In this document: positions 1 to 64,000 of the stretch, one piece after another
How the letters are laid out: each line of letters begins with the position of its first letter
Numbering within the stretch: position 1 is the stretch's first letter
DNA from: Parapedobacter pyrenivorans
Lineage (GTDB): Bacteria; Bacteroidota; Bacteroidia; Sphingobacteriales; Sphingobacteriaceae
DNA length: 64,000 bases
Assembly (NCBI RefSeq): GCF_014636865.1
Contig: NZ_BMER01000001.1
Span: 2,716,718-2,780,717, forward strand
Direction: 5' to 3'
Translations under genes and position numbers: made by a program
The notes under the pieces: generated by a model
Told to the model about the DNA's origin: nothing
The model's input: the letters and a program-made list of their open reading frames with translations, nothing else
The model's database searches: none

Positions 1-1
1 A

Positions 2-406
2 CCGGGTTCTGAGATCGGTCATTTCGTGGTAAATACTGACATTGCACCAACGGTGCTGGATCTTGCCGGTGCAGCTATTCCGGCAGACATGCAGGGGATG
101 TCTATGCTGCCGCTATTCAAGCGGCCAGAAGCCGCCATACGCGATGCCGTGTATTATCATTATTATGAAAATGGCGAGCATGCGGTCTCCCCGCATTTCG
201 GTGTACGGACGGCGCGCTATAAGCTCATCCGATTTTACAAACGGGTGGACGCTTGGGAGCTTTTCGATCTCAAGGAAGATCCGAATGAAATGGACAACCT
301 GTATGGCAAAACAGGATACAAAGCGATAACCACCGAAATGAAAAAACTGTTGACGGAGCAGATCAAAAAGTTCGATGACCAAGAAGCCGCGGCGCTTTTG
401 ATGTAA
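2..406 (+). CDS. Sulfatase, C-terminal part (truncated by window edge)
   Basis: The reading frame is open from base 2, so only the last 134 residues of a longer protein are present. The segment beginning DIAPTVLDLAG, followed by the GMSMLPLF region and then a stretch rich in Tyr and charged residues ending in EDPNEMDNLYG, is typical of the C-terminal half of type I (formylglycine-dependent) sulfatases. The catalytic CxPSR motif would lie upstream and cannot be seen. It precedes the sialic-acid locus regulator on the same strand by 87 bases. A role in desulfating a sialoglycan is therefore plausible, but this is inferred from context only. Confidence 0.85.
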   Translation, partial: PGSEIGHFVVNTDIAPTVLDLAGAAIPADMQGMSMLPLFKRPEAAIRDAVYYHYYENGEHAVSPHFGVRTARYKLIRFYKRVDAWELFDLKEDPNEMDNLYGKTGYKAITTEMKKLLTEQIKKFDDQEAAALLM

Positions 407-424
407 TAAACAAAAATTTATTTT

Positions 425-439
425 GTCCTACATAATCAC
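425..439. promoter_or_regulatory. Candidate operator of the GntR regulator (autoregulation site)
   Basis: GTCCTACATAATCAC matches GTTCTACATAAGGAC at 1287-1301 upstream of susC at 12 of 15 positions. The susC copy is a GTnCT-n5-AGnAC dyad, and this copy has the degenerate right half ATCAC. It lies 11 bases upstream of a -7-like CATTTTTG at 451-458, so a bound repressor would cover the -33 region. Both sites are also followed by ATATCAC and ATCACCAAC words. Binding by the GntR protein at 494 is inferred. Confidence 0.5.
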
Positions 440-493
440 AAAAAATATCACATTTTTGCAATCATCACCAACAGGTTACTACAATAGGATTAG

Positions 494-1198
494 ATGGCAA
501 GCAAGAATTTAAGTAGGGACATCGAGAAAATAGCACCCTCTACCATGGCGGACGTGGTGGAACTGCGTTTAAGGGAATATCTGAAAAGAAAGGCTTTCAA
601 GCCGGGCGACGCCCTGCCAAAAGAATTGGAGCTGGCGGAAGCATTGGACGTGAGTCGCAATGTGCTGCGTGAGGCACTCAGCCGTTTGCGTATGTTGGGG
701 ATGATTGAATCGAGGAAGAAGCGAGGGATGATATTAGCGGAGCCGGACATCCTCGGCGGGTTCGAACGGGTAATGGATCCACTGATATTGGATGTGAAGA
801 CGCTTCAGGATCTGTTTGAGCTGCGTCTTGTGCTCGAAATGGGTTTGGCCGACATCTTATTTGCTCGGATGACCGATAAGGACTTGAAAGAATTGGAGCA
901 GATCGTTAACAAAGAGGTGAATAAAGTACAGAAGCCCTTCAAGGTAAAACATGAAATCGCGTTCCATGGCAAGCTCTACCAAATGACCGGTAACGATACG
1001 TTCAGGCGGTTCCAGAATATGCTGCTGCCCGTATTTGAATATGTGGTCAGTGAGGAAGCAAAAATCAATGGCCAGGCAAAGGTAGGTAAGGTGACCCATC
1101 GGGATTTGCTTGATTTGCTTAAAAAAGGCAATCCTGACGATTTCCGGCAAGGCATGAAGGAACATTTGAGCCCGCATTTTGAACGCATACGGAAATAG
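494..1198 (+). CDS. GntR family (FadR-type) transcriptional regulator, probable sialic-acid locus repressor
   Basis: This 234-residue protein has the two-domain layout of FadR-type GntR regulators. A winged helix spans about residues 15-85, with recognition region LAEALDVSRNVLREALSRLR and wing SRKKRGMIL. An FCD ligand-binding helical domain spans about 100-230. Histidines in HEIAFHGKLY and the HRDLL and KEHL segments fit the metal/ligand pocket of the FCD family. It sits immediately upstream of, and co-directional with, the sialic-acid operon, 135 bases before susC. NanR of E. coli belongs to the same family and responds to Neu5Ac, so a Neu5Ac-responsive repressor is the best guess. The effector is not proven by sequence. 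Confidence 0.85.
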   Translation: MASKNLSRDIEKIAPSTMADVVELRLREYLKRKAFKPGDALPKELELAEALDVSRNVLREALSRLRMLGMIESRKKRGMILAEPDILGGFERVMDPLILDVKTLQDLFELRLVLEMGLADILFARMTDKDLKELEQIVNKEVNKVQKPFKVKHEIAFHGKLYQMTGNDTFRRFQNMLLPVFEYVVSEEAKINGQAKVGKVTHRDLLDLLKKGNPDDFRQGMKEHLSPHFERIRK

Positions 1199-1286
1199 GT
1201 GATCCCAAGTAACAAAACCAGCTAAACAAGAGAAATAGGAAAAAATATTTGGAAGTGTGGATTTAATATTTTTCTTTTGTTGATAT

Positions 1287-1301
1287 GTTCTACATAAGGA
1301 C
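1287..1301. promoter_or_regulatory. Candidate operator upstream of susC
   Basis: GTTCTACATAAGGAC forms the dyad GTnCT-n5-AGnAC and is nearly identical to the site at 425-439 upstream of the regulator gene. It lies 15 bases upstream of the -7 element at 1317-1324, covering the place where a -33 element would sit. This placement fits a repressor site. Confidence 0.5.
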
Positions 1302-1316
1302 GATATCACCAACTAT

Positions 1317-1324
1317 TAAATTTG
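1317..1324 (+). promoter_or_regulatory. Promoter -7 element of the sialic-acid operon
   Basis: TAAATTTG is a perfect match to the Bacteroidota -7 consensus TAnnTTTG. The susC start codon is at 1334, so the predicted 5' leader is only a few bases. No clear TTTG -33 box is present at the usual spacing. That position is occupied by the candidate operator. Confidence 0.55.
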
Positions 1325-1333
1325 TACTGAATT

Positions 1334-4300
1334 ATGAGGTTAGCTTTATTGATTCTTATTCTCCCTTGTTGGATATTCTTTCCGATCCAAGGGGTCAATG
1401 CACAAAACAGATCGGTTTCCGGAACGGTCACTTCTTCGGCTGGAGAGCCCGTGCAGGGAGTTACGGTCTCCCTGAGGGGGGCAACCGCTAAGGCCACGAC
1501 GGATGACGCCGGTAGTTATCGGATCGATTTACCTGTTGCTGGTCAGTCACTTACTTTTTCGGCAGTAGGTTTCGAAACACAGGAATTAGCCATTCCGACG
1601 TCAAACGTGCTTAACGTCGTACTTGACGAGGCACAGACTAACTTGGATGAAGTCGTTGTCGTGGGATACGGCACGCAGTCCCGCCGCACGGTCACCTCGG
1701 CCATTACGAAAGTAGGGGGCGAGGTATTGCAGGATATTCCAATCAGTACCGTGGGCGAGGGATTGAAAGGCAAGGTAGCCGGTGCACGGGTTTATTCATC
1801 AAACAATACGCCAGGAGCAGACGCGGTCTTCCGGATCCGTGGCGGCTCATCCATCAACAAGTCCAATGATCCGTTGGTACTGGTGGATGGTGTGGAACGG
1901 GCATTTTCGGGAATCAATCCCAATGACGTGGAGTCCATTGAGGTACTTAAAGACGCCGCATCCACAGCGATATACGGCTCGCGTGCATCCAATGGTGTGG
2001 TACTTATTACCACGAAGAAGGGATCCGCAGCCAGCTCACCTCGCATTACCTTTGATGTGGACCTAGCTCATCAATCGCCTGAGACGCTGATTGATTTTAT
2101 GGATGCCCGAGACTATATCAATACCGTAAGACCCGCCGTGGCATTGAGCCCGAATGCGCAATATAACAGTGCCTCCGGCTATTCCGCAAGTTCAGGAAAT
2201 GACGAAAATTCCCTTTATTCTACGCGGTATCTGCGTGACGGAGAATCCGTTCCGGCAGGTTATGGATCGATGCCCGATCCGCTTGATCCGAGCAGAACGC
2301 TGATTTACCAAGACAACGATTACCAGTCGCTGATGTATCGGAACGTGTTATGGCAGAACTATTATCTTGGCGTAGATGGAGGTAATGAGTTTATTCGCTA
2401 TGCTGCCAGTGGCGGGTTTACCGACGACGGCGGCGTGGCGCTCGGTACTGGCTATTCACGCTACAGCGGACGGGCAAAAGCCGATGTAAAGATTTCGGAG
2501 CGGCTCTCATTAAACACAGCTTTTGATTTTTCCAGCACACGCTCCAGCGAATTCGAGAACCAGATGAACGTCATCGCACGTGGACTGGCTACGCCGGCAA
2601 CGCAAAAAGTATATTATGCGGATGGTCGGCCTACCCCGGGTTACAATGCATCGTCTCCCAATCCCGTATGGTGGGATTATACCCGTGATATCGCAAATAA
2701 GGATAAGAGGCTTTCTTTAATCGGTGGGTTGGATTACCGGATACTGGATCAGCTGAAAGCCAATGTCCAGATTTCGAACTATAATCACGTAACCCAATAT
2801 GATTATTTTGAAAAAGCACACGAATTCAGTGGGTTACGAACGACCAAAGCTAGCTTCGGCGAGCTTGACCGGACGAAGCTGGACGCGTATCTTTCATACG
2901 ATCAAAGTTTTGGTAGTGCTCATTCGGTATCCGGAATGGCAGGCTACTCCTATCAAGTGACAGACAATAAGGCGTTTTCGGCGAGCGCAACAGGGGCTAG
3001 CTCCGACAAGGTGCCCACCCTGACCGCGGGGCCCAACAAAACCGGGGCCGACAGCAAGTTTGAAAAAGAAGTCTTGATCGGTTATTTTGGCCGATTATCG
3101 TATGACTATCAGAAAAAATACCTGTTGATGGCAACTTTCCGTTACGATGGCTCATCCCTATTTGCTGAAGAAAACCGCTGGGGTTTCTTTCCCGGTATCT
3201 CCGGCGGTTGGGTAGTCTCCGAAGAAAACTTTATGCGTAACAGTGCCGTCGTCAATTACCTTAAAGTACGGGCGAGCTATGGACAGACCGGTAACAATTC
3301 GATTGGGTTATATGACGCATTGGGTAGGTATGCCACTGATGCCAGGTACAACAGCAATGCTGGAATCGTTCCAGCAACTATGCCCAATAGGGATCTTACC
3401 TGGGAAACATCGACGCAGCTGGATGCTGGATTTGATTTTAGTATTGTCAACAACCGGATTTCTGTCAGCGCTGATTATTTCAATAAAATTACCGAAGATT
3501 TACTGTTCAGTATGGAATTGCCAAATACCACCGGATTCAGCAATGTGCAGACTAATATCGGTAAGGTTAAATTCCATGGATACGATCTGGAACTTTCTTC
3601 CCGAAACATCACCGGCGGTGACTTTTCATGGGATTCCAAGTTGACTTGGAGTTTTGTCAAAAATAAGGTGCTCGAACTGCCTGACAATGGCAGGGACCGC
3701 AATCGCATAGGCGGCATAACCTTGGCAGACGGTACTGCTTTTGGAGGGACCGCCGAAGGGGAGCCGTTATACCGGTATTATGGTTATACGGTAGATCACA
3801 TTCTTCAAAATGCAGAACAGGCTGCCAATGCCCGGTACGATGAAAGCGCTAGGGGGTGGGATCCAGCAGACGGGCAAAGCATCCGCGGGCGCAAGGTCGC
3901 GGGGGATTATGAGTGGATGGACCGAGATGGCGACGGACGGGTTACAAGCCGTGACCAGTTTGAACTCGGAGTAACCGTTCCGCACACGACCGGTGGATTA
4001 AACAACGCGTTTTCGTACAAGAATTTCAGCCTGAATATCTTCGTTGACTGGGCACTGGGTCATTCCATTAATCACAATGCGTATATGCGGTATTTCATGA
4101 ATACGTTTGCTAACAACTACACATTGGTGGATGAAGTGAAAAAAGCATGGACCGGCGAGGGCGATGATACGAAGTATGCTAGGTTTACGGCCAACGATCC
4201 AGATGTAGGCAACTCCAATTTTTCCAGAACCTCGGATGTGTTTAACTATAAAGGCGACTATCTGTGTATACGGGAAGTTACACTCCAATACCGCGTACCT

Positions 4301-4492
4301 GAAAAGTTCATCGGCAGACTGGGCTTAAAGGATTTGGCGCTGACGGTTTCGGGGAATAACCTGCACTATTTTTCTGCCGTGCAAGGGATGGGGATTTCGC
4401 CGGAAGTAGGGGCTTCCACTACCTATAATGCCTCTTATTATAACTACCCTCCGATTCGCAGATTTTCTTTCGGAGCCAAAATCACGTTATAA
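1334..4492 (+). CDS. SusC/RagA family TonB-linked outer-membrane transporter
   Basis: This 1052-residue outer-membrane protein imports oligosaccharides in a TonB-dependent way together with the SusD lipoprotein that follows. A signal peptide ends near VNAQ at residue 24. A carboxypeptidase-regulatory-like domain follows (about 27-105), then the plug domain with VVVGYGTQSRRTVTSAI and the conserved DVESIEVLKDAASTAIYGSR signature near residues 197-215. The rest is the beta-barrel, ending in an aromatic-rich last strand (RRFSFGAKITL). Length and layout are normal for SusC. It is the first gene of the sialic-acid operon and is 13 bases from susD. The substrate (sialylated glycan or sialic acid) is inferred from neighbours. 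Confidence 0.96.
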   Translation: MRLALLILILPCWIFFPIQGVNAQNRSVSGTVTSSAGEPVQGVTVSLRGATAKATTDDAGSYRIDLPVAGQSLTFSAVGFETQELAIPTSNVLNVVLDEAQTNLDEVVVVGYGTQSRRTVTSAITKVGGEVLQDIPISTVGEGLKGKVAGARVYSSNNTPGADAVFRIRGGSSINKSNDPLVLVDGVERAFSGINPNDVESIEVLKDAASTAIYGSRASNGVVLITTKKGSAASSPRITFDVDLAHQSPETLIDFMDARDYINTVRPAVALSPNAQYNSASGYSASSGNDENSLYSTRYLRDGESVPAGYGSMPDPLDPSRTLIYQDNDYQSLMYRNVLWQNYYLGVDGGNEFIRYAASGGFTDDGGVALGTGYSRYSGRAKADVKISERLSLNTAFDFSSTRSSEFENQMNVIARGLATPATQKVYYADGRPTPGYNASSPNPVWWDYTRDIANKDKRLSLIGGLDYRILDQLKANVQISNYNHVTQYDYFEKAHEFSGLRTTKASFGELDRTKLDAYLSYDQSFGSAHSVSGMAGYSYQVTDNKAFSASATGASSDKVPTLTAGPNKTGADSKFEKEVLIGYFGRLSYDYQKKYLLMATFRYDGSSLFAEENRWGFFPGISGGWVVSEENFMRNSAVVNYLKVRASYGQTGNNSIGLYDALGRYATDARYNSNAGIVPATMPNRDLTWETSTQLDAGFDFSIVNNRISVSADYFNKITEDLLFSMELPNTTGFSNVQTNIGKVKFHGYDLELSSRNITGGDFSWDSKLTWSFVKNKVLELPDNGRDRNRIGGITLADGTAFGGTAEGEPLYRYYGYTVDHILQNAEQAANARYDESARGWDPADGQSIRGRKVAGDYEWMDRDGDGRVTSRDQFELGVTVPHTTGGLNNAFSYKNFSLNIFVDWALGHSINHNAYMRYFMNTFANNYTLVDEVKKAWTGEGDDTKYARFTANDPDVGNSNFSRTSDVFNYKGDYLCIREVTLQYRVPEKFIGRLGLKDLALTVSGNNLHYFSAVQGMGISPEVGASTTYNASYYNYPPIRRFSFGAKITL

Positions 4493-4505
4493 AGCTATTT
4501 GAATT

Positions 4506-5960
4506 ATGAAAGCTAAATTATATTTTCTTACTGGAGTGGCCGCATGTTCACTTGCCTTCCAGGGATGTCATGATAAATTGAATGTTGACTTAGAAAGCGC
4601 AATCACAGCCAATTCCATGTGGCAGGATGAAGGTGACGCTAAAGCAGCTGTTTATGGCACATTCAATAAATTCAGGTCTTCATTTGCTACAGCGTATATT
4701 TTTTGGGGCGAGTACCGTTCCGGTCTGTGGGGGCCTGGGCTGGCCACCAACGCGACGTACAGCGACCCGTTCTCCAATCAATTGAACAGTACGCATACAC
4801 ATGCCAACTGGGCTAACCTGTATACGACAATCAATGATTGTAACCTGATCCTAAAATATACCCCCAATATCCCGTTTACCAACGAATCCGAAAAAAACGA
4901 GGTGCTGGCTAATGCCTTGTTTGTCCGAGCATTCTGCTATTATTGGATCGGCCGTGTCTGGGGAGATGCGCCGGTGCTGTTGAACGGTTTCGAATCCGGA
5001 CAGCAGGATGATTTATACCCTTCGCGGGAATCCGCTGACCGAGTTTTTGAGCAAGTGGGGATTGATCTGGAAGCAGCGAGGCAATTGATGCCGGAAGATG
5101 TCGTGGAGCGGGATTTGGCCTCAAGAGCAGCGATCAATCTGTTGCTGGCTGACTATCAGCTTTGGATGGCCAAGGTTAGAGGAGGAGGGACCGCATCTTT
5201 GAATGCGGCGAAGCAGGCGGTCGATCAAGTGCTGGCTAATTCCAACTATTCGCTGATGAGCAACTTTTCCAGCGTCTTCAGTTCGGAGCAGAATCAAGAA
5301 ATTATTTTTGCATGGAGCCTGGTCCAGGATGAGTTTACGGGTGGATACCCAGCGGATTTTTTGATTCCCTTGCAGTATATTTCTGCGGAATATATCGAAA
5401 ATCCTATCAAGGTCGGGACGCATCAACAGTGGATTTTCTTGACGGACAACTATAAGGATTTCCTGTCGGCAGATGATCGGGACCAGCGAGCGGAGGTAAG
5501 CTTCGAGACCTTTTTCGATGCGCCCAAAGATGCTACATTCCAGTGGATCAATAAATATTCCGGCAGCTGGGAGAACCAGACGCGCGTTTTCGATTCGGAT
5601 ATCGTGGTGTATCGGTATGCCGATGCACTGTTGATGAGTGCAGAAATAGAAAATGCATTGGGCAATTCGCCATTGGCGATTGAACAAGTCAACAAAGTGG
5701 CTGAGCGTGCCTATGGCGTAGCTGATTTTTATGCAAACACGTTATCATCGCAACAGATAGATGATGCCATTTTGAACGAACGGAAGAAGGAATTCGTCGC
5801 CGAAGGGAAGATTTGGTGGGATCTCATCCGTTTCGGCGTGGTGTTTGACGAGGTACCGACGCTTGCCGGTCGCGAAAACGAACAAAATGTTTTGTTGTGG
5901 CCGGTACACGATTCTTCAATCAATACGAACCCCAATATCAAACAAACACCCGGTAGGTAA
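4506..5960 (+). CDS. SusD/RagB family surface glycan-binding lipoprotein
   Basis: This 484-residue lipoprotein forms the lid of the SusCD transporter. The signal peptide ends in lipobox AFQGC, with the acylated Cys at residue 21. The SusD-like helical TPR scaffold contains the NALFVRAFCYYWIGRVWGD segment. The C-terminal family signature ILNERKKEFVAEGK..WDLIRFG is intact near residue 430. It directly follows susC and precedes a sialidase, which defines a polysaccharide utilisation locus. It should bind the glycan at the cell surface. Ligand identity is inferred. Confidence 0.96.
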   Translation: MKAKLYFLTGVAACSLAFQGCHDKLNVDLESAITANSMWQDEGDAKAAVYGTFNKFRSSFATAYIFWGEYRSGLWGPGLATNATYSDPFSNQLNSTHTHANWANLYTTINDCNLILKYTPNIPFTNESEKNEVLANALFVRAFCYYWIGRVWGDAPVLLNGFESGQQDDLYPSRESADRVFEQVGIDLEAARQLMPEDVVERDLASRAAINLLLADYQLWMAKVRGGGTASLNAAKQAVDQVLANSNYSLMSNFSSVFSSEQNQEIIFAWSLVQDEFTGGYPADFLIPLQYISAEYIENPIKVGTHQQWIFLTDNYKDFLSADDRDQRAEVSFETFFDAPKDATFQWINKYSGSWENQTRVFDSDIVVYRYADALLMSAEIENALGNSPLAIEQVNKVAERAYGVADFYANTLSSQQIDDAILNERKKEFVAEGKIWWDLIRFGVVFDEVPTLAGRENEQNVLLWPVHDSSINTNPNIKQTPGR

Positions 5961-5989
5961 TAACCGTATAAAAGACGATCTTAGTGCTT

Positions 5990-7156
5990 ATGATAAAATT
6001 GAATAGGTTATCGAAATGCGGGCTGGCAATACTGATTTTCATTGCCCTGTTAATGGGGAGGTTGTCAGCGCACCAATTACCGGTTTATTCAGACAGTACT
6101 TCTATTGCTGTGTTCGATCCGGCTATCCATCCCTATTCTTCACTCCGAATCCCCGCATTGGTGGTTTCCAAGCGGGGAACGCTCCTCGCGTTTGCTGCAG
6201 GTAGGATAGATAGCGGAAGTGATTGGGCAGACATGGACCTCGTGATGCGAAGGAGTGAAGACGGCGGCAGTACTTGGCAACCCTTGCAGGTCGTAGCCAA
6301 ACGGGAAGGACATACACCCACGGATAATCCGACTCCTATTGTGGGGCAGGACGGAACGATTCACTTGCTATATCAACGGGATTATGCACGGGCTTATCAC
6401 ATTCAATCGGTAGATGATGGAAAGACTTGGAGCAATCCAACAGACATCACGTACGCTTTTGATGCCTTCCAGGATGAATATCCCTGGAAAGTGCTCGCCC
6501 CGGGACCTGGCCATAGTATTCAATTGCAGAGCGGCCGATTGGTGGTACCCGTTTGGTTGGCAGCGTCGGATGTCGTAACACCGCATCGGAGCCATCGACC
6601 TTCGCGTATCGCTACGATCTACAGCGACGATGGTGGAGCAACCTGGAAACGAGGCGCGTTGGTTCCCGATGTGCCAGGATTCAAGAACCCGAGCGAAACG
6701 ATGGCTGTGGAATTGGTGGATGGCCGCGTCATGTTGAATATACGTAATGAGTCTGAACGCCGGAGAAGAGGGGTAAGCTATAGCAATGACGGGATTTCGG
6801 GATGGACGCCCCCTACTTATGTCGAAGGTCTGTTCGAACCGATCTGCATGGGAAGCATTCTGCGTGTGGACAATCCAGGCGGTGAGCCGGGACTGTTGTT
6901 TGTTAACCCCGATAGCGAATCAATACCCAAACACCCACGTGCCAACCTAACCGTGAAATGGAGTGCCGACGGTGGCAAGACCTGGCCCACTGCCCAAGTA
7001 TTGGAGCGTGGTGTGGCTGGATATGCAGACTTGGCTATAGGACCGGATGGGACGGGGTATTGCTTATATGAAACCAGGCAAGCCGACTCAAAGAAAGGGC
7101 TGTCTATCCACCTCATACGGTTTGATATACCGTCGCTCCAGGGGCAAGGAAAATAG
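5990..7156 (+). CDS. Exo-alpha-sialidase (GH33, BNR/Asp-box repeats)
   Basis: A 388-residue secreted sialidase that releases terminal sialic acid. The ATG at 5990 is preferred to an in-frame GTG at 5984 because it gives a clean signal peptide (hydrophobic LAILIFIALLMG). The arginine-binding RIP motif is at R53 (SLRIPAL). Several Asp boxes (SxDxGxTW) are visible: SEDGGSTW, SVDDGKTW, SDDGGATW and SADGGKTW, as expected for a six-bladed propeller. The SETMAVEL..NIRNES segment carries the catalytic Glu and a triad Arg, and GYADLA..CLYE fits the tyrosine/glutamate end of the site. It is shorter than the second sialidase at 8700 and lacks its N-terminal domain. It lies 29 bases after susD in the same operon. 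Confidence 0.9.
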   Translation: MIKLNRLSKCGLAILIFIALLMGRLSAHQLPVYSDSTSIAVFDPAIHPYSSLRIPALVVSKRGTLLAFAAGRIDSGSDWADMDLVMRRSEDGGSTWQPLQVVAKREGHTPTDNPTPIVGQDGTIHLLYQRDYARAYHIQSVDDGKTWSNPTDITYAFDAFQDEYPWKVLAPGPGHSIQLQSGRLVVPVWLAASDVVTPHRSHRPSRIATIYSDDGGATWKRGALVPDVPGFKNPSETMAVELVDGRVMLNIRNESERRRRGVSYSNDGISGWTPPTYVEGLFEPICMGSILRVDNPGGEPGLLFVNPDSESIPKHPRANLTVKWSADGGKTWPTAQVLERGVAGYADLAIGPDGTGYCLYETRQADSKKGLSIHLIRFDIPSLQGQGK

Positions 7157-7178
7157 TACGGTTTTGAAAGGTATACTT

Positions 7179-8684
7179 ATGGGCGCAGGGATTAATAGAT
7201 TCGTATTGTTATTTGTGTTGGCATTACCGCCGAGCGGAATTGTCATGGGACAGATGCGAGGGAACGTGGTGGGCAACGATTCTTCAAGGCCAAATGTATT
7301 GTTTATTGCGGTAGACGACCTGCGTCCGCAATTGGGATGCTACGGCGACAAGGTTGCCATTACGCCAAATATCGACAGGTTGGCAAAAATGGGTGTCGTT
7401 TTCAATCGAGCTTATTGCCAACAGGCGGTGTGTGCCCCTTCTCGAGCGTCGGTCATGACGGGCCGAAGGCCAGATGAGACCAAGGTGTGGGACTTGAAAG
7501 CGCATTTCAGGACGGCCTTGCCCGATGTGGTAACCTTACCCCAGTATTTCAAGCAACATGGATACGACACCCGAAATGTCGGTAAGATTTACCACGATCC
7601 AAAAAATGCACAGGACCCGATTTCGTGGTCGGCACCGGAAATCATGGCTGTCACGGATGTAGCTGGCCCCAAATACATACTGACCGAAAACTTACCGACC
7701 GAAGGGTCATGGAAGGCAGCGGCAACAGAGTGTGTGGATGTGCCTGATAGCGCTTACGTAGACGGAAAAGTGGGCGATGCAGCAGTTCACCTCCTTAGCG
7801 AATTGAAGGACACTACGTTTTTTCTCGCTGTGGGATTCCGGAGGCCACACCTACCGTTTACGGCGCCCAAGCGATATTGGGACCTGTATGAAGCGGATAA
7901 CATCCCGTGGCCCGCTCACGACCGTGCTCCGGAAAATGTACCGGCGATTGCCTTGCACAATAGTGTGGAATTGCGCGGATATAGCGACATTCCGGATATC
8001 GGACCGCTATCCCCGCAGAAAATCCGCGAATTGCGTCATGGGTATTACGCCAGCGTGAGCTATATCGACCATCAAATTGGCCGATTGATAGATGAGTTGG
8101 AACGGCAAGGCCTGTTAGCGAATACGGTGATTGTTTTGTGGAGCGACCATGGGTTCCATTTGGGCGAGCTGGATCTTTGGTCAAAAACGACGAATTTCGA
8201 GCTGGATACGCGTGTGCCGCTAATTGTCGCCTCGCCGTTATTGCATTATCAGCATGTCCATACCGATGCGCTGGTCGAATTGGTCGATATCTATCCCACC
8301 TTGGCGGACCTTGTAGGCTTGCCTATTCCCCCGGGTTTAGCAGGAACCAGCATGGCACCATTGATGGAAAACCCTGATCGTGCCTGGAAAAAGGCGGTGT
8401 TCAGTCAATTTCCGCGCCCTTGGATGTATAAAGATAAACCCGAGGTGATGGGCTACTCGGTGAGAACGGCGGACTATCGCTATACGGAATGGATAGCAAC
8501 CAACGATAAGTCGATCAAAGCGGCAGAGCTATATTACTATAAAGATGGTGTCGAAACAGCGAATCTAGTTAATCAGGCAGCGTTCAGTGAAAAGCAAGCG
8601 GTAATGAAACGACTGCTACATGATGGATGGAGAAACGCACGTCCGGAAAATACAGGGAGACCAGACCTTTCGGTAAAAAACTAA
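7179..8684 (+). CDS. Type I sulfatase (iduronate-2-sulfatase/choline-sulfatase-like)
   Basis: A 501-residue formylglycine-dependent sulfatase. The start at 7179 is chosen because it follows the sialidase stop by 22 bases and begins a signal peptide (FVLLFVLALPPSG). The open frame itself runs further back into the sialidase gene. Metal-binding Asp residues are in AVDDLRP (46-47). The formylglycine-type motif CAPSRASVMTG has its Cys at residue 85. The SDHGFHLGELDLWSK block is the usual distal active-site segment. The family acts on sulfated glycans in the periplasm or at the surface. Placement between two sialidases suggests that the target sialoglycan (for example mucin) is sulfated. The exact sulfate ester cannot be told. 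Confidence 0.92.
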   Translation: MGAGINRFVLLFVLALPPSGIVMGQMRGNVVGNDSSRPNVLFIAVDDLRPQLGCYGDKVAITPNIDRLAKMGVVFNRAYCQQAVCAPSRASVMTGRRPDETKVWDLKAHFRTALPDVVTLPQYFKQHGYDTRNVGKIYHDPKNAQDPISWSAPEIMAVTDVAGPKYILTENLPTEGSWKAAATECVDVPDSAYVDGKVGDAAVHLLSELKDTTFFLAVGFRRPHLPFTAPKRYWDLYEADNIPWPAHDRAPENVPAIALHNSVELRGYSDIPDIGPLSPQKIRELRHGYYASVSYIDHQIGRLIDELERQGLLANTVIVLWSDHGFHLGELDLWSKTTNFELDTRVPLIVASPLLHYQHVHTDALVELVDIYPTLADLVGLPIPPGLAGTSMAPLMENPDRAWKKAVFSQFPRPWMYKDKPEVMGYSVRTADYRYTEWIATNDKSIKAAELYYYKDGVETANLVNQAAFSEKQAVMKRLLHDGWRNARPENTGRPDLSVKN

Positions 8685-8699
8685 GACTTAATTTTTTTA

Positions 8700-10391
8700 A
8701 TGATGACCATGTTAGAAGACCAGCTATTCAAACGAATTATTCCCATGCTAAGCCTGCTAATGGCTGCGTTGACGTTACACGCCATCCAACCCGATAAGGT
8801 CACTGTTGAGCAGCAGCAATATCAGTTACCGGTTTTAGTACAAAAAAAGCATAACCCCGTATTGCGGCTGAAAGTAACCGTGCCTGAGGGTGAGCATCCA
8901 GTGGTATTGCAATCCTTGATTGTGGACTTGGAAGGTACAACTGACATAAGCGATATCGATGCAATTGACATCTTTTATTTAGGAAGTGATTCTGTATTCA
9001 ATGGACTATCAGGTGCCAAAACGGTGTCGTTCGGTACCACAAACAAGGTCCGTTTGACAACAACCATAAAAGGAGAAAAGGCGTTGGCGCCAGGCGACCA
9101 TTTTCTTTGGGTATGTTATACCCTCAAAGACGATGCGGCTATCCTTGGCAGGATTGGAAGCGCTTGTAAAAGTATGTCATTTAGCTATGCAGCAGTTGCA
9201 CCAGTTCGTAGGGGTAACCCCGTAAAGCAGCGTATCGGCATGGCATTGAGGCAACATGGACAAGACGGGGTGCATACCTCTCGGATACCGGGGTTGGCCA
9301 CCACGAATAAGGGTACATTGCTCGCAATCTTCGATGCACGTTATGAAAGCGCTCGTGACCTGCAAGGGCATATGGATATCGGTTTGCACCGCAGTACGGA
9401 TGGCGGGCAGACATGGGAGCCGCTGCAGATCGCGATGGATATGGGTGAGTGGGGTGGCCTGCCGCAGAAATTCAACGGCGTGTCCGATGCCTGTATATTG
9501 GTAGACCGAAATTCCGGTGCCATTTATATTGCTGGTTTATGGATGTATGGTGTAATCGATGACAGCGGTAAATGGGTGGAAGGTTTGGCGGATACGAGCA
9601 CTGTATGGAACCATCAATGGCGCAACAAAGGATCGCAGCCCGGTTTCGGTGTAAAACAAACTTCTCAGTTTCTGGTGGTGAAAAGCACCGATGACGGCAA
9701 AACTTGGGGAGAACCGATAAACCTGACAGCGCGGTGCAAAAATGAGGAATGGTGGCTTTGGGCCCCGGCGCCAGGAAATGGAATTACCATGGAAGATGGT
9801 ACGCTGGTTTTTCCCACGCAGGGGCGCGATGCATCGGGTAAGCCGTTTTCCAACATTACCTATAGCAGCGATGGAGGCGAGACTTGGAAGACCAGTAATC
9901 CCGCATTGGACGTGCCCGGTGGAACCACGGAGTGTGCGGTGGTGCAGCTTGCTGACGGCGCATTGATGCTGAACATGCGGGCAAATAGCAACCGGGGTAA
10001 CGAAGGAGTTGATAATGGACGTGCAATTGCCATCACCAGCGATATGGGTGCCACCTGGCAAGAACACCCTACGTCTTTTCGGGCGTTGCCGGAACCGACG
10101 TGTATGGCGAGTCTATATATCCACGGGGATATGGCCGACGGTGCAGGTAATCGGGCCATGTTTTTCCTAAACCCCAATTCGAAAACGGCACGCGATCACA
10201 TCACGTTGAAGGTAAGCCTTGATGAAGGCAATAGCTGGCCAGCGGAACACTGGCTTTTACTGGACGAATGGAGGGGTAGGGGGTATTCGTGTATAACCAG
10301 TGTAGACAGTGAACACATCGGCGTGCTGTACGAGAGCAGTCAGGCAGATATGGTTTTTCAGAAAATCAGTATCGAAGAATTAATGCAATGA
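8700..10391 (+). CDS. Exo-alpha-sialidase with N-terminal beta-sandwich domain (GH33)
   Basis: A 563-residue sialidase. After a signal peptide (about residues 1-28) comes a domain of about 135 residues, resembling the N-terminal carbohydrate-binding-like domain of Bacteroides sialidases. The catalytic propeller follows, with the RIP motif at R195 (HTSRIPGLA). Asp boxes STDGGQTW, STDDGKTW and SSDGGETW are visible. GTTECAVVQL..MLNMRANS supplies the catalytic Glu and a triad Arg, and the YSCITSV..IGVLYESS end is typical of bacterial neuraminidases. It is distinct from the sialidase at 5990. Its stop overlaps the next start by four bases (ATGA), implying translational coupling to the O-acetylesterase. 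Confidence 0.94.
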   Translation: MMTMLEDQLFKRIIPMLSLLMAALTLHAIQPDKVTVEQQQYQLPVLVQKKHNPVLRLKVTVPEGEHPVVLQSLIVDLEGTTDISDIDAIDIFYLGSDSVFNGLSGAKTVSFGTTNKVRLTTTIKGEKALAPGDHFLWVCYTLKDDAAILGRIGSACKSMSFSYAAVAPVRRGNPVKQRIGMALRQHGQDGVHTSRIPGLATTNKGTLLAIFDARYESARDLQGHMDIGLHRSTDGGQTWEPLQIAMDMGEWGGLPQKFNGVSDACILVDRNSGAIYIAGLWMYGVIDDSGKWVEGLADTSTVWNHQWRNKGSQPGFGVKQTSQFLVVKSTDDGKTWGEPINLTARCKNEEWWLWAPAPGNGITMEDGTLVFPTQGRDASGKPFSNITYSSDGGETWKTSNPALDVPGGTTECAVVQLADGALMLNMRANSNRGNEGVDNGRAIAITSDMGATWQEHPTSFRALPEPTCMASLYIHGDMADGAGNRAMFFLNPNSKTARDHITLKVSLDEGNSWPAEHWLLLDEWRGRGYSCITSVDSEHIGVLYESSQADMVFQKISIEELMQ

Positions 10392-11803
10392 AAGGTTGTA
10401 AGCTGTTCATAATCTTTAGAGAAGCCATCTTCCTCTTATTGGCCAATCTATTTTTCGGCGAAACCTATGCCGATATCACGTTGCCCACATTATTCAGCGA
10501 CGGGATGGTATTGCAGCAACAAGCAAATGTGCCGATTTGGGGAACTTCAGACGGCACAGCCGTAAGTGTGACTACCTCCTGGAACGGAAAAAAATATCAT
10601 GCCGAAGTGGATGATGAGGGTGCTTGGCGATTAATGGTCAAAACACCGAAAGCCGGAGGGCCTTATGAAATTTGTTTGAATGACGGGAACGAAAAGATAT
10701 TGAAGAATATATTGATCGGGGAGGTGTGGATCGCTTCCGGCCAGTCTAATATGGGAATGCGGGTTGGGAATTCACCCAAAGACACGGTTTTGCATGCAAG
10801 CGAACTTATTGCAGAGGCCGGCAATCCGCTCATCCGCCTTTTTCGGGTGCCGGTAAAGCAATCGACTCAGCCCTTAGACGACTGCGACGCGGCATGGATG
10901 GCGCCTGATTCTGCAGCAGTATCGGCATTCAGTGCGGTTGCCTACCAATTTGCGCTTCGTTTGCAACACGAGCTTAAGGTGCCCATTGGTATCGTGCAGG
11001 CTGCCTATGGTGGCACCCAGGTGCAAGCATGGATGGACTCAACCACCCTGAATACCTTTCCGGAATTGGCTGGCAGGCCGGCGCCGGAAAAGATTAGCAA
11101 AAATACACCCACCGTATTATTCAATGCGATGATCCATCCCATTTTGGGGTATGGTATCAAAGGTGCTATCTGGTACCAAGGAGAAGGAAACCGCGCTACA
11201 GCCGATCGCTATACAGACTGGTTTGCGGGGATGGTGCGGGGCTGGCGGCAACGATGGGGACAGGATGATTTCCCTTTTTATTATGTACAGATTGCGCCAT
11301 TTAAATACGACGGGAAACACGAGTCCGCATACCTCCGTGAATCCCAACTGGATGCGGCCGATCGGATTCCCAATGCCGGGATGACTGTAACCATAGATGT
11401 TGGCTCCGAAAGCACCATCCATCCACCGGATAAAACAACCGTTGCCAACAGGCTTTCAAATGTTGCTTTGGCTGAAACTTACGGCAGGGAACGGGGGGAG
11501 GTTTATGGTCCGAAGCTAAAGCGTACAAAAATGAGTGGAACGGTTGTTCGCCTGTATTTTGACCATGTAGCCGATGGACTGGTCGATTCCGGACGGGGCT
11601 TACAATGCTTTGAAATTGCGGGTGAAAATCAGGTTTTTTATCCGGCTGAAGCTCGTATCGCTTCGAAAGACGAAATTGTGGTTACCTGTCCGCAGGTCGT
11701 CAAACCCGTAAGCGTCCGCTATGCATTTAAAGATTGGGTAGTCGGCGATTTATATAACTCTGCGGGATTGCCCGCGTCATCGTTTAGGACCGATGATTGG
11801 TAA
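10388..11803 (+). CDS. Sialate O-acetylesterase (SGNH-type)
   Basis: A 471-residue secreted esterase that removes O-acetyl groups from sialic acids, making them accessible to sialidases and the lyase. It has a signal peptide (residues 1-28) and a beta-sandwich lead-in (TLFSDGMVLQQQANVPIWG, usual for this family). Block I is GQSNM with nucleophile S120. AAYGGTQVQAWMD and IWYQGEGN follow. The catalytic His is in the STIHPPDK segment near residue 345. The Asp that often precedes this His is replaced by Thr here, so the site may work as a Ser-His dyad. Translation is coupled to the upstream sialidase by a 4-base overlap. Confidence 0.92.
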   Translation: MKGCKLFIIFREAIFLLLANLFFGETYADITLPTLFSDGMVLQQQANVPIWGTSDGTAVSVTTSWNGKKYHAEVDDEGAWRLMVKTPKAGGPYEICLNDGNEKILKNILIGEVWIASGQSNMGMRVGNSPKDTVLHASELIAEAGNPLIRLFRVPVKQSTQPLDDCDAAWMAPDSAAVSAFSAVAYQFALRLQHELKVPIGIVQAAYGGTQVQAWMDSTTLNTFPELAGRPAPEKISKNTPTVLFNAMIHPILGYGIKGAIWYQGEGNRATADRYTDWFAGMVRGWRQRWGQDDFPFYYVQIAPFKYDGKHESAYLRESQLDAADRIPNAGMTVTIDVGSESTIHPPDKTTVANRLSNVALAETYGRERGEVYGPKLKRTKMSGTVVRLYFDHVADGLVDSGRGLQCFEIAGENQVFYPAEARIASKDEIVVTCPQVVKPVSVRYAFKDWVVGDLYNSAGLPASSFRTDDW

Positions 11804-11828
11804 CGATAATAATTAAATTCATAAAAAT

Positions 11829-12761
11829 ATGGTAAAAATAAATGGGCTTATAGCAGCTACATTTGCGACATTTCATGCAGACGGCTCGCTCAACCTTGGT
11901 GGTATTCCCCCCTTGGTTGAAAAGTTGATAGAAGATGGTTTAAAAGGGGTATTTATCTGTGGAACAAACGGCGAGGGGCCAAACCTGACGGTAGAGGAGC
12001 GTATGGCAGTGGCAGAGGCGTATGTTGCAACGGCAAAAGGTAGGTTGTTTGTATTCGTTCATGTCGGGCATACATCCATTGCGGAGTGCCGTAAGCTGGC
12101 GGCCCACGCGGAGAAAATCGGAGCAGATGCGATATCGGCAGTAGCCGCGTTTTATTTCAAGCCCACTAACGTGGCAAACTTAGTGGATAGCATGGTGCAA
12201 ATAGCCACCGCGGCCCCAAAAACACCATTTTACTATTATCACATCCCTGCATTAACCGGCGTCGGAATGGATATGGTAGAATTTCTCCGTATCGGTGAAG
12301 AAAAAATAGCGAATTTGGCGGGTATCAAATATACGGCGGCCACCATCCATGAATATCAAGCGTGCTTGAATTTTAAAGGTGGTAAATTTGATGTGTTGTT
12401 TGGTTATGACGAATTGCTGCTGCCCGCGTTGGCCGTAGGTGCCAAAGGTGCAGTGGGGAGTACCTATAATTTTGCCGCTCCATTATATTTGCGTGTCATG
12501 GAACTTTTTGAGGCTGGACATCTGCATGAAGCACAGCAATTGCAACTGCTGCTCGTCAGTATGATCCGCGAGATGGTTAAGTTTTCGCCGATTCCCGCAC
12601 AGAAGGCAATCATGGAAATGATTGGGATGGACCTGGGCCCCTCACGCTTACCGTTGATGTCGTTATCACAACATGATAAAGAACTATTGCAAACGCGGCT
12701 GGAAGCTATTGGGTTTTTTGATACCCTTAAGCAGATTAAGCCGGTGAACGATCGTGTATGA
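11829..12761 (+). CDS. nanA: N-acetylneuraminate lyase
   Basis: A 310-residue cytoplasmic class I aldolase of the DHDPS/NAL family. It cleaves Neu5Ac to ManNAc and pyruvate. The GTNGEG phosphate/carboxylate loop is near residue 41. The catalytic tyrosine lies in the NAL-type YYYHIPALTG motif, and the Schiff-base lysine is K167 in AGIKYT. The YHIP and GIKYT signatures separate it from true dihydrodipicolinate synthases, which usually have YNxP. There is no signal peptide. It lies in the sialic-acid operon, 25 bases after the esterase, and its end overlaps the start of the mutarotase gene by 8 bases. Confidence 0.94.
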   Translation: MVKINGLIAATFATFHADGSLNLGGIPPLVEKLIEDGLKGVFICGTNGEGPNLTVEERMAVAEAYVATAKGRLFVFVHVGHTSIAECRKLAAHAEKIGADAISAVAAFYFKPTNVANLVDSMVQIATAAPKTPFYYYHIPALTGVGMDMVEFLRIGEEKIANLAGIKYTAATIHEYQACLNFKGGKFDVLFGYDELLLPALAVGAKGAVGSTYNFAAPLYLRVMELFEAGHLHEAQQLQLLLVSMIREMVKFSPIPAQKAIMEMIGMDLGPSRLPLMSLSQHDKELLQTRLEAIGFFDTLKQIKPVNDRV

Positions 12762-13908
12762 ATCATGTATTGCACAAAAAAATAGCCGGATATTTGTGAT
12801 GGCGTTGACGATAGGACAGGGTTGCCAACCCTCAGAACTGGTGCATACCACTTGGGAACAAGCCATGCAAGTGCCGGATTCCGTTGGATTTGCAGGTGCC
12901 TACGCCGGGGTCAGCAACGGACACCTACTCGTAGCCGGCGGTGCGAACTTCCCGGCAGGGACCCGACCTTGGTCGGGTGGTGTAAAAAAATGGAATGATA
13001 AGGTATTTGTGTTGGCTGAGCAGGATGGGGGGTGGAAGGAAGTTGGCCGCTTACCCCGTCCAATGGGATATGGCGTATCGCTGACGTGGCAGGATCAGGT
13101 AATTATTTTAGGAGGCGCCGATCAGTCAATCCACTATCAGGATGCCTATTTACTGCGTTTTGAAGAAGGAAAATTGATCACCGATCGGCTGCCCGATTTG
13201 CCGGCACCAAATGCCAATGCCTGTGGGGCCTTGGTAGATGGTGTAATTTATGTCGCCGGTGGGCTTGCCCACCCGGCTGATACGACCGCTACGCATTCTT
13301 TTTGGTCGCTGGATCTGAAAATTCCCCACACGGAAAGAAAATGGGAAATACTGCAGGGATGGCCTGGTTTATCCCGGATGTTAGGTGTTGCAGGCGTCAT
13401 TGGTGATGCATTTTACCTGATGAGCGGGGTTGCATTGCGGGTACCGGAGGGCGATTCGCTGGCCCGCCGTACCTATTTGACCGACGCTTATCGCTACGCG
13501 ACCGGAAGTGGTTGGCAGCGTATCGCGGACTTGCCGCATGCCGTGGCAGCCGCGCCGACCCCCGCTTATCCTACGGATACAGGTAGGCTACTGGTGTTCG
13601 GCGGTGACGACGGAATCCTTGGCGATCAAGCGGTAGCACTTCGCGACCGCCATCCCGGATTCCGGCACGACATACTGTCGTATGACGCCGGTTCAGATTC
13701 ATGGAACGAGGTAGGGGAAGTATTAACTGATAGACAAGCCGATCCAGAGAACAACCCCAATGCCAGTACCTGGGCTCCAGTGACGACGCCGTTGGTGGTT
13801 TGGAAGGGTCAAGTGGTTCTTCCGATGGGGGAGGTGCGCCCTGGTGTTCGGACGAACCGGGTCCTTATAGGCATAGTAGAAGTTGAATCAATGCCTTTAA
13901 CATCGTAG
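12754..13908 (+). CDS. nanM: Cyclically permuted N-acetylneuraminate mutarotase (NanM-like Kelch protein)
   Basis: A 384-residue Kelch beta-propeller that should speed interconversion of alpha- and beta-Neu5Ac in the periplasm. The N-terminal block (VGFAGAYAGVSNGHLLVAGGANFPAG, then MGYGVSLTW..VIILGGAD) corresponds to the C-terminal part of E. coli NanM/YjhT, while the C-terminal half corresponds to its beginning. The protein is therefore a circular permutant of the classical enzyme. Start at 12754 overlaps nanA by 8 bases. The first residues include a short hydrophobic stretch ending LTIGQGC, which could be a lipobox, so it may be a lipoprotein. An ATG at 12799 is an alternative start but would remove that signal. 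A second copy of this domain is fused to the transporter at 14896. Confidence 0.88.
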   Translation: MYESCIAQKNSRIFVMALTIGQGCQPSELVHTTWEQAMQVPDSVGFAGAYAGVSNGHLLVAGGANFPAGTRPWSGGVKKWNDKVFVLAEQDGGWKEVGRLPRPMGYGVSLTWQDQVIILGGADQSIHYQDAYLLRFEEGKLITDRLPDLPAPNANACGALVDGVIYVAGGLAHPADTTATHSFWSLDLKIPHTERKWEILQGWPGLSRMLGVAGVIGDAFYLMSGVALRVPEGDSLARRTYLTDAYRYATGSGWQRIADLPHAVAAAPTPAYPTDTGRLLVFGGDDGILGDQAVALRDRHPGFRHDILSYDAGSDSWNEVGEVLTDRQADPENNPNASTWAPVTTPLVVWKGQVVLPMGEVRPGVRTNRVLIGIVEVESMPLTS

Positions 13909-13912
13909 CTAA

Positions 13913-14848
13913 ATGGCACCTCTTACCATGGATAAGTTAAAAGGCAACTGGGCAACCCTATTGCTGTCGCTCACCCCTTCAGCAGCGATTGACTGGGACC
14001 TGTTGGCCCATGAAGTCGACTACCTGATCGGAGCCGGGGTGGATGGTATCTACTCAAACGGTACGGCTGGCGAATTTTATAACCTCGAGGAAGAAGAAAT
14101 ACGCAGGGTCAATGAAATACTGGCTCAGAAATGCCAGGTAGTCGGCATGCCCTACCAGATCGGGGCCAGCGACACCAATCCCACGGTTTCGCTCAGGCGC
14201 ATCGAGAACCTGAAACACCTGCTTCCGTCGGCCTTCCAGGTGATCCTACCCGACTGGGTGGCTCCTACCGCCGACGAACAGGTCGCATTCTTAACGCGAA
14301 TCGCTGAGCAAGCCGCACCTGCCCCGTTGGTGCTCTATAACCCCCCGCACGCCAAGCGATTGCTAACGCCGCCAGCGCTTGATCGCTTGGCTGATTTGGT
14401 TCCGGCATTAATCGGGATCAAGGTAGCCGGTGGCGATCGGTCATGGTACGTAGCGATGAAACCCCTGGCCGATAAACTGGCGATTTTTGTTCCCGGCCAT
14501 CACCTGGCTACCGGTATGGCTGCGGGGGTCGCCGCGGGCGCTTATTCGAACGTAGCCTGCTTGAGTCCGTTGGGTGCACAACGTTGGTATACGATGATGT
14601 TGTCGGATATGAACGAGGCATTGGCGATTGAGCAGCTGTTGTTGGGTTTTTTCAACAAAGCTATCGATCCGCTGAAAGAGGCCGGATATTCGAACCCGGC
14701 TTTGGATAAGTTTTTGGCTGCTGTTGGCGGTTGGTGCCCCATTAGTACCATGGTCAGGTGGCCCTACAGCTCCGTTCCGGAGGCGGCCCTAAGCCAGGCC
14801 CGAAAGGATGCCAGGAAGATGCTGCCAAGTTTTTTTTTCGAGCATTGA
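13913..14848 (+). CDS. DHDPS/NAL-family aldolase, second paralogue in the sialic-acid operon
   Basis: A 311-residue cytoplasmic TIM-barrel lyase. Family marks are GTAGEF near residue 50, LYNPPH containing the catalytic Tyr, and Schiff-base lysine K170 in IGIKVAGGD. It differs from the nanA product two genes upstream in the tyrosine motif (YNPP instead of YHIP) and in the loop (GTAGE instead of GTNGE). It therefore need not act on Neu5Ac. Possible roles are lysis of another nonulosonic acid or a modified sialic acid, or a related keto-acid aldol. It is four bases after nanM and clearly in the operon. The substrate cannot be assigned from sequence. Confidence 0.85.
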   Translation: MAPLTMDKLKGNWATLLLSLTPSAAIDWDLLAHEVDYLIGAGVDGIYSNGTAGEFYNLEEEEIRRVNEILAQKCQVVGMPYQIGASDTNPTVSLRRIENLKHLLPSAFQVILPDWVAPTADEQVAFLTRIAEQAAPAPLVLYNPPHAKRLLTPPALDRLADLVPALIGIKVAGGDRSWYVAMKPLADKLAIFVPGHHLATGMAAGVAAGAYSNVACLSPLGAQRWYTMMLSDMNEALAIEQLLLGFFNKAIDPLKEAGYSNPALDKFLAAVGGWCPISTMVRWPYSSVPEAALSQARKDARKMLPSFFFEH

Positions 14849-14895
14849 CCTTGCGAACAGAGACCGATGGAGGGGAGGAATTGAAAATAAAATGA

Positions 14896-17499
14896 ATGAT
14901 GATAAAGAGATACGATAAGAGCATAGGTAGGTTTCTTGGCAGATGGGCGCAGGTCGTCGGCGTGATCGCGGTGATGGTTACAGGGCTGCAGGTCAGCCGC
15001 GCGGCCCATGACCATCCGCAATACCTCCAATGGCAGCAGCTTCCGGCACTGCCGGATAAGGTAGGGTTTGCTGGCTCGTTCGCCGGGGTGTCTAATGGCG
15101 CCCTACTGGTTGGTGGGGGTGCCAATTTCCCCGCGGGCCAAACGCCTTGGAACGGCGGGGCGAAACGGTGGTACGCGGACCTTTTTGCACTCGAACAGCC
15201 TGATGGGGAGTGGAAGCGCGTGGGACAGCTACCCCGTAATCTGGGATATGGCGTATCGGCCTCCTGGCGCGACGGCATGGTATGCGTAGGGGGAAGCAAC
15301 GCCGAAGGACATTCGGCGGTCGCATTTATCGTTCGGTATCAGCAGGGGCAAATTGCCATTGAAGAGTTGCCTTCGTTACCGGAGCCCTTGGCCAATACCA
15401 GCGGTGCGCTGGTGGGCGATGTATTGTACATTGCCGGGGGGATACCTGCACCCGATGCGAAATCGGCCTCCAATGGGTGTTGGTCGATCGACTTAGCCGA
15501 ATCGCCCGATAACCGCCATTGGCGGCAGGAAGCGCCCATTCCCGGTCCGGGGCGTATGTTGAGCGTAGCCGGCGTGCAGAACGGTGCGTTCTATGTGTTC
15601 AGTGGGGTGGCACTGGAAGACGGACAGCGCAGTTACCTTACTGATGCTTACCGGCTGGACGGGTTGGAATGGACACGCCTGAGCGATCTACCTGCCCCGG
15701 TGGCAGCGGCGCCTACGCCGGCTTATGCGGCGGGACAGGCCACGTTGTTGGTGTTTGGGGGAGACGACGGCACTTTGGCGCCCGGGGCGGCTACCTTGCA
15801 ATCCCGCCATCCGGGGTTTTCGGATCAGGTGTGGAGCTATAACGTGGTTACCGATGTCTGGGCAGCGAGGGAATCCATGCCGGTGGACAAAAAGCCGGAT
15901 GCCATTGAAAACCCTAATGGAAGTACCTGGCCCGTTGTAACGACCACTTCGGCCAACTGGAATGGGTATTTCGTCATTCCAGGAGGGGAAGTACGGCCTG
16001 CCACGCGCACACCGCGGGTGCTTGCCATGCAGCCTGTGCAACAGAAAGGCGTATTTCTAGCACTTGATTGGCTAGTGGTGATTGCGTACTTCCTGCTGAC
16101 TATTGCCATTAGTGTTGTGGTGTCAAGGAAGATGAGTGGTACCACCTCAGAGTTTTTTCTGGGGGGAAGTAAGATTCCCTGGTGGGCGGCAGGCTTGAGT
16201 ATATTTGGAACAACCTTGAGTGCTCTTACCTTTATCGCAGTACCGGCAAAGGCATATGCAACAAACTGGACATACCTCGTAAACAATTTGATGATCGTAG
16301 TGGTGGCTCCGTTTATTGTATATCTGTATTTACCTTATTTCCGCAAGCTTAAAATTGTCAGTGTATATGAATACCTGGAGATCCGTTTTTCACGCTCGGT
16401 AAAGCTCCTGGCCAGTGCTGTGTTTCTCGTTTTCCAGATCAGCCGATTGGGTGTGGTCATATACCTGCCTGCGTTGGTAGTAAGTTCGCTGATGGGTGTT
16501 GATCTGGTGTATTGTATCGCGATTACAAGTTTAGTGACGACCGTCTATTGTTTTCTGGGAGGGATTGAAGCTGTAGTTTGGACGGACGTGATGCAAGTAA
16601 TTGTACTGCTTGGCGGGGCGATGGCCGCCTTGTTTTACGTTGCTTTTTCCCTAGATGGCGGGTTCATCCAACTTTTTAGTGAAGCATCGGAAGGTCATAA
16701 ACTGGTATTGGCAGACTTGGGGAATAGCATAGCTGAGCCTGTACTGTGGGTAATGATTGTTGGTGGTTTTTTCGGTCAGTTGGTTACTTACTCATCGGAC
16801 CAAGTCGTGGTGCAGCGTTACCTCACGACAGCTACTGAGCAAAAGGCCCGCAAATCTATATATACCAACGCATTGCTTACCATACCAGCTTCTATTATAT
16901 TCTTCGGGGTCGGTTCGGCACTATGGGTATATTTCAGACATAACCCCGGGGCAATCGACCCACATGGTCGGATTGACGACGTGTTTCCTTGGTTCATCGC
17001 GCACGAGCTACCATCCGGTGTTTCCGGACTCGTGATTGCTGGTGTTTTTGCCGCGACGATGTCTACAATTAGCTCAAGTATGAACTCGATGGCTACAGTC
17101 ATTACCACTGATTTTTACAAAATCTTGAAGCCGGGAGGGCAGGACAAGGAACAGTTTCGGTTTGCCAGATGGACAACTGTTGCACTTGGTATCATTGGTT
17201 GTGTCGTTTCAATTTATATAGCTTCACTAAATAATACATCGATATGGGATCAATATATCGCCATTATTGGACTGTTGGGTGGTTGTTTGGGCGGCATATT
17301 TATGGCTGGGATATTGACAAAGCATATACACGCCCGGGCAGTACTCTCCGGTTTTATCGCCAGTGTTACCTTGCTGTTTTTTATTAAACAGGTTACTTCC
17401 ATTCATTTATTGCTTTATGCTGCCGTTGGTGTATTAGGTTGTTTCGCGCTGAGTTGGCTCGCCAGCTTAATAATCCCCGATAAAGCGAAGTATAAGTAA
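14896..17499 (+). CDS. Fusion: permuted sialic-acid mutarotase + sodium/solute symporter
   Basis: An 867-residue two-part membrane protein. Residues about 18-35 form a signal/anchor helix. Residues about 38-375 form a cyclically permuted NanM-type Kelch propeller (VGFAGSFAGVSNGALLVGGGANFPAG, close to the protein at 12754). From about residue 385 a sodium:solute symporter (SSS) domain follows, with repeated hydrophobic helices and the typical SEFFLGGSKIPWWAAGLSIFGT entry and MSTISSSMNSMATV segment. SSS proteins usually have a periplasmic N-terminus, which would place the mutarotase outside the inner membrane at the transporter mouth. Expected function: convert alpha-Neu5Ac to the beta anomer and import it with Na+. 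It is the last gene of the operon, 47 bases after the aldolase. Confidence 0.9.
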   Translation: MMIKRYDKSIGRFLGRWAQVVGVIAVMVTGLQVSRAAHDHPQYLQWQQLPALPDKVGFAGSFAGVSNGALLVGGGANFPAGQTPWNGGAKRWYADLFALEQPDGEWKRVGQLPRNLGYGVSASWRDGMVCVGGSNAEGHSAVAFIVRYQQGQIAIEELPSLPEPLANTSGALVGDVLYIAGGIPAPDAKSASNGCWSIDLAESPDNRHWRQEAPIPGPGRMLSVAGVQNGAFYVFSGVALEDGQRSYLTDAYRLDGLEWTRLSDLPAPVAAAPTPAYAAGQATLLVFGGDDGTLAPGAATLQSRHPGFSDQVWSYNVVTDVWAARESMPVDKKPDAIENPNGSTWPVVTTTSANWNGYFVIPGGEVRPATRTPRVLAMQPVQQKGVFLALDWLVVIAYFLLTIAISVVVSRKMSGTTSEFFLGGSKIPWWAAGLSIFGTTLSALTFIAVPAKAYATNWTYLVNNLMIVVVAPFIVYLYLPYFRKLKIVSVYEYLEIRFSRSVKLLASAVFLVFQISRLGVVIYLPALVVSSLMGVDLVYCIAITSLVTTVYCFLGGIEAVVWTDVMQVIVLLGGAMAALFYVAFSLDGGFIQLFSEASEGHKLVLADLGNSIAEPVLWVMIVGGFFGQLVTYSSDQVVVQRYLTTATEQKARKSIYTNALLTIPASIIFFGVGSALWVYFRHNPGAIDPHGRIDDVFPWFIAHELPSGVSGLVIAGVFAATMSTISSSMNSMATVITTDFYKILKPGGQDKEQFRFARWTTVALGIIGCVVSIYIASLNNTSIWDQYIAIIGLLGGCLGGIFMAGILTKHIHARAVLSGFIASVTLLFFIKQVTSIHLLLYAAVGVLGCFALSWLASLIIPDKAKYK

Positions 17500-17666
17500 A
17501 ACCTCAGGCGGGGAAGGGAAACTAAAAAATAATGCCGATGATGACCGCTTGGTCAAATAACCCTTGGCGGAACATATCGGCGACTGGAATTTCGAAGCGA
17601 GACCTCGCCGTTTCAGCGAAGGCTCTCTCTTCTAAATAGCATTGCAGTAATTAAAATTACCTTGTA

Positions 17667-18035
17667 TCAATATTCATATCGCTCCACGGAAGCGATTTGG
17701 TTACCTTCTTTCGTAAACACCAATACCGGCTGATAACTGTCGGCTTCCTCCTCGGTAACCTTGAAGAAGCTGAGGATATGTACCGTATCACCCACCTTAG
17801 CATGCAACGCAGCACCACCGTTCATACAGATTTCACCACTGCCGCGCTTTCCAGGCAATACATAGGTCATGATACGGGCGCCGTTTATGGCGTTGTTGAT
17901 GTATACCTGTTCGTACTTTTTGATTTGGGCAGCATCCAATAGATCGGCATCTACCGTAATCGATCCGTTGTATTCGACGTTTGCCTCGGTTACTTTAACA
18001 GTGTGGATTTTTGATTTTAAAATAGTTAACTCCAT
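17667..18035 (-). CDS. panD: Aspartate 1-decarboxylase
   Basis: A 122-residue pyruvoyl enzyme that makes beta-alanine from aspartate for pantothenate and coenzyme A. The self-cleavage site Gly24-Ser25 is in place (VEYNGSITVDADLLDAA), with the N-terminal LKSKIH, the NGARIMTYV segment and GERGSG-like KRGSGEICMNGGAA as in characterised PanD. Length matches the family. No other pan gene is adjacent. It follows the 18068-19117 gene on the same strand by 32 bases and may be co-transcribed with it. It converges on the sialic-acid operon across a gap of 167 bases. Confidence 0.93.
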   Translation of the reverse strand: MELTILKSKIHTVKVTEANVEYNGSITVDADLLDAAQIKKYEQVYINNAINGARIMTYVLPGKRGSGEICMNGGAALHAKVGDTVHILSFFKVTEEEADSYQPVLVFTKEGNQIASVERYEY

Positions 18036-18067
18036 TTGTTGTTATTGTGTGTTTTTTAGTTTGATTG

Positions 18068-19117
18068 TTATGCTGTTCGGATGTAACTTTCGGACCGCTC
18101 ACATGTTTTCAAAAGAAATTGCTGCTCGCACTGTGTAATCACATGCCGTTGATAATGACAGTCGTATGTAAATTGATAAGGTAAGGAGGGGTCTATCCCG
18201 CCATCGGTTTGACAACTCACCTGATAATCTGCTTGGCCATCCACTCCGTATTTAACTACCAAGAGCGTGCCAGTTTCCGTTCCGGGTTCTAGGGCGAACC
18301 AAGCTCCTTCGCCGATGCCCCCTAGCCAATGAGCATGTACCGGTATTGATGCAGGCCGCTTCGGCTCGGCCATATTGCCGGGTTCGTTGTCGCAGGGTAA
18401 ATTTTTTGCCTTGGATGTCGATAGGTTATGCAATAGCAAATCTACCTGAAAGCGCAATGAGTGCCAGCGGGTCATCTGCTCGGATTCCAATATGCCTTCG
18501 TGGTAACAGTGAACGATGTTGTCTGGAGATGCATTCACCACGTTGCTCATCGGACTTGGTTTGAGGCTTTCGGGAAATTTTACACGCCGTTTTATGGGGC
18601 TTTCCGTTTCCCATCCCGCCAGCAACACCTGTGCAACAAACCGCGAACAACTATTGTTGCCCCCGGCTACGGCTCCATATGGAATCGGCCCTTGGTCAAC
18701 CAGCCCTTGCGCGAATTGGGTAGCTTTCCCAAAAGAGAGCCCATCGGCAATGGAAAAGAAAAGCCTGCCGCCGCCGTGTGTAGCACTTTCTTTTTGGTGG
18801 AGTTCAGTTAAAATCGCGTGTAGGTTATCGATGTGTCCTTTGTTGTCAACTTTTGCTCGGGTAGCTAGTACAAGCCTGGGATCGGAGGCAGCAGACCGAG
18901 CACGTCCGTAGCCGCGGGGAGTAACATACCGTCCGAAATCATAATAGGCCAGCAATCCTGTACGTTGATTTACCAATACGATAGCCGCATGGCCTACTCT
19001 GAAATTCAGGTTTTTTACAATTCCTACCCGCTTCAGTATCGCCATCCACTGTTCATCTCCACGTGCAGTTTGATCGGGCCAAGCAATAACCAATGCTAAG
19101 TCTCGGTATTCTTCCAA
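18068..19117 (-). CDS. Uncharacterised protein with possible permuted papain-like (NlpC/P60/LRAT-type) fold
   Basis: A 349-residue protein without signal peptide that I would place, from memory, in a Bacteroidota family of unknown function (possibly DUF6695). Two motifs stand out: VGHAAIVLVN with H43 and GGNNSCSRFVAQ with C157. A His-before-Cys order, with the Cys in an N(S)CxxF context, is typical of circularly permuted NlpC/P60-like cysteine hydrolases. This is inference. The start is a TTG at 19117 preceded by a strong Shine-Dalgarno GGAGG (complement of 19124-19128) at six bases, unusual for this phylum. The frame stays open about 37 codons further upstream with no ATG, GTG or TTG, so the N-terminus is uncertain. 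Confidence 0.75.
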   Translation of the reverse strand: MEEYRDLALVIAWPDQTARGDEQWMAILKRVGIVKNLNFRVGHAAIVLVNQRTGLLAYYDFGRYVTPRGYGRARSAASDPRLVLATRAKVDNKGHIDNLHAILTELHQKESATHGGGRLFFSIADGLSFGKATQFAQGLVDQGPIPYGAVAGGNNSCSRFVAQVLLAGWETESPIKRRVKFPESLKPSPMSNVVNASPDNIVHCYHEGILESEQMTRWHSLRFQVDLLLHNLSTSKAKNLPCDNEPGNMAEPKRPASIPVHAHWLGGIGEGAWFALEPGTETGTLLVVKYGVDGQADYQVSCQTDGGIDPSLPYQFTYDCHYQRHVITQCEQQFLLKTCERSESYIRTA

Positions 19118-19261
19118 CTTAATCCTCCGTTCACTAATTTTTTCTCCGGCAGTGAAATAACCTTCGAAATCTGTAAAGAATTGGGAATTTGGGTTAATAC
19201 GCTCACAATGATCAAATGTACTAGAAAACTTACTTATGAAATTAAATTATTCACGATTATA

Positions 19262-19285
19262 TTGCAAAAATTACCATTTTTGCAA
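19262..19285. promoter_or_regulatory. Perfect inverted repeat with embedded -7-like element upstream of the ThuA fusion gene
   Basis: Arms TTGCAAAAAT (19262-19271) and ATTTTTGCAA (19276-19285) are perfectly complementary around a 4-base spacer. The right arm contains CATTTTTG, one mismatch from the TAnnTTTG -7 consensus. The 13-mer CATTTTTGCAATC here also occurs upstream of the GntR gene (451-463). It could be an operator overlapping the promoter. Confidence 0.45.
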
Positions 19286-19313
19286 TCCAGGTGTAAACAT
19301 GATCAATCATAAC

Positions 19314-22300
19314 ATGAAAAGATTTTTGAAATCAGTAAATACTAAACCGTTTTTTTTGTTTTTATCACTGATCCTTTTCGTCGTTGCAATCTCATGCAAC
19401 AAACGCAGCGGCAATCCTCGAGTACTGGTATTTAGCAAGACGGCTGCCTTTTATCACGAATCTATTCCCGTCGGTAACGAAGCATTGATAAAACTTGCAA
19501 AGGAAAATGGATTCGACATCGATACCACTACCAATGCGGAGTGGTTCAATGAAGATACGCTGAAGAATTATTCGGCCGTTGTGTTCCTGAGTACTACGGG
19601 AGATGTGCTCAACCATTATCAGGAGGCCGCTTTCGAGCGGTATATCCAGGCCGGTGGTGGTTTTGTCGGTATACACGCGGCTTCCGATACGGAATACGAC
19701 TGGGGTTGGTTCGGTCGGTTGGTTGGGGGCTATTTCAAAAGTCATCCCCATCCACAGGAGGCAACGTTACAGGTGGTAGATTCGCTTCACCCAGCTACCC
19801 AAGGGTTGCCGGAAACGTTTACTTACCACGATGAATGGTACAACTTCAAAAAACTAAACCCCGACAACAAGGTGCTGGTCAGGATTGATGAAAATAGTTA
19901 TGAGGGTGGTGAAAACGGCGAAAATCATCCTATGATTTGGTACCACGAATATGACGGTGGTCGATCGTTCTACACCGCATTGGGACATTCTTCGGAGTCT
20001 TTCAGCGATCCACTGCACCTGAAGCTGATATTAGGGGGCATCAAATACGCAATTGGCAAGAACCTAAAATTGAATTACAGCAAGGCAAAAACGCAACTCG
20101 TACCCGAAAGGCAACGATTTGTGAAGACGCAACTGCTCACGGGTGAGCTTTTCGAGCCGACAGAGATGGCAATATTGCCCAATTTCGATGTTCTTGTGGC
20201 ACAGCGACGCGGTGAATTGATGCTTTTCCAGCAAGATAGCCAAACAGTCAAACAAGTAGGGTTTCTAGATGTGTACCATCAATCCGGAGTACCAAATGTA
20301 AATGCCGAGGAAGGTTTCATGGGGCTCGCTCTTGACCCGGATTATGAAAAAAATAAATTTCTTTATGCATTCTATAGCCCTATTGATACCGCGGTAAATC
20401 GCTTATCGCGTTTTGTGTACGACAACGGAAAGCTTGATGTCGCTTCCGAACAGGTTATCCTCCAGTTTTATTCTCAACGGCAAATCTGCTGCCATACCGG
20501 TGGGTCGATCGCCTTTGGCGGTGATGGATTACTTTATTTATCCACGGGCGACAATTCTACTCCTTTTGACCAGCCTGATCCATCAAAGTTCAAAAACCGG
20601 GGGTTTGCTCCTTTGGATGGCCGCCCCGGATACGAACAATATGATGCTCGCCGTTCATCGGGGAATACCAACGACCTTCGGGGTAAGATTCTTCGTATAA
20701 AAGTGTTGCCAGACGGCGGGTATGAAATACCCGATGGCAATCTCTTTGCGGAGGGCACCGACAAGACAAAACCAGAGATCTATGTAATGGGCAATCGTAA
20801 TCCATACCGTATCGCTGTAGACCAAAAGAATGGAAACCTCTATTGGGGAGAAGTAGGACCTGATGCAAACAATGATAGCTTGGCTACGCGAGGTCCGAGA
20901 GGGTACGACGAAGTGAACCAGGCTAGAAGAGCGGGCTTTTTTGGGTGGCCGCTGTTTGTAGGAAACAACTACGCTTATCGTTCATTTGATTATACAACAG
21001 GGAAGACCGGCGAGCCTTTCAACCCAGAAGCACCGGAAAACAACTCGCCGAACAATACCGGCTTGCAACAATTGCCTCCGGCGCAACCCGCGTATATCTG
21101 GTATCCGTATGCCGCATCACCTGATTTTCCGCAAGTAGGTACAGGTGGACGGAATGCGATGGCCGGACCGGTGTATTACACGGACATGTTTCCCACAGCT
21201 ACCCGATATCCAGCATACTACAATGGAAAGTTGATCATATATGACTGGATACGAGGGTGGATCAAGGCTGTGACCATGCTGCCCAATGGTGACTTCGATA
21301 AAATGGAACCATTTGTGGAAGGGGAGTCCTTTGCCAATCCCATTGATATGGAAGTCGGCAAGGATGGCCGATTGTATGTGCTGGAGTATGGTAAGGGCTG
21401 GTTTGCGAAAAACGCCGATGCCGGTATTGCACGGATTGACTACCTCGCTGGCAATCTGCCGCCGCAGGTAGGTGAAATTAAATTCGAAAAAAATAATGGC
21501 GGAGTTCCGTTTACCATAAAAGCCACGGTAGCGGCCGTCGACTATGAAAATGATAAGCTGACCTATACCTGGAAAATAGGTGAAGTGACGCAGCAAACAA
21601 CGGAGCCTTCGCTTACTTATACCCTGGATCGATCAGGGGACTATCCCGTTAGCGTCACAGTGAGTGACGCATCTGGCAACAATGCGGTTTCGAACCCCGC
21701 ATCGGTCTACGCCGGCAATGAAGAGCCCATCGTTGAGATTGTTTTATCCAATACGTCGGGCTTTTATAAACCAGGCGAGCGTATCGAGTATGAAGTGAAA
21801 GTGAATGATCAAGGTCGCGAAATTGATCCTGCAAACTTGGTGGTCTCTGTCGATTATGTCAAAGGCACCGATCTTGCAGGGGCGTCATTGGGACACCAAC
21901 AAGTGTCAGAACTTGTTTTGGGACGGAGTTTGATGATGGCATCGGACTGCCAGTCCTGCCATAAATTATCAGAAAAAAGCGTAGGACCTTCATTTATGCA
22001 GGTTGCCGAAAAGTATCACGGTCAAAAAGACGCTACGGCCTACCTGGTGGATAAGATTATAAATGGCGGTGGTGGCGTATGGGGCGAAGTTGCCATGGCC
22101 GCACACCCGGGTATGAAAGAGGGTGAGGCAAGGCAAATCGTGCAATGGGTGATGTCGTTGGCAGAAAACGCTTCAGCTAGGCAAAAGTCACTTCCGGCCA
22201 AAGGCGTCGTTGTGGCTAAAAAGCCCGATGCGCAGGCTGAAGAAACGGTATTACGTTTCCACGCGCAATATACGAATGTCCCCGGTATGGGTATAAGACC

Positions 22301-22352
22301 ATTACCCGGATCAAAAACAGTGGATCTAAAGTTGGAGCCGAAATCTGACTAA
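19314..22352 (+). CDS. Lipoprotein fusion: ThuA domain, PQQ-dependent sugar dehydrogenase, PKD-like domain and cytochrome c
   Basis: A protein of about 1012 residues from the ATG at 19314, which starts a lipoprotein signal (lipobox VAISC, Cys28). An in-frame ATG at 19299 is also possible. A ThuA-like (class I amidotransferase fold) domain covers about 35-255. A soluble quinoprotein glucose/sorbosone dehydrogenase-type propeller covers about 280-720 (EEGFMGLALDPDYE, CCHTGGSIAFGGDGLLYLSTGD, MGNRNPYRIAVD, GEVGPDAN). A PKD-like domain covers about 725-800. A cytochrome c domain has haem motif CQSCH at Cys879, and GPSFMQVAEKY follows. Periplasmic sugar oxidation with electrons passed to the attached haem is the likely role. 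The substrate is unknown. No partner enzyme is adjacent. Confidence 0.88.
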   Translation: MKRFLKSVNTKPFFLFLSLILFVVAISCNKRSGNPRVLVFSKTAAFYHESIPVGNEALIKLAKENGFDIDTTTNAEWFNEDTLKNYSAVVFLSTTGDVLNHYQEAAFERYIQAGGGFVGIHAASDTEYDWGWFGRLVGGYFKSHPHPQEATLQVVDSLHPATQGLPETFTYHDEWYNFKKLNPDNKVLVRIDENSYEGGENGENHPMIWYHEYDGGRSFYTALGHSSESFSDPLHLKLILGGIKYAIGKNLKLNYSKAKTQLVPERQRFVKTQLLTGELFEPTEMAILPNFDVLVAQRRGELMLFQQDSQTVKQVGFLDVYHQSGVPNVNAEEGFMGLALDPDYEKNKFLYAFYSPIDTAVNRLSRFVYDNGKLDVASEQVILQFYSQRQICCHTGGSIAFGGDGLLYLSTGDNSTPFDQPDPSKFKNRGFAPLDGRPGYEQYDARRSSGNTNDLRGKILRIKVLPDGGYEIPDGNLFAEGTDKTKPEIYVMGNRNPYRIAVDQKNGNLYWGEVGPDANNDSLATRGPRGYDEVNQARRAGFFGWPLFVGNNYAYRSFDYTTGKTGEPFNPEAPENNSPNNTGLQQLPPAQPAYIWYPYAASPDFPQVGTGGRNAMAGPVYYTDMFPTATRYPAYYNGKLIIYDWIRGWIKAVTMLPNGDFDKMEPFVEGESFANPIDMEVGKDGRLYVLEYGKGWFAKNADAGIARIDYLAGNLPPQVGEIKFEKNNGGVPFTIKATVAAVDYENDKLTYTWKIGEVTQQTTEPSLTYTLDRSGDYPVSVTVSDASGNNAVSNPASVYAGNEEPIVEIVLSNTSGFYKPGERIEYEVKVNDQGREIDPANLVVSVDYVKGTDLAGASLGHQQVSELVLGRSLMMASDCQSCHKLSEKSVGPSFMQVAEKYHGQKDATAYLVDKIINGGGGVWGEVAMAAHPGMKEGEARQIVQWVMSLAENASARQKSLPAKGVVVAKKPDAQAEETVLRFHAQYTNVPGMGIRPLPGSKTVDLKLEPKSD

Positions 22353-22374
22353 CATCGACTGCTGGCGGTAAAGG

Positions 22375-23526
22375 ATGTTAAAAGCGTATTGGAATCAATT
22401 AACAGATGTCGATCGCAAGCACTTGGCTGGGCTGGACCACCTGCGCGCATTGGCGATTATACTGGTTTTTTTATGCCACTATCGTGCCTATGACCGCCCA
22501 GCTTGGGTAAATGAAATCGGATTGTTCGGCTGGACTGGTGTCGATCTGTTTTTTGTGCTAAGCGGCTACCTGATCGGCAACCAGCTGATGCAGCAAGTTA
22601 AGGCTAGGCAATCCATCGGCTTTTCTGAGTTTTACCTGCATCGGGCATTAAGGATCTTTCCGGCATATTTCGTGGTGGTATTCCTATATTTCGTCTTTCC
22701 GTTTATCCGTGAGCGAGAAGGCATCGCGCCACTGTGGAAATTTTTAACCTTTACCCAGAATTTTGGTTTGGATTTCGGCAACGAGGCTACTTTCTCTCAC
22801 GCATGGTCGTTGTGCATTGAGGAACAGTTCTATTTACTGTTGCCTATCTCGCTGTGGCTGGTGGTACGTTCAGGTACATCGAAACGAGGGATTTGGATTT
22901 TCTTTGGCATCTTCATCTTTGGTCTGCTGATGCGGGGTGTTAATTGGATGTATTTCATGAAGCCTTTTTACGATGGAGGTCTGACTGACAATCGATTTGT
23001 TACCTATAATAAATGGATTTATTATCCGACGTACAATCGTTTGGATGGGCTTATGGTTGGCGTGGCAATTGCCGCTATCATGAATTATCGTCCACGATGG
23101 CGGGCCTGGCAAGCAAAGAGGGGAAATCAATTGCTGCTGGCAGGACTGGTATTATTGGCTGGCTCCTATTTTTTAATGCGGGGCGACCGTCTTGCGTTTT
23201 GGCCCACACTTCTGGGTTATCCACTACTTTCATTAGCTTACGGAATGATGGTCTTTGCGGCGCTTTCTCCGTCCTGTATTTTGCACCGTGTTCGCTGGAA
23301 GGTGAGCACGATAGTCGCTGCATTGTCATACGGGATGTATTTATGCCATAAATTTTTGAACCACATCCTGCAAGGACCATTAGATGCTTGGGGTGTTGCA
23401 GAGGCCGGCAGCCTACGTGTGCTGATCTGCTTGGCTGTATCTGTATTGGGGGCCTGGCTGCTGAATTTTCTGGTCGAATATCCGTTTATGAGGCTGAGAC
23501 TACGTCTTAGGAAAACTCATTCGTAG
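22375..23526 (+). CDS. Acyltransferase 3 family integral membrane protein
   Basis: A 383-residue polytopic membrane protein of the OafA/YrhL acyltransferase-3 family, which O-acylates sugars of envelope glycans. The N-terminal LDHLRALAIILVFLCHY contains the conserved Arg and the catalytic-type His. VDLFFVLSGYLIG and FYLHRALRIFPAYF are further family signatures, followed by about ten hydrophobic helices. It lies 22 bases after the ThuA fusion and may share its transcript. Its last 10 bases overlap the convergent gene at 23517. The acceptor is unknown. Confidence 0.9.
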   Translation: MLKAYWNQLTDVDRKHLAGLDHLRALAIILVFLCHYRAYDRPAWVNEIGLFGWTGVDLFFVLSGYLIGNQLMQQVKARQSIGFSEFYLHRALRIFPAYFVVVFLYFVFPFIREREGIAPLWKFLTFTQNFGLDFGNEATFSHAWSLCIEEQFYLLLPISLWLVVRSGTSKRGIWIFFGIFIFGLLMRGVNWMYFMKPFYDGGLTDNRFVTYNKWIYYPTYNRLDGLMVGVAIAAIMNYRPRWRAWQAKRGNQLLLAGLVLLAGSYFLMRGDRLAFWPTLLGYPLLSLAYGMMVFAALSPSCILHRVRWKVSTIVAALSYGMYLCHKFLNHILQGPLDAWGVAEAGSLRVLICLAVSVLGAWLLNFLVEYPFMRLRLRLRKTHS

Positions 23527-24257
23527 CGATAGCAATACAGTTTTCGGTCATCCTTACCGCAAAGCAGGTAATTGCCTTCTTCGGATAGTGGACCATAATA
23601 AGATAGTGGGTTGCAGCCTGCCGGCAAACCGATCCCCGTATCGGCCTGCACTTCCTGGTTTCCATCGGCGGCTTCGTTTGCCTCACGGTTACGGGTTTGA
23701 AGATGCCTTCCGCGAGCGTCAAAGGATAGGAGGCGGCTACCCGCCTGCACATCGATGCGGATATCTTCGGCACTTTCATGCGATGCTGTAACGCCTTGCC
23801 CAGTCGCCCGTTGCGGAAGCTGCAACGAAAAGCCGGGCAGGGGATCTCCATCTGTATCGATACGGTAAAGCCGTTCCGCGGTTGTAAATACCAAGGTCAG
23901 ATCAGCCAGTTGCTGGATGTCGCCGAGGATTGGACCCGGTAATTGCGCGTTCCATAATTGTTGGCCGCTTGGCGAAATCGCGTATAGGATATGATAGGCA
24001 TCTTGTACCAAAATGAATCGACTGGTATCCCCGATGCTGCCTACAATTGGCCTTGTTATCAATGCTGCATGGAGGTTAAATGTCCATATGGGACTCTCGC
24101 CCGAGGATATTTCGTCTTCGACGTCTTCATCTATCGCCGTGTTTTCGATCTCATGGTTGGGCAGGTCGCTTTGCCTCAAATTCGAAAAATAAAAATACGA
24201 AGTGATCAGCACAGCAATAAATACAATAGACGTGGCAATGATTATATTCCTCATCAC
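23517..24257 (-). CDS. Membrane-anchored hypothetical protein with PQQ-like repeats
   Basis: A 246-residue protein with one N-terminal membrane helix (about residues 4-26, IIIATSIVFIAVLITSYFYF) and an acidic linker (about 38-53). A region of short beta-type repeats follows (SGQQLWNAQLPGP, YRIDTDGDPLPGFSLQLP, LLSFDARGRHLQTR) resembling PQQ/WD-like propeller blades. The last 80 residues contain two cysteines and a KLYCYRYE end. I recognise no named family. The gene converges on the acyltransferase with a 10-base overlap. Confidence 0.7.
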   Translation of the reverse strand: MMRNIIIATSIVFIAVLITSYFYFSNLRQSDLPNHEIENTAIDEDVEDEISSGESPIWTFNLHAALITRPIVGSIGDTSRFILVQDAYHILYAISPSGQQLWNAQLPGPILGDIQQLADLTLVFTTAERLYRIDTDGDPLPGFSLQLPQRATGQGVTASHESAEDIRIDVQAGSRLLSFDARGRHLQTRNREANEAADGNQEVQADTGIGLPAGCNPLSYYGPLSEEGNYLLCGKDDRKLYCYRYE

Positions 24258-24377
24258 CTACAAACCTAACATAAAAAGTGCCATTCTCCAACCGCCTTGC
24301 ATATCCTATTAAATATAATTATGTTTGACAAAATATTGCGATTGTAAGTTGGCCTTGAATAAATCACTGCTATACCG

Positions 24378-24767
24378 ATGAATAAACGAATTATTCTCAC
24401 AGCCTCTTTCTTTGGCCTTACCGCTGTGGTACTGGGTGCCTTTGGAGCACATGGCTTGGAAGACAAAATCAGTAAAAATCATCTTGAAACTTGGGAGACT
24501 GCGGTAGACTATCAATTTTATCACACCGTGGCCTTGTTATTTTTGGCTACCTTTTCCAGAGCCAAAAATACATACATCAAGTTTTCTTTCATTACGTTCA
24601 CATTAGGAATGCTCTTGTTTTCCGGATCATTGTACGTGTTGAGTACCCGCGCGATTACGGATTTTGGAAACCCCGCTATTTTGGGACCAATTACCCCAAT
24701 TGGTGGATTGTGTTTCATTTTGGGATGGTTGGGATTGTTTGTGGCCACCATCAAAAACAAGGGGTAA
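24378..24767 (+). CDS. DUF423 family small membrane protein
   Basis: A 129-residue protein with four predicted membrane helices. The N-terminal signature FGLTAVVLGAFGAHGLEDKI and HTVALLFLA are typical of the DUF423 (YgdD-like) family, and GPITPIGGLCFILGWLGL forms the last helix pair. Function is not established for the family. It is 24 bases upstream of priA and co-directional, so the two are probably co-transcribed. It is divergent from the gene at 23517. Confidence 0.88.
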   Translation: MNKRIILTASFFGLTAVVLGAFGAHGLEDKISKNHLETWETAVDYQFYHTVALLFLATFSRAKNTYIKFSFITFTLGMLLFSGSLYVLSTRAITDFGNPAILGPITPIGGLCFILGWLGLFVATIKNKG

Positions 24768-24791
24768 CGTTTCTCCTTTTTTAAAATTACT

Positions 24792-27278
24792 ATGCTGGAA
24801 TTTACCGAAGGTAATGCTACCGCACGCGTGACTTTATTCGTGGAAGTTGTATTACCGCTGGCGATTTCGAAAACGTATACCTATCGGGTTCCCAACGGAT
24901 GGAATGCTGACATCGCTGTTGGCAAACGCGTCATCGTTCAGTTTGGAAAAAACAAAGTTTATTCCGCTATTATCTACCGGGTGACTGACCGCCCTCCTGA
25001 ACTGTACGAAGCGAAGTACATCCTCGATTTGCTGGATGATTCACCCATCGTCGATGACGTACAGCTTCGACTATGGGATTGGATTTCAATGTACTACTTA
25101 TGTGCATTGGGTGAAGTGATGCAAGCAGCTTTGCCGGCTGCATTGAAGCTGGCCAGCGAGACCAAGATTGTTGCAGCAACCGGCAGTAGCGCCACCGATC
25201 GGTCAGCGTTGAACGACAAGGAGTACCTTATACTGGATGCGCTGGATATTTCGTCCGAATTAAAGGTAAGCGATATCGTAAAGCTCCTTGGGCAAAAAAC
25301 CGTCTTTCCGCTGTTGAAAAAACTGTTTGACAAAGGACTTATCTTGATTTCTGAGGAAATTTTGCCGAAGTACAAGCCCAAAATGAAAGTGTTTATCGGA
25401 CTGCATGATGACTATGCAGATGATTTGGGACGGAAGTTGCTTTTGGATTCGCTGGGCAATGCGCCCAAACAGCAGGATGCGGTATTGGCTTACATCCAAT
25501 TGAGTCGGCAATACCCCAAAGTACCCAAAGCGGATATAATGGAGGCAAGCGGTTGCAGTTCAGCGATCATGGCAGCCTTGGTAGAAAAGGGAATATTTAC
25601 GGTTGAGGAAAGGGCGGTAAGCCGGTTGGATGGCGAAGATGTCGAAATAGCTGGTGACTTTACGTTCAATGACGCGCAGTCAAAGGCCTTTGATAAAATC
25701 AAGGGGCAGTTTGCGACGAAGGACGTGGTACTGTTGCATGGTGTTACTGCTTCTGGTAAAACCCAGCTTTATATCCGCTTAATTGAAGAAGCGGTGGCCA
25801 ATGGTAGTAATGTATTGTATTTGTTGCCGGAAATTGCACTCACTACACAGATCACGGAACGGCTGCGGCTGCATTTCGGTAATAAGTTAGGCGTTTATCA
25901 TTCGCGCTTCAATGACAATGAGCGGGCAGAGGTATGGCATAAAGTGCTCAATAATGAGTACAGCGTGGTGGTTGGAGCACGGTCGGCCGTATTTTTGCCT
26001 TTCCGGGCCTTGGGGCTTGTTGTCGTTGATGAAGAACACGAAACTTCCTACAAGCAATTCGACCCCGCCCCGCGCTATCACGCGCGTGATACGGCCATTT
26101 ATCTGGGGCATATCCATGGGGCTAAGGTGTTGTTGGGTTCGGCAACGCCTGCTATCGAAAGCTATTACAACGCCCGGGCTGGTAAATATGGGTTGGTGGA
26201 GCTAAAGCAGCGTTTTGGTAATTCGAGGTTGCCTGAAATCGTGACGGTGAATATCAGTGAGGAAAGTCGTAAAGGTACCATGCTTTCTTATTTCAGTGGT
26301 ACATTGTTGCAGGAAATGGAACATGCGCTGGATCAGCAGCAGCAGGTTATTCTATTCCAGAATAGAAGAGGGCATACGCCGCTCCTACAATGTAAGACCT
26401 GCGGCTATATTGCCAAATGCATCCACTGTGACGTGAGTCTCACTTATCATAAGAGCAGTAGGAAACTGCATTGCCACTATTGTGGATTTTCCGAAGATCC
26501 GATACAGGTGTGTCCTGCTTGTGGTTCAACCCATATTGAAAGTAAAGGATTCGGTACCGAACGGGTGGAGGAAGAACTGGAGACCTTATTGCCAAATGCA
26601 CGCATCGCGCGCCTTGATCTGGACTCTACCCGGGGCAAGCATGGCTTTGACCGGGTATTGAATGCATTTGATGAGCAGCGGTACGATATTTTGGTGGGTA
26701 CTCAAATGGTGGCGAAGGGCTTGGATTTTGGAAAGGTAAGTGTAATCGGTATTATCAACGCTGACGGATTGATCAATTACCCCGATTTCAGAGCTTATGA
26801 GCGGGCATTTTCATTGCTCGCCCAGGTAAGCGGGAGAGCTGGAAGGCGCAATAGCAACGGCAAGGTGATCGTCCAATCCTATGCCCCCAGCCACCGTATC
26901 ATCCAGCAGGTGATAGAAAATGACTACGAGGGTATGTTTATGACGGAAGTGACCGAACGAAAGCATTATGCTTATCCACCCTTTTTTCGATTGTTTAAAA
27001 TCGATGTGAAACATAAAGAGCAACAGGCCGTGTATGACGCGGCACAACGTTTGGCTGCGTCATTGCGGGAAGGGTTGGGGCAGCGTGTATATGGGCCAGA
27101 GGCACCACTGGTGGGTCGTGTGCGCAACCATTACATTTACAGTATCTTGCTCAAGGTAGAGCGAGCAGGCATTAGTATCACGAAAGTCAAGGAACTCGTG
27201 AAAGTTACGCTATTATATTTTGAGGCGAATAAAGCTAATAAGGGAGTGCGGGTACAAGTCGATGTGGATCCCTATTGA
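24792..27278 (+). CDS. priA: Primosomal protein N' (replication restart helicase PriA)
   Basis: An 828-residue superfamily 2 3'-5' helicase that reloads the replisome at stalled forks. The N-terminal DNA-binding domain is followed by Walker A GVTASGKTQLY near residue 316, DEEH box VVDEEHETSYKQ, and a zinc-binding insertion with paired cysteines (CKTCGYIAKCIHC, CHYCGF, CPACGS) at about 533-580. Helicase motifs GTQMVAKGLDF and QVSGRAGRR follow. Length and domain order are complete. The 3' end overlaps the convergent gene at 27272 by seven bases. Confidence 0.97.
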   Translation: MLEFTEGNATARVTLFVEVVLPLAISKTYTYRVPNGWNADIAVGKRVIVQFGKNKVYSAIIYRVTDRPPELYEAKYILDLLDDSPIVDDVQLRLWDWISMYYLCALGEVMQAALPAALKLASETKIVAATGSSATDRSALNDKEYLILDALDISSELKVSDIVKLLGQKTVFPLLKKLFDKGLILISEEILPKYKPKMKVFIGLHDDYADDLGRKLLLDSLGNAPKQQDAVLAYIQLSRQYPKVPKADIMEASGCSSAIMAALVEKGIFTVEERAVSRLDGEDVEIAGDFTFNDAQSKAFDKIKGQFATKDVVLLHGVTASGKTQLYIRLIEEAVANGSNVLYLLPEIALTTQITERLRLHFGNKLGVYHSRFNDNERAEVWHKVLNNEYSVVVGARSAVFLPFRALGLVVVDEEHETSYKQFDPAPRYHARDTAIYLGHIHGAKVLLGSATPAIESYYNARAGKYGLVELKQRFGNSRLPEIVTVNISEESRKGTMLSYFSGTLLQEMEHALDQQQQVILFQNRRGHTPLLQCKTCGYIAKCIHCDVSLTYHKSSRKLHCHYCGFSEDPIQVCPACGSTHIESKGFGTERVEEELETLLPNARIARLDLDSTRGKHGFDRVLNAFDEQRYDILVGTQMVAKGLDFGKVSVIGIINADGLINYPDFRAYERAFSLLAQVSGRAGRRNSNGKVIVQSYAPSHRIIQQVIENDYEGMFMTEVTERKHYAYPPFFRLFKIDVKHKEQQAVYDAAQRLAASLREGLGQRVYGPEAPLVGRVRNHYIYSILLKVERAGISITKVKELVKVTLLYFEANKANKGVRVQVDVDPY

Positions 27279-28009
27279 TTAATCAAACCAAAACTGTATT
27301 GAAGGGTGATCGCTGCAACGGGAGAGAAAAAATATTCCCAACGATAGCGCTTGGTTTGGTTTGGAGCGTTGCTGAATGAGTCATCTTCATAATTGTTTAC
27401 CTTTTGATAGGTATAAGCAATGTTGAAGTTGGCTTCCGCACCGATAGCAAGTCGGGAGATTAGGTACAATTTTACACCGATGAACGGCGAAATTAGTGCT
27501 GCATTCTTATTGTCTTCCGCAAATACAGTGGCGTTGCCATAACCTTTGGTGCTGAGTTTCTGGACCATGAACCCCAAGTCTGCACCTAAATAAGGTTGAA
27601 CGCGCGAATAGCTCACACTTTTTTCCACACCGACTTTAAAAGCTGTATTCCGAAATTTGCCGGTTACTTTTGGAAGGCACCCTTCACACTCGTTATCAAA
27701 TGTAATCTTATCGTTGAAATGGGCTGCTTGGAGTCGGTAACTGATTTGATTGTCATTAATCTTAAACAGAAGGCCATTTAAATAAGAGGTTTGGAAAGGC
27801 TGTCCAGCGGGCTGGTTAAGCAATTGCGGGAACTGCTCGTGCGCATATGCCCGAACGGCGATCGTATACCAGAAATCAGTATTGAAATTGTACTTATCTG
27901 TTTTTGGAATAACGGGATTAGGATAATCGACTGTGTCAATTTTTATTACCTGCGCATCCAATTGCCCAATTCCGAAGCACAACACAGCAAATAAAAGTAT
28001 ATACCTCAT
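27272..28009 (-). CDS. Predicted outer-membrane beta-barrel protein, uncharacterised
   Basis: A 245-residue protein with a signal peptide ending near LDAQ (residue 19). Alternating hydrophobic/polar strands and aromatic belts follow (WYTIAVRAYAHEQF, PYLGADLGFMVQKL, SPFIGVKLYLISRLAIGAEANFNIAYTYQ), ending in strand AITLQYSFGLINQ. This pattern fits an OmpA-type or small porin-like barrel. A CEGC pair lies near residues 93-96. It has no clear partner and converges on priA with a 7-base overlap. No specific function can be given. Confidence 0.75.
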   Translation of the reverse strand: MRYILLFAVLCFGIGQLDAQVIKIDTVDYPNPVIPKTDKYNFNTDFWYTIAVRAYAHEQFPQLLNQPAGQPFQTSYLNGLLFKINDNQISYRLQAAHFNDKITFDNECEGCLPKVTGKFRNTAFKVGVEKSVSYSRVQPYLGADLGFMVQKLSTKGYGNATVFAEDNKNAALISPFIGVKLYLISRLAIGAEANFNIAYTYQKVNNYEDDSFSNAPNQTKRYRWEYFFSPVAAITLQYSFGLINQ

Positions 28010-28146
28010 CTATAAATAAATCGTTTATATCGTGCTAAAATAGTAAATAAAATTAGATATCGGCGTGGCGTGATCGGCAAATCCGAAAAACTGCTGATTT
28101 GTAAATCTGTAGAATCCATAACAGCGTTAATCTCGGCTAATCTATG

Positions 28147-28154
28147 TATTTTTG
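28147..28154 (+). promoter_or_regulatory. -7 element of pcm, deciding its start codon
   Basis: TATTTTTG is a perfect TAnnTTTG match. It overlaps the upstream in-frame ATG at 28144, so translation must begin at the ATG at 28162, seven bases after the element. The leader is therefore very short or absent. Confidence 0.55.
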
Positions 28155-28161
28155 GGCCATA

Positions 28162-28818
28162 ATGGCTTACAAGTTTATTGACAATTATCGCGAACGCGGG
28201 GCGCGTAAACAGCTGGTAGAATTGCTGAAGCGACGGGGTATAGCTGATGTGAATGTGCTGAAAGCTATCGGCAAAGTGCCTCGTCACTTTTTTTTTGATG
28301 AGACTTTTTGGAACCAAGCCTATAAAGATATTGCTTTTCCTATCGGTGATGGGCAGACCATCTCCCAGCCTTATACGGTGGCTTATCAGACCGAACTGCT
28401 TCATATCGACCGCGGCGATCGCGTGCTTGAAATCGGCACAGGTTCCGGATATCAAACTTGTATCTTGCTGGAATTGGGGGCCAAAGTCTATACGATAGAG
28501 CGGCAACCCAACCTTTACAACCGGACCATCCAAGTATTACCCTATATGGGATACAAACCCCATTTTTTCCTTGGCGACGGATCTAAGGGTATACCCGAAC
28601 ATGCTCCTTATGATAAAATCCTGGTGACCGCTGGTGCACCATTTGTACCTGATGTAATGCTGAAGCAACTCCGTATCGGAGGTCTTTTGGTCATCCCGGT
28701 GGGAAGTGAAAAAGAACAGAAAATGGTGACTATCCTGCGGGTAGGCGAACAGGAATACGAACGGATTGAACTGGATACGTTCCGTTTTGTTCCGTTGGTA
28801 GGTGATAAAGCATGGTGA
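28162..28818 (+). CDS. pcm: Protein-L-isoaspartate O-methyltransferase
   Basis: A 218-residue SAM-dependent enzyme that repairs isoaspartyl residues in aged proteins. The SAM-binding motif I VLEIGTGSGYQTCILLELG is intact, preceded by the family segment DGQTISQPYTVAYQTELL. The later LVTAGAPFVPDVMLKQL and GGLLVIPVGS motifs are also present. The start at 28162 is preferred to the ATG at 28144 because of the overlapping promoter element. It is 68 bases upstream of the MutS-like gene on the same strand. Confidence 0.94.
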   Translation: MAYKFIDNYRERGARKQLVELLKRRGIADVNVLKAIGKVPRHFFFDETFWNQAYKDIAFPIGDGQTISQPYTVAYQTELLHIDRGDRVLEIGTGSGYQTCILLELGAKVYTIERQPNLYNRTIQVLPYMGYKPHFFLGDGSKGIPEHAPYDKILVTAGAPFVPDVMLKQLRIGGLLVIPVGSEKEQKMVTILRVGEQEYERIELDTFRFVPLVGDKAW

Positions 28819-28886
28819 CGTTGATTCGATCAGTTGAAGATTTAGTATCGGACACGTTGCATTGTGGGTGAATTGATTGAGCAACC

Positions 28887-30719
28887 TTGATGAAAATAAC
28901 GATGATAGCAGCATCTGTTTTTGATAAATACGGACAAAATATAGCGGATGCGGAAGTGCAAATAGGGGCCCTGCGTAAGCGTATCAATGGTAATTCGTTA
29001 CTGCGCCTGACAACCATCATAGGTGGTGGCGCCGCACTATTCGTGGCCGTGCAGTCGGAAAATATCTGGTTAGTCTTTGTGCTGTTTTTTGTGGTCATCG
29101 TATTCTTTATGGGGCTGGTATGGCGGCAGAGTAAACTAGAGGCGCGCAAGGCCACATGGGAGGATTTCTTAGTGGTAAATCAAAATGAAATAGCTATTGC
29201 CGGCGGCGAATCGAATCGCTATCCCCATGGTCAGGATTTTATGGATAGCCGTCATCCGTATAGTAGTGATCTGGATATATTTGGGTCTTCGTCGCTGTTC
29301 GCAAGGATAAACCGGTGTGCCACTCCCCAAGCCAATCGCTTGTTGGCCGATTGGTTGTCTGGCCCCGCGGACCGGTTAACTATTGGAGAACGGCAACACG
29401 TGATCAAGGAACTGGCTGAAGATATCGAATGGTGTCAGCAATTTCAAGCCAAATTGGTGTTTAACCTTTCGTTGCGCGGCGATTTTAAGCAACAATTTAC
29501 CCGCTTTCTGGAAAATACCAAGCGTGGGTTTGGGAACGATTTCCTGCGTTTATATGTGAAGGCGGTACCTTGGCTGATGGCTTTGGTTATCAGCTTGGCT
29601 ATTTTCTTTCCGGCGTTTTCAGCATTGGCTATTTTCCTAGCACTCGCCCATTTGTTGGTTGCGATGGGGTTTGGCGGCCGGGTAAATCATATTTCAGGAC
29701 AGGTGGATCGTGCCGGCCAGCTTTTGGGTGCTTTCGCCCGATCATTTGAGCAGATCGAAAGACGGACGTGGCAGAGCCGATTGAGTAAAGCATTGTCGGT
29801 GTCGTTGTATTCCGCCGGAGACAATAAGTCCATTTCATCGGTATTCAGGGAGTTGGCGGGGCTGATCGATCGATTGGATTACCGGTTAAACATGCTGGTT
29901 GGAGCTGTACTCAATATGGCGGCGCTTTGGGATTTCAGGCAGGTATTTGCCATTCTTGACTGGCGCAAACAATATGGCAATGAGATATTGGCAGCGTTTG
30001 ATGTTGTTGCCGAATTTGAGGGGTTGGTCAGCCTGGCCACCCTGAGCCGAAATCACCCAAAGTGGGCATTTCCGGAGATCATTGAATCTACCAAACCGAT
30101 CGTAACGGTAACCAACCTTTCGCATCCGCTCATTTCTTTCAATACAGCAGTAGCCAATGATTACCAAATGGATAGCCATTACGTGGCCCTCATTACCGGT
30201 TCCAACATGGCAGGCAAGAGCACATTCCTGCGTACGGTGGGAATCAATGCTGTGCTGGCATACTGTGGTGCGCCCGTTTGCGGTGAGCAGATGCGTTTGT
30301 CGGTTTTCCGCTTGGTAACGTATATGCGTATCGCAGATTCCTTGAATGAAAGCACCTCTACCTTTAAAGCGGAGCTTAACCGGATACAACTGGTCTTACA
30401 GGCAGTCAAGACCCAGCCGGATACGTTTTTCCTGATTGATGAAATGTTGCGTGGTACAAATTCTAAAGATAAGTATTTGGGGTCTAAAGCCATTATCAAA
30501 CAATTGATTGCGGATGGTGGCGTGGGTATGGTTGCCACTCACGACCTGCAGTTGGCTAAATTGGCTGATGAGTACCCCCACGTGCTTGCCAATTTTCATT
30601 TTGACATTCAGGTGCGGGAGGGTGAGATGTTTTTTGACTACAAACTTAAGCCCGGGGAGTGCACAATTTTTAATGCATCCCTACTATTGAAAAACATCGG
30701 TATTGACGTGATGGAATAG
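28887..30719 (+). CDS. Membrane-anchored MutS-like ATPase
   Basis: A 610-residue protein whose C-terminal third is a MutS core/ATPase domain: Walker A TGSNMAGKSTFLRT near residue 436, Walker B FFLIDEMLRGTNSKDK, and H-loop ATHDLQLAKL. Two hydrophobic segments (about residues 36-80 and 222-262) predict membrane helices, which true mismatch-repair MutS lacks. The N-terminal mismatch-recognition domain and the C-terminal Smr nuclease of MutS2 are also missing. It therefore belongs to a poorly characterised MutS-related family that is common in Bacteroidota. Classical mismatch repair is unlikely. It ends 5 bases from the convergent smpB. Confidence 0.88.
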   Translation: MMKITMIAASVFDKYGQNIADAEVQIGALRKRINGNSLLRLTTIIGGGAALFVAVQSENIWLVFVLFFVVIVFFMGLVWRQSKLEARKATWEDFLVVNQNEIAIAGGESNRYPHGQDFMDSRHPYSSDLDIFGSSSLFARINRCATPQANRLLADWLSGPADRLTIGERQHVIKELAEDIEWCQQFQAKLVFNLSLRGDFKQQFTRFLENTKRGFGNDFLRLYVKAVPWLMALVISLAIFFPAFSALAIFLALAHLLVAMGFGGRVNHISGQVDRAGQLLGAFARSFEQIERRTWQSRLSKALSVSLYSAGDNKSISSVFRELAGLIDRLDYRLNMLVGAVLNMAALWDFRQVFAILDWRKQYGNEILAAFDVVAEFEGLVSLATLSRNHPKWAFPEIIESTKPIVTVTNLSHPLISFNTAVANDYQMDSHYVALITGSNMAGKSTFLRTVGINAVLAYCGAPVCGEQMRLSVFRLVTYMRIADSLNESTSTFKAELNRIQLVLQAVKTQPDTFFLIDEMLRGTNSKDKYLGSKAIIKQLIADGGVGMVATHDLQLAKLADEYPHVLANFHFDIQVREGEMFFDYKLKPGECTIFNASLLLKNIGIDVME

Positions 30720-30724
30720 CTAGG

Positions 30725-31180
30725 TTAGCGTTTCATCACCCGAGCTAATTCCCGCTTGGTATCCCTTTCCTTGATGGTCTCCCGTTTATCAAAATCTTTT
30801 TTGCCCTGTGCCAGTGCGATTTCTACCTTGGCAAATCCACGGGTGCTGATGAAGATGCGAAGCGGTATAATGGTAAAACCCCGTTCCTCACTTTTGGTTC
30901 TCAATTTTTTAAGTTCCTTTTTATTCAGTAGCAGCAGGCGATCCCGTTTTGCCTCATGGTTATAAAATGAACCATGGGAGTATTCTGCAATGTGCATATT
31001 ACGGATGTAAAGGCCATCGTTTAGGAATGAACAGAACGAATCGTTGATATTGGCTTTCCCTTCGCGGATGGACTTGATTTCCGTGCCAAGGAGGTGTATG
31101 CCCGCTACGTAGGTATCGAGCATGTGGTATTCGAAATAGGCTTTTTTATTTTTGATATTGATATCTGAAGAAAGTGCCAT
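30725..31180 (-). CDS. smpB: SsrA-binding protein SmpB
   Basis: A 151-residue tmRNA-binding protein needed for ribosome rescue by trans-translation. Conserved blocks are KKAYFEYHMLDTYVAGIHLLGTEIKSIREGKANI, the SFCSFLNDGLYIRNMHIAEY segment, DRLLLLNKKELKKL, and a basic C-terminal tail KRETIKERDTKREL. Length is normal. It is three bases downstream of the DtxR-type regulator on the same strand, so they are likely co-transcribed. The ssrA RNA gene itself is not in the window. Confidence 0.97.
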   Translation of the reverse strand: MALSSDINIKNKKAYFEYHMLDTYVAGIHLLGTEIKSIREGKANINDSFCSFLNDGLYIRNMHIAEYSHGSFYNHEAKRDRLLLLNKKELKKLRTKSEERGFTIIPLRIFISTRGFAKVEIALAQGKKDFDKRETIKERDTKRELARVMKR

Positions 31181-31182
31181 CG

Positions 31183-31845
31183 TTACAGGTGTCTACAATA
31201 AATATTTTGTGCTACCTTATCCGAGATATTGATCCTTGTGCCATCTATTTCCAATGCAATGGAATGATCGAACTCGTATTGCTGCAATAGGGTTACCTTA
31301 CTATGGATACCGATGCCGATTTGGCTAACGTATTGCAGAAAGGCAGGGCTATTATCTTTTACGGCAATAATGGTGTATTGGTTGCCTGCTATGGCTTCAG
31401 CCAAAGTGAGACGCGTTTGATTAATATAATCGCCATCGGCAGTCGGAATAACATCACCATGGGGATCAAATTGCGGAAATCCGAGGAATCTGTCGAGCCG
31501 TTCGACTAATTTTTCAGATTTAATATGCTCCAATTGCTCGGCGATATCATGCACTTCGTCCCAACTAAATCCCAGCTTGGCAAACAGAAATGTTTCCCAA
31601 AGGCGGTGTTTGCGTATGATCGCGATGGCTAAATTGCGTCCGTTATCGGTGAGGGATATTTTTCCGTATTTTTCGTAGTTGACCAGTTGCTTTTCCTTCA
31701 ACTTTTTCAACATATCCGTTGCCGTGGCCGGGCGCACATTGAGCTTCCCTGCCAATTGGTTGGTGCCTGCTTCGCCAACGCCGCCTTGCTCGCCGGTAAT
31801 GCGGAGCAGTGCTTTCAAGTAGTTTTCCTCGGTATCGGATAGCAT
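31183..31845 (-). CDS. DtxR/MntR family metal-dependent transcriptional regulator
   Basis: A 220-residue regulator. The N-terminal winged helix (SDTEENYLKALLRI, GTNQLAGKLNVRPATATDMLKKL) and the dimerisation/metal-binding domain (IIRKHRLWETFLFAKLGFSWDEVHDIAEQLEHI) match DtxR/MntR proteins. The C-terminal segment from about residue 145 resembles the FeoA/SH3-like domain. Start at 31845 (MLSDTEEN) is preferred, because the longer frame to 31863 would cross the -7 element at 31851-31858. It probably controls iron or manganese homeostasis genes. The metal cannot be fixed by eye. Confidence 0.92.
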   Translation of the reverse strand: MLSDTEENYLKALLRITGEQGGVGEAGTNQLAGKLNVRPATATDMLKKLKEKQLVNYEKYGKISLTDNGRNLAIAIIRKHRLWETFLFAKLGFSWDEVHDIAEQLEHIKSEKLVERLDRFLGFPQFDPHGDVIPTADGDYINQTRLTLAEAIAGNQYTIIAVKDNSPAFLQYVSQIGIGIHSKVTLLQQYEFDHSIALEIDGTRINISDKVAQNIYCRHL

Positions 31846-31850
31846 AACGG

Positions 31851-31858
31851 CAAAGGTA
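31851..31858 (-). promoter_or_regulatory. -7 element of the DtxR-type gene
   Basis: On the minus strand this reads TACCTTTG, a perfect TAnnTTTG match. It lies only five bases before the ATG at 31845, predicting a leaderless or nearly leaderless transcript. Confidence 0.5.
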
Positions 31859-31904
31859 GGCAAATTGTTAATAAAGTAAGACGCCCGATGCCCCTGTTGA
31901 TCCG

Positions 31905-32783
31905 CTACGTGTTTGCGTTCAGTTCTTCAGCCATGGCCTTTCCGATTTCTGCCGGCGATTCCACTACGCGGATGCCACACTCCCGCATGATTTTCATCTT
32001 GGCAGCAGCGGTATCGTCCGCGCCACCCACGATGGCGCCGGCATGTCCCATGCGACGTCCCGGAGGCGCTGTTTGCCCAGCAATGAAACCAACTACCGGT
32101 TTTGTGCCGTTCTCCTTGATCCAGTTTGCCGCTTCAGCTTCCATTCCACCGCCGATTTCACCGATCACGATGATGCCCTTCGTTTCAGGGTCATTCATCA
32201 GCAATTCAACGGCTTCCTTGGTCGTTGTGCCAATGATGGGGTCGCCACCGATACCAATGGCTGTTGTAATACCCAATCCGGCCTTCACTGTCTGGTCGAC
32301 AGCTTCATAGGTAAGCGTTCCGGATTTGGATACAATTCCCACAGTACCCTTTTTGAAGATAAAGCCCGGCATGATGCCGATTTTTGCTTCATCAGCCGTG
32401 ATGATCCCCGGGCAGTTAGGGCCGATGAGCCTTGAAGTCTTGTCACTCAGGTAGGATTTTACCTGAATCATATCCTTGGTGGGGATACCTTCCGTAATAC
32501 ATACAATCACACCGATACCGGCAGCCGCGGCTTCCATGATGGCATCGGCAGCGAATGCCGGCGGGACGAAGATGATGGAGACATTGGCACCGGTTTTATC
32601 CACGGCTTCCTGAACGGTGTTGAACACCGGACGCTCAAGGTGCGTCTGGCCGCCTTTGCCCGGTGTTACGCCACCAACTACATTGGTGCCGTATTCAATC
32701 ATCTGAGAGGCGTGATACGTGCCCTCGTTGCCGGTAAAACCCTGTACGATTACTTTCGAATCCTTATTTACTAATACACTCAT
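31905..32783 (-). CDS. sucD: Succinyl-CoA synthetase alpha subunit
   Basis: A 292-residue subunit of the TCA-cycle enzyme that forms succinate and ATP/GTP from succinyl-CoA. The CoA-binding Rossmann domain begins at [20 protein letters not shown]. The [20 protein letters not shown] and KSGTLTYEA segments follow. The phosphohistidine lies in [12 protein letters not shown]. Length is normal. The sucC partner is not adjacent, as is common in Bacteroidota. A perfect -7 element lies at 32803-32810. Confidence 0.97.
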
Positions 32784-32802
32784 TGTTCTCGTTTTTGCCC
32801 CG

Positions 32803-32810
32803 CAAACTTA
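32803..32810 (-). promoter_or_regulatory. -7 element of sucD
   Basis: On the minus strand this reads TAAGTTTG, a perfect TAnnTTTG match 19 bases upstream of the sucD ATG. A near-consensus CTTG lies about 20 bases further upstream as the -33 element. Confidence 0.55.
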
Positions 32811-32909
32811 GACAAAATTGCCTTTATTTGCAAGTTCAGGGAGCGGCATACTTAAAGCGACCTCGTCCGATACATGGAACCCGAGGCCCGTTGTATTTTG
32901 AATCCGTTA

Positions 32910-33440
32910 TTAGAGGCGGATTTTGGCGAAGAAGTCCCATAAAACAATCCCGATGGATACGGCAATGTTAAGCGAGTGTTTAGTGCCGCATTGCGGGATT
33001 TCTATGCATGCGTCTACGAGCTGCATGACTTCGTCCGATACCCCATGTACTTCATTACCGAATACCAAGGCGTATTTTTCTCCAGCCTTGGGGGCGAATT
33101 CATGAAGAAGGGTACTGCCTTCGGCCTGTTCGACAGCTACAATGCGGTATCCGGCCTCACGAAGCTGCCCGATAGCTAGGCTAGTGTCCGTTACGTGGCG
33201 CCAGGTAACGGACTGGGTCGCGCCGAGTGCCGTTTTTTCGATTTCCCGGTGGGGGGGCGTACCGGTAATGCCGCATAAGATTACCTGTTCAAGGGCAAAG
33301 GCGTCCGATGTGCGAAAAGCCGAGCCTACATTATGCATGCTGCGGACGTTATCTAGCACCAGTGTGATAGGAAGTTTTGCCTGTGACTTGAATACCTCGA
33401 CGGAGGGCCGCTGCAATTGATCCATAGATAGTTTCTGCAT
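32910..33440 (-). CDS. TrmH/SpoU family RNA 2'-O-methyltransferase
   Basis: A 176-residue SPOUT-class methyltransferase. Motif 1 is LVLDNVRSMHNVGSAFRTSDAF, motif 2 is ALVFGNEVHGVSDEVMQLVD, and motif 3 is IPQCGTKHSLNIAVSIGIVLWD, which gives the trefoil-knot SAM site. The RNA target (tRNA or rRNA) cannot be fixed. The first ATG at 33440 lies only four bases after a TATCTTTG element, so the in-frame ATG at 33425 (MDQLQ) may be the real start. Confidence 0.93.
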   Translation of the reverse strand: MQKLSMDQLQRPSVEVFKSQAKLPITLVLDNVRSMHNVGSAFRTSDAFALEQVILCGITGTPPHREIEKTALGATQSVTWRHVTDTSLAIGQLREAGYRIVAVEQAEGSTLLHEFAPKAGEKYALVFGNEVHGVSDEVMQLVDACIEIPQCGTKHSLNIAVSIGIVLWDFFAKIRL

Positions 33441-33510
33441 GGCGCAAAGATAAGGAAAGTCGCCATTTTAAATTTTGTAGGATTTGTTTTGAATATTAAA
33501 AAGAAGGTAG

Positions 33511-33518
33511 TAACTTTG
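33511..33518 (+). promoter_or_regulatory. Promoter of rpsT
   Basis: TAACTTTG (perfect -7) is preceded by TTTG at 33488-33491 with a 19-base spacer, the full Bacteroidota promoter consensus. The start codon is 34 bases downstream. This is the best complete promoter in the window. Confidence 0.75.
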
Positions 33519-33552
33519 CGGTCTGAAAATAGAGGGATAATTAGCTAAGTAA

Positions 33553-33807
33553 ATGGCAAATCATAAATCAGCACTTAAAAGAATCCGGTCCAACGCCGCG
33601 AAGCGTTTGAGAAACCGCTATCAAGCGAAGACAACCCGTAATGCAATCAAGAAATTGAGGAATACTACTGATGCAGCCGATGCAAAGGTACTGTTGCCAC
33701 GGGTAATTTCCATGCTTGATCGTTTAGCCAAAAAGAATGTCATCCACAAGAACAAAGCTTCTAACAATAAGTCGAAGCTGACGAAGCTTGTAAATAGTTT
33801 GTCATAA
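33553..33807 (+). CDS. rpsT: 30S ribosomal protein S20
   Basis: An 84-residue highly basic protein with the S20 pattern: N-terminal [22 protein letters not shown], then long helices rich in Lys and Arg, ending [13 protein letters not shown]. It binds 16S rRNA in the small subunit. It is a single-gene unit with its own promoter (33511-33518) and an intrinsic terminator 25 bases after the stop. Confidence 0.97.
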
Positions 33808-33832
33808 TAAATACTACAGATACAACAAGCGA

Positions 33833-33867
33833 AAAGCCGCCCTGGATTCCAGAGCGGCTTTTTTTTG
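33833..33867 (+). terminator. Intrinsic terminator of rpsT
   Basis: A GC-rich hairpin with arms AAAGCCGCCCTGG and CCAGAGCGGCTTT (one mismatch) is followed by a run of T. It lies between the rpsT stop and the convergent DUF1080 gene. The A run on the other side may let it work in both directions. Confidence 0.88.
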
Positions 33868-33871
33868 TGTC

Positions 33872-34735
33872 TTATGTTTTGTTTGCTTCGTCCCGCTTCT
33901 CATTGCTCACTGCCTTTAATACCTCCCGCAATTTCGCTTGGTCTTGCATATAGGGTTCCAGATCGAGCAATTCCACCGTACGGAAGTCGATCGGATGGCT
34001 TTCGCTTTGCAAGGAAACGTATCCCCCTTTCAATATCTTTCCATCCGTTTTTACGGCTGGGTCGTAATTCGATACGTTTCCACCACCGATCTGAGGCTTG
34101 TAATAGGTCAATACCGTGTCGCCTTCAAGGATGTGATGCACTACAGAGTCGCCCAGTACGAGAAACTCCGCTGTTACCCATTGGTCGCCATGGTAAGTTT
34201 TTGAATCGGAGTTGATGCAGTGTGGGGTGAATAACTCGCCGCCCCTTTCCATCAATACATTGGTGCCTGGAGTACAGAGATTGCTGGTAGTCCGTTCGTT
34301 GGTGCCATCGCCGCCAAGTAATTGCCCTTCGATAGAAATGGGGAAGTCCTGGTCCTTTAACATGGTTTGCGGATCCTGTCCGTGCAGCATGGCACCGCTA
34401 TTTCGCCAGGCCCAGCCTTCGCCTCCCGGAGCCTGTTCGCCCGTGAAACGATATACGATCCGCAGCAGGTAAGCCGAGTACGGTGTGTTATAATGGATAT
34501 GGCCATACTGGAAATCGAAATCAGTATATCCATCATACCGAACCTTCAAGAGGCTGTCTTCTACACGGAAGGTATTGGCGTAGTTCTCGCCGACTTCGTG
34601 TTTGGCAATTTTCACCGTCCAATCGTTGAGGTCTTTCCCATTGAAAAGTTGGGTCCATTTTAGCTTGTCTGCCTTGTTTGTACAGGCGCATACCGCTGCA
34701 GCCATGGCAACGGCGAGAATAAGGGGAGCTTTCAT
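33872..34735 (-). CDS. DUF1080 / 3-keto-disaccharide hydrolase domain lipoprotein
   Basis: A 287-residue lipoprotein (lipobox VCAC, Cys18) with one concanavalin-like DUF1080 domain (KWTQLFNGKDLNDWTVKI start, GGEGWAWRNSGAMLHGQDP, SIEGQLLGGDG, HPIDFRTVELLDLEPYM end). Pfam calls this family 3-keto-disaccharide hydrolase, since members cleave 3-keto-glycosides after an oxidoreductase has acted. A second DUF1080 gene and a Gfo/Idh/MocA oxidoreductase lie 1.4-3.5 kb away on the other strand, with an AraC regulator between them. This supports such a pathway. The rpsT terminator lies between it and rpsT. Confidence 0.9.
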   Translation of the reverse strand: MKAPLILAVAMAAAVCACTNKADKLKWTQLFNGKDLNDWTVKIAKHEVGENYANTFRVEDSLLKVRYDGYTDFDFQYGHIHYNTPYSAYLLRIVYRFTGEQAPGGEGWAWRNSGAMLHGQDPQTMLKDQDFPISIEGQLLGGDGTNERTTSNLCTPGTNVLMERGGELFTPHCINSDSKTYHGDQWVTAEFLVLGDSVVHHILEGDTVLTYYKPQIGGGNVSNYDPAVKTDGKILKGGYVSLQSESHPIDFRTVELLDLEPYMQDQAKLREVLKAVSNEKRDEANKT

Positions 34736-34791
34736 CTATTTATGTTTGATGTTAGTTTTAATGCGATGAAGATACTAATAAATTGTATAAC

Positions 34792-35604
34792 CTACCGATC
34801 CCAAAGCCCACGGTGTTTGACATATTCACTTGGCCTTACCCCTACAATTCGGGTAAACGTGTTGCTAAATGTGGGCAGGCTGCTATAGCCTACCTTCGCG
34901 GCCACCTCATTGATAGCGAGCTTTTCGTCTAGCAGCAACGTTAACCCTTTGAGCATCCGCAAAATGGTGAAATATTGGATAAAGGACATATTGAGTTCCT
35001 TTTGGAATAGGCGAGCCAGTGAGCGCTCGCTGATACGAAACTGATCAGCAATGTGTTTAAAGCCGATGTTTTCCGCAATGTGCCTATCGAGGTATTCAAC
35101 AATCTTCACGAGGCGGGCGTCATCCGGATAAGGTAAGGCTAGAGGCAAAGCCCCCCGGCTTAGTTCAGGAAGCAGCAGCTTGAAGGATTTAGCGATGCCA
35201 TACCTGCTCTCCTCTTCCGGATGGATGTTGCCGTTCCATCTGTTGGTAAACATCATCAATTCCATCAATAAATCGTCTACGGGATAAATGGCCGTTCGAT
35301 GGAAAAAAGTATCATCGGAGGCAGATACCGGAAAATACAAATTGCGCATGATCACTTCCGGTGTACTGGGATGGATGCTATGGGGCATGCCTGCCGGAAT
35401 CCAGATGTAATGCCTCGCCGGCAGGAAGTAGGATTGTTCGGGTGTGTTGAGGTACACGACTCCACCTTCCGTATAAAGGAACTGCCCTTTTTCATGTTTG
35501 TGCTCGGGAATGAGTTTTTCACCCATTACGGCATGATGGCAGTAAATCGTATCAGAATACCGGTCTACTTCTGTGATGTAATACCTGTTTACGTAGTGCT
35601 TCAT
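34792..35604 (-). CDS. AraC family transcriptional regulator with cupin sensor domain
   Basis: About 270 residues. An N-terminal cupin-type arabinose-binding fold (HHAVMGEKLIPEHKHEKGQFLYTEGG, RHYIWIPAGMPHSIHP) is followed by two HTH motifs of AraC proteins near the C-terminus (HIADQFRISERSLARLFQKEL, INEVAAKVGYSSLPTFSNTFTRIVGVRPSEY). The start at 35604 (MKHYVNRYY) is preferred, because the longer frame from a TTG at 35625 overlaps a perfect -7 element (TATTTTTG, complement of 35623-35630). It is divergent from the Gfo/Idh operon and 56 bases upstream of the DUF1080 gene, so it may control both. Confidence 0.92.
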   Translation of the reverse strand: MKHYVNRYYITEVDRYSDTIYCHHAVMGEKLIPEHKHEKGQFLYTEGGVVYLNTPEQSYFLPARHYIWIPAGMPHSIHPSTPEVIMRNLYFPVSASDDTFFHRTAIYPVDDLLMELMMFTNRWNGNIHPEEESRYGIAKSFKLLLPELSRGALPLALPYPDDARLVKIVEYLDRHIAENIGFKHIADQFRISERSLARLFQKELNMSFIQYFTILRMLKGLTLLLDEKLAINEVAAKVGYSSLPTFSNTFTRIVGVRPSEYVKHRGLWDR

Positions 35605-35622
35605 GCGGTGAATTTGCGGGGT

Positions 35623-35630
35623 CAAAAATA
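35623..35630 (-). promoter_or_regulatory. -7 element of the AraC-type gene
   Basis: On the minus strand this reads TATTTTTG, a perfect TAnnTTTG match 18 bases upstream of the ATG at 35604. It overlaps the only start of the longer reading frame, so it decides the shorter start. Confidence 0.55.
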
Positions 35631-36158
35631 AAGAGAAAATGTGATTCTTTTTGTCTAAAATGGATAAATTTATGACTGATTATAATAAGTGTGGCTGGTT
35701 TGTTGAACGTGCTATGCGATCGCGGAAATGAAATTAATTCATAGGGGTTTAATTTGCATGATAGTGTAAAAATATTACGGTTTGGGCGTTTTGAAATTAA
35801 CCACGGTCATTTTGGAAACTGACTTCGGAGAGTTCCCGGACTTTGTTCGGAGACTTTTCCAACTGACTTCGGTCTCGTTTGGCGAAAATCGGGATGAAAA
35901 CTGAAGCGAAAAAAATGCAATTGGTATTTAAGGCTGTTTTTAAGCTGTGTAACGGCTCTGAGTTTTTAGAGGCCAAACTATCCAAAGCGGCATTGGGTTG
36001 AAATTAACTCGGGGTTAATGTTACTGAGAAATCTGATGTCCAAGATGTACAATCGGCCACCCAGTGGGATGAATTTGATAGGCATGTGCCTCATTTTTAT
36101 AAAAGATCAATATATTAGTGGCCTGTTTGAAGATACTAAATAAGCAACAATTCGTACA
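35631..36158. other. Long intergenic region with short direct repeats
   Basis: About 530 bases between the AraC gene and the oxidoreductase hold no convincing gene. The 12-mer AACTGACTTCGG occurs twice, at 35817-35828 and 35861-35872. Between the copies are related words CGGAGAGTT and CGGAGACTT. Open frames here are short and look non-coding. The region may carry operator sites for the divergent regulator, or a decayed gene. Confidence 0.45.
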
Positions 36159-37472
36159 ATGATCACAAAAATGTCTCTCGGCAGCGGGGGTGACTCCCGC
36201 CGCACCTTTCTGAAGAAGGCGGGGGCTGCGGCTATTATCCTGCCGTTCGCACACCAATTGGGCTTCTCGAATGACCTGTCCCTTGCAAAAAAGAAAACAT
36301 TGAAGATTGGCCTGATAGGCTGCGGAGGTCGTGGTACCGGCGCTGCCGCCCAAGCGCTTCGGGCAGATCCGGATGTGCAGCTCGTAGCGATGGGCGACAT
36401 CTTTGAAGACCAGATCGCAACGGCCTACGATGCCTTGATGAAAATAGAGTCCTCGAAGATGAAGGTGAAAGACAAGCATAAATTCGTGGGATTCGATGCT
36501 TATCAGAAGGTAATCGATGCCGGCGTAGATGTGGTACTATTGGCTTCTCCTCCTGTTTTCAGGCCTTTGCACCTGGAGGCCGCAGTCAATGCGGATAAGC
36601 ACATCTTTTGCGAAAAGCCCGTGGCCATCGACCCACCGGGGGTTCGGAAAGTCTTGGAGGCCGTACGGAAATCCAAAGCGAAAAACCTCGCAGTGGTTTC
36701 TGGTTTCTGTTTCCGTTATGCAAGCCCCAACCGGGCGGTATTCGGCCAGGTATTGGATGGTGCTATCGGTGATGTGCTGTCGCTTTCGTCATTCCGGTAC
36801 GGTGGTGACCTTAGTCTCAAACCACGACAAGCAGGATGGTCGGACTTAGAGTTCCAATTGCGCAATTGGTTCTATTACAATTGGATGTCGGGTGATCTTG
36901 TTGTGGAGCAGGCCGTGCATAGCTTGGATATGATGTCTTGGGTAATGGGTGATATCCACCCGGTGAAGGCAATCGGGAGCGGGGGCAGGCAGGTACGGGT
37001 CGCGGAAGAAAAAGGGAATGTATTCGACCATTTCGCGGTGGAGTTTGAATATGAAAATGGTGTGAAGGGATATCACTTCGCCCGGCAGCAGGTAGGATGC
37101 ACGAACCGGAATAGCGTGGATGTAATCGGTACAAAGGGAAAGATGGCCGTCGAAATCGGCAGCCGTTACGAAATCCTAGGGCAGCGCCAATGGAAATATG
37201 ATGGCCCCAACAACAATATGTATCAGACGGAACATGACGAACTGTTTGCGTCCATACGCGCGGGCTCACCCATCAATGATGGCGACTGGATGACCAATAG
37301 CACCATGTTGGGCATACTGTGCACACTGGCGGCTTACAGCGGTACGGAAGTTACTTGGGAGCAAGCACTGCAATCAAATGTGATGTGGGGTCCCAATCCC
37401 GAGGATTACCGCATGGACATGCCTCCTCCAATCGTCCCGGTGGCGAAACCCGGAACGGGCTTAATCATTTAA
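36159..37472 (+). CDS. Exported Gfo/Idh/MocA family oxidoreductase (Tat signal)
   Basis: A 437-residue NAD(P)-dependent oxidoreductase. The N-terminus has a twin-arginine signal ([19 protein letters not shown], about residues 12-32), so it is folded with its cofactor and exported. The Rossmann motif [18 protein letters not shown] and conserved [10 protein letters not shown] (Lys of the EKP motif) follow, then the C-terminal alpha/beta domain. Related exported enzymes oxidise sugars at C3 with tightly bound cofactor. The next gene, three bases on, is a DUF1080 protein. An ATG at 36171 is an alternative start. Confidence 0.92.
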
Positions 37473-37474
37473 TT

Positions 37475-38248
37475 ATGCTGGCTAAGATTAACCGACTCAG
37501 CAACTATCTTTGTGCCGCCTTGTTGTCGCTCGCGGTTTTGGCAGCAACGGAAGGCATCGCACAAGAGCGGCACATTACATTCGGAGCGGAAACGGATTTT
37601 ACACAGCTGGTGTCCGGTAAAAAGATCAAACCCAAAAAAATCAACTGGATTGATGTGAATACGGCCGCTAATACCTGGCGGCGCGATGGTGATTTATTGA
37701 TCTGTAGCGGAGAACCCATTGGGGTAATGCGATCGGAAAAGCAATATGAAAATTACATCCTTACGGTTGAATGGCGCCATATGGAAGCCGGTGGGAACTC
37801 CGGTATGTTTATGTGGAGCGATGCGAAACCCGGCGAACAAAACCGCTTGCCGGGTGGCGTGGAAGTGCAGATGCTGGAGCTGGATTGGGTCAACTTGAAT
37901 ACTCGTGACGGCAGAAAGCCGCCCATTGCATATGTGCACGGCGAATTATTTGGAGTAGGTGGGGTTACGACGGTGCCAGACAATCCACGGGGCGAGCGCA
38001 GCAAATCAATAGAAAATCGGTGTAAGGGAAAGGGAGAATGGAACCATTATGAAGTAATTTGCGTGGATGGTACCATTAAACTGTCCGTAAATGGTAAATT
38101 TGTAAACGGGATAAGCCAATCAACCATTAAGAAGGGATACTTATGTCTGGAGTCGGAAGGTGCAGAAATCCATTTCCGTAACCTGCGGATTGTCGAATTG
38201 GCACCTGGCGTCACCACGGCATCACAAACTGCTGATACGGTATATTGA
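37475..38248 (+). CDS. Secreted DUF1080 / 3-keto-disaccharide hydrolase domain protein
   Basis: A 257-residue protein. The start at 37475 is chosen because it gives a signal peptide ([19 protein letters not shown]) and sits two bases after the oxidoreductase stop. The longer frame to 37319 lies inside that gene. The DUF1080 core shows [70 protein letters not shown] and the closing [17 protein letters not shown]. It likely cleaves the 3-keto-glycoside made by the partner enzyme. Its DUF1080 sequence differs clearly from the one at 33872, suggesting a different substrate or step. Confidence 0.9.
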
Positions 38249-38317
38249 ATCCGTCGGCAAAGGTGATTATTGACAATATCTTAATCACGGTTTAATTGCA
38301 GCGTAACAAGTAGGGGA

Positions 38318-38407
38318 TACCTTTGCATCAACAAGAAGATAAATACAATATTCATTTTGTTAGGTTTGGTTAAATGGAAAAGCCCTGCTGTGAAGCGGGG
38401 CTTTTTT
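38318..38407 (+). ncRNA. Candidate small RNA between orphan promoter and terminator
   Basis: A perfect -7 element TACCTTTG at 38318-38325, with ATTG at 38295-38298 and a 19-base spacer, is followed by an intrinsic terminator at 38378-38407. No credible gene lies between, so a transcript of roughly 75 bases is predicted. It could be a free small RNA or the end of the upstream operon with an internal promoter. Confidence 0.4.
38378..38407 (+). terminator. Intrinsic terminator upstream of the aquaporin gene
   Basis: The hairpin arms AAAAGCCCTGC and GCGGGGCTTTT (one wobble pair) enclose a short loop and are followed by T residues. It separates the DUF1080 operon from the aquaporin gene. Confidence 0.8.
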
Positions 38408-38443
38408 GTGGATAAAAAATATATTTTTTTAAACGGAAGATAT

Positions 38444-38451
38444 TATCTTTG
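38444..38451 (+). promoter_or_regulatory. -7 element of the aquaporin gene
   Basis: TATCTTTG is a perfect TAnnTTTG match, 22 bases upstream of the chosen ATG at 38474. It lies just after the terminator at 38378-38407, so the aquaporin is its own unit. Confidence 0.6.
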
Positions 38452-38473
38452 AGTGAACCAATTTATAAAATCC

Positions 38474-39190
38474 ATGGAAATTAAAACTTCAACTAAGTTC
38501 GTAGCCGAATTGATCGGTACCTTTGGTTTGGTGCTTTTTGGTTGCGGAGCCGCTGCAGTGGCCGGTGCAGATACCCTTGCCGGCCTTTCGGGCTTGGGTC
38601 TATTAGGGATCGCGCTGGCCTTTGGCTTGTCGGTGGTCGTCTTTGCTTACGCTATCGGTGGCATCACCGGTTGCCACATCAATCCGGCCATTACTATTGC
38701 TATGCTTGTGAACGGCAAGATTTCCGTAAGTGACGCAATCACTTATATTATTGCCCAATTCATTGGCGCGTTATTGGGTGCGTTTGTGCTGCAACAGGTA
38801 CTTAGCGGCCAGCTCGCAGGTTTCACGCCGGTTGAGTGGGCCTACGGCTCCAATGGTTGGGGTGATGGCTACCAGAATGAATACGGCACGGGTGCCGCTT
38901 TTTTGGCTGAGGCCGTGCTGACGTTCCTGTTTTTGTTTGTGATATTTGCCGTCACCTCCAAATGGGGGAATGGCACGATGGCCGGACTGGCCATTGGCCT
39001 CACGTTGGTGCTTATCCATTTGGTTGCCATTCCCATTACGGGCACTTCGGTTAATCCTGCGCGTAGTTTCGGTCCGGCCATCTTAGCGGGTGGGGCGGCT
39101 GTGAGCCAGTTGTGGCTGTTTATCGTGGCCCCGATTGTGGGGGCTGTTGTGGCGGCGGTTGTTTGGCGGCTTTTGGAAAAGAAAAACTGA
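38474..39190 (+). CDS. aqpZ: Aquaporin Z-like MIP family channel
   Basis: About 238 residues with six membrane helices and two half-helices. Both NPA boxes are present: GCHINPAITIAML and TGTSVNPARSFGPAIL. The residue pattern near the second NPA (an Arg directly after NPA) and the overall length fit water-selective AqpZ more than glycerol facilitators, which carry an Asp there. The ATG at 38474 (MEIKTST) is chosen because the longer frame starts right at the promoter element. A strong terminator follows. Confidence 0.93.
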   Translation: MEIKTSTKFVAELIGTFGLVLFGCGAAAVAGADTLAGLSGLGLLGIALAFGLSVVVFAYAIGGITGCHINPAITIAMLVNGKISVSDAITYIIAQFIGALLGAFVLQQVLSGQLAGFTPVEWAYGSNGWGDGYQNEYGTGAAFLAEAVLTFLFLFVIFAVTSKWGNGTMAGLAIGLTLVLIHLVAIPITGTSVNPARSFGPAILAGGAAVSQLWLFIVAPIVGAVVAAVVWRLLEKKN

Positions 39191-39199
39191 TATTGTAAT

Positions 39200-39233
39200 A
39201 CGGGGGATGTCTTTTCGCTTCCCCCGTTTTTTT
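39200..39233 (+). terminator. Intrinsic terminator after the aquaporin gene
   Basis: Arms ACGGGGGA and TCCCCCGT around an 11-base loop are followed by a T run. It sits between the convergent aquaporin and TonB-receptor genes and may serve both. Confidence 0.85.
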
Positions 39234-39236
39234 GAT

Positions 39237-41144
39237 TTAAATCCCATACTTAACACCCAAACTAAACCATCTCCCCGGCATGGGCACTGCCGATGCCTCA
39301 ATGTAGGTAATGTCGAAGATGTTTTGAACGTCTAAATAGATGTCAACCGGGTTGACGCGGTAGCCGAATCGGGCATCGCCTAGGAAATAGCTTTTATAGC
39401 TAATGCGTTCGTTGTACCGTGCCGCCGCGGTAACCGAAAGTTTGCCCGACGTAACGTGTACATGTACCGTTGCCTGATGGCGTAGGCTCTCGATGACGTA
39501 CTTGGAAAGGAATCCCTCATTTTGGCTGTCCTCAAATTCGGGCGATAACCATGTATAAGACAGTCCGGCCATCCACGTGGTTCGCTCGTACGGGGAGGCT
39601 ATTCGGTAATTCCCCGAAAATGTGAAGCCCCGGGTGCGGTTGCGCTGGAAATTATGTGGTTGCCAGGGCTCATTTGTTGATGTTCTTACCCAGTCGATAA
39701 AATCATTCATGTTTCGGTAGAAATACCCGATATGGGCCATTAGCCGGTTGTCCGCGTACTTAAGTCCGCCCTCCGCATGCCAAGCGCTTTCCGACTGCAG
39801 CAGTGGATTGCCGATGTTGCCCGGACGCTGGTCAATATAAAGATCTGTAAATGAAGGGATTCTATGACCCATGCCCGTGTGGCCCACCAGCTTCCATCGG
39901 TCGCTCAATTCGTAGCCCAAGTCGATGCCTGGAAATACCTGCCAGCCATAGTCCGAATTATAATTGATGTAAGCGCCGGCGCTGAGTAACAGCCGCTTTA
40001 TTTTTTCGGTTTTGAACTCGGTATATAACCCGTAGTTATTGCGGCTATGATCACCGATATTGCTGCTTTGGATAACTTCGTTGCGCATTTCGAGTCCGAC
40101 GCCGATATCACCTGCTCCCGTTTGGAGGGTCGCATTTACCTCGGTGTTGATCGTATGCGTGTGGTGTTGGCTCCGGGCACGGCTCAGGTCATGGCGGAAA
40201 TAGCGGTAGTCATCGTAGCCATAGCGGTAGCTAACACGGGGCGACAGCGAAAGGCGGTCGTTCAACCGGCTCCGGTATCCGATTGCTGCTAGTACCGTCT
40301 GCACAACTTCGCGCGATTCCTTGTCCCCCGGCGCGGCATAAAACCCATTGGCACCGAACCCGTTGGATACATAGCCGCCCATCAATGAAACGGCATCCGT
40401 GCTATTGGTGGCTACGTCGCCTTGATAAAACACCTTATTATTGCGGAATGCCGTGTTGTAACGGTAGCCATTGCCCGATTCGTGGCTGCCATACAATGAA
40501 TGGCGGCCCGCACGGCCGGCCCAAGTGCCGCCAAACTGTATCCCCCGCCCGTTGAAAAGTATATCGTTGTTTGCTGTGTCGCGTTTGAATCCCGAACCTG
40601 TATACACATGTGCCGATATGCCCGAAGTGGCAGGTTTCCTCGTTACGATGTTGATGGCACCCGTAAGGCTGTTGATGCCATAGATACGGGCTGCCGGCCC
40701 GCGTATGATTTCGATCCGCTCGATCGCATCGGTCGGTATGGGAAGGTTGAGGCTATTGTGCGCAGTTTGGGCATCCAATACCTTGATGCCGTTGACCAAA
40801 ATGAGGGTCTGCTCAAAACTGCCTCCATCGATACTGACATCCGCTTGTGTGCCAAAAGGCCCACGTTGTCGCAGATCCACTCCACCCACATGGCTTAGCA
40901 ATTCGTTGATTGAGCGGGCAGGCATCGCTTCTATTTGCTGTCTATCAATGATCTGGATGTTACGGTTCTGCTTGGTAAAAGGGAGTTGCATCCTATTTTC
41001 CGTTATGATCACCTCATTCAACGGGATTGCGGTGGAGTCTGCTAACTGCGGAGCCGACCGACTATCGGGGTTTATTTGCGCTAGTGTTAGACCAGACCAT
41101 AATACAGGTAATGTTGCGTACTTAAGGGTATATAATATTGTCAT
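39237..41144 (-). CDS. TonB-dependent outer-membrane receptor (vitamin/siderophore type)
   Basis: A receptor of about 635 residues, shorter than SusC and lacking the carboxypeptidase-like N-terminal domain. Start at 41144 (MTILYTLKYATLPVLW) gives a signal peptide ending near TLAQ and sits just after the -7-like element. The TonB box region LNEVIITENRMQ is followed by the plug (ARSINELLSHVGGVDLRQRG, DAIERIEIIRGPAARIYG) and a 22-strand-type barrel ending WFSLGVKYGI. The layout resembles BtuB/siderophore receptors. A MocR-type regulator is transcribed divergently, hinting at an amine, amino acid or vitamin B6-like ligand. No metal, haem or cobalamin genes are adjacent. Confidence 0.92.
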   Translation of the reverse strand: MTILYTLKYATLPVLWSGLTLAQINPDSRSAPQLADSTAIPLNEVIITENRMQLPFTKQNRNIQIIDRQQIEAMPARSINELLSHVGGVDLRQRGPFGTQADVSIDGGSFEQTLILVNGIKVLDAQTAHNSLNLPIPTDAIERIEIIRGPAARIYGINSLTGAINIVTRKPATSGISAHVYTGSGFKRDTANNDILFNGRGIQFGGTWAGRAGRHSLYGSHESGNGYRYNTAFRNNKVFYQGDVATNSTDAVSLMGGYVSNGFGANGFYAAPGDKESREVVQTVLAAIGYRSRLNDRLSLSPRVSYRYGYDDYRYFRHDLSRARSQHHTHTINTEVNATLQTGAGDIGVGLEMRNEVIQSSNIGDHSRNNYGLYTEFKTEKIKRLLLSAGAYINYNSDYGWQVFPGIDLGYELSDRWKLVGHTGMGHRIPSFTDLYIDQRPGNIGNPLLQSESAWHAEGGLKYADNRLMAHIGYFYRNMNDFIDWVRTSTNEPWQPHNFQRNRTRGFTFSGNYRIASPYERTTWMAGLSYTWLSPEFEDSQNEGFLSKYVIESLRHQATVHVHVTSGKLSVTAAARYNERISYKSYFLGDARFGYRVNPVDIYLDVQNIFDITYIEASAVPMPGRWFSLGVKYGI

Positions 41145-41158
41145 CCGATTGTTTTTTG

Positions 41159-41166
41159 CAAAAATC
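41159..41166 (-). promoter_or_regulatory. -7-like element of the TonB receptor gene
   Basis: On the minus strand this reads GATTTTTG, one mismatch from TAnnTTTG, 14 bases upstream of the ATG at 41144. The palindrome at 41177-41194 falls where the -33 element should be. Confidence 0.4.
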
Positions 41167-41176
41167 GTAACTTGCC

Positions 41177-41194
41177 GGCACATCACGATGTGCC
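41177..41194. promoter_or_regulatory. Perfect palindrome between TonB receptor and MocR genes, candidate operator
   Basis: GGCACATC and GATGTGCC are perfectly complementary around a 2-base AC spacer. The site lies 12 bases upstream of the MocR gene start (41207) and about 33 bases upstream of the receptor start (41144). It is placed to control both directions. Confidence 0.55.
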
Positions 41195-41206
41195 AGTTTT
41201 TATTTT

Positions 41207-42694
41207 ATGGATAGTCCGGTTTTGGTTCCTTATCGTAGTTTCATTCAGGTAGACCGTGGGTCTTCCACGCCGGTTTACCTACAGGTGGCCCACCAACTCA
41301 TCAATGCCATCCAGCGTGGTTACCTGATGGACGGGCACAAGTTGCCGGGCAGTAGGCTACTGGCAAAATTATTGGGGCTGCATCGGAATACCGTAGTGGC
41401 GAGCTATGCCGAGTTGGACGCGCAGGGATGGGTAGAAACGCGCCCGAGCCAGGGAGTCTTTGTGAGGAATGGCAAGCGCGAAAAGCCCATGAAACTCGCG
41501 TATGGAGGTGGCGGGGTGTTAGCCAGCTATCCCCGGCAAACCGGTTTTCAGTTCAAGAGATGGAACGTGTTGGATAATCCGTTCGATCGATCCACTGCGA
41601 AATTCAGCTTGGACGATGGCCTTCCGGACCACAGGTTATCTCATGTGGGGTATCTCTCTCGCTTGCTCCATACCAACATGCGGCGCAAGGGCAATCAGGC
41701 AAAGTTGGGTTACCACAATACGATGGGAAGCGAGTACTACAAAGAAAACTTGGCGAACTTCCTGAATCTGACCAGGGGGCTGCATATCTCCAGGAAGAAT
41801 ATCCTTGCCACGCGCAGCCAGGAGCTGAGTATCTATTTGGTGACGGAAACGCTGATATCGCCGGGTGATCGCGTAGTGGTCGGCGAGCTTAGCTACTTCG
41901 CAACCAACATGATCCTCCAAAAAGCTGGGGCCAATATCCTTACCGTTCCAATCGATGATGAAGGGATTGACGTCGTTGCTATTCGTCGGCTATGCGAACA
42001 TCAACCGTTCCGGATGCTCTACATTACACCCCATCACCATTATCCCACCACGGTCACGCTTAGTGCACGGCGTAGGGTGGAGTTACTGGAGCTCTCTGCA
42101 AAGTATGGATTTGTTATTCTGGAAGACGATTATGATTATGATTTCCACTATGACGGCAGTCCATTGCTTCCTATGGCGAGTGCGGATACAGGCGGTATGG
42201 TGGTATATGTTGGCACATTTGGAAAGTCAATGGCTCCTGGTTTCCGATCTGGTTTTATCGTGGCCCCTGATCGATTGATTGCTGAAATGGACAAACTCTT
42301 GGGTATTATGGATCGGCATGGCGATACCCTTACCGAATCCGCACTCGGTGAGATGATTGCCGACGGCGAAATCCATCGCTACCTTAAGAAATCCATACAA
42401 GCTTATCGGGTAAGGCGCGATTGCCTTGGACAGGTATTGGCGTCTAAGCTAGGCCATTGTGTAGATTTTACATTGCCGAATGGCGGTCTCGCCATCTGGA
42501 CGCAATGGCCGGTGACTCTCAATCTGATGCAACTCCAAAAACAATGCTTGGAGCACGACCTCTACCTGCCGCGTTACCTGCTCTATCAATCGCATAACTA
42601 CTGCGGCATACGCTTTGGATTCGGAAGCATGGCACCTGAAGAATTATCCGATGCTATTCAAGTCATTGCAGAAGCAACCGATGCTATCAGTTGA
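41207..42694 (+). CDS. MocR family regulator (GntR winged helix fused to PLP-dependent aminotransferase-like domain)
   Basis: A 495-residue regulator. The GntR winged helix is at about residues 15-85 (STPVYLQVAHQLINAIQRGYLMDGHKLPGSRLLAKLLGLHRNTV with wing TRPSQGVFV). A fold-type I aminotransferase-like domain follows, with PLP-binding lysine in VGTFGKSMAPGFRSGF and the EDDYDYDFHYDG aspartate segment. Members such as PdxR, GabR and TauR use PLP, or its adduct with an amine, as signal. It is divergent from a TonB receptor across about 60 bases containing a perfect palindrome, so that receptor is its likely target. The effector is unknown. Confidence 0.92.
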   Translation: MDSPVLVPYRSFIQVDRGSSTPVYLQVAHQLINAIQRGYLMDGHKLPGSRLLAKLLGLHRNTVVASYAELDAQGWVETRPSQGVFVRNGKREKPMKLAYGGGGVLASYPRQTGFQFKRWNVLDNPFDRSTAKFSLDDGLPDHRLSHVGYLSRLLHTNMRRKGNQAKLGYHNTMGSEYYKENLANFLNLTRGLHISRKNILATRSQELSIYLVTETLISPGDRVVVGELSYFATNMILQKAGANILTVPIDDEGIDVVAIRRLCEHQPFRMLYITPHHHYPTTVTLSARRRVELLELSAKYGFVILEDDYDYDFHYDGSPLLPMASADTGGMVVYVGTFGKSMAPGFRSGFIVAPDRLIAEMDKLLGIMDRHGDTLTESALGEMIADGEIHRYLKKSIQAYRVRRDCLGQVLASKLGHCVDFTLPNGGLAIWTQWPVTLNLMQLQKQCLEHDLYLPRYLLYQSHNYCGIRFGFGSMAPEELSDAIQVIAEATDAIS

Positions 42695-42716
42695 TAAAGG
42701 TTTGAATTTGAGGAAG

Positions 42717-43664
42717 TCAATGCCACTCCTCGCGTCCCAGCGGTTTCCGCCCATCGAGGGGCGACGGGATGGAGTCGAGTAGGGGCGTATCTGCTGTCAA
42801 ATTACGGATGTCCGGCTGCCCGGCATCTACCCATGCCGAATACCAGAAGCTGCCAATGCTATGAATAGCTCCCCGCATGCGCCGCTCCACCATGCCCTGC
42901 AATGCCTCGTGATAGGCATGTGAATATGCATCGGAGTAGGTACGGATCAAAATGCGGTTTCGCTCGATATAGCCGTATTTGCGACCGGCTGGAAAACTGT
43001 TATTCAGCTGGGCCTCGATACCGAGTACTGAGTCTACCGCATGGTGACTCTCCTTGACGATCCGCCATGCCTCGTCTACCGGTGAAGCGACGTATTGGGC
43101 ACGGCCCACCACGAAGTCATACCCATCGGAAAATAGTTCCGGCAGGCGGCTTTCCCAAAACGCGTGGATACCCACTTGGTTTGTCTGCTGGCCGTTGTAA
43201 TTGCTCGTGGTATGCAATGGTACATGGGCATCGGCCAGGTAGTGGCCAATGTCTGATGAGTACCGTAATATCCGCCGCATATGTTTCTCGCTGAGCGCGC
43301 GCACAAGATTATGGTAAGTCCGGTTGATTTGCCATGGGAGAATGCCCGAGGCAATTAGTCTGCGTTCACTAAACTTTTCGACGGCAGCCGTCCAGTGGAT
43401 AGGAATGCTGTCGAACGGTTGCTTCCCATATTCATCAGCGTCGAGGAAATGACGCGGCGATTCGGCCGTGTCGACATAACAACGCTTGTCAGCATCCACG
43501 GCGTGTTCGGTCATGTAATCCACGTGTTGCTTATAGAACCCGGCCATTGCAGTAGGCAATGTAAAAACGGCCATCCGATTGATCCGTTTGTGGGCATGAA
43601 ATCCCCACGAAGACAACAATATCACACCAGCGATACATACGAGCAATAGGTAGATTCGGCTCAT
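42717..43664 (-). CDS. Zinc-dependent phospholipase C / S1-P1 nuclease-like exported protein
   Basis: A 315-residue protein with an N-terminal signal/anchor (IYLLLVCIAGVILLSSWG). Residues matching the trinuclear-zinc fold are W at the processed N-terminal region (SSWGFHAHKRINRMAV), HFLDADEY, DIGHYLADAHVPLHTTSNYNG and HAFWE, giving the His/Asp set of the zinc-dependent phospholipase C/S1 nuclease superfamily. The substrate cannot be told. It converges on the MocR gene and stands alone. Confidence 0.85.
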   Translation of the reverse strand: MSRIYLLLVCIAGVILLSSWGFHAHKRINRMAVFTLPTAMAGFYKQHVDYMTEHAVDADKRCYVDTAESPRHFLDADEYGKQPFDSIPIHWTAAVEKFSERRLIASGILPWQINRTYHNLVRALSEKHMRRILRYSSDIGHYLADAHVPLHTTSNYNGQQTNQVGIHAFWESRLPELFSDGYDFVVGRAQYVASPVDEAWRIVKESHHAVDSVLGIEAQLNNSFPAGRKYGYIERNRILIRTYSDAYSHAYHEALQGMVERRMRGAIHSIGSFWYSAWVDAGQPDIRNLTADTPLLDSIPSPLDGRKPLGREEWH

Positions 43665-43858
43665 GCGTTAAAATTAAGGGATATATGGAGAAATCACAAA
43701 ATATTCATGGATTTTTAATAGAGAGATCACATGAAATGACGTCTTTGGCATCGATACATTTTATCCGTAACTGATATGAAAGGACTAATATGTTGGCTAA
43801 TGGGTTTGAAAAGCCGTATTTTTTTACGTTTTTTGGCCTCGGCGTTTAAGCACTGAAA

Positions 43859-44860
43859 ATGAAAATCCTTTATGCGGTACAGGGTACGGGAAATGGCCAC
43901 TTGAGTCGGGCGATGGACGTGGTTCCTTGTTTGCAGCGGCGGGCCGCCGTTGATGTGTTGGTGAGTGGTATTCAAGCAGATTTGGAATTGCCTTTCCCGG
44001 TAAAATACCGCATGCATGGACTCAGTTTTATCTTTGGAAAAAAGGGGGGTGTGGACCTGTGGAAGACCTTTATGAGTTCTACGGTTCGTCGCCTTATCCA
44101 TGAAGTGAGTACGTTGCCTATAGAAAATTACGATCTGATCATCAATGATTTTGAGCCGATTTCCGCATGGGCTTGCCATACGCGTGATAAGGAATGCATA
44201 GGTTTGAGTCATCAGGCTGCGGCGATGGACACCCTGGCCCCAAAGCCTAAGGATCAGGATATGGTGGGTAAATTCGTTATGCGTAATTATGCGCCCGCCA
44301 CCGTCAACTATGGATTCCACTTCAAGTGTTATAACCACCGGATATTCACGCCTGTGATTCGGCAGCAGGTACGTCAATTGAACGTTACCGATGAGGGGCA
44401 TTATACCGTTTATCTGCCTGCCTATGACGACGCGAGGTTACTTAAACAGTTAATGCGTTTTCCTGATGTCAAATGGCAGGTATTCTCGAAGCATAATAAA
44501 AAGCCTTTCGATATGCGTAATGTGAGTGTCAGGCCAATCGCCAGCGACTGCTTCATCCAAAGTATGGCTGCATCTGCGGGGGTATTGTGCGGCGCTGGAT
44601 TTGAGACCCCGGCCGAGGCCCTGTATTTAAGAAAGAAGTTGCTCGTCATTCCGATGAAAAATCAGTACGAACAACACCTCAATGCGGCGGCACTCGAGGA
44701 GTTGGGTGTACCGGTTGTTAAGAGCCTGAAGTCCAAGAATGATGTAGCCATGGAAGCCTGGCTCAATAGCAAGCACACCGTTACGGTGGATTATCCCGAT
44801 TGCACACAAACAATTATTGATAAATTGTTGGAAACACACGTGCCCAAAACGATGGTGTAA
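43859..44860 (+). CDS. GT-B type glycosyltransferase family protein
   Basis: A 333-residue protein beginning MKILYAVQGTGNGHLSRAMDVV, the glycine-rich GTGNGH motif of MurG/UGT-like GT-B enzymes (COG1819-type, as in MJ1255-like proteins). DLIINDFEPISAWACHTRDKECIGLSHQ and the C-terminal GVLCGAGFETPAEALYLRKKLLVIPMKNQYEQHLNA form the donor-binding half. The donor and acceptor are unknown. The stop is directly followed by the GH1 start, with no gap, so the two enzymes are co-translated and perhaps act on the same glycoside. Confidence 0.87.
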   Translation: MKILYAVQGTGNGHLSRAMDVVPCLQRRAAVDVLVSGIQADLELPFPVKYRMHGLSFIFGKKGGVDLWKTFMSSTVRRLIHEVSTLPIENYDLIINDFEPISAWACHTRDKECIGLSHQAAAMDTLAPKPKDQDMVGKFVMRNYAPATVNYGFHFKCYNHRIFTPVIRQQVRQLNVTDEGHYTVYLPAYDDARLLKQLMRFPDVKWQVFSKHNKKPFDMRNVSVRPIASDCFIQSMAASAGVLCGAGFETPAEALYLRKKLLVIPMKNQYEQHLNAAALEELGVPVVKSLKSKNDVAMEAWLNSKHTVTVDYPDCTQTIIDKLLETHVPKTMV

Positions 44861-46198
44861 ATGGTGAAAGCAGATTTTGGTGCCGATTTTCAATGGGGTG
44901 TTTCTAGCGCTGCCTTCCAGACGGAAGGGGCATGGGATGCGGATGGTAAAGGCGCATCGATATGGGACACATTTACGAAGCGTAAGGGGAAAATCCGTAG
45001 CGCACACCACGCTCAGCAGGCGAGCGATTTTTATAATCGATATCCGGAAGACCTGGCATTGATAAAGGAAATGCATATCCCCAATTTTCGATTTTCCATA
45101 TCCTGGCCTCGTATCCTGCCTAATGGTACCGGTAAACCCAATAGCAAGGGGTTGGATTTCTATGAGCGGTTGGTAGACCATTGCCTGGAAAAGAATATCA
45201 CTCCTTGGGTTACACTCTACCATTGGGACCTTCCCCAAGCTCTTCAAGAAAAAGGCGGCTGGACGAACCGTGACGTGTTGTCGTGGTTAGAAGAATATAC
45301 AGCCCGTATTGTCGGGCATATCGGGGATCGTGTAAGGCATTGGATGGTGCTCAATGAACCCACGGTATTTACTGCAGCCGGCTATTTCTTCGGGGTTCAT
45401 GCACCGGGGATGACGGGCTTGCCGAATTTCTTTCCCGCGGCGCACCATGCGGCATTGGCCATGGGAAAGATTGGGCGCTTATTGCATTCGGAATTGCCTG
45501 ATGCCCTGGTGGGCACTACGTTTTCCTGTTCGAGTATCCATCCGGCGAGCGGTAGGCAACGTGATATTGCAGCCGCAAAGCGGGCAGATGTCTTGATCAA
45601 TCGCCTGTTTATCGAGCCTATACTGGGAATGGGTTATCCCATAGCTGATTTGAAGGCATTGACGGGTATCGAAAAGTACATGCTTGCTGATGACGAACGC
45701 CTCATGCCTTTCGATTTTGATTTTATTGGTATCCAGAATTACACCCGCGAGGTCGTGAAGCATTCGTATTTTGTGCCCTATATACGTGCACGGCTGGTTC
45801 CTGCTAAAAGGCGCAAGGTGCCCCGAGTCACTGAAATGGGGTGGGAAGTATATCCCGAAGCTATCTATGAGATGATCAAGAAATTCAGCGACTACCCTAA
45901 TATCCCTAAATTATATATCACCGAAAACGGAACAGCCTTTCCCGATTGCGTTACGGATGGCAGCGTGGCCGATCACCAACGCGTGCAATACCTCCAGGAT
46001 CACCTCAGCCAGGTACTCCGTGCTAAGCAGGATGGGCTGAACGTGCATGGCTATTTTGTGTGGACGCTCACCGACAACTTTGAATGGGCAGAAGGTTACC
46101 ACGCCCGGTTTGGCTTGGTACATGTCGACTTCGAGACGCAACAGCGGGTCGTGAAAGATTCCGGGAAGTGGTATGGCGCGTTCCTAGCGGAGAAATGA
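44861..46198 (+). CDS. Glycoside hydrolase family 1 beta-glucosidase
   Basis: A 445-residue cytoplasmic TIM-barrel glycosidase with no signal peptide. GH1 marks are FQWGVSSAAFQTEGAWDADGKGASIWDTF at the start, the acid/base Glu in HWMVLNEPTVF near residue 165, and the nucleophile Glu in YITENGTAFPD near residue 353. FVWTLTDNFEWAEGYHARFGL lies at the end of the barrel. Length is standard. It probably hydrolyses beta-glucosides or beta-galactosides. It is adjoined by the glycosyltransferase upstream. Its stop codon touches the stop of the convergent copper gene. Confidence 0.96.
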   Translation: MVKADFGADFQWGVSSAAFQTEGAWDADGKGASIWDTFTKRKGKIRSAHHAQQASDFYNRYPEDLALIKEMHIPNFRFSISWPRILPNGTGKPNSKGLDFYERLVDHCLEKNITPWVTLYHWDLPQALQEKGGWTNRDVLSWLEEYTARIVGHIGDRVRHWMVLNEPTVFTAAGYFFGVHAPGMTGLPNFFPAAHHAALAMGKIGRLLHSELPDALVGTTFSCSSIHPASGRQRDIAAAKRADVLINRLFIEPILGMGYPIADLKALTGIEKYMLADDERLMPFDFDFIGIQNYTREVVKHSYFVPYIRARLVPAKRRKVPRVTEMGWEVYPEAIYEMIKKFSDYPNIPKLYITENGTAFPDCVTDGSVADHQRVQYLQDHLSQVLRAKQDGLNVHGYFVWTLTDNFEWAEGYHARFGLVHVDFETQQRVVKDSGKWYGAFLAEK

Positions 46199-46417
46199 TT
46201 ACACCATAGGCTCTGCGTTGAAACCTGTTTTTTTGATAATATCCAATACCTGTTCTTCGGTAATTCCCTCTGATTTTACGGTGAGAATTTTATCCTGATT
46301 GGCGATGTCCACGTTCCATTCGCTAATGCCTGATGCGTTATCTAACTGAGGCTTTACAGCTGCTACACAACCACTACAATTGATATTCGTCTTAAATTGA
46401 AATGCTTTGTTTTCCAT
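46199..46417 (-). CDS. HMA-domain copper chaperone (CopZ-like)
   Basis: A 72-residue heavy-metal-associated domain protein. The metal-binding motif is NCSGC near residues 13-17, in a normal beta-alpha-beta-beta-alpha-beta layout ending IIKKTGFNAEPM. It should carry Cu(I) to the CopA ATPase encoded just upstream on the same strand. A -7-like element (GAACTTTG, complement of 46480-46487) suggests its own promoter. It abuts the stop codon of the GH1 gene. Confidence 0.9.
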   Translation of the reverse strand: MENKAFQFKTNINCSGCVAAVKPQLDNASGISEWNVDIANQDKILTVKSEGITEEQVLDIIKKTGFNAEPMV

Positions 46418-46474
46418 TGTTTTTAAACTTTTGTTAACTATGATTTAATTTTTTGAACCGCACTTATCGTTTAC

Positions 46475-46490
46475 CAATGCAAAGTTCGGC
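46475..46490 (-). promoter_or_regulatory. Promoter-like motif of the copper chaperone gene
   Basis: On the + strand CAATGCAAAGTTCGGC. The minus strand reads a -7-like GAACTTTG followed by CATTG. A closely similar word (CAATGCAAAATTGGC) is upstream of copA at 48987-49001, so both genes may share promoter and regulator. Confidence 0.4.
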
Positions 46491-46547
46491 ATACACATAC
46501 CCCTCCTCGTTGTGTTATTTCTTGTTTGATTTGCGAGATTTACTGAT

Positions 46548-48965
46548 TTACTTTTTCCATTTTAATCGCAAGCTGTTACTAACCACACTTACACTGCTCA
46601 ACGCCATTGCTGCACCTGCAATCATCGGGTTAAGCAGAAAGCCATTTATCGGATAGAGAATGCCCGCAGCAATCGGAATACCTATGAGATTATAGATAAA
46701 CGCCCAAAACAAATTTTGCTTAATGGTAGCTACGGTCTGTTTTGAAAGCTTTATCGCCTGCGGTATCTTGGTAAGGTCTGATGAAATAATGGTCATTTTA
46801 GCGACGTCCATTGCAATATCACTTCCTTTGCCCATCGCAATGCTTACATCGGCGGTTGCCAATGCGGTACTGTCATTGATGCCATCACCAACCATTGCAA
46901 TTATTTTGCCTTGCTGCTGCAATTCTTTTACAAAATCCGCTTTATGCTGTGGCAATACTTCTGCCTTGTAATGTTTGATGCCTGTTTGTTGTGCAATGGC
47001 TTTGGCCGTGGCTTCGTTGTCGCCTGTAAGCATATATAGCTCGATGCCCATTTCCTGCATTTCCTTGATAGCTTGCACCGAAGTTTCTTTAATCTCGTCA
47101 GCGATGGCAATTACGGAAAGTACCTGTTTACGATCTGCGAACCAAATGACAGTTTTGGATTGGTTACTCCATTCATCAGCTTGCTTTTGTAGTTGTTCTG
47201 CAATCCTGATGTTGTTTTCTGCCAATAGCTTTTTATTGCCTACAAAATAGGTTTCGTTATGGTGATTCGCTTTTGCCCCTTTGCCTGTAATACTGTCGAA
47301 CATTGACAAAGGGGTGGTTGCTACACCGGTAAGATGATTCACAACTGCTTCAGCTAATGGATGTTCCGATTGCTTTTCGATGCTTAAAAGTACGCCTTTC
47401 ATTGCATCGTCATTATCCAGCCATTGGATACCTGTTACCTGTGGTCTTCCCTCGGTAATGGTTCCAGTTTTATCCAATACGATGGCATTTACTTTCTTGG
47501 CTAGTTCAAGACTTTCGGCATCTTTGATCAAAATACCGTTTTCAGCGCCTTTTCCCACACCTACCATAATTGCCGTGGGTGTAGCCAATCCCAACGCACA
47601 CGGACAGGCAATCACCAATACCGTAACGGCTGCCAACAATCCCTGCACGATACCGTTATCGCCACCTAAAACAAACCATAAAATAAATGTGAGTATGGAA
47701 ATGCCTATTACAATAGGAACAAAAATACCCGCAATCTTATCTACCAATTTTTGTACAGGTGCTTTACTGCCTTGTGCATGCTGCACCATTTTGATAATTT
47801 GGGCAAGCATGGTTTCTTTGCCTACTTTTACTGCTTCAAATTGGAAACTTCCTTTTTGATTAATCGTTCCCGCAAAAACCTTTTTGCCTTCTTCTTTTAA
47901 CACCGGAACAGGTTCACCGCTCAACATACTTTCATCCACATAGGATGTTCCGGATACTACCAAGCCGTCCACCGCAATTTTTTCACCCGGTTTTACGAGG
48001 ATAATATTCCCCGTGTCTACATGTTCGATGGCAATTTGCTGTTCGGTTCCATCCGGCTTAATGACAATTACGGTTTTAGGTTGTAAACCCATTAGTTTTT
48101 TAATGGCCGAAGATGTGTTGCCCTTGGCTTTTTCCTCCAATAACTTCCCCAAAAGGATGAACGCGATAATAACAGCTGCCGCTTCAAAATAAACGTGTGC
48201 GTGCAATCCCCTTTGATGCCAAAAATCTGCAAACGCCATGTTGAACACACTGAATAGGTAAGCGATACCTGTACTCAATGCGACCAAGGTATCCATATTG
48301 GCAGAACGGTGTTTGGCTTGTTTCCACGCATTGATGAAAAAGTCCTTGCCAAACCATAGCACAACCGGTGTAGAAAATAACCACATAATCAGATCGGCGT
48401 AAGGCATATTCATAAAGAACATTCCGATAACCACAACCGGCAAAGACAGGGTAATTGCCCAAATGGTTTTATGCTTTAGTTTTTCGAATTTTTGAGCGTG
48501 GATAGCTTCCAACGTTTCCTGCTGTTTGGCTTCATCTGCTACCAATAAATCGTAACCAACGGACTGCACTGCCTTTTTTAATCGGGCGGCATCAGTCATA
48601 TTGGGTAGATACTCCACGGTAAGATTGCCCGTAGCAAAGTTTACGGAAGCATCGATAACCCCCGGTTCATATTTTACGATGTTTTCTGCACTACCCGCAC
48701 AGGAGGCACAAGTCATACCTAATACCGGAAAGGAATTTCTAACGGTTGGAACTCCGTAACCCAAGTCTTTAATCGCTTTTACAGCTTCTCCTATTGCTTC
48801 GTCGTTAGCTACCGTAATAGCTGCCCGCCGATTGTTTAGTTCTACTTTGTGGCTCTCCACACCTTTTACCTGCGCCAATCCCTTTTCCACGATTAATGCA
48901 CAGTGTTCGCTTTCTACATCCGCTAATGGGATGTAAACTGTTTCGCTATTACTAATTGTTGCCAT
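46548..48965 (-). CDS. copA: Copper-translocating P-type ATPase
   Basis: An 805-residue P1B-type ATPase that exports Cu(I). The first about 70 residues form an HMA-like fold lacking CxxC (only ESEHC remains), followed by an intact HMA domain with [10 protein letters not shown] near residue 84. Membrane helices carry the CPC motif [15 protein letters not shown], and the phosphorylation loop has [29 protein letters not shown] and [21 protein letters not shown] complete the catalytic set. Base composition is more AT-rich than the flanking genes. It lies between the HMA chaperone and an AraC regulator with a CxxC N-terminus, all on the same strand. Confidence 0.96.
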
Positions 48966-48986
48966 AATCTGATTGCCTTAACTTTA

Positions 48987-49001
48987 CAATGCAAAATTGG
49001 C
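48987..49001 (-). promoter_or_regulatory. Promoter-like motif of copA
   Basis: On the + strand CAATGCAAAATTGGC. The minus strand reads CAATTTTG followed by CATTG, one mismatch from TAnnTTTG, about 28 bases upstream of the copA ATG. It resembles the motif upstream of the chaperone gene at 46475-46490. Confidence 0.4.
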
Positions 49002-49077
49002 GATTACAATGAGGTTTACTGTTGTGGAATTATGGAATTGAGTTGTAAGATTTACGTGCTGTTGTTCAGGAGTGCTG

Positions 49078-49641
49078 TTAGACTTCATCCAACGACTTTC
49101 TTTTAACTGCTCTTATTTGTCTGAAATGGCTTGGCGATAATCCGGTTACTTTTTTAAATTGATTACTTAAATAAGCTACGCTTGAATAATTTAGTTGGAA
49201 AGCAATTTCACTCAAAGACAATTCATTATATACCAACAGCTCTTTTACCTTTTCTATTTTTTGGGCAATAAAATACTTTTCAATGGTTGTGCCTTCGACC
49301 TCTGAAAACAGGTTGGATAAGTAATTATAATCGTGGTTCAGTTTATTGCTTATCAGATCTGAAAGGTTGGTTTTGGCATCGTTGTCTTGATAATGAACCA
49401 ATTCAATAATTACATTCTTTATTTTTTCGATGATTCGACTTTTCTTATGATCAATAATTTCAAACCCCAGTGGCTGTAAGGCTTCGTTCAATTTCTTTTT
49501 TTCTTCTGTTGTAAGCGCTTTATCCAAGATCACTTCACCCAGCCTGATGTTCTTTACATCTAGCCCTAGTTTATCCAATTCATTTTGCACCACCATAATA
49601 CAACGGTTGCAGACCATATTTTTAATAAAGAGTGTGTTCAT
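49078..49641 (-). CDS. AraC family regulator with N-terminal CxxC metal-binding segment
   Basis: A 187-residue protein with two parts. Residues about 1-70 look like a small HMA-type domain (FIKNMVCNRCIMVV, Cys11 and Cys14, ending GFEIIDH). Residues about 80-187 form an AraC DNA-binding domain with two HTH motifs (SLSEIAFQLNYSSVAYLSNQFKKVTGLSPSHFRQIR). There is no cupin or other sugar-sensing domain. It sits 112 bases upstream of copA on the same strand. A Cu(I)-sensing activator of the copper cassette is the natural inference. Sequence is clearly AT-richer than neighbours, suggesting transfer. A perfect -7 element lies at 49688-49695. Confidence 0.87.
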   Translation of the reverse strand: MNTLFIKNMVCNRCIMVVQNELDKLGLDVKNIRLGEVILDKALTTEEKKKLNEALQPLGFEIIDHKKSRIIEKIKNVIIELVHYQDNDAKTNLSDLISNKLNHDYNYLSNLFSEVEGTTIEKYFIAQKIEKVKELLVYNELSLSEIAFQLNYSSVAYLSNQFKKVTGLSPSHFRQIRAVKRKSLDEV

Positions 49642-49687
49642 AGTTATTTACTGTTTCATTTTGCTATCTCTTGAAGAGCGCTAACAG

Positions 49688-49695
49688 CAAATTTA
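49688..49695 (-). promoter_or_regulatory. -7 element of the HMA-AraC regulator gene
   Basis: On the minus strand this reads TAAATTTG, a perfect TAnnTTTG match about 46 bases upstream of the ATG at 49641. The 256-base gap to the divergent DedA gene shows no other clear feature. Confidence 0.5.
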
Positions 49696-49897
49696 CGATT
49701 TAAATTAAGCATTATCTACTAGTCAAGGGCGTTCTCGTGCTTTTAGGTTCCTCCGTTCCTTTCAATTGTCAACGCTTTGCCATTTTTGGCGAATAGTATA
49801 TGCCGTTATAGACATCGGCTTGAATACGGCACGATTTTGTACAACATCTTTCCAGTATTTGTTTATTTCTTAGCGTTTTATTTTTTGGAACAATTCA

Positions 49898-50581
49898 GTG
49901 GCTGAGTTTCTTGATTTCTTGAATAACCTGACCGATCCAAATTGGATAGTGGCACACGGTGGTCTTTATTTATTGTTGTTTATTGTTTTTGCCGAAACAG
50001 GTATTCTAATTGGATTTTTCCTGCCCGGTGATCCCATTCTGTTTATCGCTGGCATCATCATCGCCAATCTGACACTTGGGCCGGTGGATTCTGTGCTCAC
50101 GCTGTTATATTGGATTGCATTGATATCGGCGGCGGGGATACTCGGTAATTTCGTAGGGTATTGGTGCGGTAAATATTTCGGCCATCGGCTGTTGAAGGCG
50201 AAAGATAACTGGCTCTTTAAGAAGGAATATATTTTCCGGGCACAGGAATTTTATGAAAAGAGAGGTGGGGTGGCCATCATCCTTGCCCGTTTTCTTCCCG
50301 TAGTGCGGACATTCGCCCCCATAGTGGCTGGTATTGTAGAGATGGATTTCCGTAAATTCGCTTTTTATAATGTAGTGGGCGGAATCTTGTGGGTAGGCAG
50401 CTTGGCTACATTGGGTTACCTGCTCGGCGAAAACGACTGGGTACAACGCAACCTGGAATATGTCATTATGGGTATTGTGGTGCTGGCAACGGCCCCAGTG
50501 CTTGTAAAAATGTTTACAGGCAAGAAAAAAATGGCAACCGCAAAAGCCGAAACGGGGGTTTTGGAAAAAGAAGAATATTAA
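49898..50581 (+). CDS. DedA family membrane protein
   Basis: A 227-residue polytopic membrane protein. Family marks are FAETGILIGFFLPGDPILFIAGI, GILGNFVGYWCGKYFGHRLL and the ARFLPVVRTFAPIVAG segment with conserved Arg residues. DedA proteins are linked to lipid-carrier (undecaprenyl phosphate or phosphatidylethanolamine) flipping and envelope homeostasis. Translation starts at a GTG (49898). No ATG is available in frame. The function of this member is not fixed by context. Confidence 0.92.
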   Translation: MAEFLDFLNNLTDPNWIVAHGGLYLLLFIVFAETGILIGFFLPGDPILFIAGIIIANLTLGPVDSVLTLLYWIALISAAGILGNFVGYWCGKYFGHRLLKAKDNWLFKKEYIFRAQEFYEKRGGVAIILARFLPVVRTFAPIVAGIVEMDFRKFAFYNVVGGILWVGSLATLGYLLGENDWVQRNLEYVIMGIVVLATAPVLVKMFTGKKKMATAKAETGVLEKEEY

Positions 50582-50644
50582 TGCCATCGATCGGAATACC
50601 TAGGTTTGTTACGTTTAAATGATGACGGAGGCGATCAGATTGCT

Positions 50645-50652
50645 TAGCTTTG
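50645..50652 (+). promoter_or_regulatory. -7 element of the MFS transporter gene
   Basis: TAGCTTTG is a perfect TAnnTTTG match, 22 bases upstream of the ATG at 50675. Confidence 0.5.
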
Positions 50653-50674
50653 CAGAAATTTATCTTTTGCGTAC

Positions 50675-51889
50675 ATGGACACCGAGGAATCTATTGTCAA
50701 AAAGCAAGTATCCGCAACAATCTATCCCGTCTTATTTGCATTGAGCTTTTCGCACCTGCTCAATGACACCATCCAATCCCTTATTCCGGCAATTTATCCG
50801 ATAGTGAAGGATTCCTTCCACCTGAGTTTTTCGCAGATTGGTTTGATTACGTTGGTGTTCCAGCTTTCTTCATCATTATTGCAACCGTTGGTAGGTATCA
50901 TTACCGATGCCAAACCCTATCCTTATGCATTGCCGGTTGGAATGGGGTTTAGCCTCACTGGATTGGTGATGATGGCTTTGGCACCGAGCTATCAATGGAT
51001 ATTGGTCTCGGTTGCATTTGTGGGTGCCGGCTCTTCGGTCTTCCATCCGGAGGCGTCCCGGATGGCATATGTGGCTTCGGGAGGGAGACGCGGCTTTGCG
51101 CAATCGTTGTTTCAAGTGGGCGGCAATGCTGGGAGTGCTATTGGCCCGCTGCTGGCTGCCATGCTAATCGCACCTTTCGGACAGTTCAATGTCATCTGGT
51201 TTTCGGCGGCAGCACTTACCGCCATCATTATCCTTTACCGGATCGGCAAATGGTATAAACCGAAATCCATCCGCAACTACATTTTACGTAAGCACAATGT
51301 AAAGGAGGTGGCGCCGATAACCCTGCCCCGTAAAACAATAGTCATCTCCATCGTCGTGTTACTTGTGCTCATTTTTTCTAAGTATTTCTATTTTGCAAGC
51401 CTCACAAGCTACTATACCTTTTACCTAATGGATAGGTTTGGGGTATCTGTACAACAATCACAGATTTACCTGTTCATCTTCCTTTTTGCAGTGGCTGCTG
51501 GTACGATGATTGGCGGCCCGGTGGGCGACCGTATTGGGCGGAAATACGTTATCTGGCTTTCGATTTTAGGAGCGTCGCCTTTTACGCTAGCATTACCTTA
51601 CGCGAATTTATTTTGGACGGCCGTCTTGTCTTTCATCATCGGTGTAATCATTGCGTCGGCTTTCTCCGCTATATTGGTTTATGCGCAGGAGCTATTGCCG
51701 GGTAATGTAGGGATGGTATCGGGACTCTTTTTTGGATTTGCGTTTGGTATGGGCGGGATAGGTTCTGCTGTGCTCGGCAAATTGGCCGACAACCAAGGAA
51801 TTGATTATGTATATCACCTGTGTTCTTTTTTACCGCTCATCGGGATTGTCGCTGCTCTTTTGCCGAATTTAGCGAAGCGATCTCATTGA
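50675..51889 (+). CDS. MFS transporter, fosmidomycin-resistance (Fsr) type
   Basis: A 404-residue transporter with twelve predicted helices. SFSHLLNDTIQSLIPAIYPIVKDSFHLSFSQIGLITLVFQLSSSLLQP is highly characteristic of the Fsr subgroup. GGPVGDRIGRKYVIW is the central MFS motif A, and GSSVFHPEASRMAY also fits Fsr. The likely role is drug or metabolite efflux. The substrate is not determined. It stands alone with its own promoter. Confidence 0.92.
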   Translation: MDTEESIVKKQVSATIYPVLFALSFSHLLNDTIQSLIPAIYPIVKDSFHLSFSQIGLITLVFQLSSSLLQPLVGIITDAKPYPYALPVGMGFSLTGLVMMALAPSYQWILVSVAFVGAGSSVFHPEASRMAYVASGGRRGFAQSLFQVGGNAGSAIGPLLAAMLIAPFGQFNVIWFSAAALTAIIILYRIGKWYKPKSIRNYILRKHNVKEVAPITLPRKTIVISIVVLLVLIFSKYFYFASLTSYYTFYLMDRFGVSVQQSQIYLFIFLFAVAAGTMIGGPVGDRIGRKYVIWLSILGASPFTLALPYANLFWTAVLSFIIGVIIASAFSAILVYAQELLPGNVGMVSGLFFGFAFGMGGIGSAVLGKLADNQGIDYVYHLCSFLPLIGIVAALLPNLAKRSH

Positions 51890-51981
51890 AGCAATATGAA
51901 CGAACGGCTTCTTGTCTATTGACTGTGTAATTTGATTGCAGACGTGAGGATGATAGCCTTGTATATGTGTGCGAGTTTATC

Positions 51982-51989
51982 TAAGTTTG
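51982..51989 (+). promoter_or_regulatory. Promoter of the FKBP-aldo/keto reductase pair
   Basis: TAAGTTTG is a perfect -7 match, with CTTG at 51958-51961 as a near-consensus -33 element and a 20-base spacer. The FKBP start is 34 bases downstream. Confidence 0.6.
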
Positions 51990-52023
51990 ACCCACTGGAT
52001 AATGGTAATAAACAATCTCCAAT

Positions 52024-52761
52024 ATGAAATTTTTAAGTATGATCGCCGCGGGGTGTTTGCTGATGAATACCGGCATTGTAACTGCTCAACAAGCTGATGA
52101 GGTCAAAAGGCCAACGCTGGAAAATCACGCCGATTCGGTCGCTTATGCTTTTGGTGCTTCAGTCGCACGGGACCTGAAGCGCACTGGTCTCGAAGGAATC
52201 AATGCCAACGCGTTTGCACAGGCTATTGCTGATGTATTTGACGGAAAGGCTATTCCTTTCGACGAGGTACAGGAACGCGAATTGATCATGAGCACCATCA
52301 CGGCGGCCCGCGAAAAGATGGATGGTCGAATGAAGGCTGAGGCCAGCGCCTTCATGGAACGTAATGGGGCTAGGCAGGGTGTCACGACCACGGCATCCGG
52401 TCTCCAATATGAGGTGGTTCGAGCGGGCACTGGTGGGCGGCCTGGGCTTATGGATACGGTAACTGTGCATTACAAAGGACAACTAAGTGATGGTAAGGTC
52501 TTCGATAGCTCCTATGACCGGGGCGCGCCTGCGACATTTCCCTTGGGCCGAGTGATACCAGGTTGGCAGGAAGGGTTGCAGCTGATGCCCGTGGGCGCGC
52601 ATTATCGGATTTATGTGCCTTATGAATTGGGGTATGGAGAGCGTGGAGCGGGGCAGGATATACCACCCTATAGCGCGTTGATTTTTGATGTGGAACTTAT
52701 TTCGGTGCAGCAGCCAGACGAGGTGTCGGTTATTGCTGATCCGGTGGACAAAGCCGAATGA
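52024..52761 (+). CDS. FKBP-type peptidyl-prolyl cis-trans isomerase, exported
   Basis: A 245-residue two-domain isomerase of the FkpA/Mip type. It has a signal peptide (ending near VTAQQ) and an N-terminal helical dimerisation domain (DSVAYAFGASVARDLKRTG, AFAQAIADVFDG). A long helix follows, then the FKBP domain at about 125-230 (GLQYEVVRAGTGGRPG, VTVHYKGQLSDGKVFDSSYDRG, VIPGWQEGLQLMPVGAHYRIYVP, YGERGAGQDIPPYSALIFDVELIS). It helps fold periplasmic or outer-membrane proteins. The end overlaps the aldo/keto reductase start by four bases. Confidence 0.95.
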   Translation: MKFLSMIAAGCLLMNTGIVTAQQADEVKRPTLENHADSVAYAFGASVARDLKRTGLEGINANAFAQAIADVFDGKAIPFDEVQERELIMSTITAAREKMDGRMKAEASAFMERNGARQGVTTTASGLQYEVVRAGTGGRPGLMDTVTVHYKGQLSDGKVFDSSYDRGAPATFPLGRVIPGWQEGLQLMPVGAHYRIYVPYELGYGERGAGQDIPPYSALIFDVELISVQQPDEVSVIADPVDKAE

Positions 52762-53654
52762 ATCCCTTAGGTAAATCGGATTTATTGGTAAGCGCGGTAA
52801 GTTTCGGCTGCATGTCATTGGGTGAAAATGCAATGGTCTACAAAGACTTGTTGCGGAAAGCAGCAGATGCGGGCATCAACTATTTTGATACGGCTGATTT
52901 GTACCAGAAAGGACTGAATGAGTTGTATGTGGGGGAAGCGCTTAAGCCCATCCGCAAGGATGTCCTCATCGCCACGAAAGTGGGCAATCAGTGGCGTCCG
53001 GATGGTAGTGGCTGGGACTGGAATCCGAGTAAAGATTATATCCTGAGGCACGTCGATCAAAGCCTTAAGCGACTCAAAACAGACTACATAGACCTTTACC
53101 AGTTGCATGGCGGAACCATCGATGATCCCATCGATGAAATAATAGACGCATTTGAAGTAATCAAGCAGCAGGGGAAAATCCGTTGGTATGGTATTTCCTC
53201 TATCCGGCCTAATGTAGTGAGGGAATATGTGAAGCGCTCGAACATTGTTAGTGTAATGCTGCAATATAGCTTGCTCGATCACCGGCCTGAGGAATCATTG
53301 TTGGCTTTACTCCACGAGCATGGGATCAGCGTGATTTGCCGGGGCGCCATTGCCCAAGGCTTGCTGGTTGGCAAGGCGGCTGATCGTTACCTGCAGTATA
53401 CAGATGGGGAGGTGGCAAAAGCAGCAAAGGCTGTGAGTAAGGTGGCTAATGAATCGGGGTTAACTAACCTGGATGTCGCATTGGGCTATGTATGGACACA
53501 CCCGGCTGTGGCTACGGCCACATTGGGGGTACGGACAACAGCTCAATTGGATGAGGGCATCCAAGCACTACGCCGCGCCGCGCCGCTATCCGAAAGCCAG
53601 CAGCACTTGCTACGTCATTCAGTCCGCTCATTCAGCTACGAAGTACATCGATAA
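52758..53654 (+). CDS. Aldo/keto reductase
   Basis: A 298-residue NADPH-dependent oxidoreductase with a TIM barrel. The active-site pattern is present: FDTADLYQKGLNELYVGEAL (catalytic Tyr), KVGNQ (Lys) and DLYQLHGGTIDDPIDEII (His). KQQGKIRWYGISS and the C-terminal coenzyme region TLGVRTTAQLDEGIQAL also match. The substrate is unknown. It overlaps the FKBP gene by four bases and so is co-translated with it. Confidence 0.93.
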   Translation: MNPLGKSDLLVSAVSFGCMSLGENAMVYKDLLRKAADAGINYFDTADLYQKGLNELYVGEALKPIRKDVLIATKVGNQWRPDGSGWDWNPSKDYILRHVDQSLKRLKTDYIDLYQLHGGTIDDPIDEIIDAFEVIKQQGKIRWYGISSIRPNVVREYVKRSNIVSVMLQYSLLDHRPEESLLALLHEHGISVICRGAIAQGLLVGKAADRYLQYTDGEVAKAAKAVSKVANESGLTNLDVALGYVWTHPAVATATLGVRTTAQLDEGIQALRRAAPLSESQQHLLRHSVRSFSYEVHR

Positions 53655-53696
53655 AAAATTACAGTTTTTAACTTTTAACTTAATTATAAACAGCAA

Positions 53697-54545
53697 ATGA
53701 AGAAGCATCTGAGATTAATTGCCCTTATGGGATGTGTGGCATTAAGCATGGGAGTGACCAAGCTGTATGCACAGCAGCCGGAAAAGAAACTGGGTTGGTA
53801 TTTATCGGCACAGACCTATACCTTCAATAGGTTTACGTTCTTTGAAGCCGTTGACAAGACGCTCAGTGCCGGGCTGAATACTGTCGAGGCATTCAATGGC
53901 CAGGAACTCGGTGGAGGAATTGAAGGTTCGATGGATTATAAGATGGACGCCGAAAAACGTAAGGCAATTTTGAAAGCCTTAAAAAAGAAGGGCGTGAAAC
54001 TTTATGCCTTTGGTGTGGTGAACGGTGACAACGAAACAGAATGGAAACAATTGTTTGAGTTTGCGAAAGCAATGGGCATAAAAGTGATCAATTCCGAGCC
54101 GAAGGCAGAATTTATGCCCCTGATTGGCCAGCTTGCAACCCAGTATAAAATAAAAGTAGGCATTCACAATCATCCAGAACCCTCACATTACTGGAGTCCT
54201 CAGGTTGTGCTTGACGCGATCGCTGCTGCCAATAGCGAATATGTAGGTGCCTGTGCCGATATCGGCCATTGGGTGCGGTCGGGATTAGACCCGGTGGAAA
54301 GCCTGAAGCAATACGAAGGACACCTGGTCAGCTTGCATTTCAAGGACCTGGCTGAGAAATCAAGTAAGACGCACGATGTGCATTGGGGAACCGGTGTGTG
54401 TAATGTGAAAGGGGTGATTGCCGAATTGAAACGCCAAGGGTTCAAGGGGGTTATCTCTGCAGAGTATGAGCATAATTGGGAGAACAACGCCGGCGATGTC
54501 GCACAGAGTGTTGCCAATTTCAGGGAAATTGTAAGCGGGCTTTAA
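53697..54545 (+). CDS. Exported sugar phosphate isomerase/epimerase-like TIM-barrel protein
   Basis: A 282-residue protein with a signal peptide (ALMGCVALSMGVTKLYAQQ) and an AP-endonuclease-2/xylose-isomerase-like TIM barrel (LSAGLNTVEAFNGQELGGG, YKIKVGIHNHPEPSHYW, EYVGACADIGHWVRSGLDP, LVSLHFKDL, GVISAEYEHNW). The His/Glu/Asp residues in HNHPEP, CADIGHW and SAEYEHNW form the usual divalent-metal site. Exported members co-occur in Bacteroidota with Gfo/Idh and DUF1080 proteins in 3-keto-glycoside pathways. Those partners lie 15-20 kb upstream here, so the link is tentative. Confidence 0.87.
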   Translation: MKKHLRLIALMGCVALSMGVTKLYAQQPEKKLGWYLSAQTYTFNRFTFFEAVDKTLSAGLNTVEAFNGQELGGGIEGSMDYKMDAEKRKAILKALKKKGVKLYAFGVVNGDNETEWKQLFEFAKAMGIKVINSEPKAEFMPLIGQLATQYKIKVGIHNHPEPSHYWSPQVVLDAIAAANSEYVGACADIGHWVRSGLDPVESLKQYEGHLVSLHFKDLAEKSSKTHDVHWGTGVCNVKGVIAELKRQGFKGVISAEYEHNWENNAGDVAQSVANFREIVSGL

Positions 54546-54550
54546 GGGCC

Positions 54551-54590
54551 TGCAATGGGCCTTAGGTTGTATTGCCGAGGGCCCATTGCA
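54551..54590. terminator. Inverted repeat between convergent genes, probable bidirectional terminator
   Basis: Perfect 11-base arms TGCAATGGGCC (54551-54561) and GGCCCATTGCA (54580-54590) lie between the converging genes ending at 54545 and 54602. The stem can extend inward with one mismatch. There is no strong T run, so factor-assisted or bidirectional termination is more likely than a classic intrinsic terminator. Confidence 0.45.
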
Positions 54591-54601
54591 TAGCTTCCCA
54601 T

Positions 54602-55216
54602 TCAAAACAACCCAAATAGCTCCGTTTCTATTTTCTGGAGTACAAAACCCATATCCTCCGGTTTATTGGCAAAATCGAGCTTATCCTTATCCAAAATAAG
54701 CAATTTGCCATCCTTGTAGTTCTTGATCCATTTTTCGTACTTGGCATTGAGCTTGGATAAGTAATCCAATCGGATATTTGCTTCGTATTCGCGACCACGG
54801 GTCTGTATGTTTTCCACGAGCGTAGGGACAGAAGCCCTAAGATAGATCAATAAATCAGGTGGTTTGATATATGATATGATGCTCTCGAATATATTGCTGT
54901 AATTTTCAAAATCCCGGGCACTCATCAGCCCCATATCATACAGGTTTTCCGCAAAAATATAGGCGTCTTCATAAATGGTGCGATCTTGGATGATATTAAT
55001 CTCTTTTTGCTGCAGTTGCACAATATGCCTGAAACGGCTATTGAGGAAAAAAATTTGTAGGTTGAAGGCCCAACGCTTCATGTCGCCGTAAAAATCTTCC
55101 AAGTAAGGATTGTCGTCTACAGCTTCAAACTGTGGTTCCCATTTGAGGTGGTTGGCCAGCAACTTGGTGAGCGTTGTTTTCCCTGCTCCGATATTTCCTA
55201 CGATGGCAATATGCAT
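54602..55216 (-). CDS. Deoxynucleoside kinase
   Basis: A 204-residue nucleotide-salvage kinase. P-loop GNIGAGKTTLTKLL at the N-terminus, YLEDFYGDMKRWAFNLQIFFLNSRF (substrate-binding helix), the DRTIYEDAYIFA (DRS/ERS-like) motif and the LIYLRASVPTLVENIQTRGREYE lid region match the dNK/dGK-dCK family. Base specificity is not fixed. It is three bases after trpS on the same strand and probably co-transcribed. Confidence 0.93.
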   Translation of the reverse strand: MHIAIVGNIGAGKTTLTKLLANHLKWEPQFEAVDDNPYLEDFYGDMKRWAFNLQIFFLNSRFRHIVQLQQKEINIIQDRTIYEDAYIFAENLYDMGLMSARDFENYSNIFESIISYIKPPDLLIYLRASVPTLVENIQTRGREYEANIRLDYLSKLNAKYEKWIKNYKDGKLLILDKDKLDFANKPEDMGFVLQKIETELFGLF

Positions 55217-55219
55217 ATA

Positions 55220-56215
55220 CTAAAACTTTCTAAAGCCGATAATTTGACGGATATCCGCTAAGGTTTTGCGCGCACTTTCCCTTGCTTTCTCGTTACCTCG
55301 GCGGATCACTTTGCTAATATACTCGTTATCACTGGAAATCTCATCTATGCGTGCGCGGATGGGTGTCGTAGCCATGATCATGTCTTCCGCCAATTGCTTC
55401 TTAAGGTCGCCATAGCGTATTTGGCAGGAATTATACAGCTCATCGAAATGTGCGACGGTATCGACAGCGGATACCGCAGCAAGCAAGGTAAATAAGTTTT
55501 GGATGACTTCCGGCTTTTGCTGATTAGGTTCTGTCGGGCCGCCATCGGTTACCGCACGCATCACCTTCTTGCGGATAATCTCGGGAGTGTCCGATAAATA
55601 AACCGCATTAGCTTCGCCTTCCGATTTTCCCATTTTTCCCTTCCCGTCCAAACCAGGTATCTTAACGAGCTGCTTGCTGAAAGAAAATGCATGAGGCTCG
55701 ATAAAGTAGGGTGTTTTATACATCCGGTTAAACCGATTTGCGAACGTACGCGTCATTTCGAGGTGTTGCTCTTGGTCTTTTCCCACAGGCACCTTGGTGG
55801 CTCTGTGCAGCAGAATATCGGCAGCCATCAATACGGGGTAGGTGAGTAGGCCCGCATTCACGTTGTCGGGATTAGCCCTCACTTTGTCTTTAAAGGATGT
55901 GGCCCGCTCAAGTTCGCCTAAATAGGCATTCATATTGAGGTAAAGATACAACTCCGCTACTTCGGGCACGTCAGATTGGATATATATGGTAGCCACATCA
56001 GGATCAATGCCGGCGGCGAGGTATTCCACCACGACCTGACGTACGTTGGCATGCAGATCCTCCGGCGTGGGATGTGTCGTCAACGAATGGAGGTCTGCAA
56101 TGAAAAAGTAGCAGTTATGTTCATGCTGCATTTGCACGAAATTGGTAACTGCTCCATAATAATTCCCCAAATGTAATTTTCCGGTACTGCGGATGCCGCT
56201 CACTACTGTTTCCAT
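55220..56215 (-). CDS. trpS: Tryptophanyl-tRNA synthetase
   Basis: A 331-residue class I synthetase. The start at 56215 (METVVSGIRSTGKL) is chosen, because the longer frame to 56290 adds 25 unlikely residues covering the promoter region. The HIGH-equivalent is TGKLHLGNYYGA, and the KMSKS-equivalent is GKMGKSEGEA near residue 195. The MAADILLHRATKVPVGKDQEQHLEMTR block is typical of TrpS. A -7-like element on the minus strand (complement of 56224-56231, one mismatch) supports the short start. Confidence 0.96.
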   Translation of the reverse strand: METVVSGIRSTGKLHLGNYYGAVTNFVQMQHEHNCYFFIADLHSLTTHPTPEDLHANVRQVVVEYLAAGIDPDVATIYIQSDVPEVAELYLYLNMNAYLGELERATSFKDKVRANPDNVNAGLLTYPVLMAADILLHRATKVPVGKDQEQHLEMTRTFANRFNRMYKTPYFIEPHAFSFSKQLVKIPGLDGKGKMGKSEGEANAVYLSDTPEIIRKKVMRAVTDGGPTEPNQQKPEVIQNLFTLLAAVSAVDTVAHFDELYNSCQIRYGDLKKQLAEDMIMATTPIRARIDEISSDNEYISKVIRRGNEKARESARKTLADIRQIIGFRKF

Positions 56216-56253
56216 ATTGACCGCGAAAATAAGGAATTCTCCACTATTATCCT

Positions 56254-56261
56254 TATTTTTG
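56254..56261 (+). promoter_or_regulatory. -7 element of the fatty-acid desaturase gene
   Basis: TATTTTTG is a perfect TAnnTTTG match, 29 bases upstream of the ATG at 56291. It shares the short divergent region with the trpS promoter. Confidence 0.55.
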
Positions 56262-56290
56262 TCTGGCAAAGGATTATTTAGCGGCAGCAT

Positions 56291-57391
56291 ATGGAAGCAC
56301 TCGTGAAACCGACATATAAGAAACCGGGGCCAGATGATTTTTTTAAGAAACTACAAAGAGAAGTACAGGAAAAGATACTTGGTGACAAGCGCATCCAGCG
56401 GCGCAATGTTGCGAAAACTTATTTGCTGCTTTTCCTTTATGTAGGATTTTACACCGCTATTTTACTGCTAGGCAACTACACTCCCCTGTTGTTTTTATCC
56501 TATATTTTGTTAGGGTTTTCAATGATTATGCTGTTCATCAACGCCTTTCATGATGCTGCCCACGGTGCTGTGTTTAAGAAACGCAGGCATAACCAGCGGT
56601 TTATGTACGTTTTAGAGTTTTTCGGCAGCAACAGTTGGTTATGGGGCAAGCGGCATAACGCATTGCATCACCCGTATCCGAATATCCAACATTGGGATAC
56701 GGATATCAAGCAAAGTGATTTGGTGCGGATTTTCCCCGATAGCGAGTATTTGGAGCAGCATCGCTACCAGCATATCTACATGTTTTTGCTGTACCCGTTG
56801 TATACACTCAATTGGTTGTTTATCCGTGATTTCAAGGACTTTTTCGGCACCAAGGATAACTACGTGAAGCGCATCATGAAAATTCCCAAAGTGGAGTATT
56901 ACAAGCTATTTGCCGCAAAAATTTTCAATCTGTTTTATTTGGTGGGTATCCCAATGATCGTGCTTAGTCAGCCTTGGTATATGGTGCTGCTGGGATGGCT
57001 ATGCATGCATGTATTTGGAAGCTTACTGGGGGTTATTGCGCTGATATCTACACACGTGGATGAAACGGCTGTTTTTCCATTACCCCCCGCTGACGGCAAG
57101 ATGGACGTGACATGGGCTGAGCATCAGATGATGGTTACCAAAGATTTCAGTGCGGACAATCCCATTGCCAATTTCCTCTTTGGCGGTTTTACCCATCATG
57201 TTGCGCACCATTTGTTTCCCCATGTGGCTCATACGTATTATCCGTATATCACACCCATCATCAAGCGATACGCAAAGGAATATAATTTGCCGTATACCTG
57301 CTATCCAGCCATCAAGGCGGTGCGGTCACATTTTGTACTCCTTAAAAAGCAGGGCGCGAGTGAAAATATCTTCCAGCACGGCGAATTATAG
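56291..57391 (+). CDS. Membrane fatty acid desaturase
   Basis: A 366-residue integral-membrane di-iron desaturase. The three histidine boxes are present: HDAAHG near residue 87, HNALHH near 118, and HHVAHHLFPH near 300. They are separated by predicted membrane helices. It introduces double bonds into acyl chains of membrane lipids. Position specificity cannot be told. It is divergent from trpS, and its 3' end overlaps the convergent mazG gene by six bases. Confidence 0.94.
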   Translation: MEALVKPTYKKPGPDDFFKKLQREVQEKILGDKRIQRRNVAKTYLLLFLYVGFYTAILLLGNYTPLLFLSYILLGFSMIMLFINAFHDAAHGAVFKKRRHNQRFMYVLEFFGSNSWLWGKRHNALHHPYPNIQHWDTDIKQSDLVRIFPDSEYLEQHRYQHIYMFLLYPLYTLNWLFIRDFKDFFGTKDNYVKRIMKIPKVEYYKLFAAKIFNLFYLVGIPMIVLSQPWYMVLLGWLCMHVFGSLLGVIALISTHVDETAVFPLPPADGKMDVTWAEHQMMVTKDFSADNPIANFLFGGFTHHVAHHLFPHVAHTYYPYITPIIKRYAKEYNLPYTCYPAIKAVRSHFVLLKKQGASENIFQHGEL

Positions 57392-58189
57392 CCTTTTGGC
57401 TTCTTCCCAAAAGACATCCATTTCGGCAAGTGTCATTTCCTTTAGATTTTTGCCGGATTCCCTGGCGCGCGTCTCTAAATGGGTGAATCGATTGATGAAT
57501 TTCTTATTGGTTCGCTCAAGGGCATTTTCGGGATTTATACCAACAAACCGCGCATAGTTGACCAGTGAGAAGAGGAGATCGCCAAATTCAGCTTCTGCCT
57601 TTTCGGTATCAATGGCCGTTGCGGTTGTTACGTCAAACTCGTTCTTGAATTCGGCCATTTCTTCCTCCACTTTCCGCCAAACTTGGTGCTTTTCTTCCCA
57701 GTCGAAACCTACACCACGGACTTTATCCTGTATTCGGTAAGCCTTTACCAGGGCAGGTAGTGAAGCCGGTACACCCGCAAGTACTGATTTATTGCCTTCT
57801 TTGAGTTTTAGCTGCTCCCAGTTCCGTTTTACGTCTTCTTCATTGTTTACTTCCACGTCGCCATAGATATGTGGGTGGCGTGAAATCAGTTTTTCGCACA
57901 CCCCATTGAGTACATCAACAATGTCAAAAAAACCTTGTTCTTCAGCGATACGTGCATAAAACACCAGGTGCATCATCAGATCACCAAGCTCCTTTTTTAC
58001 TTCATTGAGGTCATTATCCAATATGGCATCTCCCAATTCGTACATTTCTTCAATGCTGAGGTGACGGAGTGTTTCCATGGTCTGTTTCCTGTCCCAAGGA
58101 CATTCCACGCGCAATGTATGCAACACGGCCAGTAGGCGTTCGAAGGCGCTTGCAGGTGTTTCTTGGGGCGGGGGTGGCGTATGTGGCAT
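57386..58189 (-). CDS. mazG: Nucleoside triphosphate pyrophosphohydrolase MazG
   Basis: A 267-residue enzyme with two MazG domains. The N-terminal domain has VECPWDRKQTMETLRHLSIEEMYELGDAI and KKELGDLMMHLVFYARI (EExxE and ExxD metal ligands). The C-terminal domain has EEEMAEFKNEF and EFGDLLFSLVNYARF. It hydrolyses NTPs to NMPs and pyrophosphate, cleaning aberrant nucleotides. Length is normal. A perfect -7 element lies at 58208-58215. Confidence 0.96.
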   Translation of the reverse strand: MPHTPPPPQETPASAFERLLAVLHTLRVECPWDRKQTMETLRHLSIEEMYELGDAILDNDLNEVKKELGDLMMHLVFYARIAEEQGFFDIVDVLNGVCEKLISRHPHIYGDVEVNNEEDVKRNWEQLKLKEGNKSVLAGVPASLPALVKAYRIQDKVRGVGFDWEEKHQVWRKVEEEMAEFKNEFDVTTATAIDTEKAEAEFGDLLFSLVNYARFVGINPENALERTNKKFINRFTHLETRARESGKNLKEMTLAEMDVFWEEAKRL

Positions 58190-58207
58190 ATGACGTTATT
58201 TTGTGCG

Positions 58208-58215
58208 CAAAGATA
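58208..58215 (-). promoter_or_regulatory. -7 element of mazG
   Basis: On the minus strand this reads TATCTTTG, a perfect TAnnTTTG match 18 bases upstream of the mazG ATG. Confidence 0.55.
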
Positions 58216-58245
58216 ATGAATCTGGCCACATAGGTGTCGGCCGAC

Positions 58246-60771
58246 TTAACTAATTACCGCTTTGGCCCGGCTGTGAATCTGAAGCTGCTGCATGAGGCTA
58301 TTCAGTTGGGAGAGGGTATGTTCCAATACTTGTTGTTGGGGCAGTTCGCCGTTTCGGGCATCAATTTCCATTTTGCGCAATTGAAAGGCGATGCTGTTGC
58401 CTCCGATCTGCGCAGTACGCCCCGCAATGCGATGGAGCAGCAACTCCACATGGGTTAGATCGTTTTTTTTATAATGATGCTGGAGTGATGTCATATCGGA
58501 TAGCGTGTCCCTCAGAAAAAGTGCAATAATTTTATCAGCCTGTTCTTCATCACCCATTGCCAAATGCTCAATCGCCGATAAATTAGGATGGTTTGAAGGG
58601 GCCTGGGCGGGTAGTGGTGTGATGCCCAACAGCTGCAGTAAATCCGCCTCCTTGAATGGCTTGAGCAGCAAGCCATCGAAACCGTGGGCAAGGATTTGTT
58701 CCTGTTCTTCGGGTAGGGCCTGTGCGGTGCAGGCAAAGATATTTACACCATCGGAGCCGATTTTTTGACGCAATTCCCGATTAAGCTGCATGCCATCCAT
58801 TTCCGGCATCCGGATATCCATTAGGATGGTTTTCACACTCGGATCCCAATGAGCGGCCAATACTTCGGTCGGCGAGCTGAAACAACGATAGGGGACCATA
58901 TACTTATCCAGGATATTTTGGCATAACCCCAATATAAACCGATCGTCATCTACAATCCATACACTGCCATCAAAAGGTTTGGAGGCGATTTGCGATGGAT
59001 GCGGGCGGGCTTCAGGTGTCGTTTCCGCTGCGGTTTTAAGCGGGAGGTTGACTTTGAACACGGAGCCGAATCCTTTTTTGCTGTCTACCCGGATGTGACC
59101 ATTCATGTTTTCACAGATGGTTTTTACAATGCTCAACCCCAGCCCACTGCCAAAATGGACGCCCGAATTGGCATTCTCAGACTGTTCAAAGTCGTTGAAT
59201 ATGCGTTCGAGATCACCCTTGGGAATGCCCTTACCCGTGTCCTTTACGACAATATTTAACTCTGTTTTCGCAGCATACACCACGGTGCTAACATAGAGTG
59301 TCACCCGTCCGTTGTCGGTAAATTTGATGGCGTTGCTCAGTAGATTGAATAGGATTTGCTTGATGCGGAAGGCATCGCCCAATACATTTCCGGATCCCAA
59401 AATACGGCTATTAAGTAACAATTCGAGCCCCTTGGCCTGGGCCTGGGTTTTCATCACGGAGACCACGTTGCTTACCAGACCCAGTACAGCAAAGGGCTTT
59501 TCATTCAGCGTGATCTTGCCGGAGGTAATCCGACTGTAATCTAGGATTTCATTGACAATTTGCAAGAGGTGTTCTGACGACTGGTATATGGCGTCGACCT
59601 TGGGATTGTCTGTACTTTCACCTTGTTTGAGTTGCTCAGCATATCCGATGATGGATTGTAGCGGTGTGCGCAACTCGTGGCTCATGTTGGCTAAGAAGCG
59701 CTGTTTTGCGGCGGCATGGTACTCGGCTTCCTCTTTTGCTACCTCTAAAGCGGCCCGATACGCGTTGCTTCGACGGATGTCTGCCAGGATCAAATAAACC
59801 ATGATGGCGGTGATGATAAAAAACGCCAGGATAATCCCTCCAATGCGCCATACGCTCTCACTCACAACGGCCTTGGCTTGCTGGTTGTCCACTTCCATCT
59901 GTTGCATGGCTTCGTTTTCTACGGAATGAAGAATGCTCAGCATATTACTAATCAAGGTGTTGCTGAATACCGTCAATTCCATTTCGCGGTCGACGAATTG
60001 TTCACGCTGCCGTTGTTGGAGCATTTGGAAACGCCGAACGGCACTGTCAATGCGGGCCAGCGTGCTGTCTTGCTTCACGGCCCTGATGGTGTCTACGATG
60101 GTTTCCATTTCTTCCTCTACCATACGCCGCTCTTCGGTAACCTGTTGCGGTTGTTCCGGTCGTTTCCTTCCGAAAACACGTGCGAAAAACCCTCGGTCAT
60201 CCTGATCAATCACAATAGCTGATGCCGCGCTGGTGTCTCCGGCGATGGTCGTGGTACGCCGTTTCCGTTCTGTTGTGACGATGGTACTGTCGGCGCTGGG
60301 TTCGTAGATAACGTCGCTGAGGGATTGTAGCTGTTCAGAAAACTCACGGCTATCCACCACTTTTTCACGTACCTTTACGTAGGAATTGAATAGCTTATCG
60401 CGTTGCCGGAGCAGGGTTTTTATCGAATCTATCCGGGATAGCTGCACACCGCTGCCTTGATACAGGTGCTTCAGCGAATCCAGGGAAGCCACGATTGCCG
60501 CTGATTCCTTGGAAAAACTTTTATAGGTGGCGTTACCCCCGAATGCTTGCGAACGTTGCAGTTGATCAAGGCGCATGATATCTCGTGAGATGCCGCTCAC
60601 CATCTCCAGCTTTGGGTCAGGTGTGGTAATGTTTTCCACGGTATCCATGATTTCGGTAAACGCAACGCGGCTGATGACCCATGCCAAAACCAGCGACACT
60701 GCACAGGATATGAAGACGAAGATAACCTTGCGCCGTACACTTCTAGTCGATTGTATGTCTTGGGTAGGCAT
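58246..60771 (-). CDS. Hybrid histidine kinase with receiver and HPt domains
   Basis: An 841-residue phosphorelay protein. Two membrane helices (about residues 14-36 and 308-328) enclose a sensor region of about 270 residues with helical, charge-rich segments but no named domain. HisKA has the phospho-His near residue 362 (LANMSHELRTPLQSIIGY). The HATPase shows NAIKFTDNGR, DTGKGIPKGDL and GSGLGLSIVKTI. The receiver Asp is near residue 650 (LMDIRMPEMDGMQL), and a C-terminal HPt has its His near residue 778 (LLHRIAGRTAQIGG). No response regulator with an output domain is adjacent, so the partner must be elsewhere. Confidence 0.94.
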   Translation of the reverse strand: MPTQDIQSTRSVRRKVIFVFISCAVSLVLAWVISRVAFTEIMDTVENITTPDPKLEMVSGISRDIMRLDQLQRSQAFGGNATYKSFSKESAAIVASLDSLKHLYQGSGVQLSRIDSIKTLLRQRDKLFNSYVKVREKVVDSREFSEQLQSLSDVIYEPSADSTIVTTERKRRTTTIAGDTSAASAIVIDQDDRGFFARVFGRKRPEQPQQVTEERRMVEEEMETIVDTIRAVKQDSTLARIDSAVRRFQMLQQRQREQFVDREMELTVFSNTLISNMLSILHSVENEAMQQMEVDNQQAKAVVSESVWRIGGIILAFFIITAIMVYLILADIRRSNAYRAALEVAKEEAEYHAAAKQRFLANMSHELRTPLQSIIGYAEQLKQGESTDNPKVDAIYQSSEHLLQIVNEILDYSRITSGKITLNEKPFAVLGLVSNVVSVMKTQAQAKGLELLLNSRILGSGNVLGDAFRIKQILFNLLSNAIKFTDNGRVTLYVSTVVYAAKTELNIVVKDTGKGIPKGDLERIFNDFEQSENANSGVHFGSGLGLSIVKTICENMNGHIRVDSKKGFGSVFKVNLPLKTAAETTPEARPHPSQIASKPFDGSVWIVDDDRFILGLCQNILDKYMVPYRCFSSPTEVLAAHWDPSVKTILMDIRMPEMDGMQLNRELRQKIGSDGVNIFACTAQALPEEQEQILAHGFDGLLLKPFKEADLLQLLGITPLPAQAPSNHPNLSAIEHLAMGDEEQADKIIALFLRDTLSDMTSLQHHYKKNDLTHVELLLHRIAGRTAQIGGNSIAFQLRKMEIDARNGELPQQQVLEHTLSQLNSLMQQLQIHSRAKAVIS

Positions 60772-60904
60772 GCACTATTCCCTGATTTTCAAGTAAAGCT
60801 ACCAAAAATTGTGCTAAACACGGCAACCCGCCATGAGAAGTAGACCATCAATTGCGTTACGATACGCAGAAAGCCCGTTCTGATAGCGGGTTGCTGATTT
60901 CCGA

Positions 60905-63496
60905 TTATTGATTCAGAAACACAAATTTGTTATCAAACATATCCAATTTGACATGAGCATCCTTGTCGATTTTCCCAGCTAGGATTTCTTTGGATAATTC
61001 GTTGAGGATGTGCTTCTGTATGACACGTTTGAGCGGTCGGGCACCATACTGTGGGTCATACCCCAATTGGGCGAGCCAATCGAGCGCCTCATCGCTGGCG
61101 GCGAGTTGTATGCCCATTTCAGTCAATTGGTGCTGAACGTGAGCAAACTGTAGGTGCACGATTTTACCGATTTCCCCCCTGCTCAACGGGGTAAACATAA
61201 TAACCTCGTCGATGCGGTTGAGGAATTCCGGCCGCACGGACTTTTGAAGCAGCTCAAACACCTGATTCTGTGTTTTCGCCATCACTTCTTCGCGGTTTTC
61301 ATCGTTCAGGTCAACGAAGTTTTCCTGGATGAGGTGCGAACCGATGTTGGAGGTCATGATGATGATCGTATTCTTGAAGTCCACTACACGTCCCTTGTTA
61401 TCGGTCAGGCGTCCGTCGTCCAATACCTGCAGTAGGATATTAAATACATCTGGATGCGCCTTTTCGATTTCGTCTAATAGCACCACGGCATACGGCCTGC
61501 GCCTTATGGCCTCGGTAAGTTGTCCGCCTTCGTCATAGCCCACATAGCCCGGAGGCGCACCGATAAGGCGCGAAACAGCGTGGCGTTCCTGATATTCACT
61601 CATATCGATGCGTACCATGGAATGTTCGTCGTTGAAGAGAAACTCCGCCAGCGCTTTAGCTAGCTCGGTCTTGCCAACGCCGGTGGTACCCAGGAAAATA
61701 AATGATCCGATAGGACGGCGTGCATCGCTCAATCCAGCCCGGGATCGCCGGATGGCATCTGAGATTGCCTCGATGGCTTCTTCCTGTCCGGCTACCCGCT
61801 TGTGTAACTCTTCTTCGAGATACAGCAGTTTGTCGCGTTCGCTCTGCACCATTTTGGTCACCGGAACACCCGTCCAACGGGAGACCACACCCGCAATGTC
61901 TTCGGCAGTCACTTCTTCTTTGAGCATCCGGGTGTCGCCCTGCTTTTCGGCAAGCTCCTTTTTGAGCAACTCGACCTTATCCTGCGATTCCTTGATGCGG
62001 CCATAACGGATTTCAGCCACGCGGCCATAATCGCCAGCGCGCTCAGCTTGATCTGCCTCAATTTTGTAGGTTTCGATTTGTTCCAGTTCTTGGTTGATGT
62101 TGTCTACAAGCGACTTTTCACTTTGCCAAGCCGCCCGCAGGGAATCTCGTTCGGCACCGAGGTTAGCGATTTCCTTACTGAGTTCCTCTACCTTTTTGGT
62201 GTCTTTTTCCCGCTTGATCGCTTCGCGTTCGATCTCAAGTTGCATGATGCGACGCTCGATTTCATCCACGGCTTCAGGCACGGAGTCCATCTCCAATCGG
62301 AGTTTTGAAGCAGCCTCATCCATGAGGTCAATGGCCTTATCAGGCAGGAATCGATCAGCGATGTAGCGTTGTGACAGTTCTACGGCAGCGATAATGGCTT
62401 CGTCGAGGATACGCACCTTATGGTGTGTCTCATAACGTTCTTTCAATCCACGCAAGATGGAAATGGCGTCCTGCGTATCGGGCTCTTCCACCATCACTTT
62501 TTGGAAACGTCGCTCCAACGCCTTGTCTTTCTCAAAATATTTTTGGTATTCATTGAGCGTCGTGGCACCGATGGCGCGTAATTCTCCACGTGCCAGTGCA
62601 GGCTTCAGGATGTTGGCCGCATCCATAGCCCCTTCACCACCACCGGCCCCGATGAGCGTATGGATTTCATCGATGAAGAGGATGATTTCGCCATCGCTTT
62701 GGGTTACTTCCTTTACCACAGCCTTGAGCCTTTCCTCAAATTCGCCCTTATATTTGGCTCCTGCAATCAATGCGCCCATATCGAGTGAAAAGACGGTTTT
62801 GGTCTTCAGGTTTTCGGGCACGTCACCTTTAATGATGCGGTGTGCGATGCCTTCAGCGATAGCGGTCTTACCCACTCCTGGCTCACCAACCAATATGGGG
62901 TTGTTTTTGGTCCGGCGCGAAAGAATCTGGATAACCCTGCGGATTTCTTCGTCGCGGCCGATTACGGGGTCGAGCTTGCCGGACTCTGCAAATTCATTGA
63001 GGTTGCGCGCATATTTATTCAGGGCATTGTAGGTAGCCTCTGCGTTTTGGTCGGTTACCCGCGCATTACCCCTAAGGTCACTGATGGCTTTTTTGAGGTC
63101 TTTTTCTGTTATTCCCTGGTCTTTGAGTAGGGTCGCGGTTTTGTCGCTTGCATGAAGAATGCCCAATAGGATGTGTTCAATGGAGATAAACTCATCCTTG
63201 AATTCCTTTAAGTATGATTGCGCTTTCTGCAAGGCGGCATTGGCGCCTGATGATAGGTAGATGTTGCTGCCACTCACTTTGGGGAACGTACTGATCTGCT
63301 TGTCGAGCTCTTCCTCTACATGCTTTACGTTTACATTCAGCTTTTTGAGCAGGTGGCTTACCACGTTTTCATCCACCACCAGCAATGCCTTCAGCAGGTG
63401 AGCCGTTTCAATGGATTGTTGTTGATTTCCCGTGGCAATTTCGGACGCTTTCTGAATCGCTTCCTGTGCTTTGATCGTATAGTTGTTGAAATTCAT
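60905..63496 (-). CDS. clpB: ATP-dependent chaperone ClpB
   Basis: An 863-residue disaggregase. Double Clp-N repeats occupy residues 1-145. NBD1 has Walker [14 protein letters not shown] and [23 protein letters not shown] coiled-coil middle domain covers about 410-530 ([28 protein letters not shown] and after). NBD2 has [19 protein letters not shown] and [28 protein letters not shown]. It rescues aggregated proteins with DnaK after heat stress. No TAnnTTTG element is evident upstream, so a different sigma factor may be used. Confidence 0.97.
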
Positions 63497-63685
63497 CTTC
63501 TTGTGATTTTACTGTGTATAATCAAAACAAGTACCACGGGGGATTTGATTGGGTAATCGGAAATTTTGTCGGTTGAGATTAAAATATGCTGAATAATTGG
63601 CTGGTGATTAGTGGATTATACTGAAAAAATAGCAGGTCCCGTTGCAATTGTGCTACTTAAGTGCCTCGGATAACGATAAAAATAC

Positions 63686-63710
63686 TTATGCATAAATTTC
63701 TTATGTATAT
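63686..63710. promoter_or_regulatory. Candidate PadR operator (repeated TTATGyATA words)
   Basis: TTATGCATAA (63686-63695, itself a palindrome) and TTATGTATAT (63701-63710) are related 10-base words spaced 15 bases start to start, just upstream of the padR-type promoter. Autoregulation is common for PadR proteins. Binding is inferred. Confidence 0.35.
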
Positions 63711-63720
63711 CGGAAAGCTA

Positions 63721-63728
63721 TATATTTG
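63721..63728 (+). promoter_or_regulatory. -7 element of the PadR-type gene
   Basis: TATATTTG is a perfect TAnnTTTG match. It lies only four bases before the ATG at 63733, predicting a leaderless or nearly leaderless transcript. Confidence 0.5.
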
Positions 63729-63732
63729 CTGT

Positions 63733-64000
63733 ATGAGTTCAACGAAACTATTAAAAGGCACACTTCAGACCATTATTTTAAAGTTGCTTGAAGATCATGA
63801 TAAAATGTACGGCTACGAGATTACCCAAAAGGTAAAGCAGCTGAGTCACGGGGAGTTCAAGCTCACCGAAGGTGCTTTATACCCTGCGTTACACAAATTA
63901 GAAGCAGATGGCTTGCTGGAAACCAGTACCGAGTTGGTGGATGGGCGTGTGCGCAAATACTACGCATTGTCTTCCGAAGGAAAGGGTGAGGTGAAAGAAA
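63733..64000 (+). CDS. PadR family transcriptional regulator (N-terminal part, cut by window end)
   Basis: The first 89 residues are present, and the frame runs off the window. LLKGTLQTIILKLLEDHDKMYGYEITQKV and TEGALYPALHKLEADGLLETSTE are the classic PadR winged helix. RKYYALSSEGKGE is the wing and the following strand. PadR repressors often control transporters or membrane proteins encoded just downstream, which would lie outside the window. Confidence 0.9.
   Translation, partial: MSSTKLLKGTLQTIILKLLEDHDKMYGYEITQKVKQLSHGEFKLTEGALYPALHKLEADGLLETSTELVDGRVRKYYALSSEGKGEVKE

Follow-up and report, generated by a model that had tools for sequence, protein, structure and literature searches.

A NanM-type Kelch propeller fused to a SiaT-type sodium symporter in a sialic-acid gene cluster of Parapedobacter pyrenivorans

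Why would a bacterium make a putative sialic-acid mutarotase and a sodium symporter as a single polypeptide? The question is raised by one gene of the window, the 64,000-nucleotide stretch of the Parapedobacter pyrenivorans genome analysed here. According to an earlier study (PMC10017367), sialidases release the alpha anomer, spontaneous conversion is slow, and the step catalysed by the mutarotase NanM lies upstream of the transporter. We consider it probable that the product of the gene is an inner-membrane Na+/nonulosonate symporter, most likely for Neu5Ac, that carries its own periplasmic mutarotase.

The fusion gene and its predicted topology

The gene and its parts, in positions of the window, are as follows.

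14896-17499, + strand: fusion gene, 867 aa, with signal peptide, NanM-type Kelch propeller and SiaT-type Na+ symporter
14896-15003, + strand: signal-peptide-like N-terminus, residues 1-36 (basic stretch, hydrophobic core, ...VSRAA), from sequence and hydropathy
15016-16044, + strand: residues 41-383, Kelch/NanM propeller with its blades in cyclically permuted order compared with E. coli NanM
15988-15990, + strand: Glu365, equivalent of NanM Glu209 (alignment to 2uvk)
16006-16008, + strand: Arg371, equivalent of NanM Arg215 (alignment to 2uvk)
16009-16065, + strand: link of 19 residues between catalytic Arg371 and Asp391, where the first membrane helix begins
16060-17475, + strand: SSS/SiaT-type symporter domain, residues 389-860, 13 hydrophobic segments, predicted N-out/C-in
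16444-16446, + strand: Arg517, equivalent of SiaT Arg135 (carboxylate salt bridge)

The initial annotation of this DNA had described a complete Kelch mutarotase domain running into a full SSS transporter, and this was borne out. The frame is open over all 867 codons, from ATG to stop without an internal stop, and both domains are complete (Pfam NANM and SSF). An ortholog (L027), 82-83% identical to the window fusion, is likewise a single frame. Within junction codons 365-400 (n=36), 15 synonymous versus 4 non-synonymous changed codons separate the two genes; by this codon comparison, the junction is under purifying selection relative to its nearest relative. That an assembly or sequencing error joined two genes is extremely improbable, since a genome scan returned a one-frame fusion in 80 of 80 loci of other genomes, in several phyla (a selected set, the best 80 of the 564 relatives confirmed for a fused query), and selection on the junction speaks against it as well; the artefact or frameshift reading was ruled out on these two grounds. 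Promoter and terminator scans gave sites no more numerous than in shuffles.

An AlphaFold2 model computed with 82 aligned fusions as input had a mean pLDDT of 92.9 and a pTM of 0.91. The 82-row alignment omits L048 (on a contig as long as that of L027, and evidently the same gene), L051, L072, L075 and L086 of the 80 scan loci, and has two fusions each from G007 (L026, L027) and G014 (L028, L030). To the 80 scan loci, a wider set of 105 fusions adds 8 that belong to relatives and 17 taken from the phylum draw.

The initial annotation had also supposed a periplasmic N-terminus. A simple hydropathy rule detected a signal-like N-terminus in 81 of 82 fusions, and lysine plus arginine counts were higher in predicted cytoplasmic than in periplasmic loops in all 82 (mean 22.9 vs 5.7, with helix positions taken from the window protein). 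The N-terminus of SiaT is placed in the periplasm in the structural study of that protein (PMC5931594). The N-terminus of the fusion is predicted to lie outside, with the propeller in the periplasm.

The surrounding cluster and the free mutarotase

The fusion lies in a run of genes that the initial annotation had correctly linked to sialic acid, containing sialidase-like, esterase-like and NanA-like genes as well as a free mutarotase.

494-1198, + strand: GntR/FCD regulator
1334-4492, + strand: SusC-like outer-membrane protein, named by eye, without family search
4506-5960: SusD-like protein following the SusC-like one, named by eye, without family search
5984-7156, + strand: second BNR sialidase-like protein
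7047-8684, + strand: sulfatase in the same gene run, start uncertain
8700-10391, + strand: BNR sialidase-like protein with an N-terminal BNR_assoc_N domain
10388-11803, + strand: sialate O-acetylesterase-like protein (SASA)
11829-12761, + strand: NanA-like N-acetylneuraminate lyase (DHDPS family; NanA model NF003164 166.7 bits, below the cut-off of 281)
12754-13908, + strand: free propeller of NanM type, permuted, with the Glu/Arg pair kept and a lipoprotein-like N-terminus; starts at a GTG, with an ATG in frame at 12799
13913-14848, + strand: second, divergent DHDPS-family protein

The free propeller (384 aa, two genes upstream on the same strand) is 50% identical to the fused one and scores 133.9 bits against TIGR03548, below the cut-off of 243.2. 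It had been singled out as permuted, which it is, but the fused propeller is permuted likewise. Its presence had also been taken to mean that the fused copy is not redundant; by itself this is a weak argument, and the claim gains from two other observations, namely that the free and fused propellers belong to separate sub-branches of the propeller tree and that the N-terminus of the free copy, judged by eye, is lipoprotein-like. The two copies may thus be located in different places.

Adjacent, unfused propeller and symporter genes were found at another locus of the same genome (L034, G000:C2) and in G005 (L137). These resemble the window locus in that a NanA-like gene, a NanM-type propeller and an SSS symporter occur together in a SusCD cluster, but the genes are separate, the symporter comes first, and it belongs to another symporter branch, without the Arg135 equivalent.

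Sequence signatures of the two domains

The propeller matches Pfam NANM (PF24996) with 112 bits against a cut-off of 45, and its nearest solved structure by sequence is NanM/YjhT (2uvk, E=8e-15). The first stretch of the propeller corresponds to the C-terminal part of NANM/2uvk and the remainder to the N-terminal part, a blade order shared with the permuted mutarotases of TIGR03548. The initial annotation had pointed to Kelch/TIGR03548 and SSF domains: NANM and SSF both score above cut-off, but TIGR03548, although the best NCBIfam match of the propeller part, reaches just 117.7 of the 243.2 bits required, and by that model the propeller is not a member. Among the 50 matches listed in a sequential structure comparison 2UVK is absent, which the differing blade order may explain and which is no evidence against NANM membership.

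NanM residues Glu209 and Arg215, according to the 2008 work of Severi, reportedly have catalytic roles. Glu365 and Arg371 of the window protein align with 2uvk chain positions 209 and 215, and the pair is kept in 82 of 82 aligned fusions and 102 of 105 in the wider set. The propeller thus has in common with E. coli NanM (2UVK) the NANM-family Kelch fold and both of these residues; NanM, however, is a free periplasmic protein with another blade order, whereas the permuted propeller carries the catalytic pair last and is tethered to a transporter. Between the catalytic Arg and the first membrane helix lie 16-20 residues in all 82 fusions, and exactly 19 in 67 of them. On these alignments, the window propeller is a putative mutarotase.

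The symporter part scores 150.3 bits against SSF (PF00474, cut-off 22.8, best stretch 420-821) and 212.8 against TIGR00813 (cut-off 184), which makes it a member of the SSS superfamily. For residues 390-852 the nearest solved structure by sequence is SiaT (5nv9, E=3.7e-98), followed by SMCT1 (4.4e-50); structural comparison of the SSF part with SiaT 5nva gave a Z of 52.8 and an rmsd of 1.8 over 470 residues, the best non-SiaT entry reaching Z 44.0. Features common to the fusion and SiaT of Proteus mirabilis (5NV9/5NVA, SSS) are the fold, 13 helices and the outside N-terminus, and most sodium-site residues are retained. Of four SiaT residues that contact Neu5Ac, Ser60, Thr63 and Arg135 are retained (here Ser442, Thr445 and Arg517), whereas the fourth, Gln82, is replaced by Asn464. 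In contrast to the fusion, which has a secreted propeller of ~340 residues before helix 0, SiaT has no enzyme domain. The Na2 site has Ser723 and Thr724 at SiaT positions 342/343, and the Na3 site has Thr439, Asp564, Ser726 and Ser727 at positions 57/182/345/346; Ser343 to Thr is the sole sodium-site change.

Conservation of these sites among the 82 fusions is uneven. Equivalents of Ser60, Thr63 and the Na2 residue Ser342 are kept in all, that of Arg135 in 79 (Lys in 3), and Asn stands at the Gln82 site in 64; of the 82, no more than 2 keep Thr58, the SiaT residue in contact with the anomeric hydroxyl. An amide at the Gln82 site was found in 90/105 fusions versus 0/19 unfused controls, the latter being in effect just three symporter families. 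These controls come from relatives belonging to the window's own family and form three groups alike in the tested residues (11, 5 and 3), unlike the fused loci, which were drawn from many phyla; control figures use the 19 loci, as the 34-row 'free_control' class holds some genes twice. Arg517 was considered as a sialic-acid signature and rejected as diagnostic, because 11 of the 19 control symporters (L123-L133) also have the Arg135 equivalent, none of them with a sialidase or DHDPS neighbour; the residue is therefore no proof of substrate. SiaT binds the beta anomer, according to the structural work on it (PMC5931594). We infer that the fusion symporter would take Neu5Ac as its substrate and would prefer the beta anomer.

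Relatives of the fusion and the role of the propeller

The fusion, reported initially from the window, is confirmed, yet it is widespread and no peculiarity of this genome. Across 395 genomes of the phylum, with at most four candidates scored per genome, fusion length was seen in 19 of the 22 proteins belonging to this symporter branch, a fairer count than 80/80, and the fusion thus marks a subfamily. Planctomycetota and Verrucomicrobiota account for many fused loci, largely as environmental metagenome assemblies; the fusion is present in the gut genera Parabacteroides and Phocaeicola and in a genome labelled Akkermansia, and also in environmental bacteria. NanA/DHDPS genes occur within ~8 kb of 50/80 fused loci (best 80 of 564) versus 2/19 controls, both control matches being weak (34-35 bits), and sialidase genes near 35/80 versus 0/19. 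Of these fused loci, 30/80 show no DHDPS and 45/80 no sialidase within the stretch covered, and 30/80 stretches are shorter than 18 kb; the full-length ones (n=50) have NanA/DHDPS in 37 and sialidase in 33. The 16 closest loci have sialidase in 15/16 and NanA/DHDPS in 16/16. An independent fusion case stands beside sialidase, nagA and DHDPS genes in Gammaproteobacteria. At L075 the fused frame begins within the propeller (760 aa), and a 101-aa propeller piece lies upstream.

The catalytic pair is lost from still recognisable propellers in L145, L036 and L037 (3/105 fusions) and in the Pseudoalteromonas plasmid fusion L174, losses that were read from a single automatic alignment with divergent rows. 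A separate Kelch protein in the Pseudoalteromonas cluster retains the pair, and no other NANM match was found in G267, G008 and G059, so the notion that a free Kelch protein always makes up for a lost pair is true for the former and false for the latter three. N-terminal domains of similar size without a propeller match were found in L029 and Sphingopyxis L175. In one genus, an unfused clade member occurs in three genomes (L166-L168), two of which show no NanM-like match at all, and these unfused members nest beside fused L139 and L055 (SH-aLRT 100 and 99). Pair-less fusions and unfused clade members imply that the enzyme is dispensable for the transporter. Two quick trees placed SiaT inside the fused clade; a careful tree, in which the SiaT branch is long, gave the grouping of all 31 fused rows in a single clade an AU p of 0.33 and recovered that clade in 14% of 200 bootstrap trees, and SiaT's placement inside it was set aside as a conclusion. 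Loss of the propeller in the genus of L166-L168 is better supported than SiaT nested in the fused clade. We think it unlikely that the fusion is the normal form of a large SSS sialic-acid branch in many phyla from which stand-alone SiaT shed the propeller, the latter being a tethered receptor that flips the anomer and feeds the vestibule and is hence kept despite a decayed pair.

How, then, might the propeller serve the symporter? One doubtful but conceivable reading, in line with the initial annotation and its physical channel at the transporter mouth, is that its active site opens to the symporter vestibule, so that beta-Neu5Ac is passed on before diffusing away, as the catalytic pair at the propeller end, the short distance to the first helix and the confident model of both domains would allow. 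Propeller and symporter distances also co-vary over 51 fusions (Mantel r 0.51, 0/2000 permutations as high), but the two parts are inherited jointly, and co-variation is expected from this alone. A small sugar acid should cross the periplasm by diffusion fast compared with transport, so such passage need not help, and related fusions have lost the catalytic pair. The same losses, together with the separate Kelch protein of Pseudoalteromonas, the three genomes without another NANM match and the unmatched domains of L029 and L175, would fit a propeller that is mainly a receptor or docking domain (for substrate capture, partner binding or stability), with catalysis of lesser importance or lost from some lineages. 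However, the window protein and nearly all fusions have the pair intact, and its losses depend on that single alignment, which leaves this an improbable account. Rather less is to be expected of another nonulosonic or ulosonic acid in place of Neu5Ac, be it Kdn, Neu5Gc or a nonulosonate of bacteria. The environmental origin of many fused loci and the Asn at the Gln82 site are in its favour, as is the activity of NanM on Kdn described in the literature (PMC8141875), but the two sialidase-like, one sialate-esterase-like and one NanA-like proteins of the window cluster and the neighbourhoods of the 16 closest loci argue for Neu5Ac.

In the proposal we prefer, a symporter with its own periplasmic mutarotase, the sialidases of the cluster would release alpha-Neu5Ac, the tethered propeller, next to the symporter, would equilibrate this to the beta anomer, the symporter would import beta-Neu5Ac, and cytoplasmic NanA would then cleave it. 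The simplest gain from fusion is a fixed 1:1 stoichiometry with local conversion at the membrane. Against the proposal stand the scarcity of the Thr58 equivalent, the change at the Gln82 site, the fusions without the catalytic pair, the fused loci in which no DHDPS or sialidase gene was seen and the sub-threshold TIGR03548 score of the propeller; moreover, loss of NanM in E. coli lowers the growth rate by at most ~20% (PMC3658417).

A literature search found no published description of a propeller-symporter fusion, though the founding NanM study (Severi 2008) may mention such proteins. The sole annotated record seen of a recognisable propeller fusion is named simply 'sodium/solute symporter'. 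The fusion distinguishes a subfamily of symporters that have an enzyme domain built in, and the old question of whether the mutarotase serves the transporter and whether the beta anomer is the one carried becomes testable on one polypeptide.

Organisation of the fusion gene and its cluster

The initial annotation proposed a Kelch propeller and an SSS transporter in one frame. The fusion gene indeed runs uninterrupted for 867 codons from ATG to stop, and its product exceeds the Pfam cut-offs for both NANM (112 bits versus 45, split over two stretches) and SSF (150.3 bits versus 22.8). It is the final gene of a tightly packed run on one strand:

494-1198, + strand, GntR regulator
+ strand, SusC/SusD-like genes (named by eye)
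5984-7156, + strand, BNR sialidase-like gene
+ strand, sulfatase, between the two BNR sialidase-like genes
8700-10391, + strand, second BNR sialidase-like gene
+ strand, SASA esterase, after the second BNR sialidase-like gene
11829-12761, + strand, NanA-like lyase
12754-13908, + strand, free propeller
13913-14848, + strand, divergent DHDPS protein
14896-17499, + strand, fusion gene
17667-18035, − strand, next listed frame past the fusion, on the opposite strand

The free permuted mutarotase that had been assigned to this run is present as well, and retains the Glu/Arg catalytic pair. Its start reads as lipoprotein-like (...MALTIGQGC), a feature common to relatives in genomes G005 and G002. Three AGE/GlcNAc 2-epimerase family matches above the cut-off lie elsewhere in the genome. 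Within the fusion gene (15004-17475), G+C is 0.60 over the propeller part and drops to 0.46 over the symporter part. The same genome holds a second sialic-acid-like cluster (L034, G000:C2:135500-155000), where an unfused symporter without the Arg135 equivalent of SiaT and a lipoprotein-like propeller, adjoining a NanA relative, have frames overlapping by 4 bases.

Structure, topology and ligand sites

In sequence searches, the nearest solved structure to the symporter part was SiaT of Proteus mirabilis (E=3.7e-98; runner-up 4.4e-50), and that nearest to the propeller was NanM/YjhT (2uvk). An AlphaFold2 model built from an alignment of 82 fusions had a mean pLDDT of 92.9 and a pTM of 0.91; on superposition, residues 386-867 matched SiaT structure 5nva (Z 52.8, rmsd 1.8 across 470 residues) and residues 41-383 matched Kelch propellers (Z ~31). 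Relative to NANM and 2uvk, the propeller is permuted, aligning to them as two blocks in swapped order: its start corresponds to 2uvk residues 227-350 and the remainder to 3-221. GGEVRPATR (Glu365, Arg371) aligns with GEAKPGLR of 2uvk (Glu209, Arg215; chain numbering). Both of these NanM residues were reportedly mutated by Severi in 2008. The available text of a review states that the NanM catalytic site was mapped by mutagenesis, residues unnamed (PMC10017367). The equivalents of Glu365 and Arg371 are invariant in 82/82 aligned fusions. Because the blade order is permuted, the pair comes last in the propeller, and the link between Arg371 and Asp391, where the first membrane helix starts, is 16-20 residues long among the 82 fusions (exactly 19 in 67).

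Thirteen hydrophobic segments follow the propeller. Summed over the loop table of the window protein, Lys and Arg in alternate loops number 24 versus 5, which indicates an N-outside, C-inside orientation. The N-outside pattern recurred in 82/82 fusions when helix positions were transferred from the window protein, and an ad hoc hydropathy-plus-charge rule called a signal-peptide-like N-terminus in 81. The N-terminus of SiaT is periplasmic, according to the available text of its description (PMC5931594). Together, these sequence-based observations argue that the propeller is periplasmic.

Residue roles in SiaT (ligand contacts, anomeric hydroxyl, Na2) were taken from the same available text (PMC5931594). 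Ser442, Thr445 and Arg517, equivalent to SiaT Ser60, Thr63 and Arg135, are kept in 82/82, 82/82 and 79/82 fusions, respectively, and the Na2 Ser342 equivalent in all 82. The Thr58 position (anomeric hydroxyl) is Thr in the window protein, yet in just 2/82 fusions. The Arg135 equivalent was rejected as a sialic-acid diagnostic, since 11 of 19 unfused control symporters (L123-L133) also carry Arg and no sialidase or DHDPS neighbours were found for these 11. At the Gln82 position, the window protein has Asn464 (Asn in 64/82 fusions, Gln in 10/82); Asn or Gln occurs there in 90/105 fusions versus 0/19 controls, which represent three groups only.

Genomic neighbourhoods were searched with window proteins (phmmer, E<=1e-8, within the flanks of each locus). 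A NanA/DHDPS gene lay near the fusion at 50, and a sialidase at 35, of the 80 loci taken as the best of 564. The counts were 37 and 33 for the 50 full-length loci, and 16 and 15 for the 16 closest fused loci. The 19 control loci gave two NanA/DHDPS matches, both weak (34-35 bits), and no sialidase. At many loci, the lyase immediately adjoins or overlaps the fusion.

Distribution, exceptions and inheritance

Seven aligned fusions were used to scan contigs of one genome per species (84,980 species). Among the best 80 of 564 confirmed relatives, propeller and symporter share one frame in 80/80; record titles and tree labels place them in Bacteroidota, Balneolota, Planctomycetota, Verrucomicrobiota, Kiritimatiellota, Acidobacteriota, KSB1 and Hydrogenedentota, and the closest, from Parapedobacter tibetensis, is 83% identical. 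Some match occurred in 58 of 60 relatives' genomes (the window's own included), with full-length or near full-length fusions in seven (G000, G007, G008, G014, G024, G033, G059). An evenly sampled phylum draw (395 genomes, symporter-only query, at most four candidates scored per genome) yielded 22 matches at E<=1e-112. Nineteen lie in fusion-length frames (846-919 aa), and both domains share one frame in the 18 examined, the window fusion and 17 others (all except G161:C1:70437); the remaining three all come from one genus. Because these close matches are mostly of fusion length and 58 of the next 59 (E > 1e-87) are of normal length (478-547 aa), the fusion marks a symporter subfamily. The other one of the 59, a more distant symporter match (G401:C4:50088-51512), lies in a 1079-aa frame.

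The literature search found no description of a propeller-symporter fusion. A study of Parabacteroides merdae (2026; PMC12893687) reports that Neu5Ac induces genes encoding an MFS transporter, a sialidase and a "cyclically-permuted mutarotase family protein"; its available text mentions no fusion.

Two further architectures were seen. L051:7935-11570 (Flavitalea sp. BT771), the sole frame of 1211 aa among the best 80 of 564 loci, links a mutarotase and a symporter to a BNR sialidase-like domain; after the last symporter helices comes a stretch resembling a signal peptide, which would place the sialidase outside. Either a true triple fusion or an assembly error may account for this frame. L033:4797-7235 (G004), near a DHDPS gene, pairs a same-superfamily symporter with a different, by eye helical-repeat-like, N-terminal domain, so SSS transporters may bear other fused periplasmic domains.

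Both catalytic residues are kept in 102/105 fusions and absent in L145, L036 and L037; no other NANM match was found in genomes G267, G008 and G059. An independent case, L174 (Pseudoalteromonas plasmid NZ_CP133572.1, 538565-558793; plasmid only), is annotated "sodium/solute symporter" and adjoins sialidase, nagA and DHDPS genes. Its fused propeller lacks the pair, yet is recognisable (E=5.9e-17), and the pair is retained by another, free-standing Kelch protein of this cluster, making a division of labour possible. In L029:5788-8283 (G014), whose symporter nests among fusions in the tree, and in the Sphingopyxis relative L175, a similar-sized domain precedes the symporter and no propeller match was found; that of L029 matched no Pfam family and, by eye, looks like a decayed propeller. 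The propeller also seems to have been lost in one genus, where the unfused group L166-L168 stands beside fused L139 and L055; two of its three genomes gave no NANM match. From pair-less fusions and unfused clade members, it follows that the propeller can persist without catalytic residues and the transporter without the propeller.

Many groupings are common to the symporter and propeller trees, and the distances of the two parts correlate (Mantel r 0.51, 51 fusions; reached in 0/2000 permutations), as expected for one inherited unit. SiaT itself may be a derived form that shed its propeller; the alternative, with all 31 fused rows as one clade, had an AU p of 0.33 in the careful tree. The free and fused propellers of the window fall in separate sub-branches of a clade mixing 8 free and 8 fused forms, so the two did not arise by recent duplication.

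The fusion is a real, conserved and widespread enzyme-transporter protein of a sialic-acid cluster. Its sequence features are best read as those of a Na+/Neu5Ac symporter to which a periplasmic mutarotase is tethered. Channelling of the mutarotase product into the symporter is an attractive, unproven idea that is open to direct test.
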